Source of the DNA: Ceratodon purpureus
Taxonomy: Eukaryota; Streptophyta; Bryopsida; Pseudoditrichales; Ditrichaceae
Assembly (NCBI GenBank): GCA_014871385.1
Contig: CM026423.1
Span: forward strand, 10,161,952 to 10,225,951
Reading direction: 5' to 3'
DNA: 64,000 nucleotides
Part shown: positions 1 to 64,000 of the stretch, piece after piece
Numbering within the stretch: the first letter of the stretch is position 1
Layout of the letters: every line of letters starts with the position of its first letter
Notes under the pieces: generated by a model
Seen by the model: only the letters and a program-made list of their open reading frames with translations
Told to the model about the DNA's origin: nothing
The model's database searches: none
Program-made: the position numbers and the translations under genes

Positions 1-47
1 TGTAAATAGCAATTTTGTTCGCATGTTACACTAATTTCTAAATATAG

Positions 48-2388
48 AAACAAACTAGAATGTTGGAGACCTGACCATTGGGGTGGTACTGTTCAGGTAC
101 CTGCTGTTCGAGGTTTTAAGGTCGAGCTAAATGGAGTACTTTTATCCAACGCATTGCTCACCTATGCCCAGCTTGCTGTTAAATGTGCCCAGCATTATTC
201 CTGGTAATACACTCTTCTAACCCATATAGATTCGGGTATTAGCGCAGCTCTGTGTAGCATCTTGCGTTACTTTTGCGCGGAGTTGAAAATTCAAGTCAAT
301 ATCAACAAGTCAGACGAACTAATTTGGTTCTTAATCTCCTGCAGGTATGCGATGCGGGCCATCTATATTGCAAGAGGAAGCTCACTGTTACCCCCAGCTT
401 TTGCTTCATTGTTTGATGACTCCGCTGCCTCAAGTCTCGATGTGTTTTTTGATCCATCAAATGGCTCAGTCGATGTGCAGGGTCTTACTCTAGGTACACA
501 TCGTGATCATCTATTATGCTTCCATTATTCGCTATAATTTTGGTAGTAAGACTGAGAGCAGTTTTATATGCATAAACGTCAACAATTCTCTGAAGTTAGT
601 GCCTATTACATGCTGTACCAGAAACATCTGATGCACCTTGATGACTTCTATAGAGCCTGGTGTTCTCTTCTGTTTTGCGTTTTGTTTGATTGATTATTCT
701 TTTTCCCAGGAATGTTCAACATTCTAAGCAAGGGTTTGCGAAAGAAAGGGCAAGGGGGAACTAGTCGTCTTTTGGGAGATGTTGAGCACACGGTATGATT
801 TCATTGATTTCTTGGGATTTTGGCATGAAATAACATTGTTGTGCATGTATTTATTGCTTATGTTTTCATGTTGTTTTTATAAGAAAGTTGTCGTTCCAAT
901 TGAGGTAATTTTTTATCGTGTAGGAAACCAAAATCTTTAATCTGATGTAGATGGCCAATAATATATTGACTTGGCGCTAATCATGGGTGGTGTTTCGATA
1001 GGTGAAAGCGGCGGGATCAAACCTTCTATTTGCTGTTGTCACGGAAGTCTCGGACAGTGTGCTCAAAGGGGCTGAAACGAGTGGTTTGGATGGCCTGGTA
1101 TTATTTCGTATCCAACTCGTCTTATGTCGATCTGTTTGAATTCTTTTGAAAAAAGAAACTAGTGGGAAGTGTGACACTCGTAGAATATTGCTCCTGCAAG
1201 ATTCACCTTTTATTCGATCTCGTTGTATTTCCTCACATGGATCTCACAACTGCTGTTGCAGTTAAGCGGCTTTAGACGAGGCATCTTGAATGTCGCGATG
1301 CGACCTGCAGTGCTTCGTAGTGCTGTTGCTTCAGGGGGTTCTACAAGGCGTATTAAACTGGATCACAGTGTTGGCATGGATGAGGTGTGTTTTTTTAATA
1401 ACCTAGCTCCTAAATTGTAACTTTACATGAGCAAAGAGTTATGCCAACTATAGTTGTATAGCTTGTCTTTCCAAGCGTCTTGAGTCCATTTATAAGCGAA
1501 GATCTGTTTGACCTGATCTTTAAAATTGTGCAGGTTTACATTGAGGGCTACTTGCAGGCAATGCTGGATTCAATGTTCAGACAAGACTACTTGAAGGTGA
1601 AGGTAACGGATGAAGAGGTACGATATCAAAGACTTCTAAGTTTTGTTGAAGTATTCTATCTTTCTTCAAAATCCTCTTATTCCTTAGAAAGGTGAAGGTA
1701 GGGATCACGAGTCTCCGATCATGCTGTTAATCACGTGAGTTGTCACAGGTCCTACTAAGGAATCTGCCTCCAAATACCTCTCTCATGGAAGAGATAATGA
1801 GCGCTGTTAAGAAATTTCTAGTAGCAGAAGGCCTTCTCATTGGAGACTCGTCACTTGCTACTGCACGGCCAACACGGCGACTGCAAGGCAACAATGTGAG
1901 TTACATATTCCATTCATGTGCAAACCCGAACGTAACATGTGTAACCAACTGTTGCTTGTTTTAGTCTTTCAACTGATTTTCACTCTTCGCAGTTAAGCAT
2001 GCTCTTATATTTTACGACTGACAAGGTGATCATGGTTTCATGGTTGTTGCAGGAGAGACGTCTGGGGCCTGCGATGATTGCACTCTGTGAGCAGCTCTTG
2101 GTAGTCATCGCCGTGCAAGGCTTGCGAAAGCAAACGAAAAGGTACCTTCATTTCCCAAGAGGGGAGGAGGAAAAGCCCGCACCACAGGAGAAAGCCATTG
2201 TGCCAGTTGAGGAGGAGGAGCCCGAGGCACAGCAACAAGAAGGAATGCTCCCACGTGTGCGCCATGCTGCTACCAATTTTGTACTCTCGAGTGGGCTTGC
2301 CTACTTGGACGGTCGGTTGTGCCGGCATATCCCTAACACTTTGGTCCGGCGAATTGTCAGCGGCTTTCTTCTCAGCTTTGTGGAGTAG
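48..2388 (+). CDS. VPS13-like lipid-transfer protein, C-terminal exons (5' truncated by window)
   Basis: The C-terminal part of a large plant VPS13-family protein, which moves lipids between membranes at contact sites. Exons consistent with GT-AG splicing and a continuous frame are 48-203, 345-493, 710-792, 1002-1097, 1262-1384, 1534-1617, 1749-1895 and 2053-2388 (TAG). Recognisable stretches are KCAQHYSW-YAMRAIYIA, DDSAASSLDVFFDPS, GSNLLFAVVTEVSDSVLKG, VYIEGYLQAMLD and LLRNLPPN, which I recall from plant VPS13 C-termini. The tail is acidic (EEKPAPQEK...EEEEPEAQQQ) and then ends RRIVSGFLLSFVE. The N-terminal chorein region, where the name would be secured, lies outside the window. The family call is from remembered similarity, without a search. 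The copia element at 3003 lies about 0.6 kb downstream. Confidence 0.75.
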
Positions 2389-2997
2389 GCACGTTCTCAC
2401 AGATATTAACAAAACCTGAAGTACACCTGATTCAGTGAGGTAGGCCAACTGTAGACAAAAGGCAGGTTGTCTGAGTATATGTTTAGCCCAAGAACCACTT
2501 CTGCTACCAATGTAACGTGTTGACAATGGCGAGTGGGGCGCCCCAAGCACCACCATAGCTTGAACTACGCAAGAGTTTGAGCATTGTACGTGGAGAGTGT
2601 ATTTTAGATCTGTGTATCGATTTTATGAAATAGCAGACAGCTATTACTCCCTGGGCAAATTCCCGAGAGTGGCATGTTATAAATTCCACCCCGAGGTTGT
2701 ATCTTATGAAACGATTAAATCTCTGAGAATAAAGATTTCCATTGCGATTCTGGTTGCACGTCTGGACTGAGCATGATATGATTTGAACACTGTTGGCCAT
2801 GGGAGCAGTTCCATGTGCTGTGGTGTAACTAAACCTCAAATTAAACAGTGATGAAAACCCCTTTCGTGTTTCTCAAAAACACTTTTTTTTACTCCGAAAC
2901 TAGTTGTCAAATTACTTTTTAGAGTCCCAGCCTGCCGCAAGGTGATGAGGGTCTCAATTAGGGCACCTTGCAAAGCAAACAGGGACCAGCGACTTAC
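2389..2997. other. 3' flank of VPS13-like gene, no gene seen
   Basis: Probably the 3' untranslated region and spacer. The minus-strand ORFs here are antisense shadows of the last exon or have no recognisable content. No terminal repeat or RNA gene was seen. Confidence 0.5.
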
Positions 2998-3002
2998 CAA
3001 AC

Positions 3003-3240
3003 TGTTACAAAGCTCAGAGCAAAGGGGAAAATGAAAATGGAAAGTGTGTAGTCTTCCTCAGGCTGCTCTTATTTATTGCCTCAAGAACGTTAACTCCAAA
3101 GCCCTCAAGGTGATGACACTGAGGGATTAATTCTGACGAATTTAGTGTTCTACTCTACTTCAGTCTAAGACACCCGGGAATTGCATGTCGGTGCTCCCGA
3201 GGTTGCACCCTTCTAGAACCTTTCTAGAACCTTTCTAACA
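3003..3240 (-). repeat. 3' LTR of the copia element
   Basis: A 238-bp LTR with TGTTAG...GTAACA ends on the minus strand. The purine-rich GAGGAGGAG lies just upstream (minus strand), as expected for a polypurine tract. CAAAC abuts the outer end at 2998-3002. Confidence 0.85.
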
Positions 3241-3332
3241 CTCCTCCTCGACCTAGGAGCACCTCATTAAAAACTCACCTTTGAGAAAAACCCCAGTGGG
3301 GAAAACTCTTAGGTAAGAAAAGAGTATGTCCT

Positions 3333-6061
3333 CTAAAACTGGTCAAGTTCTTGGAGCGATTTCATCCCTGTGGCTGCTACCAACTCACGATGCGTGTAAG
3401 CTGGAAGTGCCTTGGTTAACATGTCGGCTATGTTATTTGCCGACTCAATCTTCGAGACAATAACCTGATTACTTTCTACAAGATCTTGCATGAAACCAAA
3501 TAAGGTCGGATTAATATGTTTTACCCTATCCGCCTTTATGAAACTTGTTGCAACTTGAGCTACAGCTGTGGCATTGTCTTCATAAATGATAGTAGCATCA
3601 CTGTTGCATTTGATGTTGCACTGTTCTGAGATGGTTTGTACCATTGTACGAAGCCAGACTGCTTCTCTTGCCGCCTCATGTAGCGCCAATAACTCGACGT
3701 GATTTGTTGATGTACCAGTGATAGTTTGCTTCACGGATTTCCAAGAAATGAGTGCACCATTTTTGATGAAATATATCCCGTCTGGGACTTTCCATTGATC
3801 TCATCTGTCTTGAAGACTGAATCGACAAATACCACAATATCTGGGTTAGCTCTTTTGAAAAAATGAAGGCCAAGGTCTTCCATACCTCTGAGATACCGTA
3901 GCAAGTGTTTGATAGCCGCCCAGTGGCAGTGAGTTGGCTTCTGGCTGTGACGTGCGAGTACACTGGTGGCAAAAGCTATGTCGGGTCTTGTATGTGTTGC
4001 AAGGTAAATCAAAGCTCCGACCGCAGTGAGGTGACGTTGCTTATCAACTTCTTCCTCCTCCTACTCGCAAGGTCGATAAGGATCCTCTCCACTCTTGCTT
4101 CGGCCAATCATCGATGTTGAGATGGGGTTGGAAGTTGCCATATTGAAATGCTTCAATAATTTCTTCACATAACTCTCCTGATGAAGAAGAATACTCCCAT
4201 CGGAGAGGTGATGAACCTGCAAACCTAGACAGAAGCTTGTCTGTCCAAGGAGTTTGATTTCGAATTGGGTAGATAACAAGTCCTCAACTTCTGTACAGTG
4301 TTTGGAAGTACCAACCAAGTTAATGTCATCAACATACACTGTCAAGATAACATAACCATCATCCTTACAAAGGACAAAGATGCAAGGAAGGGTTGTGTGA
4401 CAAGTAAACCCGCGAATCGTAAGAAAATGTCGAAGATGATGATACCACACTCTTCCCGCTTGCTTAAATCCATAAAGTGCTTTTCGAAGCTTGAGGCCAC
4501 TAAATTTCCCAAGCTGGGGAGTGGGATTATGCTTCAAAAAATCTGGTGGAGGCCTGATGTAAATCTCCTCATCAAGCTCACCATAAAGATAGGCTGTGAC
4601 CACGTCCAATAATCTGGTTGCAAGCGAAAGCTGGACTACTAGGGCCAACAAATAGTGGAATGATGAACAATCCATGACTGGTGAGTAAGTTTGGTCGAAG
4701 TCAACTCATGGGCGCTGGTTAAAGCCTTGGCCAACACATCTGATCTTGTACCGGACAATCTGACCCTCGGCGTTGCGTTTCCTAGTAAAGACCAGTTTAT
4801 ACCCTATGGGCTTGGACTCAAGGGTCAAACACAAGGGGCCAAAAACTCCTCTTTTCCGGAGCGAATCGTATTCAGCTTGTAAGGCATACTGCCACTGGGG
4901 CCAATGAGGACTAGCTCTAGCCTCCTCTAAGGAATTAGGTTCATGATCGAGGCTAATTAGCTTGGTGACAAAGGATTCAACCTGGGTCTCTGATTCAGAT
5001 TCAAGACAATGGGATACAGGTTCTGGCTGGTCGATAATAGGTTCTATGAGTTGAGGCTCTATTCTGGATTTCTTGGAGGGTCGGGTGTTAACTCTAGGAG
5101 CTCTCCAGATTGGGGATAGCCTAACATTGCCAGCGCCAAGGATAGGGTTTCTTAAAATGCGCGGCCCTGACTCAAAACAATTAGGGATTTGGGCAGCTAA
5201 GGATTGAAGCTCGAGTAACTTCTTGACTTCGGTTTCTGTAAGGGAAGTACAAGGATCAGGGTTTTGAGTGAATGTCTCAGAGGCTTGGAAAATTAAGGGT
5301 GCACCTGCTCGTCTCGTTGGAAGTTTGGGAAAGACAGTTTCTAGAAAGCGACAGTTTTCGAAACGGGCCTTATAGATATCTCCAGAGCTAGCCACTAAGT
5401 ATCTGATGATGCTGGGTGAGTCAAAGCCAATGTAAACGCCATCTATGCTGTGAGCACTAATGGTTCGGATTTGAGGCTCGGGTGCAGGTACAAAGACTTG
5501 ACAACCCAATACTCGCAGGTGGCTAACATCAGGGATTCTGCCTGAGACTAATTCAAATGAAGTTTGAAAATTGAGAAGGATTGGTCTAAGTTGCAAGAGA
5601 TTAGCAGCATAGAGAACAGCATGTCCCCACATAGAAGTAGGGAGATTAGCATGAAGTAGCAAGGGGCGGGTAATAAGCTGAATTTTCTTAATGTAGGCTT
5701 CTGCTAGATCGTTTTGAGCATTGTCCATACGCAAAGTCTTGATGGGTTTATCAGGAAAATGGGTTCTAAACTTGATGAGCATAGCTAGAATTTTTGGAAA
5801 GGCCATGTTCATGGTTGTAAGCAAAGATACTTTGGCGTGACTACCAGACGCATCAACAAGGACCAGAAAATATAAAAACTGACCTGCCGGTGGGCTGATG
5901 GGGCCACAAATATCGCCCTGGATGCGCTCAAGGGGTTGAGGGAGCTCGGTCCAAAGCTTCCACCGAGATGCTGCCTTGGCATACTTGCCTTGAATACATG
6001 CTGTGCAATCAGCCACCTTGTTTGGATGGCCGGTAAGGACTGGCAACATCTTGCGGAACAT
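3333..6061 (-). pseudogene. pol: Copia pol pseudogene: integrase, reverse transcriptase, RNase H
   Basis: Remnant polyprotein on the minus strand in at least four reading frames: 6061-4706, 4675-4061, 4012-3731 and 3734-3333. The first part carries the integrase core (GDICGPISPPAGQF, LVLVDASGSHAKVSLL, RMDNAQN) and runs into the start of reverse transcriptase. The second has the copia RT signature YVDD in LTVYVDDINLVG, with KALYGFKQAGRVWY before it. The third carries the end of RT (THTRPDIAFATSVLARHS), and the last has RNase H text (LLALHEAAREAVWLR, YEDNATAVAQ). Breaks lie near 4680-4705, 4015-4060 and 3731. The 5' half of the polyprotein is deleted. Confidence 0.88.
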
Positions 6062-6066
6062 AGTGG

Positions 6067-6136
6067 CACCCGGGTGTTACATGTCAGTGCTCCCGAGGTC
6101 GCATTCTTCTAGAACCTTTCTAGAACCTTGCTAACA
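6067..6136 (-). repeat. Truncated 5' LTR (70 bp)
   Basis: Matches the first 70 bases of the 3' LTR (3171-3240) with a few substitutions, including both copies of TTCTAGAA. It ends at CCCGGGTG and passes straight into integrase coding sequence. CAAAC at 6137-6141 is the outer target duplication. Confidence 0.85.
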
Positions 6137-6141
6137 CAAAC

Positions 6142-6889
6142 GACCGAGTAAGAGCAGGCTTCACCGCCAGACTCGCAGATGATTCCCTCGACAAGTGACA
6201 TCAACAACACACTGACTTTAAAGTGAACTCTTCGCCGAGGAACCTCACTCTCGAGGCCATGAGTGTCCGGTACCTGGCTTATTTCCATTCCCAGAATCCC
6301 AATTTGCCGACCTTCAGCGTGGATGCTCACTGCTGCATGCGCATTGCTGCCTCAGAGGAGCACTTGGGCAGGCAAATCAGTCAGTCGCCACTTCAGCCAC
6401 CAACAAGTATGTGCCGCCACTCCCTCCGTCCCTGCACTTGGCCCACTTCTGCAATTCTAGCATATGATTATGAGTTTTCTCCAATATCTTGCACACTGGT
6501 ATACACTTGTTCTTCTTCTGTAGCTTATCTTCCTTCTCTCGGTTACGAATCGGAAGGTAATCGGAGCATCACTCGGCACAATGGACCAACGTGCTGGAAC
6601 TCATGACGTGTTTTATTTTTTTATTTTATATAAAAGTCTTAAGTCGCTTGTTGGATCCTTGTGGGGAGATGGTTTTTCGTCTCTGGGTTTCCGTCCTTTT
6701 GAGAATATGGAACCAGTCTCGCGTTGCCGATTTTGGGGACTCGGGGGTCACAGATTATTTTAGGGTTTAGGGTTTTGGACTTCATGGGAATTTCGTGGTA
6801 GCATTGGATTGGGTGTTTCAAGTGATGAGATTGGTGCGAGGGTCTGTGGTGAAGTGCTCATCTAAGGGGAGAGGTGCAGAGTAGCTGCC
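6142..6889. other. Spacer and probable promoter/5'UTR of the TRM8-like gene
   Basis: No supported gene. Several overlapping short ORFs exist in both strands around 6220-6600, none with recognisable content. The last roughly 100 bases before 6890 are probably leader of the downstream gene. Confidence 0.4.
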
Positions 6890-9800
6890 ATGGCGGGCGA
6901 AGACGTGCCGGAGAACGCTCCTGCAGCCATCATGGAGGAGAAGAATGGAGTGGAAGAGGAGAACGGAGTGACTGTCGCTGGTGAAGGGGAGACGAAGCCA
7001 TATATCAAAGGCAAGAGGAGGAACGAGCAAGAGGCGCAAGTCAAGGCAGGAAAGCAGAAAGGGCAATTACCCAAGAAGAGGTTTTACAGGGCTCGAGCGC
7101 ACAGCAATCCTCTTAGCGATTGCCAGTTCTCTGTGTAAGTGGATATCTGTTGCTCTTGACAGGTTAATGCTAGAATTTTTCTCCAATGCATTAGTGGCCT
7201 GGCCTTCAAATGTTGTGCTGGGTTTCATGCATTTGGTATCGTTTTAAATTCGAAGTAAAGCGAGTCAGAACCGCATTTTTTGGATTTGTTTTGCAAGTCT
7301 TTGTACCGAGTGTGTTAGGAGGTTTGCTTGTTTCTTTCAGTCTTTTTAGGTCTTCGGCTCTTAATGAAAGGTAATTAATCTTAAGATATTGTGCTCTACT
7401 GGCAGGCCTACAATGCCTAGTGAATTCGACTGGTCCGAAAGTTTTCCAGAGTTTTTCTCACAGGAAGAAACTACAGGTGAGGAATTTTCAGATGCTTCAA
7501 GTAATCATCTCTCTAGACCTGTAGATGTGGATGTGTGGCTGTGTTGCTCAGTTACAGTTTGATGAATTCTAAAGTGTGCCATGTCAACTAGGTGTAGAAT
7601 TTAGTGAATTAGGAGAGAATCTATCTTGGTTGCAGTCTATCCGCTCGTTAGGAGTGGATTGTCTCATGATTGGTTGGGCTTCTCATTTTATTATATAAAT
7701 AAATAATTGTTGGTGGTCTGCATTCTGTGTGTAGAAGGTAAAGATTTGAAGGTTCGATTTGCTGATATTGGATGCGGTTTCGGCGGTCTCATTGGTACGT
7801 GCTTGCTGCAAGAGTTTGTCGATGCCCTGTTCCTCTCCAGTTGAAGCTCTAGGGTCTAATGCTCCTTACGGGAATCGGACTATAGTTGTTGAATGTCTTA
7901 CTCTGAACTTGTCGTTTGGGTCTTTCCACTAAATTAACTCATTTTATCCTTTTGTCTTTTCCTTCTGCCTGACTGGTGGTTACAAAGCATTTAGTTCTCA
8001 GTTCTGCGAAATATGGTCATGCTTCTGGATTAGTAACTTCTGATGATCGTTTCGTCAAATCTGCAGTCCAAATGTCGCCATTGTTTCCTAAATCTTTGAT
8101 GGTTGGGATGGAGTTAAGAGACAAGGTTTGTTTCTATATTCTTATGTTTTGAATTGGTGTTATTTCCCTACTTATTGGATCTTGAGGTATCAAGTAATGA
8201 CACTATCTACACTCCGTGGATGAGTATATAGCATTTCAGTTATTTTGTGGCATGTGGAGTAATACGTATTAATTTTAAATATTATTTTAATTATCAGGTG
8301 AGCGAGTATGTGAAAGAAAGAATTATCGCATTACGTGAACAACATCCAGGACAGGTATGTGTTGGCCTTGTCAAGCGTATCGCACTCCTACATGTTCTAT
8401 TTGAAATTTTCTGGGGACACAGGAATTTACATTTTTCTTCTACTCATCTCCTTCTCTCGGATTTTACATTTCTGATAAACATTTTAACCGCATGTAGTTG
8501 AATGTACTCGTATTAATTTCTCAAGCTGACGACATTTCTGGACTGCCTTATCAAGGTTTTTAGCAAAGATAAAGCTAGGATTTTGTTTGCATCTTGGGAG
8601 GTATTGAGATTTAGCTTGGGATATTTGTTGTGCAGTATGAGAACATATCAGTCCTGAGGACAAATGCTATGAAGTACTTACCAAACTACTTTGAGAAAGG
8701 CCAGGTACGCTGTGTTACATAGCTTGTCCCTGTGGAGCACTTGGAAGTGTTAATGTCTGTCATTTTTTGGTTCTGTACAAGATTATTTGCGTTGTCGACA
8801 CTAAAATCATGTGCTTTGCATTAATTGCAGCTCCAAAAGATGTTCTTTTTATTTCCTGATCCTCACTTCAAAGAAAAGAACCACCGACGACGTATTATCA
8901 GGTATTATGCTACGTCCATGTTATACTTTATGATAGAAAGATGTACTGCCACCCGCTTTGAATAATATTAGTCAGCATGCAAGAGAATTCGATGGGCTCT
9001 AGCACTGGTGGTCAGACACCTCACATATTAACATTACAGGCTGATTATGATGAATGCTTAAAGGAAGATGAAGTGCTTTGTCTCTCTTTTGATCCCACTC
9101 AATGGTGATTGTATGCAGCACCGCTTTACTAGCTGAATATGCATACATCATGGCTGTTGGAGGTATGATTATTTCATTCCAAGGGGCAGTACGGACTATG
9201 ACTAACTAGTTCCAGCTACACAAGTTTTGAACGCAGTGGATAGCAATTTCCACGAGTAATTGAAATTTCCATGAATTCATCTTAACAAAGGGTTTTTCCC
9301 ATGTCCTGATTGTTTATAAATTTGCCCATGTTTTGTTTCATAGTGGTATTCCTCCCGCATAATGGTGTGCTAAGTATTGTACGTTCTTCTTGGCAGGCAT
9401 TTTGTACACAATAACAGACGTGCAGGAACTAGGAGAATGGATGAAGACAACATTAGATGCACATCCCCTCTTTCAACCTTTAACTGACGAGGAACTGGTG
9501 ACTCCCTCATTCTTTCTTCTACTTATGGTGTTTTATTTCTGTGAATCAACAAAATTTTGAGCTGATCATTGTGGTTTTGGATTAGACCAGAACGAAATTT
9601 TTTGGGTTAAATTTTACGTGATTGTTAGAGCTATCTTGACCTGCTTGCTTGGATACAGGCCTGGTTCTTAGAAGCTTCTAGTTACAGCATGATCAGAAAT
9701 TTTACAGCATTGTGTTCCATTGCAGGAGAAGGACGTGTGTGTCCCGCTTTTGACAACTGCAACTGAAGAAGGCCAAAAGGTACAGCTACACATGACAACC

Positions 9801-10113
9801 AGCAGAACAAAGTAGCGGAACGTTTTTATTCGTTGCATGTATTCTTTTTTTCTACTCTTCTGTTTACAAATGTGGAATCAGAGTGCAAATACGAGTGGTT
9901 GGAGTTGTTTGATATCAATCAGCACTACAGTAGTAATGTATATGACGATGAATTCATTATTAGACGTTTGTCCCATCCATCTCACAATAGGATGTCATGA
10001 AAAGCTTAATGGATTTTTGTGTCCCTCGTGTTGTGCAGGTGGAACGGAATGGAGGCTCTACATATAAGGCCATCTACAGACGAATAGCAGGACCAGGATA
10101 TTCTGGTGCCTAG
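6890..10113 (+). CDS. tRNA (guanine-N7-)-methyltransferase, TRM8/TrmB family
   Basis: Makes m7G46 in tRNA using S-adenosylmethionine; eukaryotic members act with a WD-repeat partner (TRM82). Eleven exons join in frame: 6890-7134, 7406-7476, 7735-7794, 8067-8125, 8298-8354, 8636-8704, 8831-8901, 9119-9162, 9397-9497, 9726-9779, 10039-10113 (TAG). The N-terminus is a charged extension ending in [16 protein letters not shown]. The SAM-binding motif is [14 protein letters not shown], followed by [18 protein letters not shown]. The family signature is [17 protein letters not shown], then [21 protein letters not shown] and a C-terminal TYKAIYRRI. Exons are 44-245 nt. Exon 1 ends two bases before an in-frame stop, so splicing at GTAAGT is required. 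Confidence 0.92.
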
Positions 10114-11726
10114 GCTAAACTTTAGTTGTAGGGTGCAATCATGCAGGTTGGAATTCTAGTTACTGCTTTCACTGAAGAAGTGTAGATACGAAGCTTAAAT
10201 TGATTTCACATAGCAAAGCTAGTATAGTTCATCAATCTGGTGCCAAGCAGCGTGTTATGTCCTATCTTCAGGACCAGGAGCAATCTCCGTCTTTGAGACT
10301 TGCATATTAATTCAACCATTGTTTACTCCCCATTTACTTTTTAGTCTTAAGTGCATTCGGCTCAGGGCAACTGTTGAGTAAATAACTAAAGAGTTTGTCT
10401 ATGTTTGGTGATATAGTCTTGCTGCAACAGGAATGTATTGAACTTAGCTATATGAATCTGCTGCACGTGGTGGGAATTAAAAGGCTTTTCACACCCTCGT
10501 GAGGCAGCGTCGTTGCTTGGCATGAGATATTCCAATTTATCTCAGATTGGACAATTTCACCTGATTGAATCTATGAAATCAATCCCAGGGCCTTTACATG
10601 ATGGAGTCAAGATAGTACATTGAAATTCTTATTTCATTGGGCTAAAAGCAAACTTTAAATTTGTGAGAGGAAAGTGAATATGTCATACGATTCCAAGATA
10701 ATTTAATTAATATTATATTTCTTAACATTCAATTATTTTTGTAAATAGAAGATTTTAAAAATTCAAAAATAGAAATTATCAAAACATACAAAACTTTGTG
10801 ATGTTAAATAAAATTACGCAATTTATTCTATAAAATATTGTTAAATGTCATTTTAGTCATAAATTAATTTTTATCAAAAAATTTGATTTATTTTTAATCA
10901 CACCAAGCGTTAATCACTATTAATAGAAGGCATATATAAGTTTAATGTCATGATTTGTATTAGCACAAAGACAATGTTCAAGAAGTTAACGTTCATTCTA
11001 AATCTATTGTTTCTTTTAATGCCTTTGAGATTGTTGAAACAAAACAAGTATTTGAAAATAGACATTTTTGAATTCATTTTTTTTCAAACTTGCAATTCAG
11101 CTCAATTTGAAAAAAAATAGCATCATATAACCCGATTTAAGGTTTAATGTAAAGGGTGTAGGATATAGGGTTTTAGACGTAATGCATAATATTTTGTACC
11201 TTTGATTTGGATACATGTAGACTTTACATTTATAACACTTATGGTTATAGAAAGATTTTTTTTGAATGAAAACAAGCCAAATCATATGTAGTTGTGTTCA
11301 TCTCTATACTTTACTTAAATTATGTTGAGTATGAAATAAATGATACAGATATTCCTTGAGGTTGTAGCCTAATATTGTCGTACACATGGATTGTTGTTCT
11401 TAGTTGGTACATGTAGGTGGATATGAGTGACACAAAAACGAGAATGAAAACTAATGACGATGTCAGATGATGATGATGGTGAGAAAAAGCCACAGTTGTA
11501 GGCAGAGAGGACGAAAAGTAGTTAGTGAGAGGGCCCAGTGTGGACCCAGTGCCACTGTGCCACCACCAATGTCCACTGCAGTCGTGACCAGTGCAGTGCA
11601 GTGGGGAATAATTGAACAGGCTTAGATGGATGGATGGATGAAGAAACCAAATAATGCCGGGGCCCCCCTCCCCCCCAATAAGCAGTGGGCTGGTGCAGCT
11701 CAATATTCATGAGTCATGATTCATGA

Positions 11727-11771
11727 CCATCATCATCATCAGCATCGCCATCGCCATCGCCATCGCCATCG
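11727..11771 (+). repeat. Trinucleotide/hexanucleotide microsatellite (CAT / CATCGC)
   Basis: A run of CAT units followed by repeated GCCATC units. Confidence 0.9.
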
Positions 11772-11976
11772 TCAGACTACACTAACTTGATTGCCTAGTA
11801 TCTTATTGCAGCCTGCTGCCACTCATGTCCCGCTTCATCCATCCATACATCCATCCTTACACTCCGAGAGTCACTCACACACTACTCCCATCGATATCCG
11901 CCTCATACTCATACTGAGGCCATGCTCGTCAAGGTACCCAGCTGCACAAGGTTCCAACCAAGCCTCAGGCACTTAC

Positions 11977-12390
11977 TAAGGTAGAAGGCTCAAGAACAGT
12001 TTGGGCATTAAGAACCGCCCCTTCAAATGGGTGTGAAATGGATATGAGTTGGATCTGAAATTGACTAGTACATTTAGTGAATAAACCAAGGAAAAAAGAA
12101 TTATTAATTGCAAGAGCGAATCATTCTCTTTGTTTTCCCCATTTTTATTTAGAATTGCAAGTGAACAGTTTATGAAAGACCTAGGGACACAAATAGGGAC
12201 CTACAACCCAACTTGTTTGAAAATTCATAAGTAATTCAAAATTCTTTGGAAAAATATAAAACTACTTGGATTAGATTCTTCATCAATTCCTCTTTGTTCG
12301 AAAAATGAGCTAAAAATATTCCCACCTAAGGAAATACATGAAAAAGGCCAACCAGACCTTAGATGAACGCATATTGAGCCTTCTACCTTA
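11977..12390. repeat. Possible MITE bounded by a 17-bp inverted repeat
   Basis: TAAGGTAGAAGGCTCAA at 11977-11993 recurs exactly as its reverse complement at 12374-12390. The 414-bp interval has no ORF of note. No clear target duplication was found, so classification is uncertain. Confidence 0.45.
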
Positions 12391-12613
12391 CTCTCCAACA
12401 AGACAAACTTGCCATGTCCATGCGTAAAACAGAAGGGCATCATGTACTAGACTACTAGTCACGGTAGCCAGGGAGGGAGGGAGCCTGGAGGGGCAAGTAA
12501 GTTAGTACCTAAAAGCCTCGTCGAGGGAGTAGTAAGTAGTAAGTCCTAGTAGAGTGCGGGTTTCGGACACAAACACAACAACAAGGCCATATGTTCCAAA
12601 CACTGAGGGATGC

Positions 12614-12654
12614 GCCTCTGCCTCTGCCTCTGCCTCTGCCTCGGCCTCTGCCTC
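12614..12654 (+). repeat. GCCTCT hexanucleotide microsatellite
   Basis: About seven units of GCCTCT with one GCCTCG variant. This generates the misleading Glu-Ala ORF on the opposite strand. Confidence 0.9.
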
Positions 12655-12773
12655 GTGTGGGACCAAATCGCACGCCATCCGGCCCATCTAACTTCACTTG
12701 GACAGACTCACCCCATTGCATGCGATCCCCCTTCTAAGTTAAGTTACCCTGGAGGACGATGAAGCGCGGATGA

Positions 12774-12798
12774 CCACCACCACCACCACCACCACCAC
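12774..12798 (+). repeat. CCA trinucleotide microsatellite
   Basis: Uninterrupted CCA units followed by CGA and TGA units. Confidence 0.9.
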
Positions 12799-12913
12799 GA
12801 CGATGATGATGTTGCTGTTGTTGTTCGCGGAGAACATCTGCGGAGGACCACAGTGTCTGGTGATCAAGGCGGGTATGGCTGTGGCGATGGGCGAGAGAGA
12901 GCTAAGCTAGCGC

Positions 12914-12941
12914 AGGCAGGCAGGCAGGCAGGCAGGCAGGC
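12914..12941 (+). repeat. GGCA tetranucleotide microsatellite
   Basis: Six to seven tandem GGCA units. Confidence 0.9.
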
Positions 12942-13566
12942 GCATTCATCAACACTGGAGAGTGGTGGCCCAAATTTGGTACCTGCAGGAACGGGGTTCA
13001 GAGCTCACTCGCACGGCTAGGGACCCAAGGCCTCATCTGCTGCTTCTAAGTTCTGATGCGCTGCTCCATTTGGGTTTCATTTTATGGCAGGCGATTAGCG
13101 TTGGTTTGAGTTCCGGAGAAGCCTAAGGTTAGGGTTCCTGCTTAAGCGTATGGTAGTTAGTTGGTAGTGCGCGCATCTGTTGATCGATTCGTGTAGTGGA
13201 GTGGAGTGGATTGGTTAGTTTGGCCAAGCAAGCAGGACCAGTTGGGTGTCATTCCTCATCACGCACCCGTTTGCTCCGTAATCTTAGCTGTGAGGGGATT
13301 TTACTTGGGAGTCGATCATGAAATCTGGATGTATGTCAGTTATGTTCTTTTTGGCAATGTTGTGTTAGATGTATTGCTGATATCACTGTGAGGTGTTGCC
13401 TCTATATGGTTTGCACGTCAAGCTAGGATTTTGATCTACTTGTTTCGTACATTGGATGTCTCTTGTTAGATGGCAGGTTTTTGGCAAGTTTTTGTGCGAT
13501 TACCGGCCTCTGTTCGTTTCCCAAGCTTTTTCTAATGTCTCTGAGTGATTGACTGTTATGATGCAG

Positions 13567-14019
13567 GCGACGGGAAGGAGGGGGTGCAAGCGAAGATGAT
13601 GACGATGGCTATGGTAGCGAGCTAGAGGACGAGGATGGATTGGAATTGGGGGGTAAGCTCGAGGGATGGATTCTTTTTCTCTGATGTTTGGTTGAAATTT
13701 ATTGCCGTTTGCGTTCATGTGAGCAGGGCTTTTTTTTTTGGCGTCTACATGCTTAATATCTAGTTGTTTCATTCGTTGTGTGCGTCCTTAACACCCAAGA
13801 GCATTACGTAGTTCTCGACGGGCATTTGTTCACAGAATGTGATGATTATATTTGGATTAGTTCCTTTTTTTTTTGAGAATAATCAGCAGTGTTATCGAAT
13901 TATGAGTACTCACAAGCGACAGCGTCTATTGGCAAATTGTGACGAATTGATTGTGGAACCTGCTTGCAGATATAGAACCTCAGCCGCCTCTTTCTAGGGA
14001 ATTGAAGAAACGACTGAAT
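13567..14019 (+). other. Candidate upstream coding exons of the SUB1-like gene
   Basis: Two segments, 13567-13652 (after TGCAG, before GTAAGC) and 13970-14019 (after TTGCAG), splice in one open frame. They encode an acidic peptide, RREGGGASEDDDDGYGSELE..., followed by IEPQPPLSRELKKRLN. Without a further intron this frame stops at 14083-14085. A GT-AG intron at 14020-14099 (80 nt, weak donor, good pyrimidine-rich acceptor) would join it in phase to TLNKLASYTEYEGATM and the main ORF. The start codon of such a form was not identified. Confidence 0.4.
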
Positions 14020-14144
14020 GTTCTGTGTTGTTGCTTGGAGACTAGGGAGATAATGTCGCAGAGGTTTGATTGGCAACTTCTTTAGTTGTCTGCTGTCAGA
14101 CGCTCAATAAACTGGCCTCTTATACGGAGTACGAGGGTGCCACG

Positions 14145-15818
14145 ATGAAGCTTCTAGAGGGGCCTACTTTAGAAAGTGAGAGCATACTTGACAGACTTAA
14201 TTTCTTGCAGAACTTTCGTACGGAAAGGCTCGGACAACGTGCGGTGCAAGTGATTGAGGATGTGTGTTTTGGCTTCTTCGTTCTTTCGGTGGTCATTTTT
14301 ACCGTAATTGCCATCGTGTACAAGCCCCCCGACCCATGGTTTCAGGGGCAGAAGGCCTACAATAGCCACTTCAACAGCGTCGGGAACTCCACGTTCCACC
14401 CAGACGATTCTGTGCTCATCACAGGAGACGATCTAAATGTAAGTTCAATAAGTGCCCCTGATCTGATCTCACTCCCTCCAGCGATAAATGCGACTAGTAT
14501 AGATGAAGTATCTGTGCAACGGGGTTGCAATACCTCCGCCCCTTGGACTTGTTCAGACCTAGGGGTGAGGTTTGCTGTTGAAGAGATGAATGCGCTGCAT
14601 TTCCCCGAGCTCATCTTCTACTCGTACCGAATTGTCCCGGGCAGCTCAGAGGGTCAATGTGATGTAGCCTGGAAATACCGACCCATCAACATTACCACTC
14701 CACGGATGTATACAGATTACAGGAGGTTTTTTCTGGTCAGATATGATGACTGCAGATTTGAGGTGAAGAAGATAGGGAAATGGCATTCTGGTGTCAACGC
14801 ACGGCCGGAGAGAGTGGCAGGTGGAGGAGCTGGAGATCAGGGAAATTCTGGTGGTTTGGGCATCATGGATTCAGATACTGCTTTCCGGCAGGGGAAATAC
14901 TTGTACTACACACGTGGAGCCCATGACTGTGAGAGCATGGGCCAGTACACCTGGGGTCTTCTCTGTGCGCTTGGTGAGGCGCGGTATCTTAATCGGACAT
15001 TTGTAATGGATTTGGATGTTTGCCTCTCGTCAGGGTATTCTACTAGTTCTCTGCACAAGGTTGAGCCAGGAAAGGATTTCCGTTTCTATTTTGACTTGGA
15101 GCATCTTGCAAACGAGACTTCTATTCTCGAGAAACGCAGTTTCGAGGAGCAGCTTCTGAAGTGGAACACTCTCACAGAGCGGCATGTCGTCAATCATCAG
15201 ATCGAGCCAGCAGAATTGAAGACTGACATCCACTCTGTCTTGTACAGAGACTTCACAAGAATCAGGGGGAAGACGACGGTTGATAATCTTGACAATTCTT
15301 GGCACAGAGTATGCGAGGGGCAGGTAGAGACTTACATTCAGCGACCATGGAATTTTTTGTGGAAATCGAAACTGTTGATGAATATAGTCAATGCTATCTG
15401 TAACAATTTGGAGTGGGACTTCGACGTTGCTCATATAATCCGGGGTTACAAAGCAGAGAACAACAAGCTTTGGCCCAATTTAGATCGAGACACTTCTCCC
15501 GAAAGCCTTATCGCAAAACTCAAGACTATGATTGGGTTCAGGCGCAAGCTCTACATAGCAACTAACGAACCTTATCTCCATTACTTTGATAGGCTTAGGG
15601 AGCAATTCGAGATTCATATGCTGAGCGATTATAGCCATCTCTGGGCAGAGAACAGTGAGTGGTACAATGAAACCTTGCGCATTGCGGGCCGGCCAGTCGA
15701 TTTTGATGAGCACATGAAAATGATAGTTGACACAGAAATGCTGTACAGGGGAAAGAAGAGGGTTGAGACATTCAATGACCTTACTAAAGACTGCAAGAAT
15801 GGGGTTGGTAGGTGCTAA
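14145..15818 (+). CDS. SUB1-like / plant O-fucosyltransferase-fold protein
   Basis: A single-exon body of 557 residues if translation starts at ATG 14145. A membrane segment lies at about residues 45-65 (FGFFVLSVVIFTVIAIVY), giving a type II Golgi-like layout with a long lumenal domain. The text YYTRGAHDCESMGQYTWGLL, TFVMDLDVCLSSGYS, KDFRFYFDLEHL, VQRPWN-type QRPWNFLWKSKLLMNIV, HIIRGYKAENNKLWPNLD, RKLYIATNEP and the C-terminal GKKRVETFNDLTKDCKNGVG match the plant SUB1 (SHORT UNDER BLUE 1) group, distantly related to GDP-fucose O-fucosyltransferases. SUB1 is reported to act in cryptochrome/phytochrome signalling; enzymatic activity is not established. In-frame sequence upstream of 14145 (NKLASYTEYEGAT) also looks coding, so the true start may lie in an earlier exon. 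Confidence 0.85.
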   Translation: MKLLEGPTLESESILDRLNFLQNFRTERLGQRAVQVIEDVCFGFFVLSVVIFTVIAIVYKPPDPWFQGQKAYNSHFNSVGNSTFHPDDSVLITGDDLNVSSISAPDLISLPPAINATSIDEVSVQRGCNTSAPWTCSDLGVRFAVEEMNALHFPELIFYSYRIVPGSSEGQCDVAWKYRPINITTPRMYTDYRRFFLVRYDDCRFEVKKIGKWHSGVNARPERVAGGGAGDQGNSGGLGIMDSDTAFRQGKYLYYTRGAHDCESMGQYTWGLLCALGEARYLNRTFVMDLDVCLSSGYSTSSLHKVEPGKDFRFYFDLEHLANETSILEKRSFEEQLLKWNTLTERHVVNHQIEPAELKTDIHSVLYRDFTRIRGKTTVDNLDNSWHRVCEGQVETYIQRPWNFLWKSKLLMNIVNAICNNLEWDFDVAHIIRGYKAENNKLWPNLDRDTSPESLIAKLKTMIGFRRKLYIATNEPYLHYFDRLREQFEIHMLSDYSHLWAENSEWYNETLRIAGRPVDFDEHMKMIVDTEMLYRGKKRVETFNDLTKDCKNGVGRC

Positions 15819-18800
15819 CAAAGCAAAGCGAACGGAATGTTTGATGCCTTGGAGGACCTTGCCGCTTGTCAGATGCTTGAGACACTAGATTACAATCTGT
15901 CCTATAGCTCTTCAAACTGAAGGTCTAAGTAACTCTAATTCTGATACAAAAATACTCATTACGGATTGATCCTTCGGACTTATAGTCATGCTCATTGGTG
16001 AGCAACTGAGCTTCTACTAGGGATCAGTAAAATTTTACAAGAACACTGGTGATACCAGGGGTTCAGATGACTGGTTGATACTAAATTTGTCTCCAGCCTA
16101 AGACATATATGATTCCTATGATCTTGTCATCGATGACCCCCCTGACTTCCAGTAAGTTGCGTTCTGTCTTCGCAACTGATGATACATTTCCATGCTCTTA
16201 ACCGGAAGAGAATTCTGTAGAGTAGCAAACTGTGTGTACTGCCTTAAGAGTTGTGTAGGTTTGCAATCGGAGATCTGAACGCTGGCTTCGCAGAGACGTT
16301 GTTTTGGATATGGAAATGCTTATGTTCGGTTAGTTGATAACCAACGGGAAGGTCCAGACCTCGCTCGATGAAGATTATGAGCAGTATTAGTATTGGTTGC
16401 TTCATGGGACCGCACCGAGACATTGTTGCAAACAAAGTGCTGAACTTCCCTACGACATGGAGGTGTGGCATATCAAGATTGTATTGAGTTTATGAGACTG
16501 GGCTCAACAGAAATGCATAGAGCATGGAGGAACTCAGGCTGGTTCTTTCATGCCGAGACCGATCGCATGAAACATGGCCACTCGCTTGCAGAGGAATCAA
16601 CACATTGATGCTGCCAGTTGCAACATTTACTGGACTGGGTTCGAGTATTACTTTGTGCAGGTCAAAGTGGCGGAAGTTGTAGGATGTCAATCCAACCTTC
16701 ACCTATATGTGGGAGTGATAATTGAAAGAATTTGTCATTGGTAGTGAAATTGGGCATTGAGAATCATCGTGATTTCATTGCTTGGCCGGATGGTTTGATT
16801 GACAAGTTATATCTTTGGAATGACCATTAGAAGCAATGATTTAAAGTTTCGAGCCACAGAGGGTCAGCCTTGGGGTGTCCGCCTCAAATTGAGCAATTGA
16901 TCAATGTTACCTTTACTTGTTTTGAGTAATTCATGGGTATATGCCCAAGTGTCCATACGGATGAAAATCCATTAAACGAGAAAGCTTAGGCTGCAAACAG
17001 TTCAGAAAGTCAAAATTCTGTACAGACAGAATGATACAAGCTATTGAAGTATAGAGTAAAATTGAAACAATTCCTAGATCACATCAAACTAATCCACTAA
17101 CATAAACTCAATGCAATACTCAGTAATGATGACTAAACACATGATTGGCACACATCCATTACTAAATCTCTATTAAGAACTCCTCTTGGAAGCATAAGCG
17201 AGAGGGATCCGAAGTAGAAGCACTAATCACATTTTCATCAAAGTAGAACGGGTCCAATTCAACCATCTCATTTCCTCCAAGGGCTGGTGCTCGCACAGTG
17301 TTCTAATTCATCTGGTTTCATCCACTATGAATATATTGCCTTTAGCATTCATTACATTCCCATCAACATTTGTCAAAGAGTCTGCCGGAACCAAATTTGT
17401 GGTGTTGCCCGCACACTACATGTACGAAAATTGCACTAAGAACGCATCTTGACTTCCTTCCAACGATAGCAAGTGTGCATCATGCAAAGATCCACAATTT
17501 GTGTAGATGGTCTGCCAGGCATGAAAGAAGATGGGAAGAGCAACTTTTAAGATCATGCAATTAAAGATCAAGTAAAGATCAGGTAATTTAGGAGAGAAGA
17601 GAGTCAATGTATAATGATGTACCTTTCAGGGACTCAAGTCTCCACAATCCATTGTCTTAAGCATATTGAGCAACGATTGTTACAGTCGCATTTATACGAC
17701 AACTTCGTTTAGCACTACAGCAATCTTGGAATTGTTCCAGTGAGCACCAAAATTCTCATTTACTTTCAGTTTCCTCTTTTACTTTACTTCTCAAGTTTCA
17801 TTTTTCTTATTCATTATGTTGTGCACATATACCATATTGTTTGGAAAGACCAGAATCGCTTACTATAAAGTACACCTAAAGCCATATGTCTTTTATATGC
17901 ATGGTGAAGGGGTGCTTCTGCCCCCTGGAGATAACATGTCTGTGAAGGTTTACTTTCTGTCCGTGGCCCACTCCATGGGTGCAGAGTGAAATTCCCCGAG
18001 CAGTTCAAGACAGAGATGCCGTTCCGAAAGGGAAGACCTGCTCCGGGGCCTGTCCAGTGGCGTAGAAAGTTTGATTACCGGTCCCCGAGCAGTAGCTTGC
18101 TACAGCGCAGCCATGCAACCCCACCCGCAAGGGTGAACAGAATGGGGATTACTCTCACCATGCCTACTTTTTGAAATTTATGGTAGGTTCTTATTTTTGA
18201 AATTTATGGATTTTTCTACTTGTTGAACAACTCCAAATTTTTTGCACTACCCCTCAAATATTTTTGAGATTTTTTTAATCTTTTTTAAAAACTAATATTT
18301 GAAGTCCTCTGTAGTAGAAAAAATTCATTACATGAGGATGCAAAAGTTTATCACTCTTTTCTGTAAAGATGTAAAAATTTAAAATTTAAAATTTTTTAAA
18401 ATAAAATAAAATAAATCTTTATTACATAAAAGTTAGATTTTTATTTTTTTCTCTTCTTTTTTTCTACTTTAAGAATAGATGTAAACCTTTGTTTTGATCG
18501 TGTAAATTCATATTCTAATTAAAATTTATTTTTCAAAAAATAAATTATCAAAAATATGAAATAAGTAAAAAGCAATAATATGAATCCATGTTCTTTTTAC
18601 AATTCTTTTTAAAATACTACACCTTTTTTGTCAACTTGCTAACACAGCTACAAAAAGCAGAATGAGAACATGGATGTACTACCTTTAACTTTAGTTTTAT
18701 AGCATTCCATTTAACTAGACAAGTCTTTAATTGAGAAGTTCTTAAAAGCCATCATTGTCGTTTTAACTTTAGTAGTGACTATATACACTCCAAAGCGCAA

Positions 18801-19976
18801 AGTTCTTGAGAGCCTTTAACTCATCCAGTTCTAATTGGTTACTGAAAGTTTTTGGCTTAGGTAATAATCTTACACACTGTGATAATCTCTAACTAAACCT
18901 TAGTTGCAACATAGATTATCATCTGAACATAAGACTAAAACCTCTAAAACATAAATACCTACTCTTCATGAAAAGAATACAATCATCAATCTAGACAATG
19001 ACAATTGTAGTTTACTTTTAATGGAATGTATTCTAATGGCCACCAGTCATGCCACACTAAGAAGCTTCTTTACACCAAATCCAAGATGTACGGAAGAAAT
19101 AACAAAGACTATGATGTACTTTGATGTTCTCTGATGAATGAGATGCGTTCAAGTAAAGACAACAATCTCAATACTAAGTTCTATATGCTAATGCATAAGG
19201 ATCCACTAGATGGCAAAGTCTGCAATGAGTCTCTTCCAATTGCATCAAGATGATGACCCTCAACTAAGCGTACATCTTATCAATGTTGCGTCCTTCATAT
19301 CTTTGTCAATTGGCTCTTGTTGTCTAACTCTCGTGCATCTGTTCTTCATATATAGACCAATTGACTTCTTTTTCATTGTTTCAAAGCCAACTTACTTATG
19401 CCTCCCATCAACATTGATTTGCAAATTTTGTACACAAACACCATCTATTTGTGAAACTTACATAGCTTGCATGGTTGGGCGTTAGCCTTGGCACTTTGTA
19501 ATATAGTCCTTCAACTCTTCTTAGAAACCTTGTGAGATGAATTGTTGAGAGCAAGGTAATCAACCTCCATTCTTTAAAAGTAGATAGTAATGCAATTCTG
19601 AAGCCCATGACTCTTACCCAATAAAACCGTTCATCACATATTGTTCACTTTTTCTCTCATTAGTAGATATTTATCATAAAAACTTGCTATTTGTTATGCC
19701 CAATGTTCTTTCAACAATTGCACGTTCACCACCATCACGTAGCAATCATTAATTCATTACATTTCTATTCTCAAATATTGACAATGAAAGCTTCTGCAAC
19801 TGTGATGCCTAATTCAACTCAAAATAATGTTGCAACATTAAAATTATTCTCAAAGTGCCATTGAATTCTTAAAAACAAACATGAATTTTGATTTATTATA
19901 TTATCTTCTTCTTTTCCAAACAATTGAGAGTCATAGAAGAGTTTGGTTGTCCCATTACATTCAACGTGTAATGACT
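15819..19976. other. 3'UTR of SUB1-like gene and a long AT-rich gene-poor spacer
   Basis: About 4.2 kb without a supported gene. 15,819 to roughly 16,200 may be 3' UTR. 18,170-18,640 is very AT-rich. Short ORFs such as 19210-19485 have no recognisable domain. Degenerate repeats are likely but could not be assigned. Confidence 0.45.
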
Positions 19977-20554
19977 TTAACCCCTAAAGTTCCTTGACTA
20001 TGTTTCCAAAAAACTAGTCAAAAACTGCCATTTCTGTGTCATAGGGTGTGTAGGAAAAAAAATTGTTATTTTTGGAACTTTAACCGTAAGATCTTGTAAG
20101 AAACTATTATTAGAATGTGAAGTAAAAAAATGAAGAACTTTGACCGTACGGATTGCTAGAGATTTGCATTTAAAGTTAAAAAAATTATTTTTTTCAAAGG
20201 TGCCCGAGAGGATCAGCCATGTTTGACTGCTTATGGGATGAGATTTTTGCACTATGAAGATTGGGGTTTTTTGAAATTCAGCTTCCTCTATATGTAAGGT
20301 ACCACTCTACCAAAAATGGAACAATTTGGAGAATTAGAACTTTGAGTAAAAAATGCTGCAATCCGAACGTGTTCAAAGTTTTCCACAATCAAAGTTTTTT
20401 TGTTTTAATTTTTTTTCTTATAGAGATTATGAAAAAAACAAAATCCAAACGGTGAAATTGTCAATAATAACATTTCATATGAGGGGGAAAAAAAATTAGA
20501 AAGTAAAAATATACGGAATACAAACTAACAATGGAAATACAAATTTTTGTAAAT

Positions 20555-20935
20555 TATAGAGGGAGGGCAGGGTCTGAAGGGCCGGCTAGGGCGACTCCAG
20601 CGGGGAGTAGCCAGGGCCCTGGCCTCCTGACCCCGGCCCCCCACTCCCCCGGTGCCCACTGCTGTGAACACCCCCCTCCTACATTGCCACCCTGGCCCGG
20701 GCCCGCGGCCCGCTGCCAGACCCCGCCCCGCCCTCGCCGCCCCACCCCTACCGCCACGCCTCGCCCTGATCTCCCCGCCCGGCCCTGACAGGGTGCCTCC
20801 CTTGCAGCCGCGCAAGGCTAGCCCTTCCCCCTATGCCCGGGGCCCTCCACCTCATTGCACTCCTTCCATGGTCCTCCACCTCATTCCACCTCAATTGCGT
20901 CATGGCCCTAGACCCGCCGTTTAGGGCCTCTCTCT
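20555..20935. other. GC-rich sub-terminal arm (left) of the piggyBac element
   Basis: Sharply bounded C-rich sequence within AT-rich surroundings. ORFs here in several frames are compositional artefacts (Pro/Gly/Arg-rich). Its GAGGGAGGGCAGGG start recurs inverted near 24722-24740. Confidence 0.6.
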
Positions 20936-21234
20936 TCCAAAGTCACCTAAATGCGTCTCTGTACCAAAAGAGTTGGCTGTAAGGGATCAAAACCACTCCA
21001 ATTTCTCCCCATTGAACTCTATAAAAGCAAATTGAACCAATTTTTTGGCATTGTGGATTCGTTTGTAATTACACTCGTATTTTAGTTAGTGTTTTACACT
21101 AAACACTTGTTTTTGGTAAAGAAAAAATAAAGAAATAAATAAAGTACATATAAAAATGTATACATATATACACATAAGGGCATAACGTTTCATACGACGA
21201 CAATGATGATAACGAACTTGTAATGAACAAAAAA

Positions 21235-24067
21235 TCAAAGAAATTGTAAAACACTTACATTACCGAGATTTTGAATCCGAAGCGCCTCATGGTACTCTTC
21301 AAAACATGTTCCACTCTTGTAACACATGAACTTGTTATCGCAAGATGGGCAATAGTAATGAGGCCGCTTTTCCTCTTGAGATTTGGACTTGTTGCAAACC
21401 ACACACGGTAATCTCCTCTTCGAATATAAAGGAAAGCATAATCCCTGTCTCCGTGGCGGAGGAATCATATCACCGTCGTCACGTCCGGTCCATGCATGTA
21501 GTAATGCCTCACACAACTTGGTCCTGAACTGTAAATGTGTAATCGGTCTCCTAATTGGTGTAGCACGTTTGCATTTGTCAACATAGATCAAAAACATATT
21601 GACAACGGTCATATCCAGTAGAAAAAAGAATACGCGATGCCACCACTTATGCGACCTGTTCTGAGTACAATACGATGCCCGTAGTTGGTCAGCTACATCT
21701 ACACCACGCATGTGAGTGGTATACTCCAAATGCATTGGAGATGTGGGAATATCCTCTCGAATTGCCCCGTTCCTGCGCGGTACGGTCGGCACAAGAAAAC
21801 CCGGAGCAATTGTTGGCTGCGCATGTGTGGACAAAAGTAGAACAGGTTTCTTGTCCTTCCAAACCACGGATGACATTTGCCGTGACTCATGCATTCTCCA
21901 ATCCATCCAACCTTGCTCCTTATTTTTGTACAACTTTGTATTCTTCAATACAAGCGGTACACCAATACGGTTTGACCTCATAGTTCCTCTGGCATAAATA
22001 TGATTTGCTAAAAGATCTTTGAGTAGACCCACGCTTGTGAAAAAATTATCCATGGCTATAACATGACCTTTTCCCCCAATATTCGATGTCAACTGTACGA
22101 CCACATTGTGAGCAAGCTTGGGCTCTCCCCGTGCCATGCGATGTTCCTCCTGCACTACTGGACTCTTCCCACAATATATGGAGAAATTCCATACGAACTT
22201 CGAAGCAGAGCATGCCAAACACCAGACTTTGACCCCCCATTTCTGTGGTTTCTGAGGCATATACTGACGCAAGGGACAATACGATCCCTTGTACCGTATC
22301 ATCATTTCATCAATAGTACAGAATTGTCCCAATGACCATGCGCCTTGACATTTCTCTCGAATGCTGTCTACTAACCATTGAACTTGCCCCAACTTGTCAT
22401 AACCGGGTAGCCCTTTCTCACTAACATACGTTGTAGGGTCACTGATATGTAGACACTTGGTCAAAACAATGAAGCGAGCACGAGTCATAACCTTCGAAAT
22501 AATTGAGCAGTGGAAAATCGAACCTTTATTATGCCAATAAGACTTTATATTCGGTTGACGTTTCATACCCATATAAAGCCAAATCGCCAAGAATGCTTTG
22601 AATTCACAAATTGTAAATTCTTTCCACCCCATTCCGCCCATCGTATTTCCATCGCTGCGAATCTCCGTCGCATACCGATTAGTCTCCCGTACAATATCCC
22701 GTAAAATCTCGTGAGTCCAAAATATCTCAAACAATTGCAGCATTGATGGAAATGTCCTTCCATCAAATACCGACAGTGATACACCATCAAATTCCACAGG
22801 CTCCGGAACATAGGTGAAATGTGTCTTATTCCATGTCACATCACGGTATAAATATTTCACACTACTAGGATCCCCCAACTCTTCATCGTCATTTTCCTCA
22901 TCACTAAAAAATAAATCATCCTCCTCTTCATCACTTCCAGTCTCCAACTCCGGTACAACAAAATTTGGAACCCTCTCTCTCCGCCGTGCCATGGGAATTC
23001 TTTCTCTCCCAACCCATGCTCTCCCCTCCATCCTCTCTGATTCTGCATTTTCCCCATCCCCCCAAGCAAACGTTGCCCCCATCCCCCCCATCGCCCCTTG
23101 CCCCCATTGCCCCGCCCCTTGCCCTCCCAATACCCCATCCAGATGGTGCTGCGGCCCCAACTCCTCCCCAGTACCCTCCCCTCCCCCCAACCCTCCCCCC
23201 ATACCCTCCACCCTACCCGATACCCAGTCCATACCCTCGGGAAACACTACCCCCCCGACCATACCCTCCGCCCTCTCTGATATGACCCCCATACCCTCGG
23301 GACCCCCACCCATACCCTCGGGACCCCCGTCCATACCCTCCTGACCCCCGCCCATACCCTCGGGGCCTCCTTGACTTCCCAGCCCATTGGGATTCACCCC
23401 CGCCTCTCCTGCGATGCAGGCTGCCGACGCCGCAGTGGCTGCGACTGCCGCCGCAGTGCCGAATGCACTCTCTGCTTCCACCTCACCTGAAGTCCCTCCT
23501 ACATCTCGTATTGGTCTTTGGTGCTTTTTTTTTTTCTTCATTCTTGCATCATATTTCTCCACATTGTAATCTGTCTCTTCCGGCCATAATAATTCCTCCA
23601 AACATCTCCCCTCTTCATATGCATAGTCACCATCTTCGAAACTGTCTTCTGAAAGTTCCTCACATGAACTTTCTCTCCCAATATTGTCTAGACATTCTTG
23701 AGAATCAAAGAAATCGTCATTCTCCTCTCCTATTGCTGAAAACAATAATGTGTAAATGTCGTCTTCAGTATCTAGAGGTTCTATAGGAAGTGTGGATTGA
23801 GGAATTGGAGGTGCATGTGGAGGAGGAGGTGAATGTACAGGTGAAGGTGGGTGAGGGAGGAGTGCATTAGAAGAAGACAATTGTAGGCCATGTAACCTAC
23901 TGCTACGTCTTGGAGCCTCAAGGAAGCTCTCCTGCAAACATAAGACACAACAATTTGTGAGAAATGGCTTCTAATCAGTAACTCAAGCATTGTGAATACA
24001 TAACTCTACCTCTCAAGACATCACTCACCTCCTTCCCTCTCCATGAGTTAGAGCGTTTGCGTGGCAT
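21235..24067 (-). CDS. piggyBac transposase (DDE_Tnp_1_7 family)
   Basis: Cuts and pastes DNA at TTAA sites. Two exons: 24067-24029 (ATG, MPRKRSNSWRGKE) and 23931-21235, giving about 911 residues. The N-terminal third is low-complexity: proline-rich, acidic, then Gly-rich tandem PEGMGGG units at about residues 200-260. The catalytic domain starts near residue 375. The three expected aspartates are visible in CTIDEMMIRYKGSY (about D554), VIAMDNFFTSVGLL (about D641) and HMRGVDVADQLRASY (about D758, with D761 nearby). The C-terminus has the cysteine-rich zinc finger CVVC...HYYCPSC...C...C...H. The last codons overlap a GTAAGT (NLGN|VSVLQFL), so one more short exon is possible. No frameshift or internal stop is seen. 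Confidence 0.93.
23180..23375 (-). repeat. Minisatellite inside the piggyBac transposase ORF
   Basis: Degenerate tandem units of about 15-24 bp built on CCCATACCCTC on the plus strand. They encode EGMGGG/PEGMGGG-type repeats in the N-terminal linker of the transposase. Confidence 0.8.
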
Positions 24068-24329
24068 TGTAATGTCGTACAATCTACTAGTGCTTCACAC
24101 AAGAAGAGAAATGCAAGTGTGAGAGAGTGTTCTCTTGAGTTCATTATATAATGCTCCATGTTGATGTAGAGTGTTTTTATTTTTTTGGGGAAATTTTGTG
24201 AATATAATCAATTCTTATCACACAAGTGTCATGTTAGGGAAGAGGATTCTGGGCGGAATTTAATGTTTAGTTAAAATTAAGCACACATGAATGTGTGAAG
24301 ATTTGTTGTGTTGCATACAGACAGTGTAC

Positions 24330-24745
24330 ATAACTGCAGGAGGCGCAGCCCCGCAGCCATGTACACTGCCCATGCTCCCACGACCATGCCATGACCCCCC
24401 CCCCCCCCCCCCGCCCCACTCTTCCCCAAACCCGCAGGGTCCCCGCCAACCCATCACTGCCACAAGGCGTAGTCCACGGGGGCAAAGGCGGGCCCCCCGC
24501 CTACCCTCCAGCTCGCCCGACTGGGGCTCTGGGCGGGGCGAGCCCCGCGATGAGGCCCACGGTGAGCCCCAGACCGGGCACCGCAGCAGCACAGCCTGGC
24601 CGCGACGGCTGTGCCTGCACCCCGCTCCGTCGCCCCCGCCCCGCTCTCTCGGTCCTTCTCCCGCCCCGCTCCCTGCAGTGGCCGTTGGAACCCACGCCGC
24701 CCCCTTTGGATTTTTGGGTGTGTGACCCCTGCCCTCCCTAAAAAG
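24330..24745. other. GC-rich sub-terminal arm (right) of the piggyBac element, with poly-C tract
   Basis: Includes a run of about 18 C at 24393-24411 and CpG-rich sequence. Its outer edge carries the inverse of the AGGGAGGGCAGGG word found in the left arm. Overlapping ORFs are not credible. Confidence 0.6.
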
Positions 24746-24997
24746 TCCACCCTCTCCTCGAAGCTCATTGGAGGAGAAAGGTTGCCCCAATTTCAATCTG
24801 AGCAGCTTTTCTAGCTCAGACCCTCATATCTTTTGCGTCGAGTGTCCGATTTTAAAAAAAATTACACCCACACGTAGCTCTTCTTATGGCCTACCTTCAA
24901 TAAAATTTTGAAAAAATCACAATTCAAATTGCAACCGCAGGTACATGCCCAAGTTTCAAAAAAGCCCATTCTAGGACTATGGTCCTTTAGGGGTTAA

Positions 24998-27237
24998 TGA
25001 CTGAGAAGTTCTTCTACACCAAATATGGAAATCACAAAGTTCTACCACATGCATCGACTACTTACTATGATCATACAATATTATGATTGATTAAATCTCA
25101 TTTTGTCTTTATTAAATGTTGAATGCCTTTATAAATAACTCTACAAATTCCTGTTCGTCGTTTAAATTTTCATACTTACATCTATTCATTTAAAAACATA
25201 TGCTTCTACTTGAGACCAGGCATACAAAGTAAAACATTAGTTTGTTTTCATTTGAAAGCCTAATTCTAAGAATCCTCGTAATATCTTTATGCTTTGTCTT
25301 AAGGCGGTTTACACTATGGAGCATAGAGATTGACTGCTACCCTTTAAAAACTGTGATAGGCCAAGAAAGTCATCTCTGTCCGACTTTGCTTTACACTACC
25401 TTGAAAAAAGGAGATTGACTACGAGGTTTGAGGTTACCTAAATATGTTATTTTTTGCCAAGTGGATAATTTTTCATGGTCCAATGGATTTTACGTGGAGT
25501 CAAGGCAAAGGAGTCAACTCGACAAAAATCAAGTTGGACCATTTGCCAAAAAATTATTGATTGGCTGAAATTCAATTATTTTACTCATTTTTTTAGATTT
25601 TTTTTTTTTTGCATGTTATTTTTTATGTTACTCTTTTAGATATATATTAAAAATTTCAGTCCAAAGTCATCTCGGTCCAAATCCACTTTACACTATGAGA
25701 GACCAAGACATTTTTTAGTTTTTCATCGTCACGGCTCTAAACCAAGAGTCGTGACCACGAAATGATTTTAATTCTTTCGGTCAATCATGATGGTCAATAA
25801 TGTAAACCACCCCTTAGCTTCTCTTTTTTTTAGATTGTGAATCAAACTACACTGACATCCTATATGGAGTCACTTTCCTCCTTCCACGAATATAGAGGCT
25901 TGGTTTCCAATTGAAAGGGGAAATTCCAAGTGAAGACCAAAAGTTAATCTATTCACATGTCAAAAATAGCTTGGCGGGTAATTTAATTGAAAAAGAGCTA
26001 TGGTAGAAGTGGAGAGAAAATACAGAAGAAGGGTTAAAAACGGGCACAGTCTATCCCTCTTTAAACAAACTTAAAACTTTAGACAGACAAGTACTCATCC
26101 ATCCCATAGCCAGCTGCTACAATGCATGCAACCAAGCTTCTACGCACTTAATATTCCTAAACTCATAGTACATATATATAGTTAACTCTGGTAGATAATA
26201 ATATCAGCATGAATAAAGGGTCCTTTAATCTTTAAGAATGTTGTTTGTAGGCCGCGTAGCATACTCAAATTCTTCTGAGATTTAATGCCCCCTTTCGGAA
26301 GTAGGACTCTGTAGAAACTAGTGAGAAGGACCGTGACTATTTTAATTGTGTTTTTGTTGGAAGTGTGTCAATTGTGGAGTGTTTGTTTTGAGTGGTTGGT
26401 AAGTGCGTTGTTCTTGTATGTTATGGACACCCAAAGTATTGGGTATGTTGGTTGTTCTGTTACAACGATACACTTTAGAAGTGTAGCTCTTTGGGTTTGA
26501 GTCATGTTGAAGACTCAAGTGAATTGGTGTGGTAGTATGTTGGTGTGAATTTGGTAGGAAATAATGGCCTCTGAATCCTTGTGACAAGTGGTGCTATCCG
26601 GAATGTGTGCTTCTTAATATACTGTGTTTTTTCTTGAATACTTTTTTTGTAATATGTTGATTTTGGACAGATGGGTGTAGTTTTTTCTGAAACTGCTGGA
26701 CATGTTATATCTGGTTTGTGTGAGTTGTTTTGGTTTGATACGTGTATATGTGTTTTGGGTTTGATGTACCGGTATGCCAATGCGAGGACATTACTAAATG
26801 AGGATCACAACACACATAAGGTAGAGATGGATATTCCCGTGAAGGTTCTAATTCCGTGGCCTCTCAGTGCACCAATATCCAAGACTTGACCTGACTACCA
26901 CACTTAGGAGATTGTATAAGAACCTATCATGTTCTCCATGCAAGAATCTTTGTATTGCATATACCTACTCACGGAAATAGTGGTCTACAATGTTGCACAT
27001 CAAATATTCATGAAAATTTGATAAATTTCCAAAAAAAATATTAAAAAAATCAGATTTGTGATTTACCGAACTAACATCAATTTGTATAAATTATATCCGC
27101 ATAGTTCTCTAAATCCCAAATATGCTGAATGGCTTAAACTGACGGGAATACCCATCTCTACACTAAATGAAGAGGCGTTTCACACTTGTTTGTAAGTATA
27201 GGCACCCACATCCGTTTCGATTTCTTTGCAGCCAGTT
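24998..27237. other. AT-rich spacer, holds one MITE-like element
   Basis: No gene supported. The inverted-repeat element 25302-25813 is listed separately. 26,340-26,890 is T/G-rich with ORFs in both strands but no recognisable product. Confidence 0.45.
25302..25813. mobile_element. MITE-like element, possible PIF/Harbinger type
   Basis: A 512-bp interval flanked by TTA (25299-25301 and 25814-25816). The ends are imperfect inverted repeats sharing GGTTTACAYTAT. Internally a segment near AGTCATCTCTGTCC at about 25368 recurs as AGTCATCTCGGTCC at about 25665. No coding capacity. Confidence 0.5.
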
Positions 27238-28752
27238 ATGAGATCCAAGGCAGTAAGAGCCTAGAGGTAACAATGTGGGGCTTGCTGGTGGGTGTCGCAG
27301 CTCGCTTCCTCAGTTCCGGGGTGGTGATGCTCCCATTCAGATACTGCAAAGGTGCCTCCAGGTCAGTGCATTTCACTGCATCTCAAGGATCTCGCGGCAC
27401 GTCTAGACGATGAAGTTATTGACGAAGTTAGACGCGCAAAAACTAAGAACCATATTCTGATGAGATTTCATTAACAAGGTCCATCAGTCGTTTCGGAGTG
27501 TTCCGAGCACTGTCGTGACAACCTGCCATTTCGATAAGGTCCCTCAATTGATCATGGGAAATTGCTCACTCGAAATTATTATGCTCGGTTGGCTTTGCTT
27601 CAAGAACTGCTGACATATTATCGTGAGCTTTTACACTCAAAAGTTGACCGGAAGTTCTAGTCAGCCTCATTTTGAAGACTGAAGTAATTGTGATCATCAT
27701 AACCTTTCTAGAGAAAGGTCAGATTTCAATAAGAGTATAATCATAGGCTGACGGTCAACATAATTTAAAAAGTTTGTGTGCTCAGACAGCCAAGAGTGGT
27801 TTCTTCAAAACTGGCTACTACCCCAGATCAGAAACTCTAGTCCGAAACACTTTGGTATCATCACCGCGCACGTCGAAAGAAAAAGTACTCATCATGGTAC
27901 TCATCCCTCATATAGTCGATCCATTTTTTTCCACATGGAGAATTTCAGATAGAGCTAATTACAGATTGATAATCATAGGGATTCCGAGTGCAAAGTTTTT
28001 TTTAAATGCTGTCTCAGATTTTTCTATGGTGTTAGGTCATATCAGCACGGTAAACTAAGTGTGGTGCATGACATAAGTATCATCACTGACAACATTTCCC
28101 AAAACAAATTCAAAAAAATGTTCATGGAAGCTTCTTCCTGCCCAGGTAGATTCTTCAGGTAAAACAGGTTGAACAGCTGCCCGTGACCCTTCCTCTCGGC
28201 AATTTTCAGCGCTCTATGTGCTACCGGTTTCAAGCACACGAGTGACTCTAGTCAATTTGCCTTCTAAGATCAACAACAACCACCGCTCAGACCCTTAGAT
28301 GTTCTGTAAAGTTTATGATAGTTTCAGCCAGCCGGCTGATTATCAATTCTAATCATCGCGGTTCAAAAAGGAGAAAGACAGACGTACAACACTGCTCAGG
28401 TTAAATTTGTGTTGGAAACGACGAATTCTCTTCAACGCTTTCTTGCGAAAGCTAAAAGCGAGCTGGGATTATCGAATCATCACTGCAGTCCGGTACCTCT
28501 AGGAGCATAGAAACGCACAACATGCAAAGGTACAAACAGTCACGCAGACCTACATAGAAATCCTAGTCAGAACACGCAATCACCTTCGGTATATTGCCGA
28601 AGCAAGATCTAAGACCTGATAATAAATGAGGACGAGGACACCAAACTGAAGCCCAACAAACCTCGAGCCAAGACGGCGATGAGTAACTTAAACGAGGCCA
28701 GAGAGGGGAAGGCTGCTGGAGAGCGCATGCGGAAGAGAGATGAGGAGGACAT
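27238..28752 (-). CDS. Hypothetical multi-exon gene (weak support)
   Basis: Not recognised. A plausible first exon 28752-28662 begins MSSSSLFRMRSPAAF and reads SLASFKLLIAVLARG, like an organelle presequence. It splices in frame to 28615-28584 (GLRSCFGNIPK). Further possible coding segments on this strand are LSQESVEENSSFPTQ (near 28450), VAHRALKIAERKGHGQLFNLFYLKNLPGQ (about 28229-28140), ISHDQLRDLIEMAGCHDS (about 27557-27475) and KCTDLEAPLQYLNGS...LPWIS (27391-27238). Splice sites between the later pieces are not settled, so the exon chain is a guess. The MITE at 28909 lies about 160 bp upstream of the start. Confidence 0.35.
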
Positions 28753-28908
28753 GGCGATGGCGGCACTTATAGGGTTTTGACGTCGCCACTGTGAAACCCT
28801 AATTTCGTGTTCCCGCGTTGCCCTGCGTTCCCCAGCTGCAGCAGACAGGGAACTTGTTTGGTTCCCCTGAGAACGCAGAGCTTGGCGATCCAGTTTTGCC
28901 CATGCCCA

Positions 28909-29232
28909 GCCTCGTCACTAAGAGCGGGAGGGGGACCGCCTCCGCAGCGGGCAGCCCTGCGTTTTTCGGAGGGTCAGGGTTGATGAGCCCTTACTTTTTG
29001 GTTTTTTATTTTAAAATTCCTAAGGGTGTCCTCTTAGAATAATTTGGAGCCGCAGGCCCCATTTTTGAATTCAAAATTACCAAAAATGGTCTTGGGGAGT
29101 CCAAATTGAAAATTTCAGGGTTTTGGAAGAAAAAAACCAACCAATGGGAGTGGCTCCTAAAAACGCTCGTGCATGCCGGGCTGCCCGCTGCGGAGGCGGT
29201 CCCCCTCCACAGTCCCGCCCTTAGTGACGAGG
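28909..29232. mobile_element. GC-ended MITE with 8-bp target duplication
   Basis: 324 bp, flanked by the direct repeat CATGCCCA (28901-28908 and 29233-29240). The inverted repeats run about 50 bp, starting CCTCGTCACTAAG and continuing through GACCGCCTCCGCAGCGGGCA, with one 7-bp indel between arms. The interior is AT-rich and non-coding. An 8-bp duplication suggests hAT-like transposition, but the termini are not classical hAT. The same CTCGYCACTAAGRGCGGG end recurs at 37952 and 50305. Confidence 0.8.
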
Positions 29233-31515
29233 CATGCCCAATTTCTTGTGAATGTTCTCGAGTCTTTCAATGTTGTAACTTAGCCCAAAGGCTGGACACT
29301 AACACGCTTCCTCTCAACCCTCTACTCCTTAAAAGGACCTTTCCCTTCTCCACATTAATGTAATTCTCCAGACCCATTGAAAATGTAAGTAAAAGGAAAA
29401 ACTATAAATTGATGTTCAAAATGAAGCTCTAGATCATGAATTTAAGGTTATATTCTACAATAAAATCTATAATTATTATGACTATTATATGTTTTTTACT
29501 CCGGAGTAATATTTTTTCAATTAACTTTAAAAGAACATTGGTTATTTGTATGTGAAATTTGTTGTCATGGTTTGAAATGTGATACTTTAATAGTAATAAT
29601 TATTTTACATTTTTAATTACTTAATTTATGAGTATATTAAAGGCACTTCTAAAAGGCTCAATGTATTTGGATTTTTCTCCGAATCACTTCAATATGAAAT
29701 GTAACATAAAAAAATCACCTATCATTCTTCATTTTTAAAAATTTCACACGTGAATGATGTTAACAAACCATAGGATTTTATAATGGGTGCATAACATTTT
29801 AGATAAGTCATCAATTTCAACATTGCATGAGCTTTTTAATGCAAAGGGTGCTCTCTTTATATATATCAACATCTTTACCCCTAAAATACCAGGCCGGTTT
29901 TTGCCAATTTCCTCCTCTAAAACTCTGATTTTTTTTTTTTAAATTCCCAAAAATTCAAAAATCCAAAAAATCAACTTTTAACCAAAATATTTTGAATTTC
30001 ACATTGAATCAAAGGCATGGTGAAATTTTCAAAATTTTTGACCGAACGGATCTCAAGATAATATGACTCAAACCTTCTTTTCTTTTCTTTTTTTGCCGCA
30101 TGCCCAAATGTGTTTGTACACTTTGAAATTCAATAACTGAAGTTCTATATGCAACCAAAATTGAGAAATTACATACACATGCAGGGCTTTAAGTTGAGAT
30201 TATGAAGAAAAAAATAAGGACTTGGAAAAAAAAAAACAATTTAGAACAATTTTAGAAGAAATAAAAACGAAGTAGTGAAGGTGGATATGAAATCTAAAAC
30301 TCAAAACAACCTTGGTTGGACAGCTACTTGAGATATTGGTTCAAATGAATCAACCCGGACTGAACAACTTTCTGTAGCTTAAAAGCACGTGCTGAGGCAC
30401 TTGTCTAGCCTACAGGAAGTCAAACCCAACATGCACCCGGTCACTGACGCAGGTTATCCATGATTGCAAGTAATTGCCCATAAAAAGCTGCCACATTATT
30501 CATTGATCAGAATTTACAACATCATTATCACAACTTGCCTAGTTGGTGGCAGCCAACTTTGATTATGTCTTCTAATCACAAAAATGAACCAAATGCAATG
30601 AAATAAAGTACCTTCAATAGAGTATGATTTATTGAATCTACGATAAAAAGGGCGTCAAAAAATATTAAAAATTCTAACTGTGGCAGCCTGCCCAAAGTAT
30701 CTGCAACCCACTTTGGATTTTGTGGAATTTTAGGGATTAATAGTAAACCATGAAATTAGTTTGAACAATTACAGAATATTTGAAGAGTTCTCACCTTAGT
30801 TTGGAGATTGTGACAACACCATCTATTGATTTCAAATGTAAAATTATTTCACTACTATTCAACAATGCCTTTGAAATACACATATTTTGATAAATGAATA
30901 AAAAAGATATGAGTGTGATGAGTAATATAACTGTAAATAATCATGGAATGTAACTTATGATTTAAAAACTTTTTTTATTCTTAAAGTTGACATCAATGAA
31001 ACATTATAAAATAAAAAAACAAAAAAAATTCAAATCCATTTCAAAGCAGTAATATTGGTTCTATTTGTGAGAAAAATGACCAATCATAATTATTTTTCAA
31101 GCCTACTCTAAATCTAAAATACAACATCATGTAAAGTAGATTCTTTATTTGCAACATCTACACTCAACAAATTGTGGATCTGTATAATCTTGAATGTGGA
31201 TCTCTAACATCTATCTATATGTATAGGGCATAACATGTACTCCAATTTATTATATGAAGCAGTACCCCTTATAACCTATATTAAATCGTTATACTTTGGA
31301 AATTAAGAAATTTAACATAATTTCAATGATGAAGTTCTAAATATTCCATAAATAATATTTTGTAGTATATACCTCAAATGCGATACAAATAGGGCAAAAA
31401 ATAATTTTTGTTATTGTGCCAGAATTTTCAATGGCCTAGGAGGTCATATGCCTTCAAATTTTTTTTGGGGGGGGGGGGATGGTACAACCTAACCGGGTAC
31501 AGCCAAGGCACCACT

Positions 31516-31800
31516 GGGGAAGGGGGTTGGGGTTGGGGTTGGGGCTGCGGGGGCTGCGGAGGGGAGGGGCCCTTCTCTTTCTCTTTCTCTTTCTCTTCTC
31601 CTCGTCGGCGTGGTGGTGGTGGTCGTCGCCTGCCGAGGGGGGGGCTGTGCTGTGCTGTGCTGTGCTCATTTTCCCGCCGCACGCACTCCAGCGCCTGGGC
31701 TCCGCGATCGACCACTTCCCTCCTCGATCGCTGCGCTGCTGCTCCTCCTGCTGCTGCCCCTCTCCCTTCCGTCCGCTGCTGCTCTCTCCGGTAAGTGCCA
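31516..31800 (+). promoter_or_regulatory. G-run and CT-repeat promoter region of the HR-lesion-like gene
   Basis: Consecutive G-runs (GGGGTT units, 31516-31551) could form a G-quadruplex. They are followed by TTTCTC repeats (31570-31597), a TGTGC repeat, and a GT donor-like AGCTCTCCGGTAAGT near 31792. This suggests a 5'UTR exon and leader intron before the coding start at 32334. Transcript evidence is absent. Confidence 0.4.
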
Positions 31801-32333
31801 CCTCGTCCTCGTGCCCATTCTTTTCCCCTACTCGTCGCCTGCCATTCCCACTTTGTCTCGCGTTTCCGAGGGGTCCACGCCGCAGCATTGTGTTTTTTGT
31901 TTTTCCGTCCCCATCTCTTTCTCTTGTGGGTTGTCTTCTCCTTCGTTTGGCACAGTTGGGTCCTTGTGCTTAACTGTTCTGGGGGCTGGTGAAGTGTGTG
32001 CATGTGAGGTAGTTCTGACTTTCAAAGCTTTTACTTTTGATTATTTTGAGGCCTTTTGTTTTGGGAGTGAGTGATTTTGAGTGTTTTGTCTTGGTTTTTT
32101 CGTGGATATTTTTTTTGAGGTAGTTTTTTGGGGTGTGTCATTGCGGTGCGTTTCTGAATGTGGGAGTGTTTTTTAGGTTTTCGCGGCTAATGGTGCGTTC
32201 TTGGGATATTTTCTGGGGGTTTTCCCATTTCTGTCGGTGTCTGGAGGTTTCGTGATGTTTATTCGGCTCTGTGTATTTCGTGTCTTGCGAATTTGGAGTG
32301 ACGATGTTGTGGTGTCTTTCTGTGCAGACAGCC

Positions 32334-33556
32334 ATGGGTTTTATATCCTTCATCGGAAGGGTAACTTTCTCTGCGATCTTTATTTTGGCTGCCTGGCAGA
32401 AGTAAGTCTGTTTTTGTTACTTGGTTTTTCCAGCTGTTTTGTTGGTTATTTCATTGTCAATCTCCCATGGTAGAGAGTGAGCCTCTATGGTAAAGCTGCA
32501 GGGATTTGCGCCGCATTACCTCCGCTATTTGAAGTTTGTACTTTAATCCTAGTTATGCGGTGTCCCCCTGCAACATCGTACATAGTGATCAGTGAAGAAC
32601 GTGTCCAAGGACGAAAATCATAATCATTTTTCCTCGTCATCCTTGCTATTTGGTGCACATGAAGTGTGGAATACTGAGTGGTGGTTACGCGTGGGTCATT
32701 TTAAAAACCAGGATCCAGGACTTTGGAGATGACGGAGGTTCTGCTTTGAAGACCTTGGAACCTAAACTGGACCTGTTCAAGAATCATGTTTTCGAGACAC
32801 TCCATTTCAAGGTTCCACCAGTCGAGGTATGTTTTTCGTCTTTAGATACCTTTTGAGATACTTTCTGTGGATATGCCCTTCTGCATCGTTTTCAGCTGAG
32901 TTTCCATCCTGGCTTTTGGCAATTCATTAGGTGTTGTCTCTGCATGGCCGGAAGCAAGTTTTATTTCTTCATAAAAAATTTGCCATTTTCTTGTTAATGT
33001 CTGGGTTTGATTTTGCCAACGATGAACTACTTGTGCATGCAGACGAAGCACCTTTTGATGGGAGCGATCGCGTTGGAGGGTTTTGGCGGCCTTCTCTTCA
33101 CAGTGGGCAGCAGTGTCGGCGCGTACTTGCTGGTCAGCTGTGCCCCTCTTTGTTCACAACTTAATTTTTTTTATTGTTTCTGCCTTTAAATGACTGATTT
33201 CGTGACTTCTGCGTAACTAATGCTGCTGGTGTGCGTGGTGTTCGCAGCTCATCTTTTTGGCAGCTGTTACGCCAATCGTCCATGACTTCTACAACTATGA
33301 CCTTTCAAGCCCAGAGTATGTCCACCAGTTCAATCAATTTCTAAAGGTAAACGGGTCTCATTGTGCATATCTCTCTTTTCATCAGTTCGTCATAAGATTT
33401 CTAAGATACATACGCATGATAAATGTGCCATTGATATTCGCGGCTGGGCTGCAGAACTTGGCGCTTTTTGGAGCTCTGTTGTTTTTCTTGGGGATGAGGA
33501 ACTCCACTTATCGACAGATCAGGAGGAAGCAGCCAGCTAAGTCCAAGGTTCAGTAA
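32334..33556 (+). CDS. HR-like lesion-inducing protein (small membrane protein)
   Basis: Five exons join in frame: 32334-32401, 32712-32826, 33043-33132, 33248-33346, 33455-33556 (TAA), giving 157 residues. The protein starts MGFISFIGRVTFSAIFILAAWQK and continues DFGDDGGSALKTLEPKLD, LLMGAIALEGFGGLLFTVG, TPIVHDFYNYD and LALFGALLFFLGMRNS. This matches the plant 'HR-like lesion-inducing protein-related' family (DoxX-like, about 155-160 residues). There are three to four membrane segments, an N-terminal signal-anchor-like helix and a basic C-terminus (RRKQPAKSKVQ). The biochemical role is unknown; the name comes from lesion formation on over-expression. Length and exon phases fit a complete, functional gene. 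Confidence 0.9.
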
Positions 33557-35365
33557 TTTTTAGAACTGGAACTCTGTGTAGTGACATTAGAAAAGACAGG
33601 CATGAAGGAATAGTGACGTTGTGTACAACCTTTGCCACATCCTGTAGTCTAGTCATTTTGGGAAGTTAGCACAAGGATTTCGTTTGTGAGTCCTCCTTTT
33701 TGAAATTCGAACTATGCCTGCATGGACGTCTGGCATACTTTTTTGGGTTTAATTGTTTTTGAGGGAATTTGTTGGAGTAATTCTGCTTATTGAATATTTT
33801 GGAAGTGTTTTTTGCGTTTGTGAGGGATGGCTAATATATTCGGAGTCATGGGAATGTAATTAGGTCATGTTAGGGTTTTGGGGGCATTATTGAGCTGGGA
33901 CCAAATTCCTGGGTTAACAGGTTGCGCTTTTTGCAATTATGTGCTTTCCGTCAATCCCAATGTAAAAACTGTACGGAACAATGTGATTTTATTCATGGAA
34001 CTGATTCCAACTTATTTATCTCTTCTTTTGGTTAAGTATTTTTGCACGGTGAGGTGTCCTGTGACATAGAGATTTTGCTAAACAAAACCTTGGACGCAGC
34101 GTTAGGGCTCGTCTGCTTCTATGTCAGAGTGTCAACTTTGTCGAGCGTGTGATTGTGCAATTGTATCCGAGTGCTACCTCTGTAACTTTCTCTTAACGTG
34201 AGACCTCTTTTCCTAATGCCCGCAACTCATAACTAATGGTCAAGAGCAATTAACGAAGGTGAAGTTCTAATCTCCTTCACTAACACTGGGGTGATGTTGG
34301 TGAAGGGAACTCTAACCGGCAACGAGACTTGGATGGGTGTTTTGTTAGGATCAAAGTTTGCGGACTGTGAATAAAGTTGAGAAAGACTCTAAAAACAAGC
34401 AACTGGACCAGCAGAATGTGGAGAAAGCTGGCCATGTACACTACATACGACGAACTACTCACAAAAGCAGAACAAGGAAGCTGATCCACAGGGAGGATGC
34501 CCTTTCCAAGGAAACTCTTCCGACTGCGTTGCCTCTAAACCATGAAAGCTCAGTTGCACAAATTCCACCTTCTAAAGAAGATAACTTACAATGTTGATCT
34601 GAGTCTTCGCCACTAAAATTCCGTACAGAACTCATCCACCAGTAATGCAACTTGAGTACTGGACTGTTTCTTGTCCTTTTTTTCCTCTCCTTATCACTTT
34701 GCAACTGGAGGTTAGGAGAAATGATTCTTCAATCTTGTAAATGGTCCCTCTCACTATATATTGGTAGCTGCACCAGAAGACCTCAAAAAACGGTGCTCTG
34801 CCTGCCTGGAGATCTAGAGCTATGAGGTATTGGATTGAAGGTCAAATACTTCACGGATACTTCACGGTCCTCCACCCGGTTTCGTTCGGGTATGCAAGTT
34901 ATAGTACTCTGTTTCAAGTTACAGGTAAATGCACATAGAACCTTAAGATGCATGTCGTTCGAATATTTGTGAAGTTGTAGGGGTTTTGGTTACGAATTTT
35001 TTAGACACTTTCTCTAAAACTCCACTGCAGAGCAACACCAACTTCACTAACATATGCATGATTTTCTGAAATTCTTTCATTTCATTAAAAATGATTCATG
35101 TTGTCTGAGACATTAGATGATCTATTGTCATCAACTTCAATCGGCGTTTCGGGTATCAATGATGATTGTAGAATACAATGATGGTCCTTTTACTAAATTT
35201 CCAGGCTTGGATATATACAGTACCTGCTAATCTCAAGTACAGTACATGTCTTCAGTGCTCCTAACCTGATATTAACAGATACTTCTCTACAAATTAAACC
35301 TCCACGTTGAAACAGGGAACCCATGCTGAATTGAAGGATCCATTGGGTAGTCTAAACCACCAATC
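33557..35365. other. 3'UTR and spacer, no gene supported
   Basis: Tail of the HR-lesion-like gene, then spacer. A 79-codon plus-strand ORF at 34358-34597 is charged (KVEKDSKNKQLDQQN...) but not recognised and has no clear splice context. Confidence 0.45.
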
Positions 35366-37679
35366 TCATGCACCTTCAGCCAGCATCATATTTACAGCGT
35401 CTCTGAATACATAATAATCCTCAAGCTTGTTGTAAACCTGGTGAGAGATTCGAGCATAAGCCACCACTTTAGACCCGTCTTTCTCTGACATGGAATCCCC
35501 TGCGTAGCATAAAGGTACTTCAACATGAAACTCCTCTCGAAGACGTGTACGCATCTTCAAAGCATCATCCTGAAACAATGCATACTGGAACTGTTAAGAA
35601 ATGCTACAGTGACCACAAGTTCAGGAAACTGAGGTATCTCTAGTAATAATGGCCATCAACGAATGCGCAACAGCACAAGCATTATAATATTCATATTGAC
35701 TCAGAGCCCTGCATCAGAAACAGTGAGCTATAATAATGAGCCCACTAGGCTTCTCCAATTGCATAGCTAATGATATACCGTGAGAGGTGTCCAAATCCAT
35801 TGCCTTCGGTCTTAAATTTTCATCACTTCAGGAGAAATTGTATCTACAGTACTAACGCCCATCAATCAATGCAACACACTGATAATCTTTCGCCCTGTGA
35901 ATAGTGATATTCAACAGTGATTCAATGATTTAGCTCCAATCAATTAGCTGGATAATAATGGAAGCAATGGTATGCTAACACTCTGGAGAACATTTAGTTT
36001 TACCTGCGAATGAATGTTCAGTCCTGGAGGCAGACCAACCATGGCCATCGAGGCGAAGAGATCACGAGGTGCACCCAAACAAGTTCCCCAGGACCTCGCG
36101 AGCATCTCGCCCATCTCTACGACCTTGTCATGGTTGCTCATTCTGTAATTTTCCAAATCACCGAAAAAGTCCTTCACAAACTGAATTGCTTTCGGTACCG
36201 ACAGAAGAGCGCTATAATCTCGAGTTCCCACCCAGTATGTTTCATTGAGGAGCCCCGTTCCATAGCTGTGGGAGACCACAGGATGATGAAGTCGAGAAAG
36301 ATGGTGCGCTTTCGCGTGGAAGAAAGCGACCACGGGAGGCGCGAATAACCATTTGTGTACATTCGCCATGTAATAATCCGCATCAATTTCGTGGACGTTT
36401 ATGTCAACACTCCCAATTGCATGAGCTCCGTCAACCAATACCTGCTCGACTCCGTAAGTGCGACACAAACGAACGAGATCACGAACTGGGAGGATTATGG
36501 ATGGCATTGACGTGATGTGATCCAGGATGGCGAGTCGGATTATGCGAGCAGGATGATCTGCCTTCTCTTTCTTCAGGAATTCTTCAAAACTGTGAAGAAT
36601 TTCTTCCTTTGATTTCACCGGAAAGGGCATTTTGTATTCAAGTAGATGCGCGCCAGCCCTAACGCAGTAGCCCTGGAGTCCAATCAAGCCAAATTCCAGT
36701 CCATCAACACTTGGAAATTTGAGATGCGAATCCTGAACCCTAATTGCTCGACGATGGTTATGATTCTGCAATTAAGGAAAATAAATAACCCTAAATTTAC
36801 CTGGAAGCACTTCTTCACAGCGCCATACGCGGAATCAAACATAACGATGCCATCGCCTCGCGCAAACCTCCCCTCCAGGAACCCCCACATGCAATCCACC
36901 GCCACAATGGCAGCGCCAGTGGTGGCATTCTCCAGCAACACCACCTCGTCCACATCCGGACCCCCAATCAACTCCGCCAACCCCTTTCTGGCCGCCAGGA
37001 ACCCGTCCGAGAGAGGATCCCAGCAGAATTCGTCCGGATGCCGCAGCCACTGCAGGTTCCACTGCGCCTGGTCATCCAGCACACACCGCGGCGCACTCCC
37101 AAAGGAGCCATTGTTCAGCCGCGCAACCCCCGAATGGTGATGCGCAAACTCCCGCTGGACGACCATCTCTCTCGACCTCACCGCGTCGGAATCATCATCA
37201 ACCGCGGCGTGGCGCTCCGGCTCCGCGCGGGCCGCAGCAATTGCACCTCCGGTAACGGCAACAACCCCGCTCTCCCCCCGTGCTGATTCCGGCGCGGCCA
37301 GTGCGGCCAGTCCGTCAAGCGCAGCCGGTGGAACATGGAGACGACCTCCTCCGCTGCCACTCGCGCCTCCCTCCTCGCCTTCCAACTCCTCTTCCGCTCC
37401 GCCACAACTAAATTCCGCTCCACCACAGGCCTCGCAACCCGAGTGGCGACTCGAACCTCCCCTGGACTGGGAATCCGACCGCCCTGCCGGCCCCGACCTG
37501 GGCCCGAGGACCTCCTCTCGCGCAACATCGCCACGAACCTCACCGGCTTCCTGTCGGAATTCATCATCGGTCCCTGGTGCTGCTGCAGCCCCAGCTTGAC
37601 ATCGTCCAGCCTGAGCAGGCGGCGCTTCCGCATGACATCCACCATGATGGTTGGCCCAGTCCTTGCGCTCCGATGTCAT
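35366..37679 (-). CDS. Class V aminotransferase: L-cysteine desulfhydrase / isopenicillin-N-epimerase-like
   Basis: A PLP enzyme of the aminotransferase V family, closest in memory to plant L-cysteine desulfhydrase (releases sulfide, ammonia and pyruvate from cysteine). Exons 37679-36801, 36672-36004 and 35569-35366 (TGA) join in phase 0 and would give 583 residues. Conserved text: EFAHHHSGVARLNNGSFG, LRHPDEF, VDEVVLLENATTGAA, IRLAILDHITSMPSIILPVR, VLVDGAHAIGSVDINV, the PLP-lysine region YYMANVHKWLFAPP, HHPVVSHSYGTGL, YWVGTRDYSALL and C-terminal YARISHQVYNKLEDY. The first about 170 residues are Ala/Gly/Glu-rich and unlike the family. An internal ATG at 37166 (MVVQREFAHHH) would give a normal length of about 412, so the start is uncertain. 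The exon 2 acceptor at 36673 was chosen because it restores family length. Confidence 0.85.
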
Positions 37680-37951
37680 GGACGACACGCCAGTTCAGTT
37701 ACAATTCCCTGCAATGGAACGAGAATTGGAGGTCATGAGCTCATGGAGGCAGTTTGTATGTTGATCGGGCACATGCCCGGGGGTGACGGTGGTCTAATGA
37801 GCTGGAAAGTGCCCACTACAGTACGAGATGCGAAAGTGGGCATCCACGAAACAGTGCGACTCCGTCTCCGAGAGCTTCAAGTGCTCCGTCATGACTCATG
37901 ACTCCCTCCTCTCCTCTCCTCGATCGCTGTGAGTCGAGAGCACTGCTGGGC
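37680..37951. promoter_or_regulatory. Upstream region of the desulfhydrase-like gene
   Basis: Short spacer between the minus-strand gene and the outer arm of the transposon complex. A run CTCCTCTCCTCTCCTCG lies near 37906-37923. No specific element was identified. Confidence 0.3.
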
Positions 37952-38130
37952 CTCGCCACTAAGGGCGGGGCAGAAACGGGGGAGCGCGGATGCTGCCCCC
38001 GCCCTCGCCCTGCCCGCATCAGCCCCGCCCCGCGGGCCCGTCCCTGCAGCCAGCCCAGCTCGCTCCCCGCTCTCATGGGTCGCCCTCGCCCGACGCCGCT
38101 CCACAGCCCGACTCCCTCCCTATTATTTTT
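37952..38130. repeat. Left GC-rich arm of the outer element
   Basis: CpG-rich sequence starting CTCGCCACTAAGGG, inverted relative to 50094-50305. It ends in a T-rich run at 38120-38153. Confidence 0.7.
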
Positions 38131-38278
38131 TTATTATTTTATTTTTATTTTTTGAAGACACGTAATCGTATTAGAATTACTGCAAAGAGATTCCCTATTG
38201 TTTGAAACTCAGTCGTCTGAGTTGAGTCATAATTAAAATGGGATATAACATTATCATCATGTCTTCGTCTTTCATGTA

Positions 38279-38318
38279 CATTAGGTGTAATTTGGGGTCT
38301 CCAAAAGGCCGTGTAAGC
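38279..38318 (+). repeat. Left 40-bp terminal inverted repeat
   Basis: Identical to the reverse complement of 49687-49726. Confidence 0.95.
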
Positions 38319-39219
38319 GGCACGTGAGAGAAAAAAACGGGCGCTGCCCGCGTACTTTTTGACATGGCATGTGAAGTGCCACCGTGGTGCCAGCAACCGC
38401 CACGGGGGCTCGAACCAATGACCTCCGAGCGAGGCGTGTGGAGGGCACATCTACAGTGCCGGGCTGACAGCGGACCGGCGGAGCAAGGACCGGATCCCGA
38501 GCTGACTGCTCATGTCAGCAAACTTTCTGCCAGCACTTTGAACGAGGAAATTATGAGTCCGCCCACCTACCTCCCCCACCGACGATGAGTGAGTGCCGAA
38601 GTTTTTGAACTTCGTAGGGAGAGTGAGTGCAGCCAGCAGGTGTTCGGCGCTACGGGAGAAGCGACGCACTTGGGAGATTGGTTGCAGCCAGCGGGAGTTG
38701 GGGCTGAGAGGATTCCAGCTGATTTGGGAGAGTGGGTGTGGGTTAGTGCGAAGGGAGAGACACGTGATTGTGGAAATTCTGTGCCGGCAGCAAGAGTTAG
38801 CACTTGCTGGGAGTTGACCAGGTGATTTGGGGTTGTGGGTGTTGTTCATGTAGCGAATTGTGCTTGAGTAGTTACTTGCTGAATCAAGGTGGAAGTGCGG
38901 CTTTCTTCGCTGTCAACTCAATGTGCCGTTTGCTGCCAGCGAGCTACAAAACTAGGTAATTTTTTTTCAATATGATCAATTTCCTGTCTTGACATGATCC
39001 AAGCTTTTCTGCCTCCTGGGGGCAACGTTGTGAGTAGGCATGAATTCCTCAAATTTCATCTCTGATTACAAACTCAGGATTTTCCTCTCCTCAAGTGCTT
39101 AAACTATGCAATCTTGATTTTCTATGTGCTGGCAGCATGTTCCCTCGCCTTGGTTGGTACGAAAGGGAGGTGTTATAGTTCATTTCTGTGTCTCCCAATA
39201 CCTTGGGGTTTAGGGAAGC
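38319..39219. other. Left sub-terminal non-coding region of the 11.4-kb element
   Basis: Contains several variants of the recurrent CTGCCAGCA word (near 38527, 38629, 38683, 38783, 38931, 39127). A tRNA-like GGTTCGAGCCC box lies on the minus strand near 38408-38418. It probably holds the promoter and leader of the orphan gene at 39220. Confidence 0.55.
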
Positions 39220-40458
39220 ATGGCCAGACGGCCAAAATCGATAGTTCAGAGCGTAATTTTGCACAACGATCAAGATGTCCACGGCAATTGGATCCCAATG
39301 AGGCTGGACCGGGATTCGTGGGTTCTGCTGCAACCAAAGTCGGAAGGGCCTTGGGGTAGAGAGGCAAGGCGGCATGGTGGAGATAATTTTCGAGGGGCCT
39401 TCAAGGCTCAAATCGTGGATTTCTCATGGACACCTGGTGTGCGTGGAGCAAGCAACCTGGATAAGGTGCTTGTGCGGCATGCGTATCAGCCTCGCCAATT
39501 AAGCCTGGATCCCGCTGTGGCAGCAAGTAGGCAATGCACGGCAAACTACCTATACTCCTCGCACTTTGATGATTGGGTGCACCCCACGTCTATCATCAGT
39601 CCCATTCTTGTGCTCCATGCAGAGATTGGGGAGGCGACGCGGAATGGTCGAAGCCATACAGACTTGTTGGACACAGGTACATTCTTCCTTGGTGGCGTAT
39701 ATTTACCCCCCGTAGAGCCTACGTTGTACGGGAGGATAGAACCAATCCCCCTCCCTGGTTTCAACGACGTGGAGTGGCCTTTGCCAGACATGCACACCTC
39801 CAAAGCCTTCAGGACGAAGCTGACAGCAGATTTTTCGAATGCGATGAAAGCGTCCACTGGCAGTAGTTTCGCCCATGAGCAATGGTTTATGCCTGTCCAT
39901 GTTATGGTGGACTTGTTTGCGATCGCATGTGATAGCATTCGGCGGACTCCTACACTCTTCGTTCTACACTCTCCGTCGGAGGCACTCCTAAGTAGTCTGA
40001 TGAATCCAGGATGGGCTGAGAAGTTTCACATTGGCCAGGATGTTATCAAGTGCGTTGTGAATAGGTCCAGCGTTGTCTTCAGGTACCATGTGGGCAGGCA
40101 AACACTATACACGAGGTTCCAGTATACAAGGTTTCGGGGTGCTGCCAACAACAGATGGGATGCGATTGACCATCTACTAGAGGTGGAGATGGTAGAAGTC
40201 TGCTGTACATTTAGAGGGAGACCAATGCCAGCATTTGAAGTGGGCAAGGACTGGCCTGTATCCCACTTGCGCCATGAAATTGCAATGACGCTCGGAGACG
40301 ATGATCCCAAAGAGTACAACATGGTTCTGGTGGAAGGAGACGGTTCACGTGAAAAAAATGTACATGTAAGCAGCATCACGCCATTGGTTTTAGATATGGA
40401 AGGTGCTGCTGCTTGGTATCAGCATAATTGTACTAACGCATTCTATTGGAGGCATTGA
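39220..40458 (+). CDS. Orphan protein of the 11.4-kb element (412 aa)
   Basis: Not recognised. An uninterrupted ATG-to-TGA frame. It starts MARRPKSIVQSVILHNDQD and is soluble by eye, with no signal peptide or membrane segment. Features include WVHPTSIISPILVLHAEIG, PPVEPTLYGRIEPIPLPGF, a basic aromatic stretch FRYHVGRQTLYTRFQYTRF, and a C-terminal part (FEVGKDWPVSHLRHEIAMTL) that could resemble a small ubiquitin-like fold. The last is only an impression. It is transcribed away from the other two genes of the element and is the only long plus-strand ORF there. It may be an accessory transposition factor; no function is claimed. Confidence 0.65.
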   Translation: MARRPKSIVQSVILHNDQDVHGNWIPMRLDRDSWVLLQPKSEGPWGREARRHGGDNFRGAFKAQIVDFSWTPGVRGASNLDKVLVRHAYQPRQLSLDPAVAASRQCTANYLYSSHFDDWVHPTSIISPILVLHAEIGEATRNGRSHTDLLDTGTFFLGGVYLPPVEPTLYGRIEPIPLPGFNDVEWPLPDMHTSKAFRTKLTADFSNAMKASTGSSFAHEQWFMPVHVMVDLFAIACDSIRRTPTLFVLHSPSEALLSSLMNPGWAEKFHIGQDVIKCVVNRSSVVFRYHVGRQTLYTRFQYTRFRGAANNRWDAIDHLLEVEMVEVCCTFRGRPMPAFEVGKDWPVSHLRHEIAMTLGDDDPKEYNMVLVEGDGSREKNVHVSSITPLVLDMEGAAAWYQHNCTNAFYWRH

Positions 40459-41102
40459 TGTAGATCAACATACGTAATGAGAGGCGTGTACTTCTTGGTG
40501 AGGTGGCGGTTCCCAAAACCATCAAGATAGTCGAGGTGTAGGACAACAACGTTTTCACCACGGCATTAAGGTGATCTATTAGTGTCTTCACAAGTCTGCC
40601 TACAGTATTTGAGATGACTCCATGTTTCACTAGACCAATGCCAGTATGATTATTTACACTTGTAAGGGACTATGCTTTGTGCTTGACACATCATGTATGG
40701 TACATATATGGTCAATCATGTAACCTTCCCCCTTGATGAATGAAAGTCTTCTTCTAGAACATGTTGCTGTCAGCACACATTAGGGTTCACGACCAAGGCG
40801 ACTTCCATACCATCACGACCAATGTGGCAGCCACATGTACAAGATAGAAATAAAAAAGGATAACATTCATCATAAGTATCGAAAAAAAATGAGGTTCGGT
40901 TTTTTTAAAGTCTGACCCCAACACCCCCCCCCCCCCCATCGGAACTACTTACACAGTGCTGCCAGCAAGTACTTGCTGGCACCGCAGCTGTGAAAATAAA
41001 GTCGAAAATCAGGGCAGCAAATGCAAATGCAACGTGGCACAAACTAATAGCCACTAATACTAATCCGCTATGGCACTATGAACCAAAAAAAAACCACAGA
41101 CT
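40459..41102. other. Convergent spacer between the two accessory genes
   Basis: Contains a poly-C run (about 40925-40937) and a large palindrome around 40957-40981 made of two opposed TGCTGCCAGCAAGT half-units. No gene. Confidence 0.6.
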
Positions 41103-43013
41103 CTAAGCCTCTACTGAGGTCGCGATGGCATCAACCAGCTTCTCAAGGGCAGCTCCAGCCGGGTCTTGAGATGTCCCCCCGGACTCGGTGGTACTGGAGC
41201 TGAGTCCACCACCATGAGTGGCTGTGTCCTCGGCCTCCCGGCGTGGAGGGGCTTGTGTCCCCCATTGGAAGCTGAGGTCATCTGACTTCTGGGTGCTCGC
41301 AACACCATCGCCATCCCCTCCATCTGTTGGCAGCACGGCCGCGGATACTAGGGGCTGAGCGGAGATCTTGGCGATGACATACGGACCCGAAGCCTCGGAC
41401 TCCTCCAGAAAGCGAGTCTTCTTCTTCACTTGGTTTTCCTCCCCCAAAGGAGGAGAAGAGCGCTCAGCGGCTCTCTTGCTGCCAGCAACGGGGCTCTGGA
41501 CGTCTGGGGCTCCCACCTCGGACTTGAGAACCTCAAGGAGGTGCTGCAAATCCGCTTGAGCCGACTCATGCAGTGGAAATCCCCATTGCCCAAGCCATCC
41601 CCCACTCAAGGAGCGGCAGCAACGGCTACACTTGGCGTCAAGGGAGAAGACAACCTCAAACATGCAATGTGGGTGTGCCAAGCAGCCGCAGTTCAAGGGT
41701 ACACAAGCAGCGTCAACAAAGTACCGCGCACAAAAGGGGCAAGGGTCGGAAACCTGAATGGGGAGGGCTCGAAACTCGGATGGCAGGTGTGGGAGCACAC
41801 TCTTCGGGCGAATGAATGCCGCTGCCAGCTCCAGGGTCATGATCTCCACGCTAAGAGCACCAATCTCGGCCTTGCACCTGTCTATGTCCCCCATCAATGC
41901 ATCCATCTGCTTCTCCTTGTTGTCAATGCGAAGCTGGGCTTCTTCGACAGCCTTGCTCGCATTGGCCATCTGATCACCACCTAGACAGGCCAGAGCATCC
42001 AATCGCTTCTTCTCCGCCGTGTTGCCAGCGGCCGCGGCTATCTTGCTGGCAGTACGGTGGGCAGCAATCTCCTCATAGAACCGGCCCTCCTCATCCTCCT
42101 TCTCCTGCATAAAGGTCTTCTGGTTCTTGATATCTCCAAGAAAAAACTTCCTCTGAGCCTCCTTCTTCGTGAGGTCGGCCTGAAATCTCGCCTTCTTGGC
42201 CCTGGCTTGGTCCAGCTTCGCCTTCGGATCCGTGCTGGGTCGGTCTTCATCCTTGCTGCCAGCAAGTGAAGACTTGGGCAAGCTCTCCTCCTCAGTGATC
42301 AAGGGCGCCTTCGACTTGAGGTGGCTTCGAGTGCGACCCCGAGCTCCCTCTGCTGCAGGCGCTCCCTTGCTGCTGCTCCCCGTAACAAGGACCCCGTGGC
42401 TAGGTCCGATGCCGACTCCCTCAATGGCCATGACCGTGTTGCCAGCAGAGGGTCTGTCGTCGATGTGGCCAGCGAGCACGTCGATGAGGGCCTCGATCTG
42501 CTCTCTGAAGGCTGGGGGTGTGAGCTTGAGAGGGTTGCGGGCATCTTTCTTATCACGTGCCTTCTGCAAGGTCGCGGCTTTCTCTGCCCAGTTGACGTCT
42601 TCGCCCAGCTCGAAGGTCAGATGGCAGCCTCGAAGGAAGGAGGTACCAAATGTCCCGTTGTCAGGGCCTTCACCTCCATACACCTTCGCATGCTGGAGTG
42701 TGTAAGCCTCGACAGCCTGCTTGTCGGTGCAGTCAGCAATGTGGTGGCGCCCTCCATGTCGTTCCGGCCACCTCTTAATGAACAAGGATTTCTTGCATAC
42801 CTTGTCACTGCTGAGCTCGGTGAAGGATATCCCTTCCTTGCAGAGCCCAAGTGCACGGTTGAAGAAATCGACGTCGTAGTTTGCGCTCTTCCTACCAAGA
42901 AGAAAGGGCGCAATCACCACGGCCTTGTCCACCACATGCTGCGGTAGAGCCTTCAGGTCGAAAGGGAGGTCCCATTGCGTGAGAACACCGTCGTCCTTGC
43001 TGCCAGCAACCAT
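41103..43013 (-). CDS. RING-like cysteine-cluster protein of the 11.4-kb element (636 aa)
   Basis: Starts at ATG 43013 (MVAGSKDDGVLTQWDLPFD) and ends at TAG 41103. The N-terminal domain (about 1-175) contains KVCKKSLFIKRWPERHGGRHH and TFGTSFLRGCHLTFELGED. The middle (about 230-390) is highly charged and probably coiled-coil (KLDQARAKKARFQADLTKKEAQRK...). A cysteine/histidine cluster follows near 430-480: CPFC, then CGCLAHPHC, then CSRC, spaced like a variant RING finger. The C-terminus is low-complexity. VAGSK or LAGSK occurs three times because the element's TTGCTGGCAGCAA motif is read in this frame. A ubiquitin- or SUMO-ligase-like role is possible but unproven. Confidence 0.7.
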   Translation of the reverse strand: MVAGSKDDGVLTQWDLPFDLKALPQHVVDKAVVIAPFLLGRKSANYDVDFFNRALGLCKEGISFTELSSDKVCKKSLFIKRWPERHGGRHHIADCTDKQAVEAYTLQHAKVYGGEGPDNGTFGTSFLRGCHLTFELGEDVNWAEKAATLQKARDKKDARNPLKLTPPAFREQIEALIDVLAGHIDDRPSAGNTVMAIEGVGIGPSHGVLVTGSSSKGAPAAEGARGRTRSHLKSKAPLITEEESLPKSSLAGSKDEDRPSTDPKAKLDQARAKKARFQADLTKKEAQRKFFLGDIKNQKTFMQEKEDEEGRFYEEIAAHRTASKIAAAAGNTAEKKRLDALACLGGDQMANASKAVEEAQLRIDNKEKQMDALMGDIDRCKAEIGALSVEIMTLELAAAFIRPKSVLPHLPSEFRALPIQVSDPCPFCARYFVDAACVPLNCGCLAHPHCMFEVVFSLDAKCSRCCRSLSGGWLGQWGFPLHESAQADLQHLLEVLKSEVGAPDVQSPVAGSKRAAERSSPPLGEENQVKKKTRFLEESEASGPYVIAKISAQPLVSAAVLPTDGGDGDGVASTQKSDDLSFQWGTQAPPRREAEDTATHGGGLSSSTTESGGTSQDPAGAALEKLVDAIATSVEA

Positions 43014-45769
43014 GGCTTCAACACAACCACAAGTTAGTGCTGATAGACAATTATCCACTACTGGAACTCTCTAACTTCTAAGTAGACGAACGGTAAAATA
43101 GACGCGGGAAATGCTTACCCCAAATTTGCTGACAGCAAAGAGTGTAGCTAAAACAATGCCTCTGGCTTCCTGCATACAGTTCATAGAATCTTTTGGATAG
43201 ACACACCTACCTATTACTACTCACGCGTGCTACACTATGTCACTTACAGCAGACTGAGCTCACGACTTCTTGGGTAGCTGAGAATGCAACCAAAGACAGA
43301 AAATCGCATTAGAGTAGGGGGTTTACCTCAATGTTGCCGCGCCCCTTCAGCTCCTTCCTTCGCTCTGAGGTTGTTGTCCCTCCCACACCGACGTCGCTGC
43401 GCCGCACCCCTGTCTCAAGCGCCCCTCCGCAGCACCCTTATGCCCACAATCCGCTCTCAGCATACCCCTCCCAGCTTCGTCCCGCCTTCCTTTACCTCCG
43501 TCTCTCCCCCATCAGCTCTCCCCTCCTTCAACCCCCTTCGTCCCCTTACTACCGACCCTCGTTCCCGAAGCTCTGACTGTGTGACCCTCAATCTCCGAGC
43601 TCCGACTATGCGACCCTCAATCTCCGAGCTCGAACCGTGCTACCCTCGTTCCCCAAGCTCGGACTGTGCGGCCCTCAATCTCGAAGCTTAGACTGTGCGA
43701 CCCTCGATCTCAAAGCTCGGATTGTCCCTCAAGTTCCCTCACCTCCACTCCTCGCGACCTTCTACGCTTCAACCGCACCAGTGTTGCTGCCAGCAACGGT
43801 GTCAAGAGAGGAGGAGAGGAGCGCAGTTGCCCCTCTTGACACCGCGCGGGTTTGGATGCGCGGTCATGGGTGTTTGACCGCGGCATCAATGTACTCCCCC
43901 CTCCAATCGGTCCCATCACATTTATGGCTTTAAAAAAATATCATCAATTCGGAAAATAGGGGAAGATATTGGAATTTTTTTTATATAAAACCAAAAAATA
44001 TATTAAAAAATAAGTAATAATAAGGAGAAAATATAAAAATAAGATGAGAAAAATAAATTAAAAATAAAAAGAAGATAAAAACCCAAAAAACAAATGATGA
44101 AAACAAAGAGAAGAGAATAATCTGAAATTGGAAGGAAAACCAAGTGAAAATAAAAACCGTAATGAAAATAAAACCTTACTCGCCAATTTTAGAAATACTG
44201 GACTTTGGGAAAAAATAAGAAAAGTTGGAAAACTAACTAGATTCAAAAATGAAATGGAAGAAAAAGAAAAATAAAAAAACTAAATAGAAACCAAAACATA
44301 AATAGGTCTAAAATAATGATTGGTGGGAAAATTAAATAAAATTGGTGGGAAAATTAAATAAACACCAAATGAAAATAAAACCTTACTCGGCAATTTTAAA
44401 AATGCTTGACTATTAGAAAAAAATAAGAGAAGTCGGGAAACTAACTAAATCTAAAAATGAAAAGGAAAATAAATAAACATAAAAACATAAATTGGTAAGT
44501 TAGTAACCAAAAAAAGAAAAGGTTTAAAATAATAATCTGTGGGGAAAAAAAAATAAATGGAGACATAATCAAAACCAAATGAAATTTAACCCTTATTTAG
44601 CGATTTCAAAAACACTTACATGAGCAGGAATAAAAATCTAAACAAAAGAAAACATTAAATAATGAAGGATTAGGGAGATGTCCAAAATCTATATGGAAAA
44701 AGAATTAAATGAAGATAAAAGTAATTGAAAAAAATATAGAAAGGGAGAAAAAAGAAAAAAGAAAACATGTATCTCCAAAAAAAGGGTAGAGGAAAAAAAA
44801 AAAAAAAAAGGAGGAAAAAATCCGAAATAAAGAAAAAATAAAAAGAGATAAAAAGCCAAAAAACAAAGGATGAGAGATAAGAGAAGTTGGGAAACTAATT
44901 AAATTTAAAAAAAGAAAAGGGAAGAAAATGAATATAAAAAAACAAATAAGGAACCAAAAATAAGAAAAGGTCTAAAACAATGATTGGTGGGAAAATTAAA
45001 TAAAATTGGGAGAAAGGAATTAATATAATCTTAACAATTATTAACTTTTGATTATCTTAAAAAACCAACAACTATTAATCATGTCTTATCTAATGTACGA
45101 GTACAGTTCATTGTATAGTTTCTGTATCTAGGAAAAATGGGGTAAAGAAAAGGGACAAAAAAAGAAAAGAAATTGATTAGGACCATCACAAAGGTTACCC
45201 AAAAATAACAATTGTTAGGAAACATGAAAAATAAGTACGTGTATAAATTATTATTCATATTCGATAAATTGAAGAATATGACTTGTATAAGTTTATGAAA
45301 TTCTTATAATCTATTCTACTGTAACTCCCTCAGAAAGTGTATTTGATTCTACTATTTCATTTTTAAATTTATTTTGGATATTTCATACTTTTCCTAGTAA
45401 GTAATTTATTCTATTTTTAAATATTTTAACTAATATTTTATAATTTGGGTAAATTTAAAAATATGAAAAAGAAAAAAAAAATTCTAGAAAATTGAGAAGA
45501 GTCTAGAAAATAATAGACTTTCTCTTTCATTTTTCGTGTGTCTTTGAAATAAAAATAAGTGATCTTCAATTTTTTATATTTAGAATAGGAGATAAACATA
45601 GAATTAAAAATTAAAAATAAGAAAATTCAATTAAGAAGTGATGCAACTTAATGGCACCCAGGGTCTCGTAAAAATCTCTAAGAAATATTAAATGTAAAAA
45701 CTTATTAACTAAGATATATGATCAAAAATTAAGAGAACTAAATTTGAAAGCAAGATTACTCTGAGCCTC
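43014..45769. other. Non-coding middle of the 11.4-kb element
   Basis: 43,280-43,900 is C-rich and probably holds the promoter of the RING-like gene. It contains degenerate repeats of a CCGAGCTC/GCGACCCTC type at 43560-43730. From 43,930 to 45,770 the plus strand is strikingly purine-rich (A and G) and carries degenerate long repeats. Confidence 0.6.
44090..45010 (+). repeat. Degenerate direct repeats of about 0.2 kb in purine-rich DNA
   Basis: The string AAAATAAAACCTTACTCG recurs at about 44165 and 44371. GATTGGTGGGAAAATTAAAT recurs near 44319, 44340 and 44984, and GGGAAACTAA(C/T)TAAAT near 44440 and 44890. Spacing is roughly 205 bp for the first pair. Confidence 0.75.
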
Positions 45770-48700
45770 CTAGTCGCTGTCAGCATGTGCAATGTCGACA
45801 TCGGGGGCAATATCCTCCCCGGCACCCTTGTTGCCAGCATCCGCGATGTCCTCATCGTTGTTAGCAGCGTCCCTCTGTTCATCTTCCTCGCCCCCACTGC
45901 CAACCATGTCCCCGTTGGCATTCCATTCCTGCTCTTCTTCCATCATCCAATCTCCTTCGTCCTCCACGACTTCTTCAGGAACATATGCTCGTCCAACACG
46001 CCTCCTCCTTGACCTCCACTCCTCGCAGGCGATGGCAGCGTTTGATTGTTGCCACCGCTCGCGTCTCCTGGACCCCACCATGGCCCGTGCTCCAGCGTCC
46101 GGGTCAGGTACAGCTCCCTGGATCTCCATTTTTTTCCTATATCGATGTTGTATGTTTCGGTACCAATGCTGGATCTGCTGGAGAATCGCACTAGTCCGGG
46201 CTTTCCCACCACCATGGGCTGTATGTGCTTGATGTGCTGCCTTCGCTTGGTGGTGTGATTTCTCCATGCCTTGGCAGCTCCAGACTCCAAGGCTCCCATA
46301 GTGTTCCACAAACCAAGTGGAGTGCCGTACAATTACATGCTGTCAACAAGAAGAAGGAAGTTAAAAGTCGGATACTTAGGTCAAGTAGACGGTTCACTGA
46401 AGAAACACCAAAAGCAACAACAGACAGAGCCATGAGCATACCATATAATGGGTAACATGCTCCTCTCCGAAGGCCTTTAAGTATGCCTTTCCCCACTTGT
46501 GTATCTTCTGCTTGAATTGCATCCGTTGCTCTGCTGTCAGGACCAGTCCTGTCAAATATGGTACGACATCTTCAAAGGCTTGCCACATCTGGTACTTTGC
46601 AATGCGGTCAACCCCACTCCCGGCATTATTATTCTCAGCTTGACATATATCCTTCCAGGCCTTATCATTTCCAGACCAAACGCTTGGCCTAAAAAGCCTG
46701 CTGGCAACGGTACCACTCAAAGAAGGTTTTTGCGGCACGTTTCCAGTGTTGCCACTGAGCTTAGGGTCCCTCTTAATCTCCACGTTTCCACCATGAGCCC
46801 CAATCGCGGACAACGACTTCTCCATCTGTTCAATTGCAGTAGCCCTCAGTCTCTGATTCTGTATGTTCCAAACATACATGATATGCATGTGCACTATCTT
46901 CTCCGTCAATCGAACCAAGGCATGCAATGTACAAATGTGTACTCTGGACAAAGGAATCGGCAGGATAGGCCTCCACCTAGTAGATGTTGTCATGTCACAA
47001 GGTTCCTCAGGTACGCTGCTGGAAAATAGCCCCCCCACCCAGTTTGCTTTACCACGGCTCTTGATGGCAGCGTTTGCCTGGCTTGCTGTCCCCACACTGG
47101 CCTTTATCCTCTTCTGGTCGCAATATATGCAGTTCATTGCACACGACGGCCCTGATTGGAGCCCGTACATACACTTGATCGTCTTCATGTCCGCAGCAAG
47201 ATGCCACTCCACCTGGAATTCTCCAACTTCAGGGACCGTGAGTTTCTCGCCACTTGACTGTGCTGCTATCACAGCCGGGATGTTTGACTTTCCAAATATC
47301 CACGAGAGAACATCGTAGGACTCCTTCTCGACCTGAAACGTGGCAACTGGCCAAATCTCCTGCTCTGATTGTACCGAGAAGTACCTCTCGCGGTCCACCT
47401 GAATGTTAGTGTCCAGAGCCCGATTCATCAACGTGATGCTAACACGTTCAAATTTCTTCTCGTTAATAATCTCTGCCTCATCCAGCTTGAGGACAAATAT
47501 CAACGGAGCCCCTTCCAACTCTGCAAGAATATCCCCACGTGATAATGTTTCTGTAATGCAATCGAATTAGCTTCCTTTGTTAAAGACACACAATTTAATT
47601 GCTGGCACCAAACGAACATTCACCATTGCTGTCAACAAGAGATGAAGAGGATGCATACCTGACTCCGTGATGCAATAGAAGATCACCATGCTCTGCTGGA
47701 CCACCTCAAGGTCCGTGAATAGCGAGTTCTTTTCATCTAAGACCACCTCCTTTTGCTGCTCCTCGGATTTCTTGGTTTTCTTTGACACTGCTGGCAGCTC
47801 CATCCTTCCCTTAGCGTGGTAGTACTGGCCAATGAATTGTGGCAAGTTCGCATTTAGCTCCTGCCGAAGCCTTCTGACGTGGTAGGGACTAAGTAGTATG
47901 TTGGATTTCACATCCTTGGTCAAATCCCGAACTGGAGCCTTCACGGCTTGGTAAATTGCACCATAGCCGCAAAAAGACACCCCTGCTTGGTCGCAGGCAG
48001 CAAGAATATTACTCGGCCCTACACTTTTTCCAATTGCCTTCAGGACGTTACTAGCAATCTTTCTCTTAACATGCTCCATAGATGGCTGAGTTGCGAGGGT
48101 GAGACCTTCATGCCTAGACAGTATCTTTGCTAACGCTACAGCAATTACTGTTTGGGAGGCTTTATCCCCATGAAGTCGCTGCTTCTCATGGTTGACCCGG
48201 TTGTTGTCGTTGACAGCATCCACGAGATGAGGTTGCAAATGCGTCCTAACGAGCTTCACTCTGCGTTTTGCCCACCCTGAACCATGATTCAATTCATGAA
48301 TCCCCCTGAGCGGTCGAGCCCTACGTCGCATCCCCATAGGCGTGTCCTTCAAAGGGCTAGGCCCCTCCGGTAGGCGCTCACTTGCTTGCTGCCAGCGACG
48401 CACCTCGGTCTCCAAGCCCTGCACCGTCACCCTATGATTTCTCTCCATGCTGCTCATCTCGGTTCGAATAGTCTCCAATTCAACCCACAATTGCATGCAT
48501 GTATCCTCAATGTCCCTGTTATGGTCGAGCCTCTCTCGGCTGCCAGCAAGGTCCTCTCTCACCTTGCCGAGTTCTTCTTCTAAATGTCGGCACTGCATCT
48601 CCATCTCACTCCTTGTAGGTCCTCCTCCATCAACGAGACCCAATCTGCGTGCATATCCATACAGACCTTGCTCTCCATGACATATGAATTCTAGGCAATC

Positions 48701-48928
48701 TCGAAGAGTTCTGAATGGAGGTGGCCTCCCTGTTCCTGGATCAACCGGGTAAATGCTGCCATCGACCCACAAGTCAATGTTTGTATCCCCGGCTGCCCTC
48801 CGTCCTGGAAATGTTGATGGGCAGGGTTGCTCGGATCTCAATGAACCTCTCCTAATAAGTGGTGCATAGCGTGCATCAAGCTCAGCACTAACACGGTAGC
48901 TTGAAGCCTCCACCCCTCGTGCTGCCAT
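45770..48928 (-). CDS. Predicted DDE-type transposase of the 11.4-kb element (972 aa, three exons)
   Basis: Exons 48928-47659, 47520-46442 and 46339-45770 join in perfect phase. Residues about 105-190 look coiled-coil (EMEMQCRHLEEELGKVREDL...). A candidate catalytic core begins near 425: D437 in FVLKLDEAEI, D534 in WHLAADMKTIK, a zinc-like CAMNCIYC at 550-557, HICTLHALVRLTEKIV at 618-633, and E809 in WSCQGMEKSHHQAK, just after VIVRHSTWFVEHYGSLG. This order (D, D with CxxC, LH..R..E, then H.....F...G...S.QG.EK) resembles a widespread family of animal and protist transposase-like proteins that I recall but cannot name precisely. The C-terminus is strongly acidic. Its place next to a perfect TIR supports the role. 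Confidence 0.7.
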
Positions 48929-49686
48929 CGACAGTCAAGAATTTCGAAGTAGTGATTCAAGCTCTCAAGGCCCCAGATCGACCTGGAAGTATGCAGAGAA
49001 TCGTTTTTAAGATTGCCATATACCCAAAACCGCAGAGTTCACAACAACCAAACCCTAAACCATAGCCACTCAAGGAAATTGCAGGATCAAATGAATAGCA
49101 TGCAATGTACAAATGCACGACCCAAACTTGTCATAGAGAAATTGACACTTACACAACCTCTTGAGTCCACGGCAGGAGGTGTTGCAAGAACACCCTTCGA
49201 ATGCTTGCTGCTCGAATTTGTAACTGCTGCCAACGCGTATCTGCACAATCATGCTCACTGGTTTAGTTCTCACAATTTCCCTTGACTCTCTCGAATTTCA
49301 CCTGCTAATTGGGTCGTTGGTCCTGCAATACCAAAATTCTACGCACCCAACTTCGATTCACCCCATTCCCAGGTGGGGAGACCAACCTACTGTCGACCGA
49401 GCTCCATGGCTTCTTCCCGTTGTGGCAGCAAACTTCGAATCTTGAAACGGTTGACACCAATCTCCCGTCATCTCTCCTTCGAATCGGGCTTTAACTTCAA
49501 TAAATGGGAGAAGGCGTGGTTCACCAAACAAGGCAGCCACCTCGGCGCCACTAGGCACACCGACCCGCCCCGCAACCCCTTCCCGAGACCATTAAGTTGC
49601 CCTATTAACTCTGCGGGCACCGATCCTGGCACCCGCTGCCAGCGATAGTGCCGCATTTGGGCAGGGAGTTCACCTAGAAAGGGCAG
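48929..49686. other. Right sub-terminal region / transposase promoter
   Basis: Non-coding, between the transposase start and the right repeat. It carries further variants of the element motif (near 49225 and 49635). Short ORFs here are not supported. Confidence 0.5.
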
Positions 49687-49726
49687 GCTTACACGGCCTT
49701 TTGGAGACCCCAAATTACACCTAATG
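49687..49726 (-). repeat. Right 40-bp terminal inverted repeat
   Basis: Identical to the reverse complement of 38279-38318. Confidence 0.95.
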
Positions 49727-49740
49727 ATGGAAGTATCATG

Positions 49741-50093
49741 CACCTAAAAAAATTAAAAAATAAACTGAATTCAATTTGTAATATCCTGTCCCTGTGGCGT
49801 AGCCGCAGTAGTTCCCTACGCCGGAACGGCGTCTTAGGGTTGATGACTCCTTTGTCGAATATTCTTCATCCTCTTTGGGTTTATAACATGTTTTGGGTTT
49901 TAGGTTTAGGGTTTAGGGTTTAGTTCCCAAAATACTAACCAAAACATGTCATAAACCCAAAGAAGATGGAGAATATTCGACAAAGGAGTCATCAACCCTA
50001 AGACGCCGTTCCGGCGTAGGGAACTATTGCGGCTACGCCGCAGGGACAGGATAGTACAATTGAATTCAGTTTATTTTTTTATTTTCTTAGGTG
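49741..50093. mobile_element. Foldback (palindromic) MITE with telomere-like centre
   Basis: 353 bp. The left arm from 49741 (CACCTAA...) is an inverted copy of the right arm ending at 50093 (...TTAGGTG), with about 160-bp arms at high identity. The arms contain CCTGTCCCTGYGGCGTAGCCGC and CCTACGCCGGAACGGCG. The loop holds TTTAGGG units (49900-49921). No coding capacity. It would form a long hairpin as RNA or single-stranded DNA. Confidence 0.85.
49900..49921 (+). repeat. Interstitial telomere-like TTTAGGG units
   Basis: Three near-tandem (T)TTAGG(G)T-type units matching the plant telomere repeat, at the apex of the foldback element. Confidence 0.7.
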
Positions 50094-50305
50094 CTTGGGA
50101 ACGTGGGGAACATTGGGGAACGGCAAGGGCTAACAAAGGGGGCGAGATGGGGATCTCCTCAGCCCGACAGGGAGGGGCGGGGAGGGAAGGGCCAGGGCGG
50201 GCCGTGGAAGGGCGAGGGTCGGGGTGGAGCGGGGGAGGCTGCGGGCAGGGCGAGGGCGGGGCAGCCTCCGCGCTCCCCCGTTTCTGCCCCGCCCTTAGTG
50301 GCGAG
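50094..50305. repeat. Right GC-rich arm of the outer element
   Basis: G-rich on the plus strand and inverted relative to 37952-38130. It ends CCGCCCTTAGTGGCGAG. Confidence 0.7.
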
Positions 50306-50328
50306 TGAGTGAGTGAGTGAGTGAGTGC
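50301..50328 (+). repeat. GAGT tetranucleotide microsatellite
   Basis: Tandem GAGT units immediately outside the right arm of the nested complex. Confidence 0.85.
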
Positions 50329-52780
50329 TGCATGTGCCTTCATCTCCTCGGCCCTCGACCCTCGCGCGATAAACCTCGCCCTCCTCTTCTCCACGAGGGC
50401 CCCACTTCCCAGGTCTTTGATTTTATTCTTGATTTCTATTATATTAAATTTTAATACTATTTATTTATGACTTATCTAAAATTACTTGTTTGGGTCTCAT
50501 GGACTAATTTGGGGTATTTAAAACATTTAAAGTTACAGAAAAAAGAGGCTACAAGCTTTTTTAAATTAGAAATGTATATATAGGCATCAAGGATGAAGGA
50601 GGTCCTTAATTTTTGAGACAAGGGTGGGCTTTGTTAGAAGGGGAGTTCATCCCTCGATGTTGTGCCCATGACCACAACAAATAATGTAGTCATTACCTTG
50701 TGCTTGTGTTGAATCATTGAGGGCTCATTTTACATTGGAACTGAGAGGGTTTTTAAAATGCAAGGGTGAATAGATATCTAAGGCAATTCACTGAAGCCCT
50801 CGACTAAACACTTTTCTTCAATTCAACTTCTACCACTACCAAGTCTTTAAAGTTAAGGCCAACCTTCATTTTGAGCTTCAAAATTAGCCTAACCTTTTAG
50901 AAATGAAGATATTCAATAGTAAAAACACCTCAAAAGAAGATAGTGTGATACTCCCTACAACTAACTTGACTTTGTTCTATTCATGAGCAATAGATGAAAG
51001 CCAAACCTATTTACTAGCTAGGATTCAAAATGTCAACAAGTTGGGTGCTCAGGCTTAAAAGAATGGAGGTAGAAAACATATCACTGCATTAATCAAGTTA
51101 CTTATGGATTGAAGAAAGAGCTCGCTATGGCAAAAATGTAAAAAGGCTTTTCAACAATGGATATTTAGTCATCAAACTTTGTGGCCATGGATTCCTTTAT
51201 AGCACCAAGCTTTTTTTTTCAATGCTTTTTGAAACAAGCAATAAGAAACGATATAAGTTATATGCATCATTATATGATTTTAAGGAGCAAATGGTTGTGG
51301 TAAAGAAGAATGCGTGTATGAGATAGAGTAAAGGGGGATACAATAACATTTTATAATTTTGTAGTCAATAGAACATTGATAGAAGATTTGATCCATTTGT
51401 AGTGTCTTACCTCCAATGTGAAATCATGCGCACAAGCTTAAAACTTGTTTGCACTGCCACAAATGGTGTGCCTTTCAAAGAGAATTAGGTGCACATGGAG
51501 CCCCTCATAGATTACTTGAAATCCGTCATTATGGCATTTGAAGAATATATTTTGGTAATTGAAACGAAGGCAATAAGAAATGTAGGCGTTGCAAGAGAAT
51601 GCGAGGAGTGCAAAACATTGGTAAATAGAAGAGGAAAATGTAGCATAAGATAGAGAAGGCGAGAAATATAGAAGCTTAACAAAATTTCACACATGATTCA
51701 TGCAGACATGAAAAAAAGCCTAGAGAGATTATCAATGAGAGCAAAAGGAAGCTAATAAGGGCACATTGTGAATGTAGCTTGTATTTTACATTCAAGTTGC
51801 CTGAAGGAAGAACTACAAATCATAAGCCTTGGGAGCAATGAGGTCTTAGTAGAGAAGCATTGATGAGTAGTGTTATTGGCAAAGTAGCATGTGGTCATCT
51901 AGTCTTTCCATGCGGCATTAAAAATTTTAGATGCTCGTGTGGCATTAACAATTTGAGGTGTCTAATATGCACCATTAACAATATTTGGTGCCCACACAAT
52001 GCACATTGACTCTTTTTGGAAATGGTTTATTGTATTTAGCGTAAAGTATGAATGCTAAAGGAGTTTGTTGGTCACTAATACTATTCTACCTTCATTTCTA
52101 ATGTTAATATTTCTTTCACTTGGATTATTAAATCATGTCTTGTTAATTCTCACAAAAGCATTGTACTTTAACATGAACTATATTTGAACATTAAAGAACA
52201 AAGAAGACTTCTATTATCACCCTATTTTGCCTACTCCTTTCACAAGTGTAAAATAACATTGGTTTTATACTTGATAATATTCTTTAAAATGCATACTTAT
52301 GACTCAAACTCTTTTGTGAGTGAGATTTTTTTTCACTCCTTGCTCATCTAGAAAAATTAATTTCATGCTTCCTTGCCCAGTGTAATCAGCCAGAATCCTC
52401 TAAGCTCACGCTTCTACCGAGATACAGCAAAGATTGATATCCGAAGGGGGAGTATTCAGATCTCCTAATACAAATGTGGATACTAAAGATTATAGGCACT
52501 CAGAAAAGCAAGCAACATTCAGCCACAAATGCACTGTCGAGGTAGGGAATTGCGCTTAAATTGCAAGTGCAAGCATGAAAGCAGTGTTTGGTTCTATGTA
52601 AATTGAGATGGTTCTCCTGCCTACAACCGTCTACGGAATCAGCGCTAGGGTGCATAACCCCCAACGTTGGAGTGCCTGCTAAAACCTAAGCCACTCCGCT
52701 AGCTCAACATCAAGAAAAAAATGAAGAAGAATTGAAAGTCAATGCACAAACTGGAAGGCAACTCGTAATCACGAAAGGGC
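50329..52780. other. AT-rich spacer, no gene supported
   Basis: About 2.4 kb with no convincing ORF. Probably decayed repetitive DNA; no termini were identified. The last few hundred bases may be 3'UTR of the minus-strand DUF1218 gene. Confidence 0.45.
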
Positions 52781-54026
52781 TTAGACCCCGTGCAATGCTA
52801 CTGCTGCAGGAGCAGTTGGTTGTCCAAGTTCGATGCCCGTCTGTGGCTTCAGATGGTCTGCCCAGTTCATGTCCATGCGAGAGACCGCCAAGTAGTACGT
52901 CGCCCCTGAAACGGTGCCCAACAGTGATACCAATGCCCCTCCCGCGAACACCCCTGCATTGATGGCGTAGCCACACGAGGCCGATGTTGCCCCTGGCAGA
53001 GCCTTTGCATTCACTCTGGCATGGTGATTGCTGCTCACTCCTGCTCCATAGAAGAAGAAAATCACAGCTACCACACAGGAAGCCCTGCATCATCAACCAT
53101 AGGTCAGTTTCACAAGCTCGATTACTGTATTTAATCTTTCTCCATAGGATCCTCTTATTTTCTGTTATCAGAACATTAAGAAACACCTTAGAGTTGAGAT
53201 GAAGGGGATGGATTATGTTTTCAATAAATTCAAAGGCATGGGTTACTTGTAAAGGTCGAGTTTTATGTTAAGATTTTTTGGTGGTGTTCTCAACTTTTTC
53301 TCAAGACTGAAAGACTTACACCTTGGGACTGAGAAGAAGGGAAATGATACCGTCCTAGCTCATTGTCGAAAACTCGACGAGAATTGATTTCAGAATGAGT
53401 TAGTTAAGACATACCAAGAAAGGATGAGGCTCTTGAGTGCAAGTGGAGCTGGGCCTGTGAACTTGTTGATCTTGCGGTTGCAGCAGAGACAGCCTCCAGC
53501 AACAGTGAAGCCCACTTGCGAAAGCAGGAGAAGCAAACCTGCCATGATAGATAGGGAGACGGTTTGGCTCGGTGGAATGTAGCACCGATTCTCACTGTCT
53601 ACCCACACCAGTTTGTCCGCCTGCACAAAACCGATTCACCTCACAAAAGTTATCACCATTAACTCTCATGACCATGCCAAAAAGATCACTTGCACCACTC
53701 CAAGAAATCCCTGAGACATGACTAACCTTTCACAATCAATTCCTTTTAATATTTAATTTCCACAAGGAAGCGAATTGGAAATTAGACACACACAAATTCG
53801 ATTAGCTTGCATGTCTTGCGTCAATGTCCCAAGATGACAGTGTTTACGAGGTTTTGATTTGGAGCCAACGAAATGCAGATATTCAGAAGTGTAGGTAACT
53901 GCTGCAGCTCACCGTGTTTCGCTTGCGCTCTGCCGAGAAGCCCATAACAGCCGCCAGAACGCCAACCATGGTCCCAACAGCCGCAATGATGGTTACTTTG
54001 AGAGGGTAGATGGTCCCTAATGCCAT
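52781..54026 (-). CDS. DUF1218 family membrane protein
   Basis: Three exons join in frame: 54026-53913, 53620-53415 and 53084-52781, giving 207 residues. Exon 1 reads MALGTIYPLKVTIIAAVGTMVGVLAAVMGFSAERKRN. Exon 2 holds the cysteine-bearing loop SENRCYIPPSQTVSLSIMAG, a membrane helix and GGCLCCNRKI. Exon 3 has FFYGAGVSSNHHARVN and a fourth helix with GVFAGGALVSLLGTVSGATYYL. Four membrane segments and the CxY/CCN pattern fit the plant DUF1218 family; some Arabidopsis members (MWL-1/2) modify cell-wall lignin. The function of this copy is unknown. The C-terminus (QTGIELGQPTAPAA) is hydrophilic. Confidence 0.85.
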
Positions 54027-55326
54027 GTCAATGTCTTCTAGCACCACCAGATTTGCTCTTCACAAATGCAAACTTGTTCTCGATGCTGCTGCGGCTGCTG
54101 CGTCCTCAGTGGCAGTTAACTGCTGACAATATATTGCTTGTCACAACAACTTCGGCAGCATGTCAAGCTTGCCAAGCAAGTAAACACAAAAGAAAACTGC
54201 AACCATGAAGGCTACGAGCTTTAAACAGCAGAGACACATTCCAAGCTGGTTGAACTCAAAATTGAGAGGAAAGCTTAATAAGAGTCTAACGTTCTTGTCA
54301 TGCGATTCTGCAGCAAATGTAGCTCATGATCATCACAACATTACATCTCAACAGAACACAGCATAGCACAAGGATACCCACTTCCAAGCAACTGGGAGAA
54401 TACAGAAGATGGGAAGCTTACAGTGATGGAATGGAGAAGAAGGGAGCGCTGGCTCTGTTCATAGGTCGGGGATCTTGATCAAGAATATATGATTCATGGT
54501 AATAGGATAACTGCCAGGTCACCATCAGGTGTAACAGATTGCCCGATGCCATCATTTTCCAGTTTGTAGCCCAAAAACTGTTCCTAAAGCGTAATCATAT
54601 GGTCTGGGTGAGTGTAACTTGGAGTAGCAGTGTAGCAATGTGGATGAGAATTGGCACTTACTCAAAACACTCGGAGACAGAAAGTTTATTTCAAAAGTAT
54701 ATTCATAAGGGCTTGACTAATTATTACCACGGCGTTTTTAACACTCTACAAATTAACATAACAACATTCGAAGTAACAACAATTTCGGTGCCCACGAGTT
54801 CTTCCTTGGCTTTCTTACTTGAATAGGTAGTGACTTCAAAGACTCAGTAACAGTTGATGCAATTCTATTATAAACACAAATAATTGGCCCCGATCACTGG
54901 TTGATCTGCGATTCGGCAGGGATTGCAGCCAACTCTGAATAGGTATTCTTGGAATAAGCGTTGACATGAGGAAACCGCTCTCAGCAGGAAGTGCGGCAGT
55001 CTAGTCCAGTATAAACCACTTCCACAATCAGATACAACGGTATGGCAATCATAGATGTGATGTAAGTAATATAAAATAGTATCTTCTTTAAATATAGCTT
55101 TGCATAAATTAATGGAGATCTGCTGCAAAGCATCTGCATAACCAAGATTCTGGAATCTGCTCGTGCGAACCAATCTATATTGTAGGATGTTCTACTTAGA
55201 TGGAGTTGGTACAGCAGCAGGTAAACAGTGAAGTGTAACTATAAGAATGAACATCAAGCTTGTTGAGACGGTGATCGAATTGGTAGACAGGGAGGCCTCA
55301 AACTCTCTTCACAACCCGATCATACA
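54027..55326. other. Spacer between two minus-strand genes
   Basis: Upstream region of the DUF1218 gene and 3' region of the carbonic anhydrase gene. No ORF with recognisable content. Confidence 0.45.
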
Positions 55327-57357
55327 CTATGCATGGACGGGAACTTCTTCATGCTCGATTTCCCAACTTGTCAACTGCCCTTCAACAAAATCATAATGCA
55401 TACCATAAATGTGCAATTTCCCAGCCTTGACACGTTCTTCAATGAAAGGAAAGGTCAGCAAATTGGCCAATGACACGTTCACCGCTTCCTGTATCAAAGT
55501 AGAATTTATTAAAAACTGGAAGATCCCAAATCTGCATTACATCAAACCTGGTAGCATTTCTAAAATTCTTAAGAGGAATCTCGATGTCGGAGACGCCTTC
55601 TAGTTAGGCATTAGATCTTTATTTCATCCTAGATATAAACCGTACACAACATGATTATATAAAACTACTTAGAAAGATTCATACCTGTTCGCAAAACGTG
55701 CATTGTTCATGGAATGGCTTCCCAGACATCAAAGATAGTGTCTTCTTTTTGGCAGGGAGTCCGATCCTAACCCAACTTCCTACGAAGTCCCTGCAAGATT
55801 AAGAGAATATAAGAGCAAAATCATAAGCAAACTATTTAACTGAAATTTATGAGTCCGATTACAAGCACAAAATCGTAAAGGAGCGACGATATATACCCAG
55901 AATAGACATCTCGTGTCATTAGCGCTCTTATACCTCCACAATTGCTATGTCCCATCACCACAATACGATCCACCTGCACACAATGAACAAGACCTCAGCA
56001 CAGTGTATCTGAAACCCTTCCAGTACGAAAACATGCCAGTGAACAAGGATGAGATTCGTATCACTCGGTAACACAATATTCTACCGAGGTCGATATACTC
56101 AACCAATGACAATTGACGATTCATAGGAATTTCCTTCTGACGCACCTGAAGAACAGTTACAGCGAACTCAATAGCAGCGCTTGTACCATGGTGCTCCCCC
56201 TGGACATATAGTTCCGATATGCCATCAGTTAAAAACGCAAATCCCTAAAGACCTAATAGTCCACATTTCAGGTACAAAATTCAACGCTTACTGAGACATA
56301 CAAATTTAACTCTTTTCGAAACAATCTTGTTATACAACCAAGAGGCAGGATGAAGCCATCGTAGTGTCCACATACCGATCCCTCGCAGGGGGGAACCAGA
56401 TTGGCAACATTCCGCACTATGAAAGCCTCGCCAGCCTCCAGACCGTGAAGCATTGTGGGGCACACCCGAGAGTCTGCGCATGTGATCATCATCACCTACA
56501 CATACAAAAGCAAGCGATCTACACGTATCAGAACGGCAAATATTTACACATGCACGGACTCCACAGAATAAAATAACATGAGGACGGCAAAGAAATCATA
56601 CGAAATCCGTCTGTGAAAACACCATTTCAACCGCTGATGGGAGTACCTTCGGTTCTTGCCCCTCCGCGAGCTTGGCATAGAGATCCGGCTTCTGGCTGCG
56701 CGAAAGAATCATTAACTCAGTACTCAACCATCAAATTGATTGCACCACTGAATTGTAGTAAGACCATAGGCTTGGATAAGCAGAAAACGCTTCTACAATT
56801 GCAAGCACAGAGGATTACACAAATGCTTTGAGAAGGACTTAGATAAATTCTGTCGCCTAAATTAAAATGAAGGTCGACAGGATTTTTGGAACACACAGGG
56901 GCACATCAAAACACTTAGAATAAACAACAGTGGCCTAGACTATGAAGTAAGAAACAACGCACTTATACTCAGTTTTCTTAAAATTCTTGAAGCCATTCTT
57001 CAGCTTCTCAATGACATCGCCCGTATTCTCAACCGCCGTGTGCTCGTCCACAATCTCATGGTGCCGCAGCACATATCCCGACTTCAGCAATCCACCCAAT
57101 CCCCGCAGCAACGCAGCTCTAGTGGTCACAGATCGAGCGTCTCGCCCTCCCTTCACCTCCTCATTCCCACCAACATGCCGCCATGTCAAACCCCCGGATT
57201 CACGAGTACGCAGATGCCGAGCTGAGCTACTCACCCTAAACGGCTCCACTCTGGGCGCCACTCGTACCCTCTCCCTCACCACGGGATCCTCAACCCCGAA
57301 CCCGGGAGTGAAAGCACTCTTCCCCAACACGCCGTAGCTTCGCTGCAACGCCTCCAT
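55327..57357 (-). CDS. Beta-carbonic anhydrase with N-terminal extension
   Basis: Interconverts CO2 and bicarbonate with a zinc ion. Seven exons join in frame: 57357-56963, 56695-56647, 56495-56376, 56199-56146, 55973-55897, 55790-55685, 55488-55327 (TAG), giving 320 residues. Zinc ligands are in ITCADSRVCP (Cys of CxDSR) and VMGHSNCGG (His and Cys). Other family text: GEAFIVRNVANLVPP, SAAIEFAV, LTFPFIEERVKAGKLHIYGMHYDF. The first about 100 residues are basic and Ser/Arg-rich with no acid cluster, like a chloroplast or mitochondrial transit peptide. A longer upstream reading (to 57459) lacks ATG, so 57357 was chosen. The intron positions interrupt conserved blocks, as in plant beta-CA genes. 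Confidence 0.93.
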
Positions 57358-57591
57358 CGCCACTGAGCACCCCAACTGCCACACACTCTCTGTCCGTCTC
57401 CGAGTAACTGGGTTTCCATATAACAGAAACCCAAACCCACTGGGAAACCTCAGCTCCACACCCCTCTAATACCTCCCCTCCACCTCAGTACCCCAAAAAC
57501 CTCCTACTCATCATCATCACAACACAAATCCCAATCACCCTCCATCACTCCCACCTCCAACCACCACATAACCAAGGAAAAAAAAAACAAC

Positions 57592-57617
57592 AAACAAACA
57601 AACAAACAAACAAACAC
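57592..57617 (+). repeat. CAAA tetranucleotide microsatellite
   Basis: Six tandem CAAA units after a poly-A run. Confidence 0.85.
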
Positions 57618-58590
57618 CTAACCCACAGTAAACAAAACTAACACCTTGATGGAAAAACGACTAAAAAATGGGCAAAACTCTCCCTCCCTCCCTGAGATTC
57701 TCAAAGCCAAGCCAAGCCGGCGATGGAAACGAGAAGGAATGTGAAGTTGGAATGTAGAGGCGGAGCCTCCAAGGCAACTCAACTCCTAGGACACTCGTAC
57801 TACAGAGCTCTCAAACTAACTACAACAGGGAGAGATGCTACTCTTGAGGCCACACTGCCAGTGGGGCCCTACTGTCAGCTCCCGAAGCCCCTGGATGCCG
57901 AGTCCCGACCCCGCGATGGCCTTTTCCACGGCGAAAGCGTACTACTATGTGTGCAACTTGTGTAAGTTATGTGATGCTCGATCTCAGCAACGGCAGTACT
58001 GGACTCGATCTCCGAAGGTTTGCTCACTCAATCTGGGCTGTACTGTACTGTGGTGATGATCTCCAAGTAGAATTCGCAGGACTGGAGTCTATCACCTCAT
58101 GACATGGTGCGATCAGGGGATTGAGGCTGCATTATATTCAGCTGATATATGCGTGAGCTTGTCCGGTTGTTCACGCTGCTGACGAGCTTGGATAGGAAAC
58201 TGCGTTGGCGCTGCGTTGGACGTCCTTGGTGAGGGGGATGTTCGTATGGGTGGATTTGTATTCAGTGTGTTCTAGATTTCAGTTTTTGACTCGGGGAGGG
58301 GGATGTTTGAGGAGAGATGATTTGTGGATTGATCTGACGGATATCAATAGCTGTGATCCATTTCCGACGGTCGGATACGGGGGGAGAGAGAGTTCTTGGC
58401 ATGATGTACTGTACATATTTCATAAAATATAGCTTCTTTGATTTTTCCGGATTTCAAGGATAATTTTAATTTTTTTTATTGATATGGTCAAATTCCAAAA
58501 CAAATTAATGAATTTTTTTTTATATAGAGTTTCAAGCTCAGAATTTGATATTTGCCAAAATAAACTTTTTAACTAATCGTTTAAATATTA

Positions 58591-58809
58591 CTCCCTCCAT
58601 CTTACTAAAAGACCATTGTTTGCTAGTAATATCATATTTAAGGGCAATTCCAAATTTAGAAACAAAGTTGCCAAATTTTATAAAAATAAGTGGCCAAGTT
58701 TAAAAATAAGTTGCCAAAATAAAAATAAGTGGCCAAATTTAGAAACAAGGATCTTATTTAGAGACAGATTTTTTGAGCAAAAAACGGTCTTTTAGTGAGA
58801 CGGAGGAAG
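58591..58809. mobile_element. Stowaway-type MITE (Tc1/mariner derived)
   Basis: 219 bp, flanked by TA. The ends are inverted repeats starting CTCCCTCC at the left and, inverted, CTTCCTCC at the right, with ACTAAAAGACC shared further in. This is the canonical plant Stowaway terminus. The interior has short tandem AAAATAAGTKGCCAA units and no ORF. Confidence 0.92.
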
Positions 58810-61800
58810 TATTACAGATGGCTACAAATAAACTATTCTTGAGAGATGGTTTTTAATTTATTTTTATAATTATATAATAATAGTTAATTTTAGATGTTTT
58901 TCACATGTAATGTGCATTTTACGTACAATCCTACCATTTTGTCCAATTTTTCCTATTGTATGTTTAAGCCAACTATTTCCAAATTTCCAAGATATGGTTG
59001 TATACTGTCTACAACATAATTATGAAAATAATACTTCCAATAAGAAAAAACATCCATTTTAATGTTAATATTGTAAGTTAATTTAAATATATAGATGTCA
59101 CAAAAAAAAAAAAATTATCTTAACATTAAAATCGATATAAAATACGTCATTAATATTGTTCTGTTAATATACAAATTATAACATTAAATTTACTAAATAA
59201 GATTTATCAAATTCCAAATCTGATTCAATGATTCTGCACTAACATGTATTGTTGGTGATTTTTGAGATGTCCATGAATTAAATTGGGTCATTGTTATAAA
59301 AGAATGTAGCATTTCATAAAGGACTTGCAATAGAAGAAGGTTCAAAATATTATTAATATTTAGGTAAATTTTTATGAACTCTAAATCATATTAAATCTAA
59401 AACCAAACAATCAATGTAAAGATTTTTTTAATTGAAAAAACAACCAAAACAAACACAATAGAATGATCTTTTCTTCTTGTAAAAGATCATTGTATTATGC
59501 ACTAGAAGAGTGTAGCAAAGGTACTCAACCTTCTAAAAAAAGATTTTTTTGTTTAATGCACCATAGTGTTTTTTCTTAGTGCCTATTGCAAAAAAATTAA
59601 AATAAAAAATAAATTAAATAAATTGTCATGAGCTTTGTCAATTTCTTACATCCATAAAAAAGACAAAAAAAAAATCCATTTAAAATCAGGATTGTAAAAA
59701 ATTCCATTTTACAACATTTTCATCCTTGTGAATCAATTTGTATACGTTGGAAAATTTAAGATGTATTTATCTAATACGAAGTAAATGCGTGTATAATGTG
59801 ATATTGGATGTTTTCTTAAAAACCTTAAAAAAATCCAATGCAACTTCTAACATAGCTAATAGTTGTACTTTGTGGCTCAAAAACATTGAATCATGTACGT
59901 ACTTATAGTTTTTTTAACAAGTGCTAATAAGATGTGTGTGATTTTACAAATTCAGAAAGTTCACAAGATTTTTTCATTAATTGAATTAAGTATTGATTTA
60001 TATACAATGCTAATATGCAGTATTGTTTTTAGAATATTTATACATTTTTGTAAATAATAATAAAAATGTTCCGACATACTAGTTTGATGCATTAGTTTTT
60101 GTTGAAAATATTATATACATATTTTTTTTCCCCAAAGTACTTCAAGAACGCGTTGGAGAGATTTTATGCTTGCAAACTGTCATAATGATGTTTAGAAAGT
60201 ATTGTCACTCAATATATATTGTACAAATGACTTGGACTTGTTTCAATAGTGCAAAACTAACACTTCAAAAAGAAAAAAAATTGTTCACATTATTGGATAC
60301 AATACAAAAGAATTACCATCTTATACCCACATTTTAGAAGTAAGAATCAAAGTTTTGTATATTCATTTGTTTCTCTTCTTCCTTCATGAAGAAAAAAGAA
60401 TCATTGTATTGAACATTTAATGATATTGAATGTGTTTTGTTACAACTATTACACTTCAAACATGATATGATGAATCAAATTTTTATTAAATTTAATATTA
60501 TATCATCTATATGTGGCATAGTAGCATATGTTAGAGATAAAATGATTCGTAAAATGCATCATTTTAAACCCTCAATGACAAAATATATGTAAGATTCTTT
60601 TCAATGTCATTTTTTTCTGATCCAAATATATAGTAATTTTTTTATAGTAAAGTGTTTTTGAATGAATGAACTTTATAAAAGAGGGAGGAGATGGTTTGGG
60701 AATTCTCTATGCTTCCATCAATTGGCGGCATTCATAAAAAATATACAGGATAAAAAACAAAATTAAAAAATTCCGGTCATAAATCAAAGCAACTCAAAAA
60801 TCTCCGAAATTTATCATTCTTAAAATGTTTTATTCCAATCTATTACAATAAATTTCATTCACATATTTTTAGTGTCTTATATATAATCTAATTTAAAAAG
60901 GACTTTAAAATGTAAACACACATCAAGTACAAATCATCCTTCCTAAGTAGTGTTTTATAATGAATGTTGCAATTCTTTCAATTCTATGTGGAGGTGTTGG
61001 ACCCACATAAAGAAATTTCTCCTCAGTTTTCATAATGATGGTGGAAATGGGCTTTCTCTGATGGGGACTATGTAACTGTTTACTGCAACAAACTGATTGG
61101 GCAACATCATGGATTGTGATCCGGAGGTGGGCTCCCAACTTCCAACATCCAGAACCAACCTTTCACTTCCCCAAGAGAGGGCCTGGTCGGACCATAGATG
61201 ATGGAATCCATGCTAATTGTATGCAACGAGGACAACACTAACATAATATAAAATCTTATTACAGTACCAACCCCATGAGTTAGACTTTAGCACCACCACC
61301 ACCTCATCATACATGCTCTATTGAATTGGCTTGCTTTTGGGAGTCATCAAACCTTATTTGGCTTTGCAATTCTGAACAGATCAACACAATGTTTTCTACC
61401 AAATAGCAATAATAGTCCATGGCCAGGGTACCACATAAGGTAGGCGCACCTAAAACCGATCACTTAAGAATTTTAGGATGTGTGTTTGAGATATATAGAT
61501 TAAAGAGGATTTTTCATGTCATAAGGTTCCTCTTGAATGTGAAGGTTTTCGTAATTTTATTCCCAATACTGAAATAATTATAATTATTTGAAGTGAAAAG
61601 TCAAAATCACACACGGTGGATATAATATAGGCCAATGTAAAATCGACCACTATGACACCAAAACTTGATCATGGTATTACTATCAAAATATTTTAATACA
61701 ATTAATTCTGTTTTTACCAATGACACTTAGTATTATCTTCTAGATCTCTATAGATTTTGAATTTGAACCTTCTCTAAGATGAGTTTAAAAGCTTCTCGGA

Positions 61801-61997
61801 AATGGAAAAGTCAGATGATTGATTATGGATGGCTGGTTTGGTATGGGTGCGTCTACCTTAGTTAAGTCCATGTACTGGAACATCATAGCTGGGTCGTCCA
61901 TCAGAAACATAATATTGATTTATTTTTGGAAAAACAAGGTTTGCCTCTCAAAAATAAATTATTTGATTTTCGCTCAAAAATATTTTCAATGATTTAA

Positions 61998-63288
61998 CCC
62001 CTAAAGTTCCTTGACTATGTTTCACCAAATAACGCTCCAAAGCTGCCATCTCAAATGTAAAAAGCATGAATGACTAAAAAACAATTTTTTTCTAATTCTA
62101 ACCGTAAGATCTTCAACTAGATTATTGTAAAAGACAGCTCAAAAAAACTCAATATAATCGGCCGCAAAAATTAGAAGATTATAGCAATTGAAATTTGAAA
62201 ACAAACCTTTATGACAAGATTTTTGACTAGGTTGACACACTCTAACTTTTTTTCCGTTAGGTTTTTTGCATTATAGATTGTGGAGGTTTTGATGCATGTC
62301 AAAGAAGACTAAGTTAGCTAATTGTAATAAAAAAATTACACAGAAAAGTCAAGTGAAGCATGTTGAAAACAATATTTTTATTAAGTTGAATACATAAGAA
62401 TGCTGAATCTTATTTCTTTCCTAGAAATTCTATTATTTAATAAAGTCTCAATCCAAACGGTCAAAGTAAAGATTGATGTCCATCCTTTCACTAAAAAAAA
62501 GAAAAAACCTAAAATAATACTTTTCTAACTTTTATGAAGGAAAGAAGAAGTTTGTTTAGTACACTGCCCGAAACGGTGAGAAAACTTTGATATTTTGTGG
62601 AGTGAACATTATGCACTCGAAGTTGAGGCACCACGGCAGTGGTGTAGAAGTTTGAATTATGGCCCACCATCGAGGTGGTTGTGAGTTTGAATCCCTATGT
62701 CGACGTGGTGCTTACCACCATGGTCCACCCAACTATGGTGGGGGATCTTGAGACCTCGTTGTATGGGTACTCTAAAAGACCTTGCGGGGGATGACATGTC
62801 GGTTGTCTTCAAGGCACTTAGCCTAGAAGCACTTAGTGTAGAAAAGTGTTTACCTTCGAAAGGGGGGAGTAGCTCTAGATTCATTATCTTTTGTCTAGAG
62901 GCCATCGGATTAGTGAATAGAATGAACAAACACTATATTCACGTCGGCCCCTTCAGGGCCGAAGTTCTTCTTCTTGCACTCAAAGTCATTTTTTTTTTGG
63001 AAACCTCAAAGATGACATCATGAAGTATTTATATAAATATTTTTAGAGGTAATTGATATATTTAGCATGGCTGCCCGAATTGCCCTTTGAGCAGCTTTTT
63101 CCACTTTGGGTACCATAACTATTTTTATAAATGTCCAATTGAAAAAAAAAAAAAAAAAAAATTCCCCCAAAGTTCTTGTTATGGCCTATGTTCACAAAAA
63201 GTTTCAAAAAATCTTGACTTTAATTGAAGTCACATGTACATGCCCGAATTCTTAAAAAGCCCATTCTAGGACTATTGTCCTTTAGGGA
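61998..63288. mobile_element. Non-autonomous piggyBac element (1,291 bp)
   Basis: Flanked by TTAA (61994-61997 and 63289-63292). The left end CCCCTAAAGTTCCTTGACTATG and the right end CCCATTCTAGGACTAT..GTCCTTTAGGG match the autonomous element at 19981-24993, and similarity extends about 120-150 bp inward at each side (shared ACCGTAAGATCTT on the left, GTACATGCCC on the right). The last base of the right repeat has changed from G to A. No transposase sequence remains; the small ORFs (62697-63023) are not recognisable. Confidence 0.9.
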
Positions 63289-63292
63289 TTAA

Positions 63293-64000
63293 AATAGCCA
63301 AATATCATATTTTTTCCATGTATCTTTTTTTTATATTTATATTTTTAGATTTGTGCCTAATTATTTTGACGTCTTTATTTTGGAATTGTTTTAGGACTAA
63401 CCAGTTGTGGTTCTACGGAGTTATCAGAGTTCCTATATCAGAGTTGGGTGCACAGGCTGCGCCGCTGCAGAATGGCCCAAGTAGTGATGGCTATGATAAG
63501 CACCTGGAGCAGATGCATGAAGTGATCGCATAACTGGGACAAATTTTGGGAGTTGGTGTGACATGATTGCTGCACACAAATGATGGAGACTGTTCAAAGA
63601 ATGATTTCAATCAGGAACAATATAAGCGAGTAAATCCTGATTACGAATTGATAAATTCATCATGCCCCATCCTCCAAGCAAGGAGAAGAGTAACTTAGCA
63701 GGACAAACTCAAGAGTTTGTTGAAGTACACCAAAATCAAGATGTGTTATTAGTGGTCTTTAAATTCAAAGAAAAATTGTTTTAAGGATGGAATGACGGTA
63801 AAATTAGTTTTCCATAGATTTAAGGATCACAAGTTTTTACAAAACATATATAGTGGAATCTCCAAGTTCTTCCATGCCTCTTAAATGTTTTTAGTGGAAA
63901 ATAATGATTCAATAAAATTAAATTTATGGTATCTTTTAAAAACTCAAGGTTGTTTTAAGAAGAACACTATTGTGGCCAATTTTTGTGAAGGCGACAATAA
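63293..64000. other. Window end, no gene supported
   Basis: A 71-codon plus-strand ORF at 63318-63533 ends ...APLQNGPSSDGYDKHLEQMHEVIA. It could be a decayed retroelement fragment, but nothing identifies it. Confidence 0.35.

Follow-up and report, generated by a model that had tools for sequence, protein, structure and literature searches.

The element at positions 38279..49726 of the window (the whole stretch of 64,000 nucleotides of Ceratodon purpureus DNA that was analysed) is very probably an autonomous cut-and-paste moss DNA transposon with a DDE transposase of the RAG1/Transib fold, most likely of the proposed superfamily Lanisha. The initial annotation had found no superfamily that it could name for the element; its catalytic core, however, fits the RAG1/Transib/CACTA-type (CMCT) transposases. 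It probably represents a moss superfamily that is already known, with some features that are unexplained. Three points go beyond that annotation: the absence of a target duplication, a scattered word, TTGCTGSCAGCAA, and a third protein whose predicted structure combines BAH and ubiquitin-like parts.

The element is 11,448 bp long, with CATTAGG...CCTAATG ends. Its 40-bp terminal inverted repeats, at 38279..38318 (forward strand) and 49687..49726 (reverse strand), pair with 100% complementarity, as had been proposed, and all three of its genes have open frames in the window copy. The same ends recur in copies at unrelated sites. A search of the genome, as had been suggested, recovered many copies, at unrelated sites and with variable flanks. 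Across the genome there are 55 exact occurrences of the 30-bp terminal word, with the two ends of one copy counted separately, and none (0) of the same word read backward. Two further copies, of 11.5 and 13.3 kb, extend from end to end elsewhere in the same genome, with broken genes in both; premature stops are present in the copies designated C9 and C13. Where the three copies of family A that were read over their full length vary strongly is the AT-rich centre (43030..45760; 27% G+C at 44-46 kb). Derivatives of about 400 bp with matching ends also sit at unrelated sites in this genome. CATTAGG and CCTAATG are exact in 17 of 20 such short copies, and one base is off at one end in the other three; 13 carry the 40-bp repeat described here (33-40 of 40 bases) and seven a second type of repeat (29-33 of 40), and the flanks of the 20 vary. 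We conclude that the element is mobile and that its copies are dispersed in the Ceratodon purpureus genome. Its ends, open genes and dispersed copies uphold the view that this is an intact multi-gene cut-and-paste element.

A first look for relatives in the genome gave 1084 candidates, of which 111 were scored, so that the counts per chromosome, tallied by hand from the scored candidates, are biased samples. Among these 111, contig C6, which makes up 30% of the assembly, held 52 of the 85 family-A matches (binomial P 8e-9) and five of the 26 family-B matches (binomial P 0.29). One family of the superfamily seems to accumulate on a giant moss chromosome, and the integration and address word proposed below, if borne out, could help to explain this.

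The transposase gene lies on the reverse strand. It is spliced, as had been recognised, from three exons, but its product has 982 rather than 972 residues. Exon 1 (47659..48928) encodes the N-terminal region, with relatives P0075 to P0079; exon 2 (46442..47550) carries D447, D544 and C564xxC567 of the RNase H core seen in the predicted model; and exon 3 (45770..46339) encodes H794xxxxH799, E819 and an acidic tail, and ends with the stop. The introns, of 108 and 102 nt, are both GT..AG. Relatives P0001, P0003, P0004 and P0005 terminate just past THYM at the exon 2/3 junction, their frames continuing into the intron. D447 and D544 are invariant in all eight aligned sequences, and E819 was found in P0006, P0013 and P0014, the relatives examined that extend that far. 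The transposase carries a presumed catalytic DDE triad formed by D447, D544 and E819 together with a CxxC/HxxxxH cluster, the CxxC of which is missing from P0006. The idea that the cysteine in VHICTLH replaces a lost catalytic aspartate was rejected, as the second aspartate is the invariant D544.

The fold was predicted from an alignment of 46 of the 79 transposase relatives together with the window's own sequence. The predicted structure matched RAG1 and Transib far better than other solved folds among the 50 matches listed. The model contains the RNase H fold anticipated for residues 425-830, and the RAG1/Transib core fold. As judged from the model, the transposase belongs near the RAG1/Transib/CACTA-type (CMCT) enzymes. 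In a viral structure library nothing matched at or below E 0.001, a profile search that compared the transposase with solved structures returned nothing useful, and none of the matches from pattern scans, 16 in viral contigs and 34 in genome contigs, was confirmed. An ordinary CACTA/EnSpm element of plants whose ends have diverged, with a likeness to RAG1 that only reflects a fold common to the whole group, seems unlikely. The ends are indeed CA..TG, and the 50 structure matches listed include neither a CACTA transposase nor CMCT members beyond RAG1 and Transib, so that the fold search does not decide against these. However, the ends read CATTAGG and not CACTA, a 3-bp duplication is absent in 31 copies, and neither the transposase exons nor P0006 and P0013 gave a significant Pfam match.

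We favour Lanisha, a superfamily proposed by Maumus, McDaniel and Carey (2020, Repbase Reports 20:2521, as cited by Kojima, 2025, PMC12730594). Lanisha is described there as a cut-and-paste group, proposed as a superfamily, that has C(2)C and H(3-4)H motifs and a likeness to EnSpm (PMC12730594). On that description, the Lanisha motifs agree with CxxC/HxxxxH in the window element. Two of the Lanisha authors work on Ceratodon purpureus.

A constant-length target duplication had been expected, but it was found neither in 31 copies nor in an empty site nor in the reading of an interrupted gene. No copy had a target-site duplication of at least 3 bp (0 of 31), and 2 bp were shared in one of the 31; three of the ten family-B copies, whose right end did not lie where predicted, were left out of this flank test. 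The empty site of the C4 copy reads GCAG|CAATT, with nothing gained or lost, and a Ty3-type retrotransposon gene interrupted by a copy reads through without a gained residue and with nothing lost. A 2-bp duplication of AT or TA, read from the window alone, is contradicted by the other copies, the empty site and the Ty3-type reading. An imperfect 5-bp pair beside the window copy, ATGTA/ATGGA, was also rejected, no exact repeat of at least 2 bp being present in 21 copies. A hidden duplication, with the true element starting inside CATTAGG and the outer bases being a palindromic target (AT in CATG or TA in CATTAATG), is hardly credible. Self-complementary CAT/ATG does stand at nearly every end, but the empty site has neither CATG nor CATTAATG between its flanks, and the Ty3-type gene gains no residues.

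In the mechanism that we propose for insertion without duplication, the transposase would pair the 40-bp ends and, like RAG1 and Transib, cut at CA/TG. Both strands would then be joined at directly opposite phosphates, and such a zero stagger would leave no duplication. DDE transposases normally leave a fixed one. RAG1 rearranges the antibody genes of vertebrates; if a RAG1-fold enzyme does leave no duplication, it would give direct access to what determines the spacing of strand transfer in the enzyme family from which the V(D)J recombinase arose.

The second gene (41103..43013, reverse strand) encodes the RING-like protein noted in the initial annotation: it is open over 636 residues, and a CxxC..CxCxxHxxC..CxxC cluster can be read by eye from residue 425. 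Pfam gave nothing of note for this protein. The frame is open in the C13 copy and has one premature stop in the C9 copy. The third gene, on the forward strand, consists of exon 1 (39220..40359), open in both the C9 and C13 copies, and a small second exon (40464..40541; INIRNERR...KIVEV and a stop) that had previously been missed. The second exon was recognised by eye from a similar end in P0104, P0107 and P0108, and the product has 405 residues. P0108 is itself a Ceratodon purpureus protein. The product had been called an orphan, but the model, 29 relatives and fold matches point to a BAH-like N-terminal part and a ubiquitin-like C-terminal part. The third protein looks like a BAH plus ubiquitin-like protein, possibly a chromatin reader.

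The 13-bp palindromic word TTGCTGSCAGCAA occurs, with at most two mismatches, at 20 sites within 38384..48549, in genes and gaps (starts at 38384, 38524, 38781, 38930, 39126, 40139, 40764, 40956, 41476, 42043, 42253, 42997, 43126, 43784, 45828, 47599, 47626, 47991, 48386 and 48537); nine of the 20 have at most one mismatch. The 52.55 kb of the window outside the element hold 0-1 sites (0 at up to one mismatch). For TGCTGNCAGCA, eight palindromic sites were found. Synonymous codon choice favours TTGCTGSCAGCAA in two of the three genes, and its density exceeds what the protein code explains. It is very unlikely that the word merely results from repeated amino acids, from base composition or from the expansion of an internal repeat. 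Three perfect sites in the RING gene do encode one peptide, (V/L)AGSK, but shuffling synonymous codons while keeping the peptides removes most sites. Moreover, an intron and non-coding DNA also hold sites, those within the transposase fall in two reading frames, and the diverged sister family B, in which the word is equally dense, places most of its sites elsewhere.

We infer that TTGCTGSCAGCAA provides a platform for binding, which would serve either transposition or the evasion of silencing. A putative element-encoded protein, perhaps the RING-like protein or the N-terminal part of the transposase, would bind the word, and binding may load a transposition complex or mark the element against silencing. 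The BAH/ubiquitin-like and RING-like proteins could act on the histone or ubiquitin side of such marking. It is quite possible that TTGCTGSCAGCAA serves transposition only, as a binding site for the transposase or a helper, like the subterminal TnpA sites of En/Spm, and is unrelated to silencing. Among the 20 short derivatives, 19 have two sites (at most two mismatches) and one has none, and retention is expected if moving, rather than expression, requires the sites. Sites spanning the 11 kb, exons and intron included, and not the ends alone, would nevertheless be superfluous for end pairing.

We give serious thought also to the possibility that TTGCTGSCAGCAA marks the element for self-encoded anti-silencing, convergent with VANC of Arabidopsis VANDAL. 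According to Hosaka (2017; PMC5735166), the 9-bp motif bound by VANC21 reaches high density in its own element only, and related copies gain and lose it. The density of TTGCTGSCAGCAA, maintained while most positions change, appears to behave likewise, and the element encodes BAH-like and RING-like proteins. Yet TTGCTGSCAGCAA forms single sites, also in exons, whereas VANC motifs are described there as non-coding and often in tandem repeats (PMC5735166), and Pfam found no VANC-type domain. If true, the upkeep of a word in exons by synonymous choice would show clearly that a transposon can shape its own coding sequence into a binding platform. Together with the BAH-like and RING-like proteins, such a word would also open a second, independent system of sequence-specific anti-silencing to tests outside Arabidopsis. 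It is conceivable, if somewhat doubtful, that a RAG1-fold moss lineage evolved both a blunt mode of integration that duplicates nothing and, independently of VANDAL/VANC, an address word of its own. This palindrome would run through exons, introns and spacers, its density constant despite the turnover of its positions. An element-encoded protein would read it and, together with a BAH-ubiquitin-like reader and a RING-like ligase, would protect the element from host silencing.

With Transib and RAG1/ProtoRAG the element shares the predicted core fold, the DDE triad, ends starting with CA and a nearly equal CxxC/HxxxxH spacing. Transib and RAG make 5-bp duplications, and none of this type was present among the 31 copies; unlike Transib and RAG1, the element adds two proteins, BAH-like and RING-like. 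It resembles CACTA/EnSpm, a further large plant element with accessory genes, in its size, CMCT motifs and short repeat words. The CACTA/EnSpm words are subterminal TnpA sites, however, whereas those described here run along the whole length. VANDAL elements are Mutator-like, with a different transposase and, unlike the window element as scanned with Pfam, a VANC-type domain. Large cut-and-paste elements with accessory genes had been called rare in plants, but they are not unknown, as VANDAL itself illustrates in the account cited above (PMC5735166). As described there, VANDAL resembles the window element in being a plant DNA transposon with accessory genes and a short word that is dense in the element itself and turns over between related copies.

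The initial annotation claimed an 11.4-kb element bounded by perfect inverted repeats of 40 bp and carrying three open genes, and all of this is present in the window sequence. The two repeats, at 38279-38318 and 49687-49726, complement each other at every position. Three minus-strand exons make up the transposase gene; the introns between them (108 and 102 nt) have GT..AG borders, and the product has 982 residues. Its second splice junction, placed after THYM, is supported by four related proteins (P0001, P0003, P0004 and P0005), since these stop just past THYM, as if their predicted frames had entered the intron. In a Klebsormidium relative (P0006), both Asp residues are present but the CxxC cluster is missing, and the Cys of VHICTLH in the other aligned proteins is replaced by Asp. 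Gene 3, which codes for the BAH-like and ubiquitin-like protein, has an additional small exon 2; its relative P0108 is Ceratodon purpureus M758_UG279200.

The element is mobile. The left 200 bp, used as a genome query, brought up 1070 first-look candidates. Scoring 40 of these gave 52 matches: 40 were places with 93-100% identity, and the remaining 12 were matches to the 40-bp repeat of other ends. The exact 30-bp terminal sequence occurs 55 times in the genome, against 0 for the reversed control. With transposase exon 2 as the query, 111 of 1084 candidates were scored (hand-counted): 85 matched at 84-100%, forming the element's own family A, and 26 at 81%, forming a sister family B. Because 21 of the 26 family-B matches share an identical E-value, these 21 are probably the same protein, and family B (on C8, C5, C1, C12 and other contigs, 12 in all) looks like a very recent burst. 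Contig C6, which from published chromosome sizes we take to be the large sex chromosome of Ceratodon purpureus, makes up 110.5 Mb (30%) of the 362.5-Mb assembly. In this best-scoring tenth (111 of 1084 candidates), C6 holds 52 of the 85 family-A matches but only 5 of the 26 from family B; thus, family A seems to be enriched there and family B does not.

We read two more members of family A from one end to the other, on C9 (11,525 bp; outer parts 96.5-97.2% identical) and on C13 (13,257 bp; outer parts 98.6-98.7%). Both are broken: premature stops interrupt transposase exon 1 and the RING gene in the C9 copy (one each), and transposase exons 1 and 3 in the C13 copy. In both copies the first exon of gene 3 is open. 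Among the three copies read, all genes are open only in that of the window. The strongly differing part is the AT-rich centre between the transposase and RING genes (window 43030-45760), where the C13 element is 1.8 kb longer. The family-B copy on C8 spans 10,834 bp and ends in CATTAGGGGA..GCTCCTAATG. Twenty fetched short copies with the element's ends measure 399-401 bp; the terminal heptamers are exact at both ends in 17 and differ by one base in 3. Seven carry a terminal repeat of a second type. Two short copies (C6:100331496 and C13:8850871) have near-identical bodies with differing terminal repeats, CATTAGGTGTAATTTGGGG and CATTAGGAGAAAAATCAGG, as if ends had been exchanged. The two types occur in 13 and 7 of the 20 short copies.

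The target duplication of constant length that the initial annotation expected was not found. We compared the flanks of 31 copies: the 20 short ones, those of the window, C9, C8 and C13, and seven of ten fetched family-B copies in which both ends were found. An exact repeat of at least 3 bp abutted the ends in none of the 31, and a 2-bp repeat in one. Joining the two flanks of the short copy at C10:1839481 gives a sequence that aligns gap-free to a site on C4, with 136 of 140 positions identical. Another copy sits inside a Ty3-type reverse transcriptase; its joined flanks, read by eye over 34 residues, align gaplessly to Ty3 reverse transcriptase (E 1e-6), the match of this peptide to Pfam RVT_1 is weak (E 0.21), and the frame over longer flanks contains a stop. 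Together, the 31 flanks, the empty site on C4 and this reading suggest that nothing but the element is gained on insertion.

A scattered palindromic word is dense in the element, in excess over what the protein code accounts for. The 8-mer TGCCAGCA occurs 17 times inside the element and 0 times in the 52.55 kb outside. The consensus TTGCTGSCAGCAA has 9, 20 and 37 sites in the element with at most one, two and three mismatches, respectively, against 0, 1 and 14 in the rest of the window and means of 0.03, 0.44 and 3.78 in dinucleotide shuffles. Scanning with a weight matrix at 12 bits gives 38 sites within the element, none outside it and 0.54 in shuffles; because the matrix was trained on the element, this contrast is partly circular. 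The sites fall in non-coding DNA, an intron and exons, and in two reading frames within the transposase. We then shuffled codons among synonyms 1000 times, keeping each protein. When up to two mismatches are allowed, 4 sites lie in the transposase gene (0.17 in shuffles) and 4 in the RING gene (0.84), numbers reached in 0 of 1000 shuffles for either gene, and 1 lies in the BAH-like gene (0.04; reached in 37 of 1000). At up to one mismatch, 6 of 1000 shuffles reach the single transposase site and 1 of 1000 the three RING sites. The family-B copy holds 8 and 16 sites (up to one and two mismatches; shuffles 0.07 and 0.6), with 0 and 0 in 5.2 kb of flank. An aligned family-B counterpart (up to one mismatch) exists for 3 of 20 window sites (41476, 42997 and 47599), although non-coding alignment is unreliable, and for 2 of the 9 sites in coding exons. 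Between the window copy and family B, density has thus been maintained while most positions turned over.

Several other features lie around the element. A 361-bp near-palindrome (49737-50097; 150-nt arms, 88%) starts 11 bp beyond its right end, and a 75-bp inverted repeat (37952-38026 and 50232-50305; 93%) flanks both on the outside. On the minus strand at 21238-23970, a 911-residue open frame matches the transposase domain DDE_Tnp_1_7 of piggyBac type (E 9e-77); as no TTAA-flanked terminal repeats were found around it, it is possibly a domesticated gene. The window also holds genes for RNase MRP RNA (17897-18164, plus strand) and snoZ157 (27774-27873, minus strand), and pieces of a broken Ty1/copia-type polyprotein (3336-6076, minus strand).

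The element is most likely Lanisha, a superfamily proposed in 2020 by Maumus, McDaniel and Carey, because two of these names belong to Ceratodon genomics. Among the literature matches listed for the name, PMC12730594 was the only transposon paper. Judged by title and abstract start, no paper among those listed fitted a transposon with a BAH protein or duplication-free RAG1-like elements, which is not proof that either is unpublished.

The transposase is predicted to adopt a RAG1/Transib-like fold, and strand transfer may proceed with zero stagger. For the RAG1/Transib/CACTA-type group, PMC12730594 gives a target duplication of 2-5 bp, whereas none was found for this element. The word may be bound by a protein, and the BAH-like and RING-like proteins could play a part in chromatin. 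Two word sites are held by 19 of the 20 short copies and none by the remaining one; this retention would fit a role in loading the transposition machinery. About equally likely, by analogy with the anti-silencing protein VANC of Arabidopsis VANDAL elements, the word would serve escape from silencing. There, according to PMC5735166, a 9-bp motif reaches high density in its own element alone, and related copies have gained and lost it.
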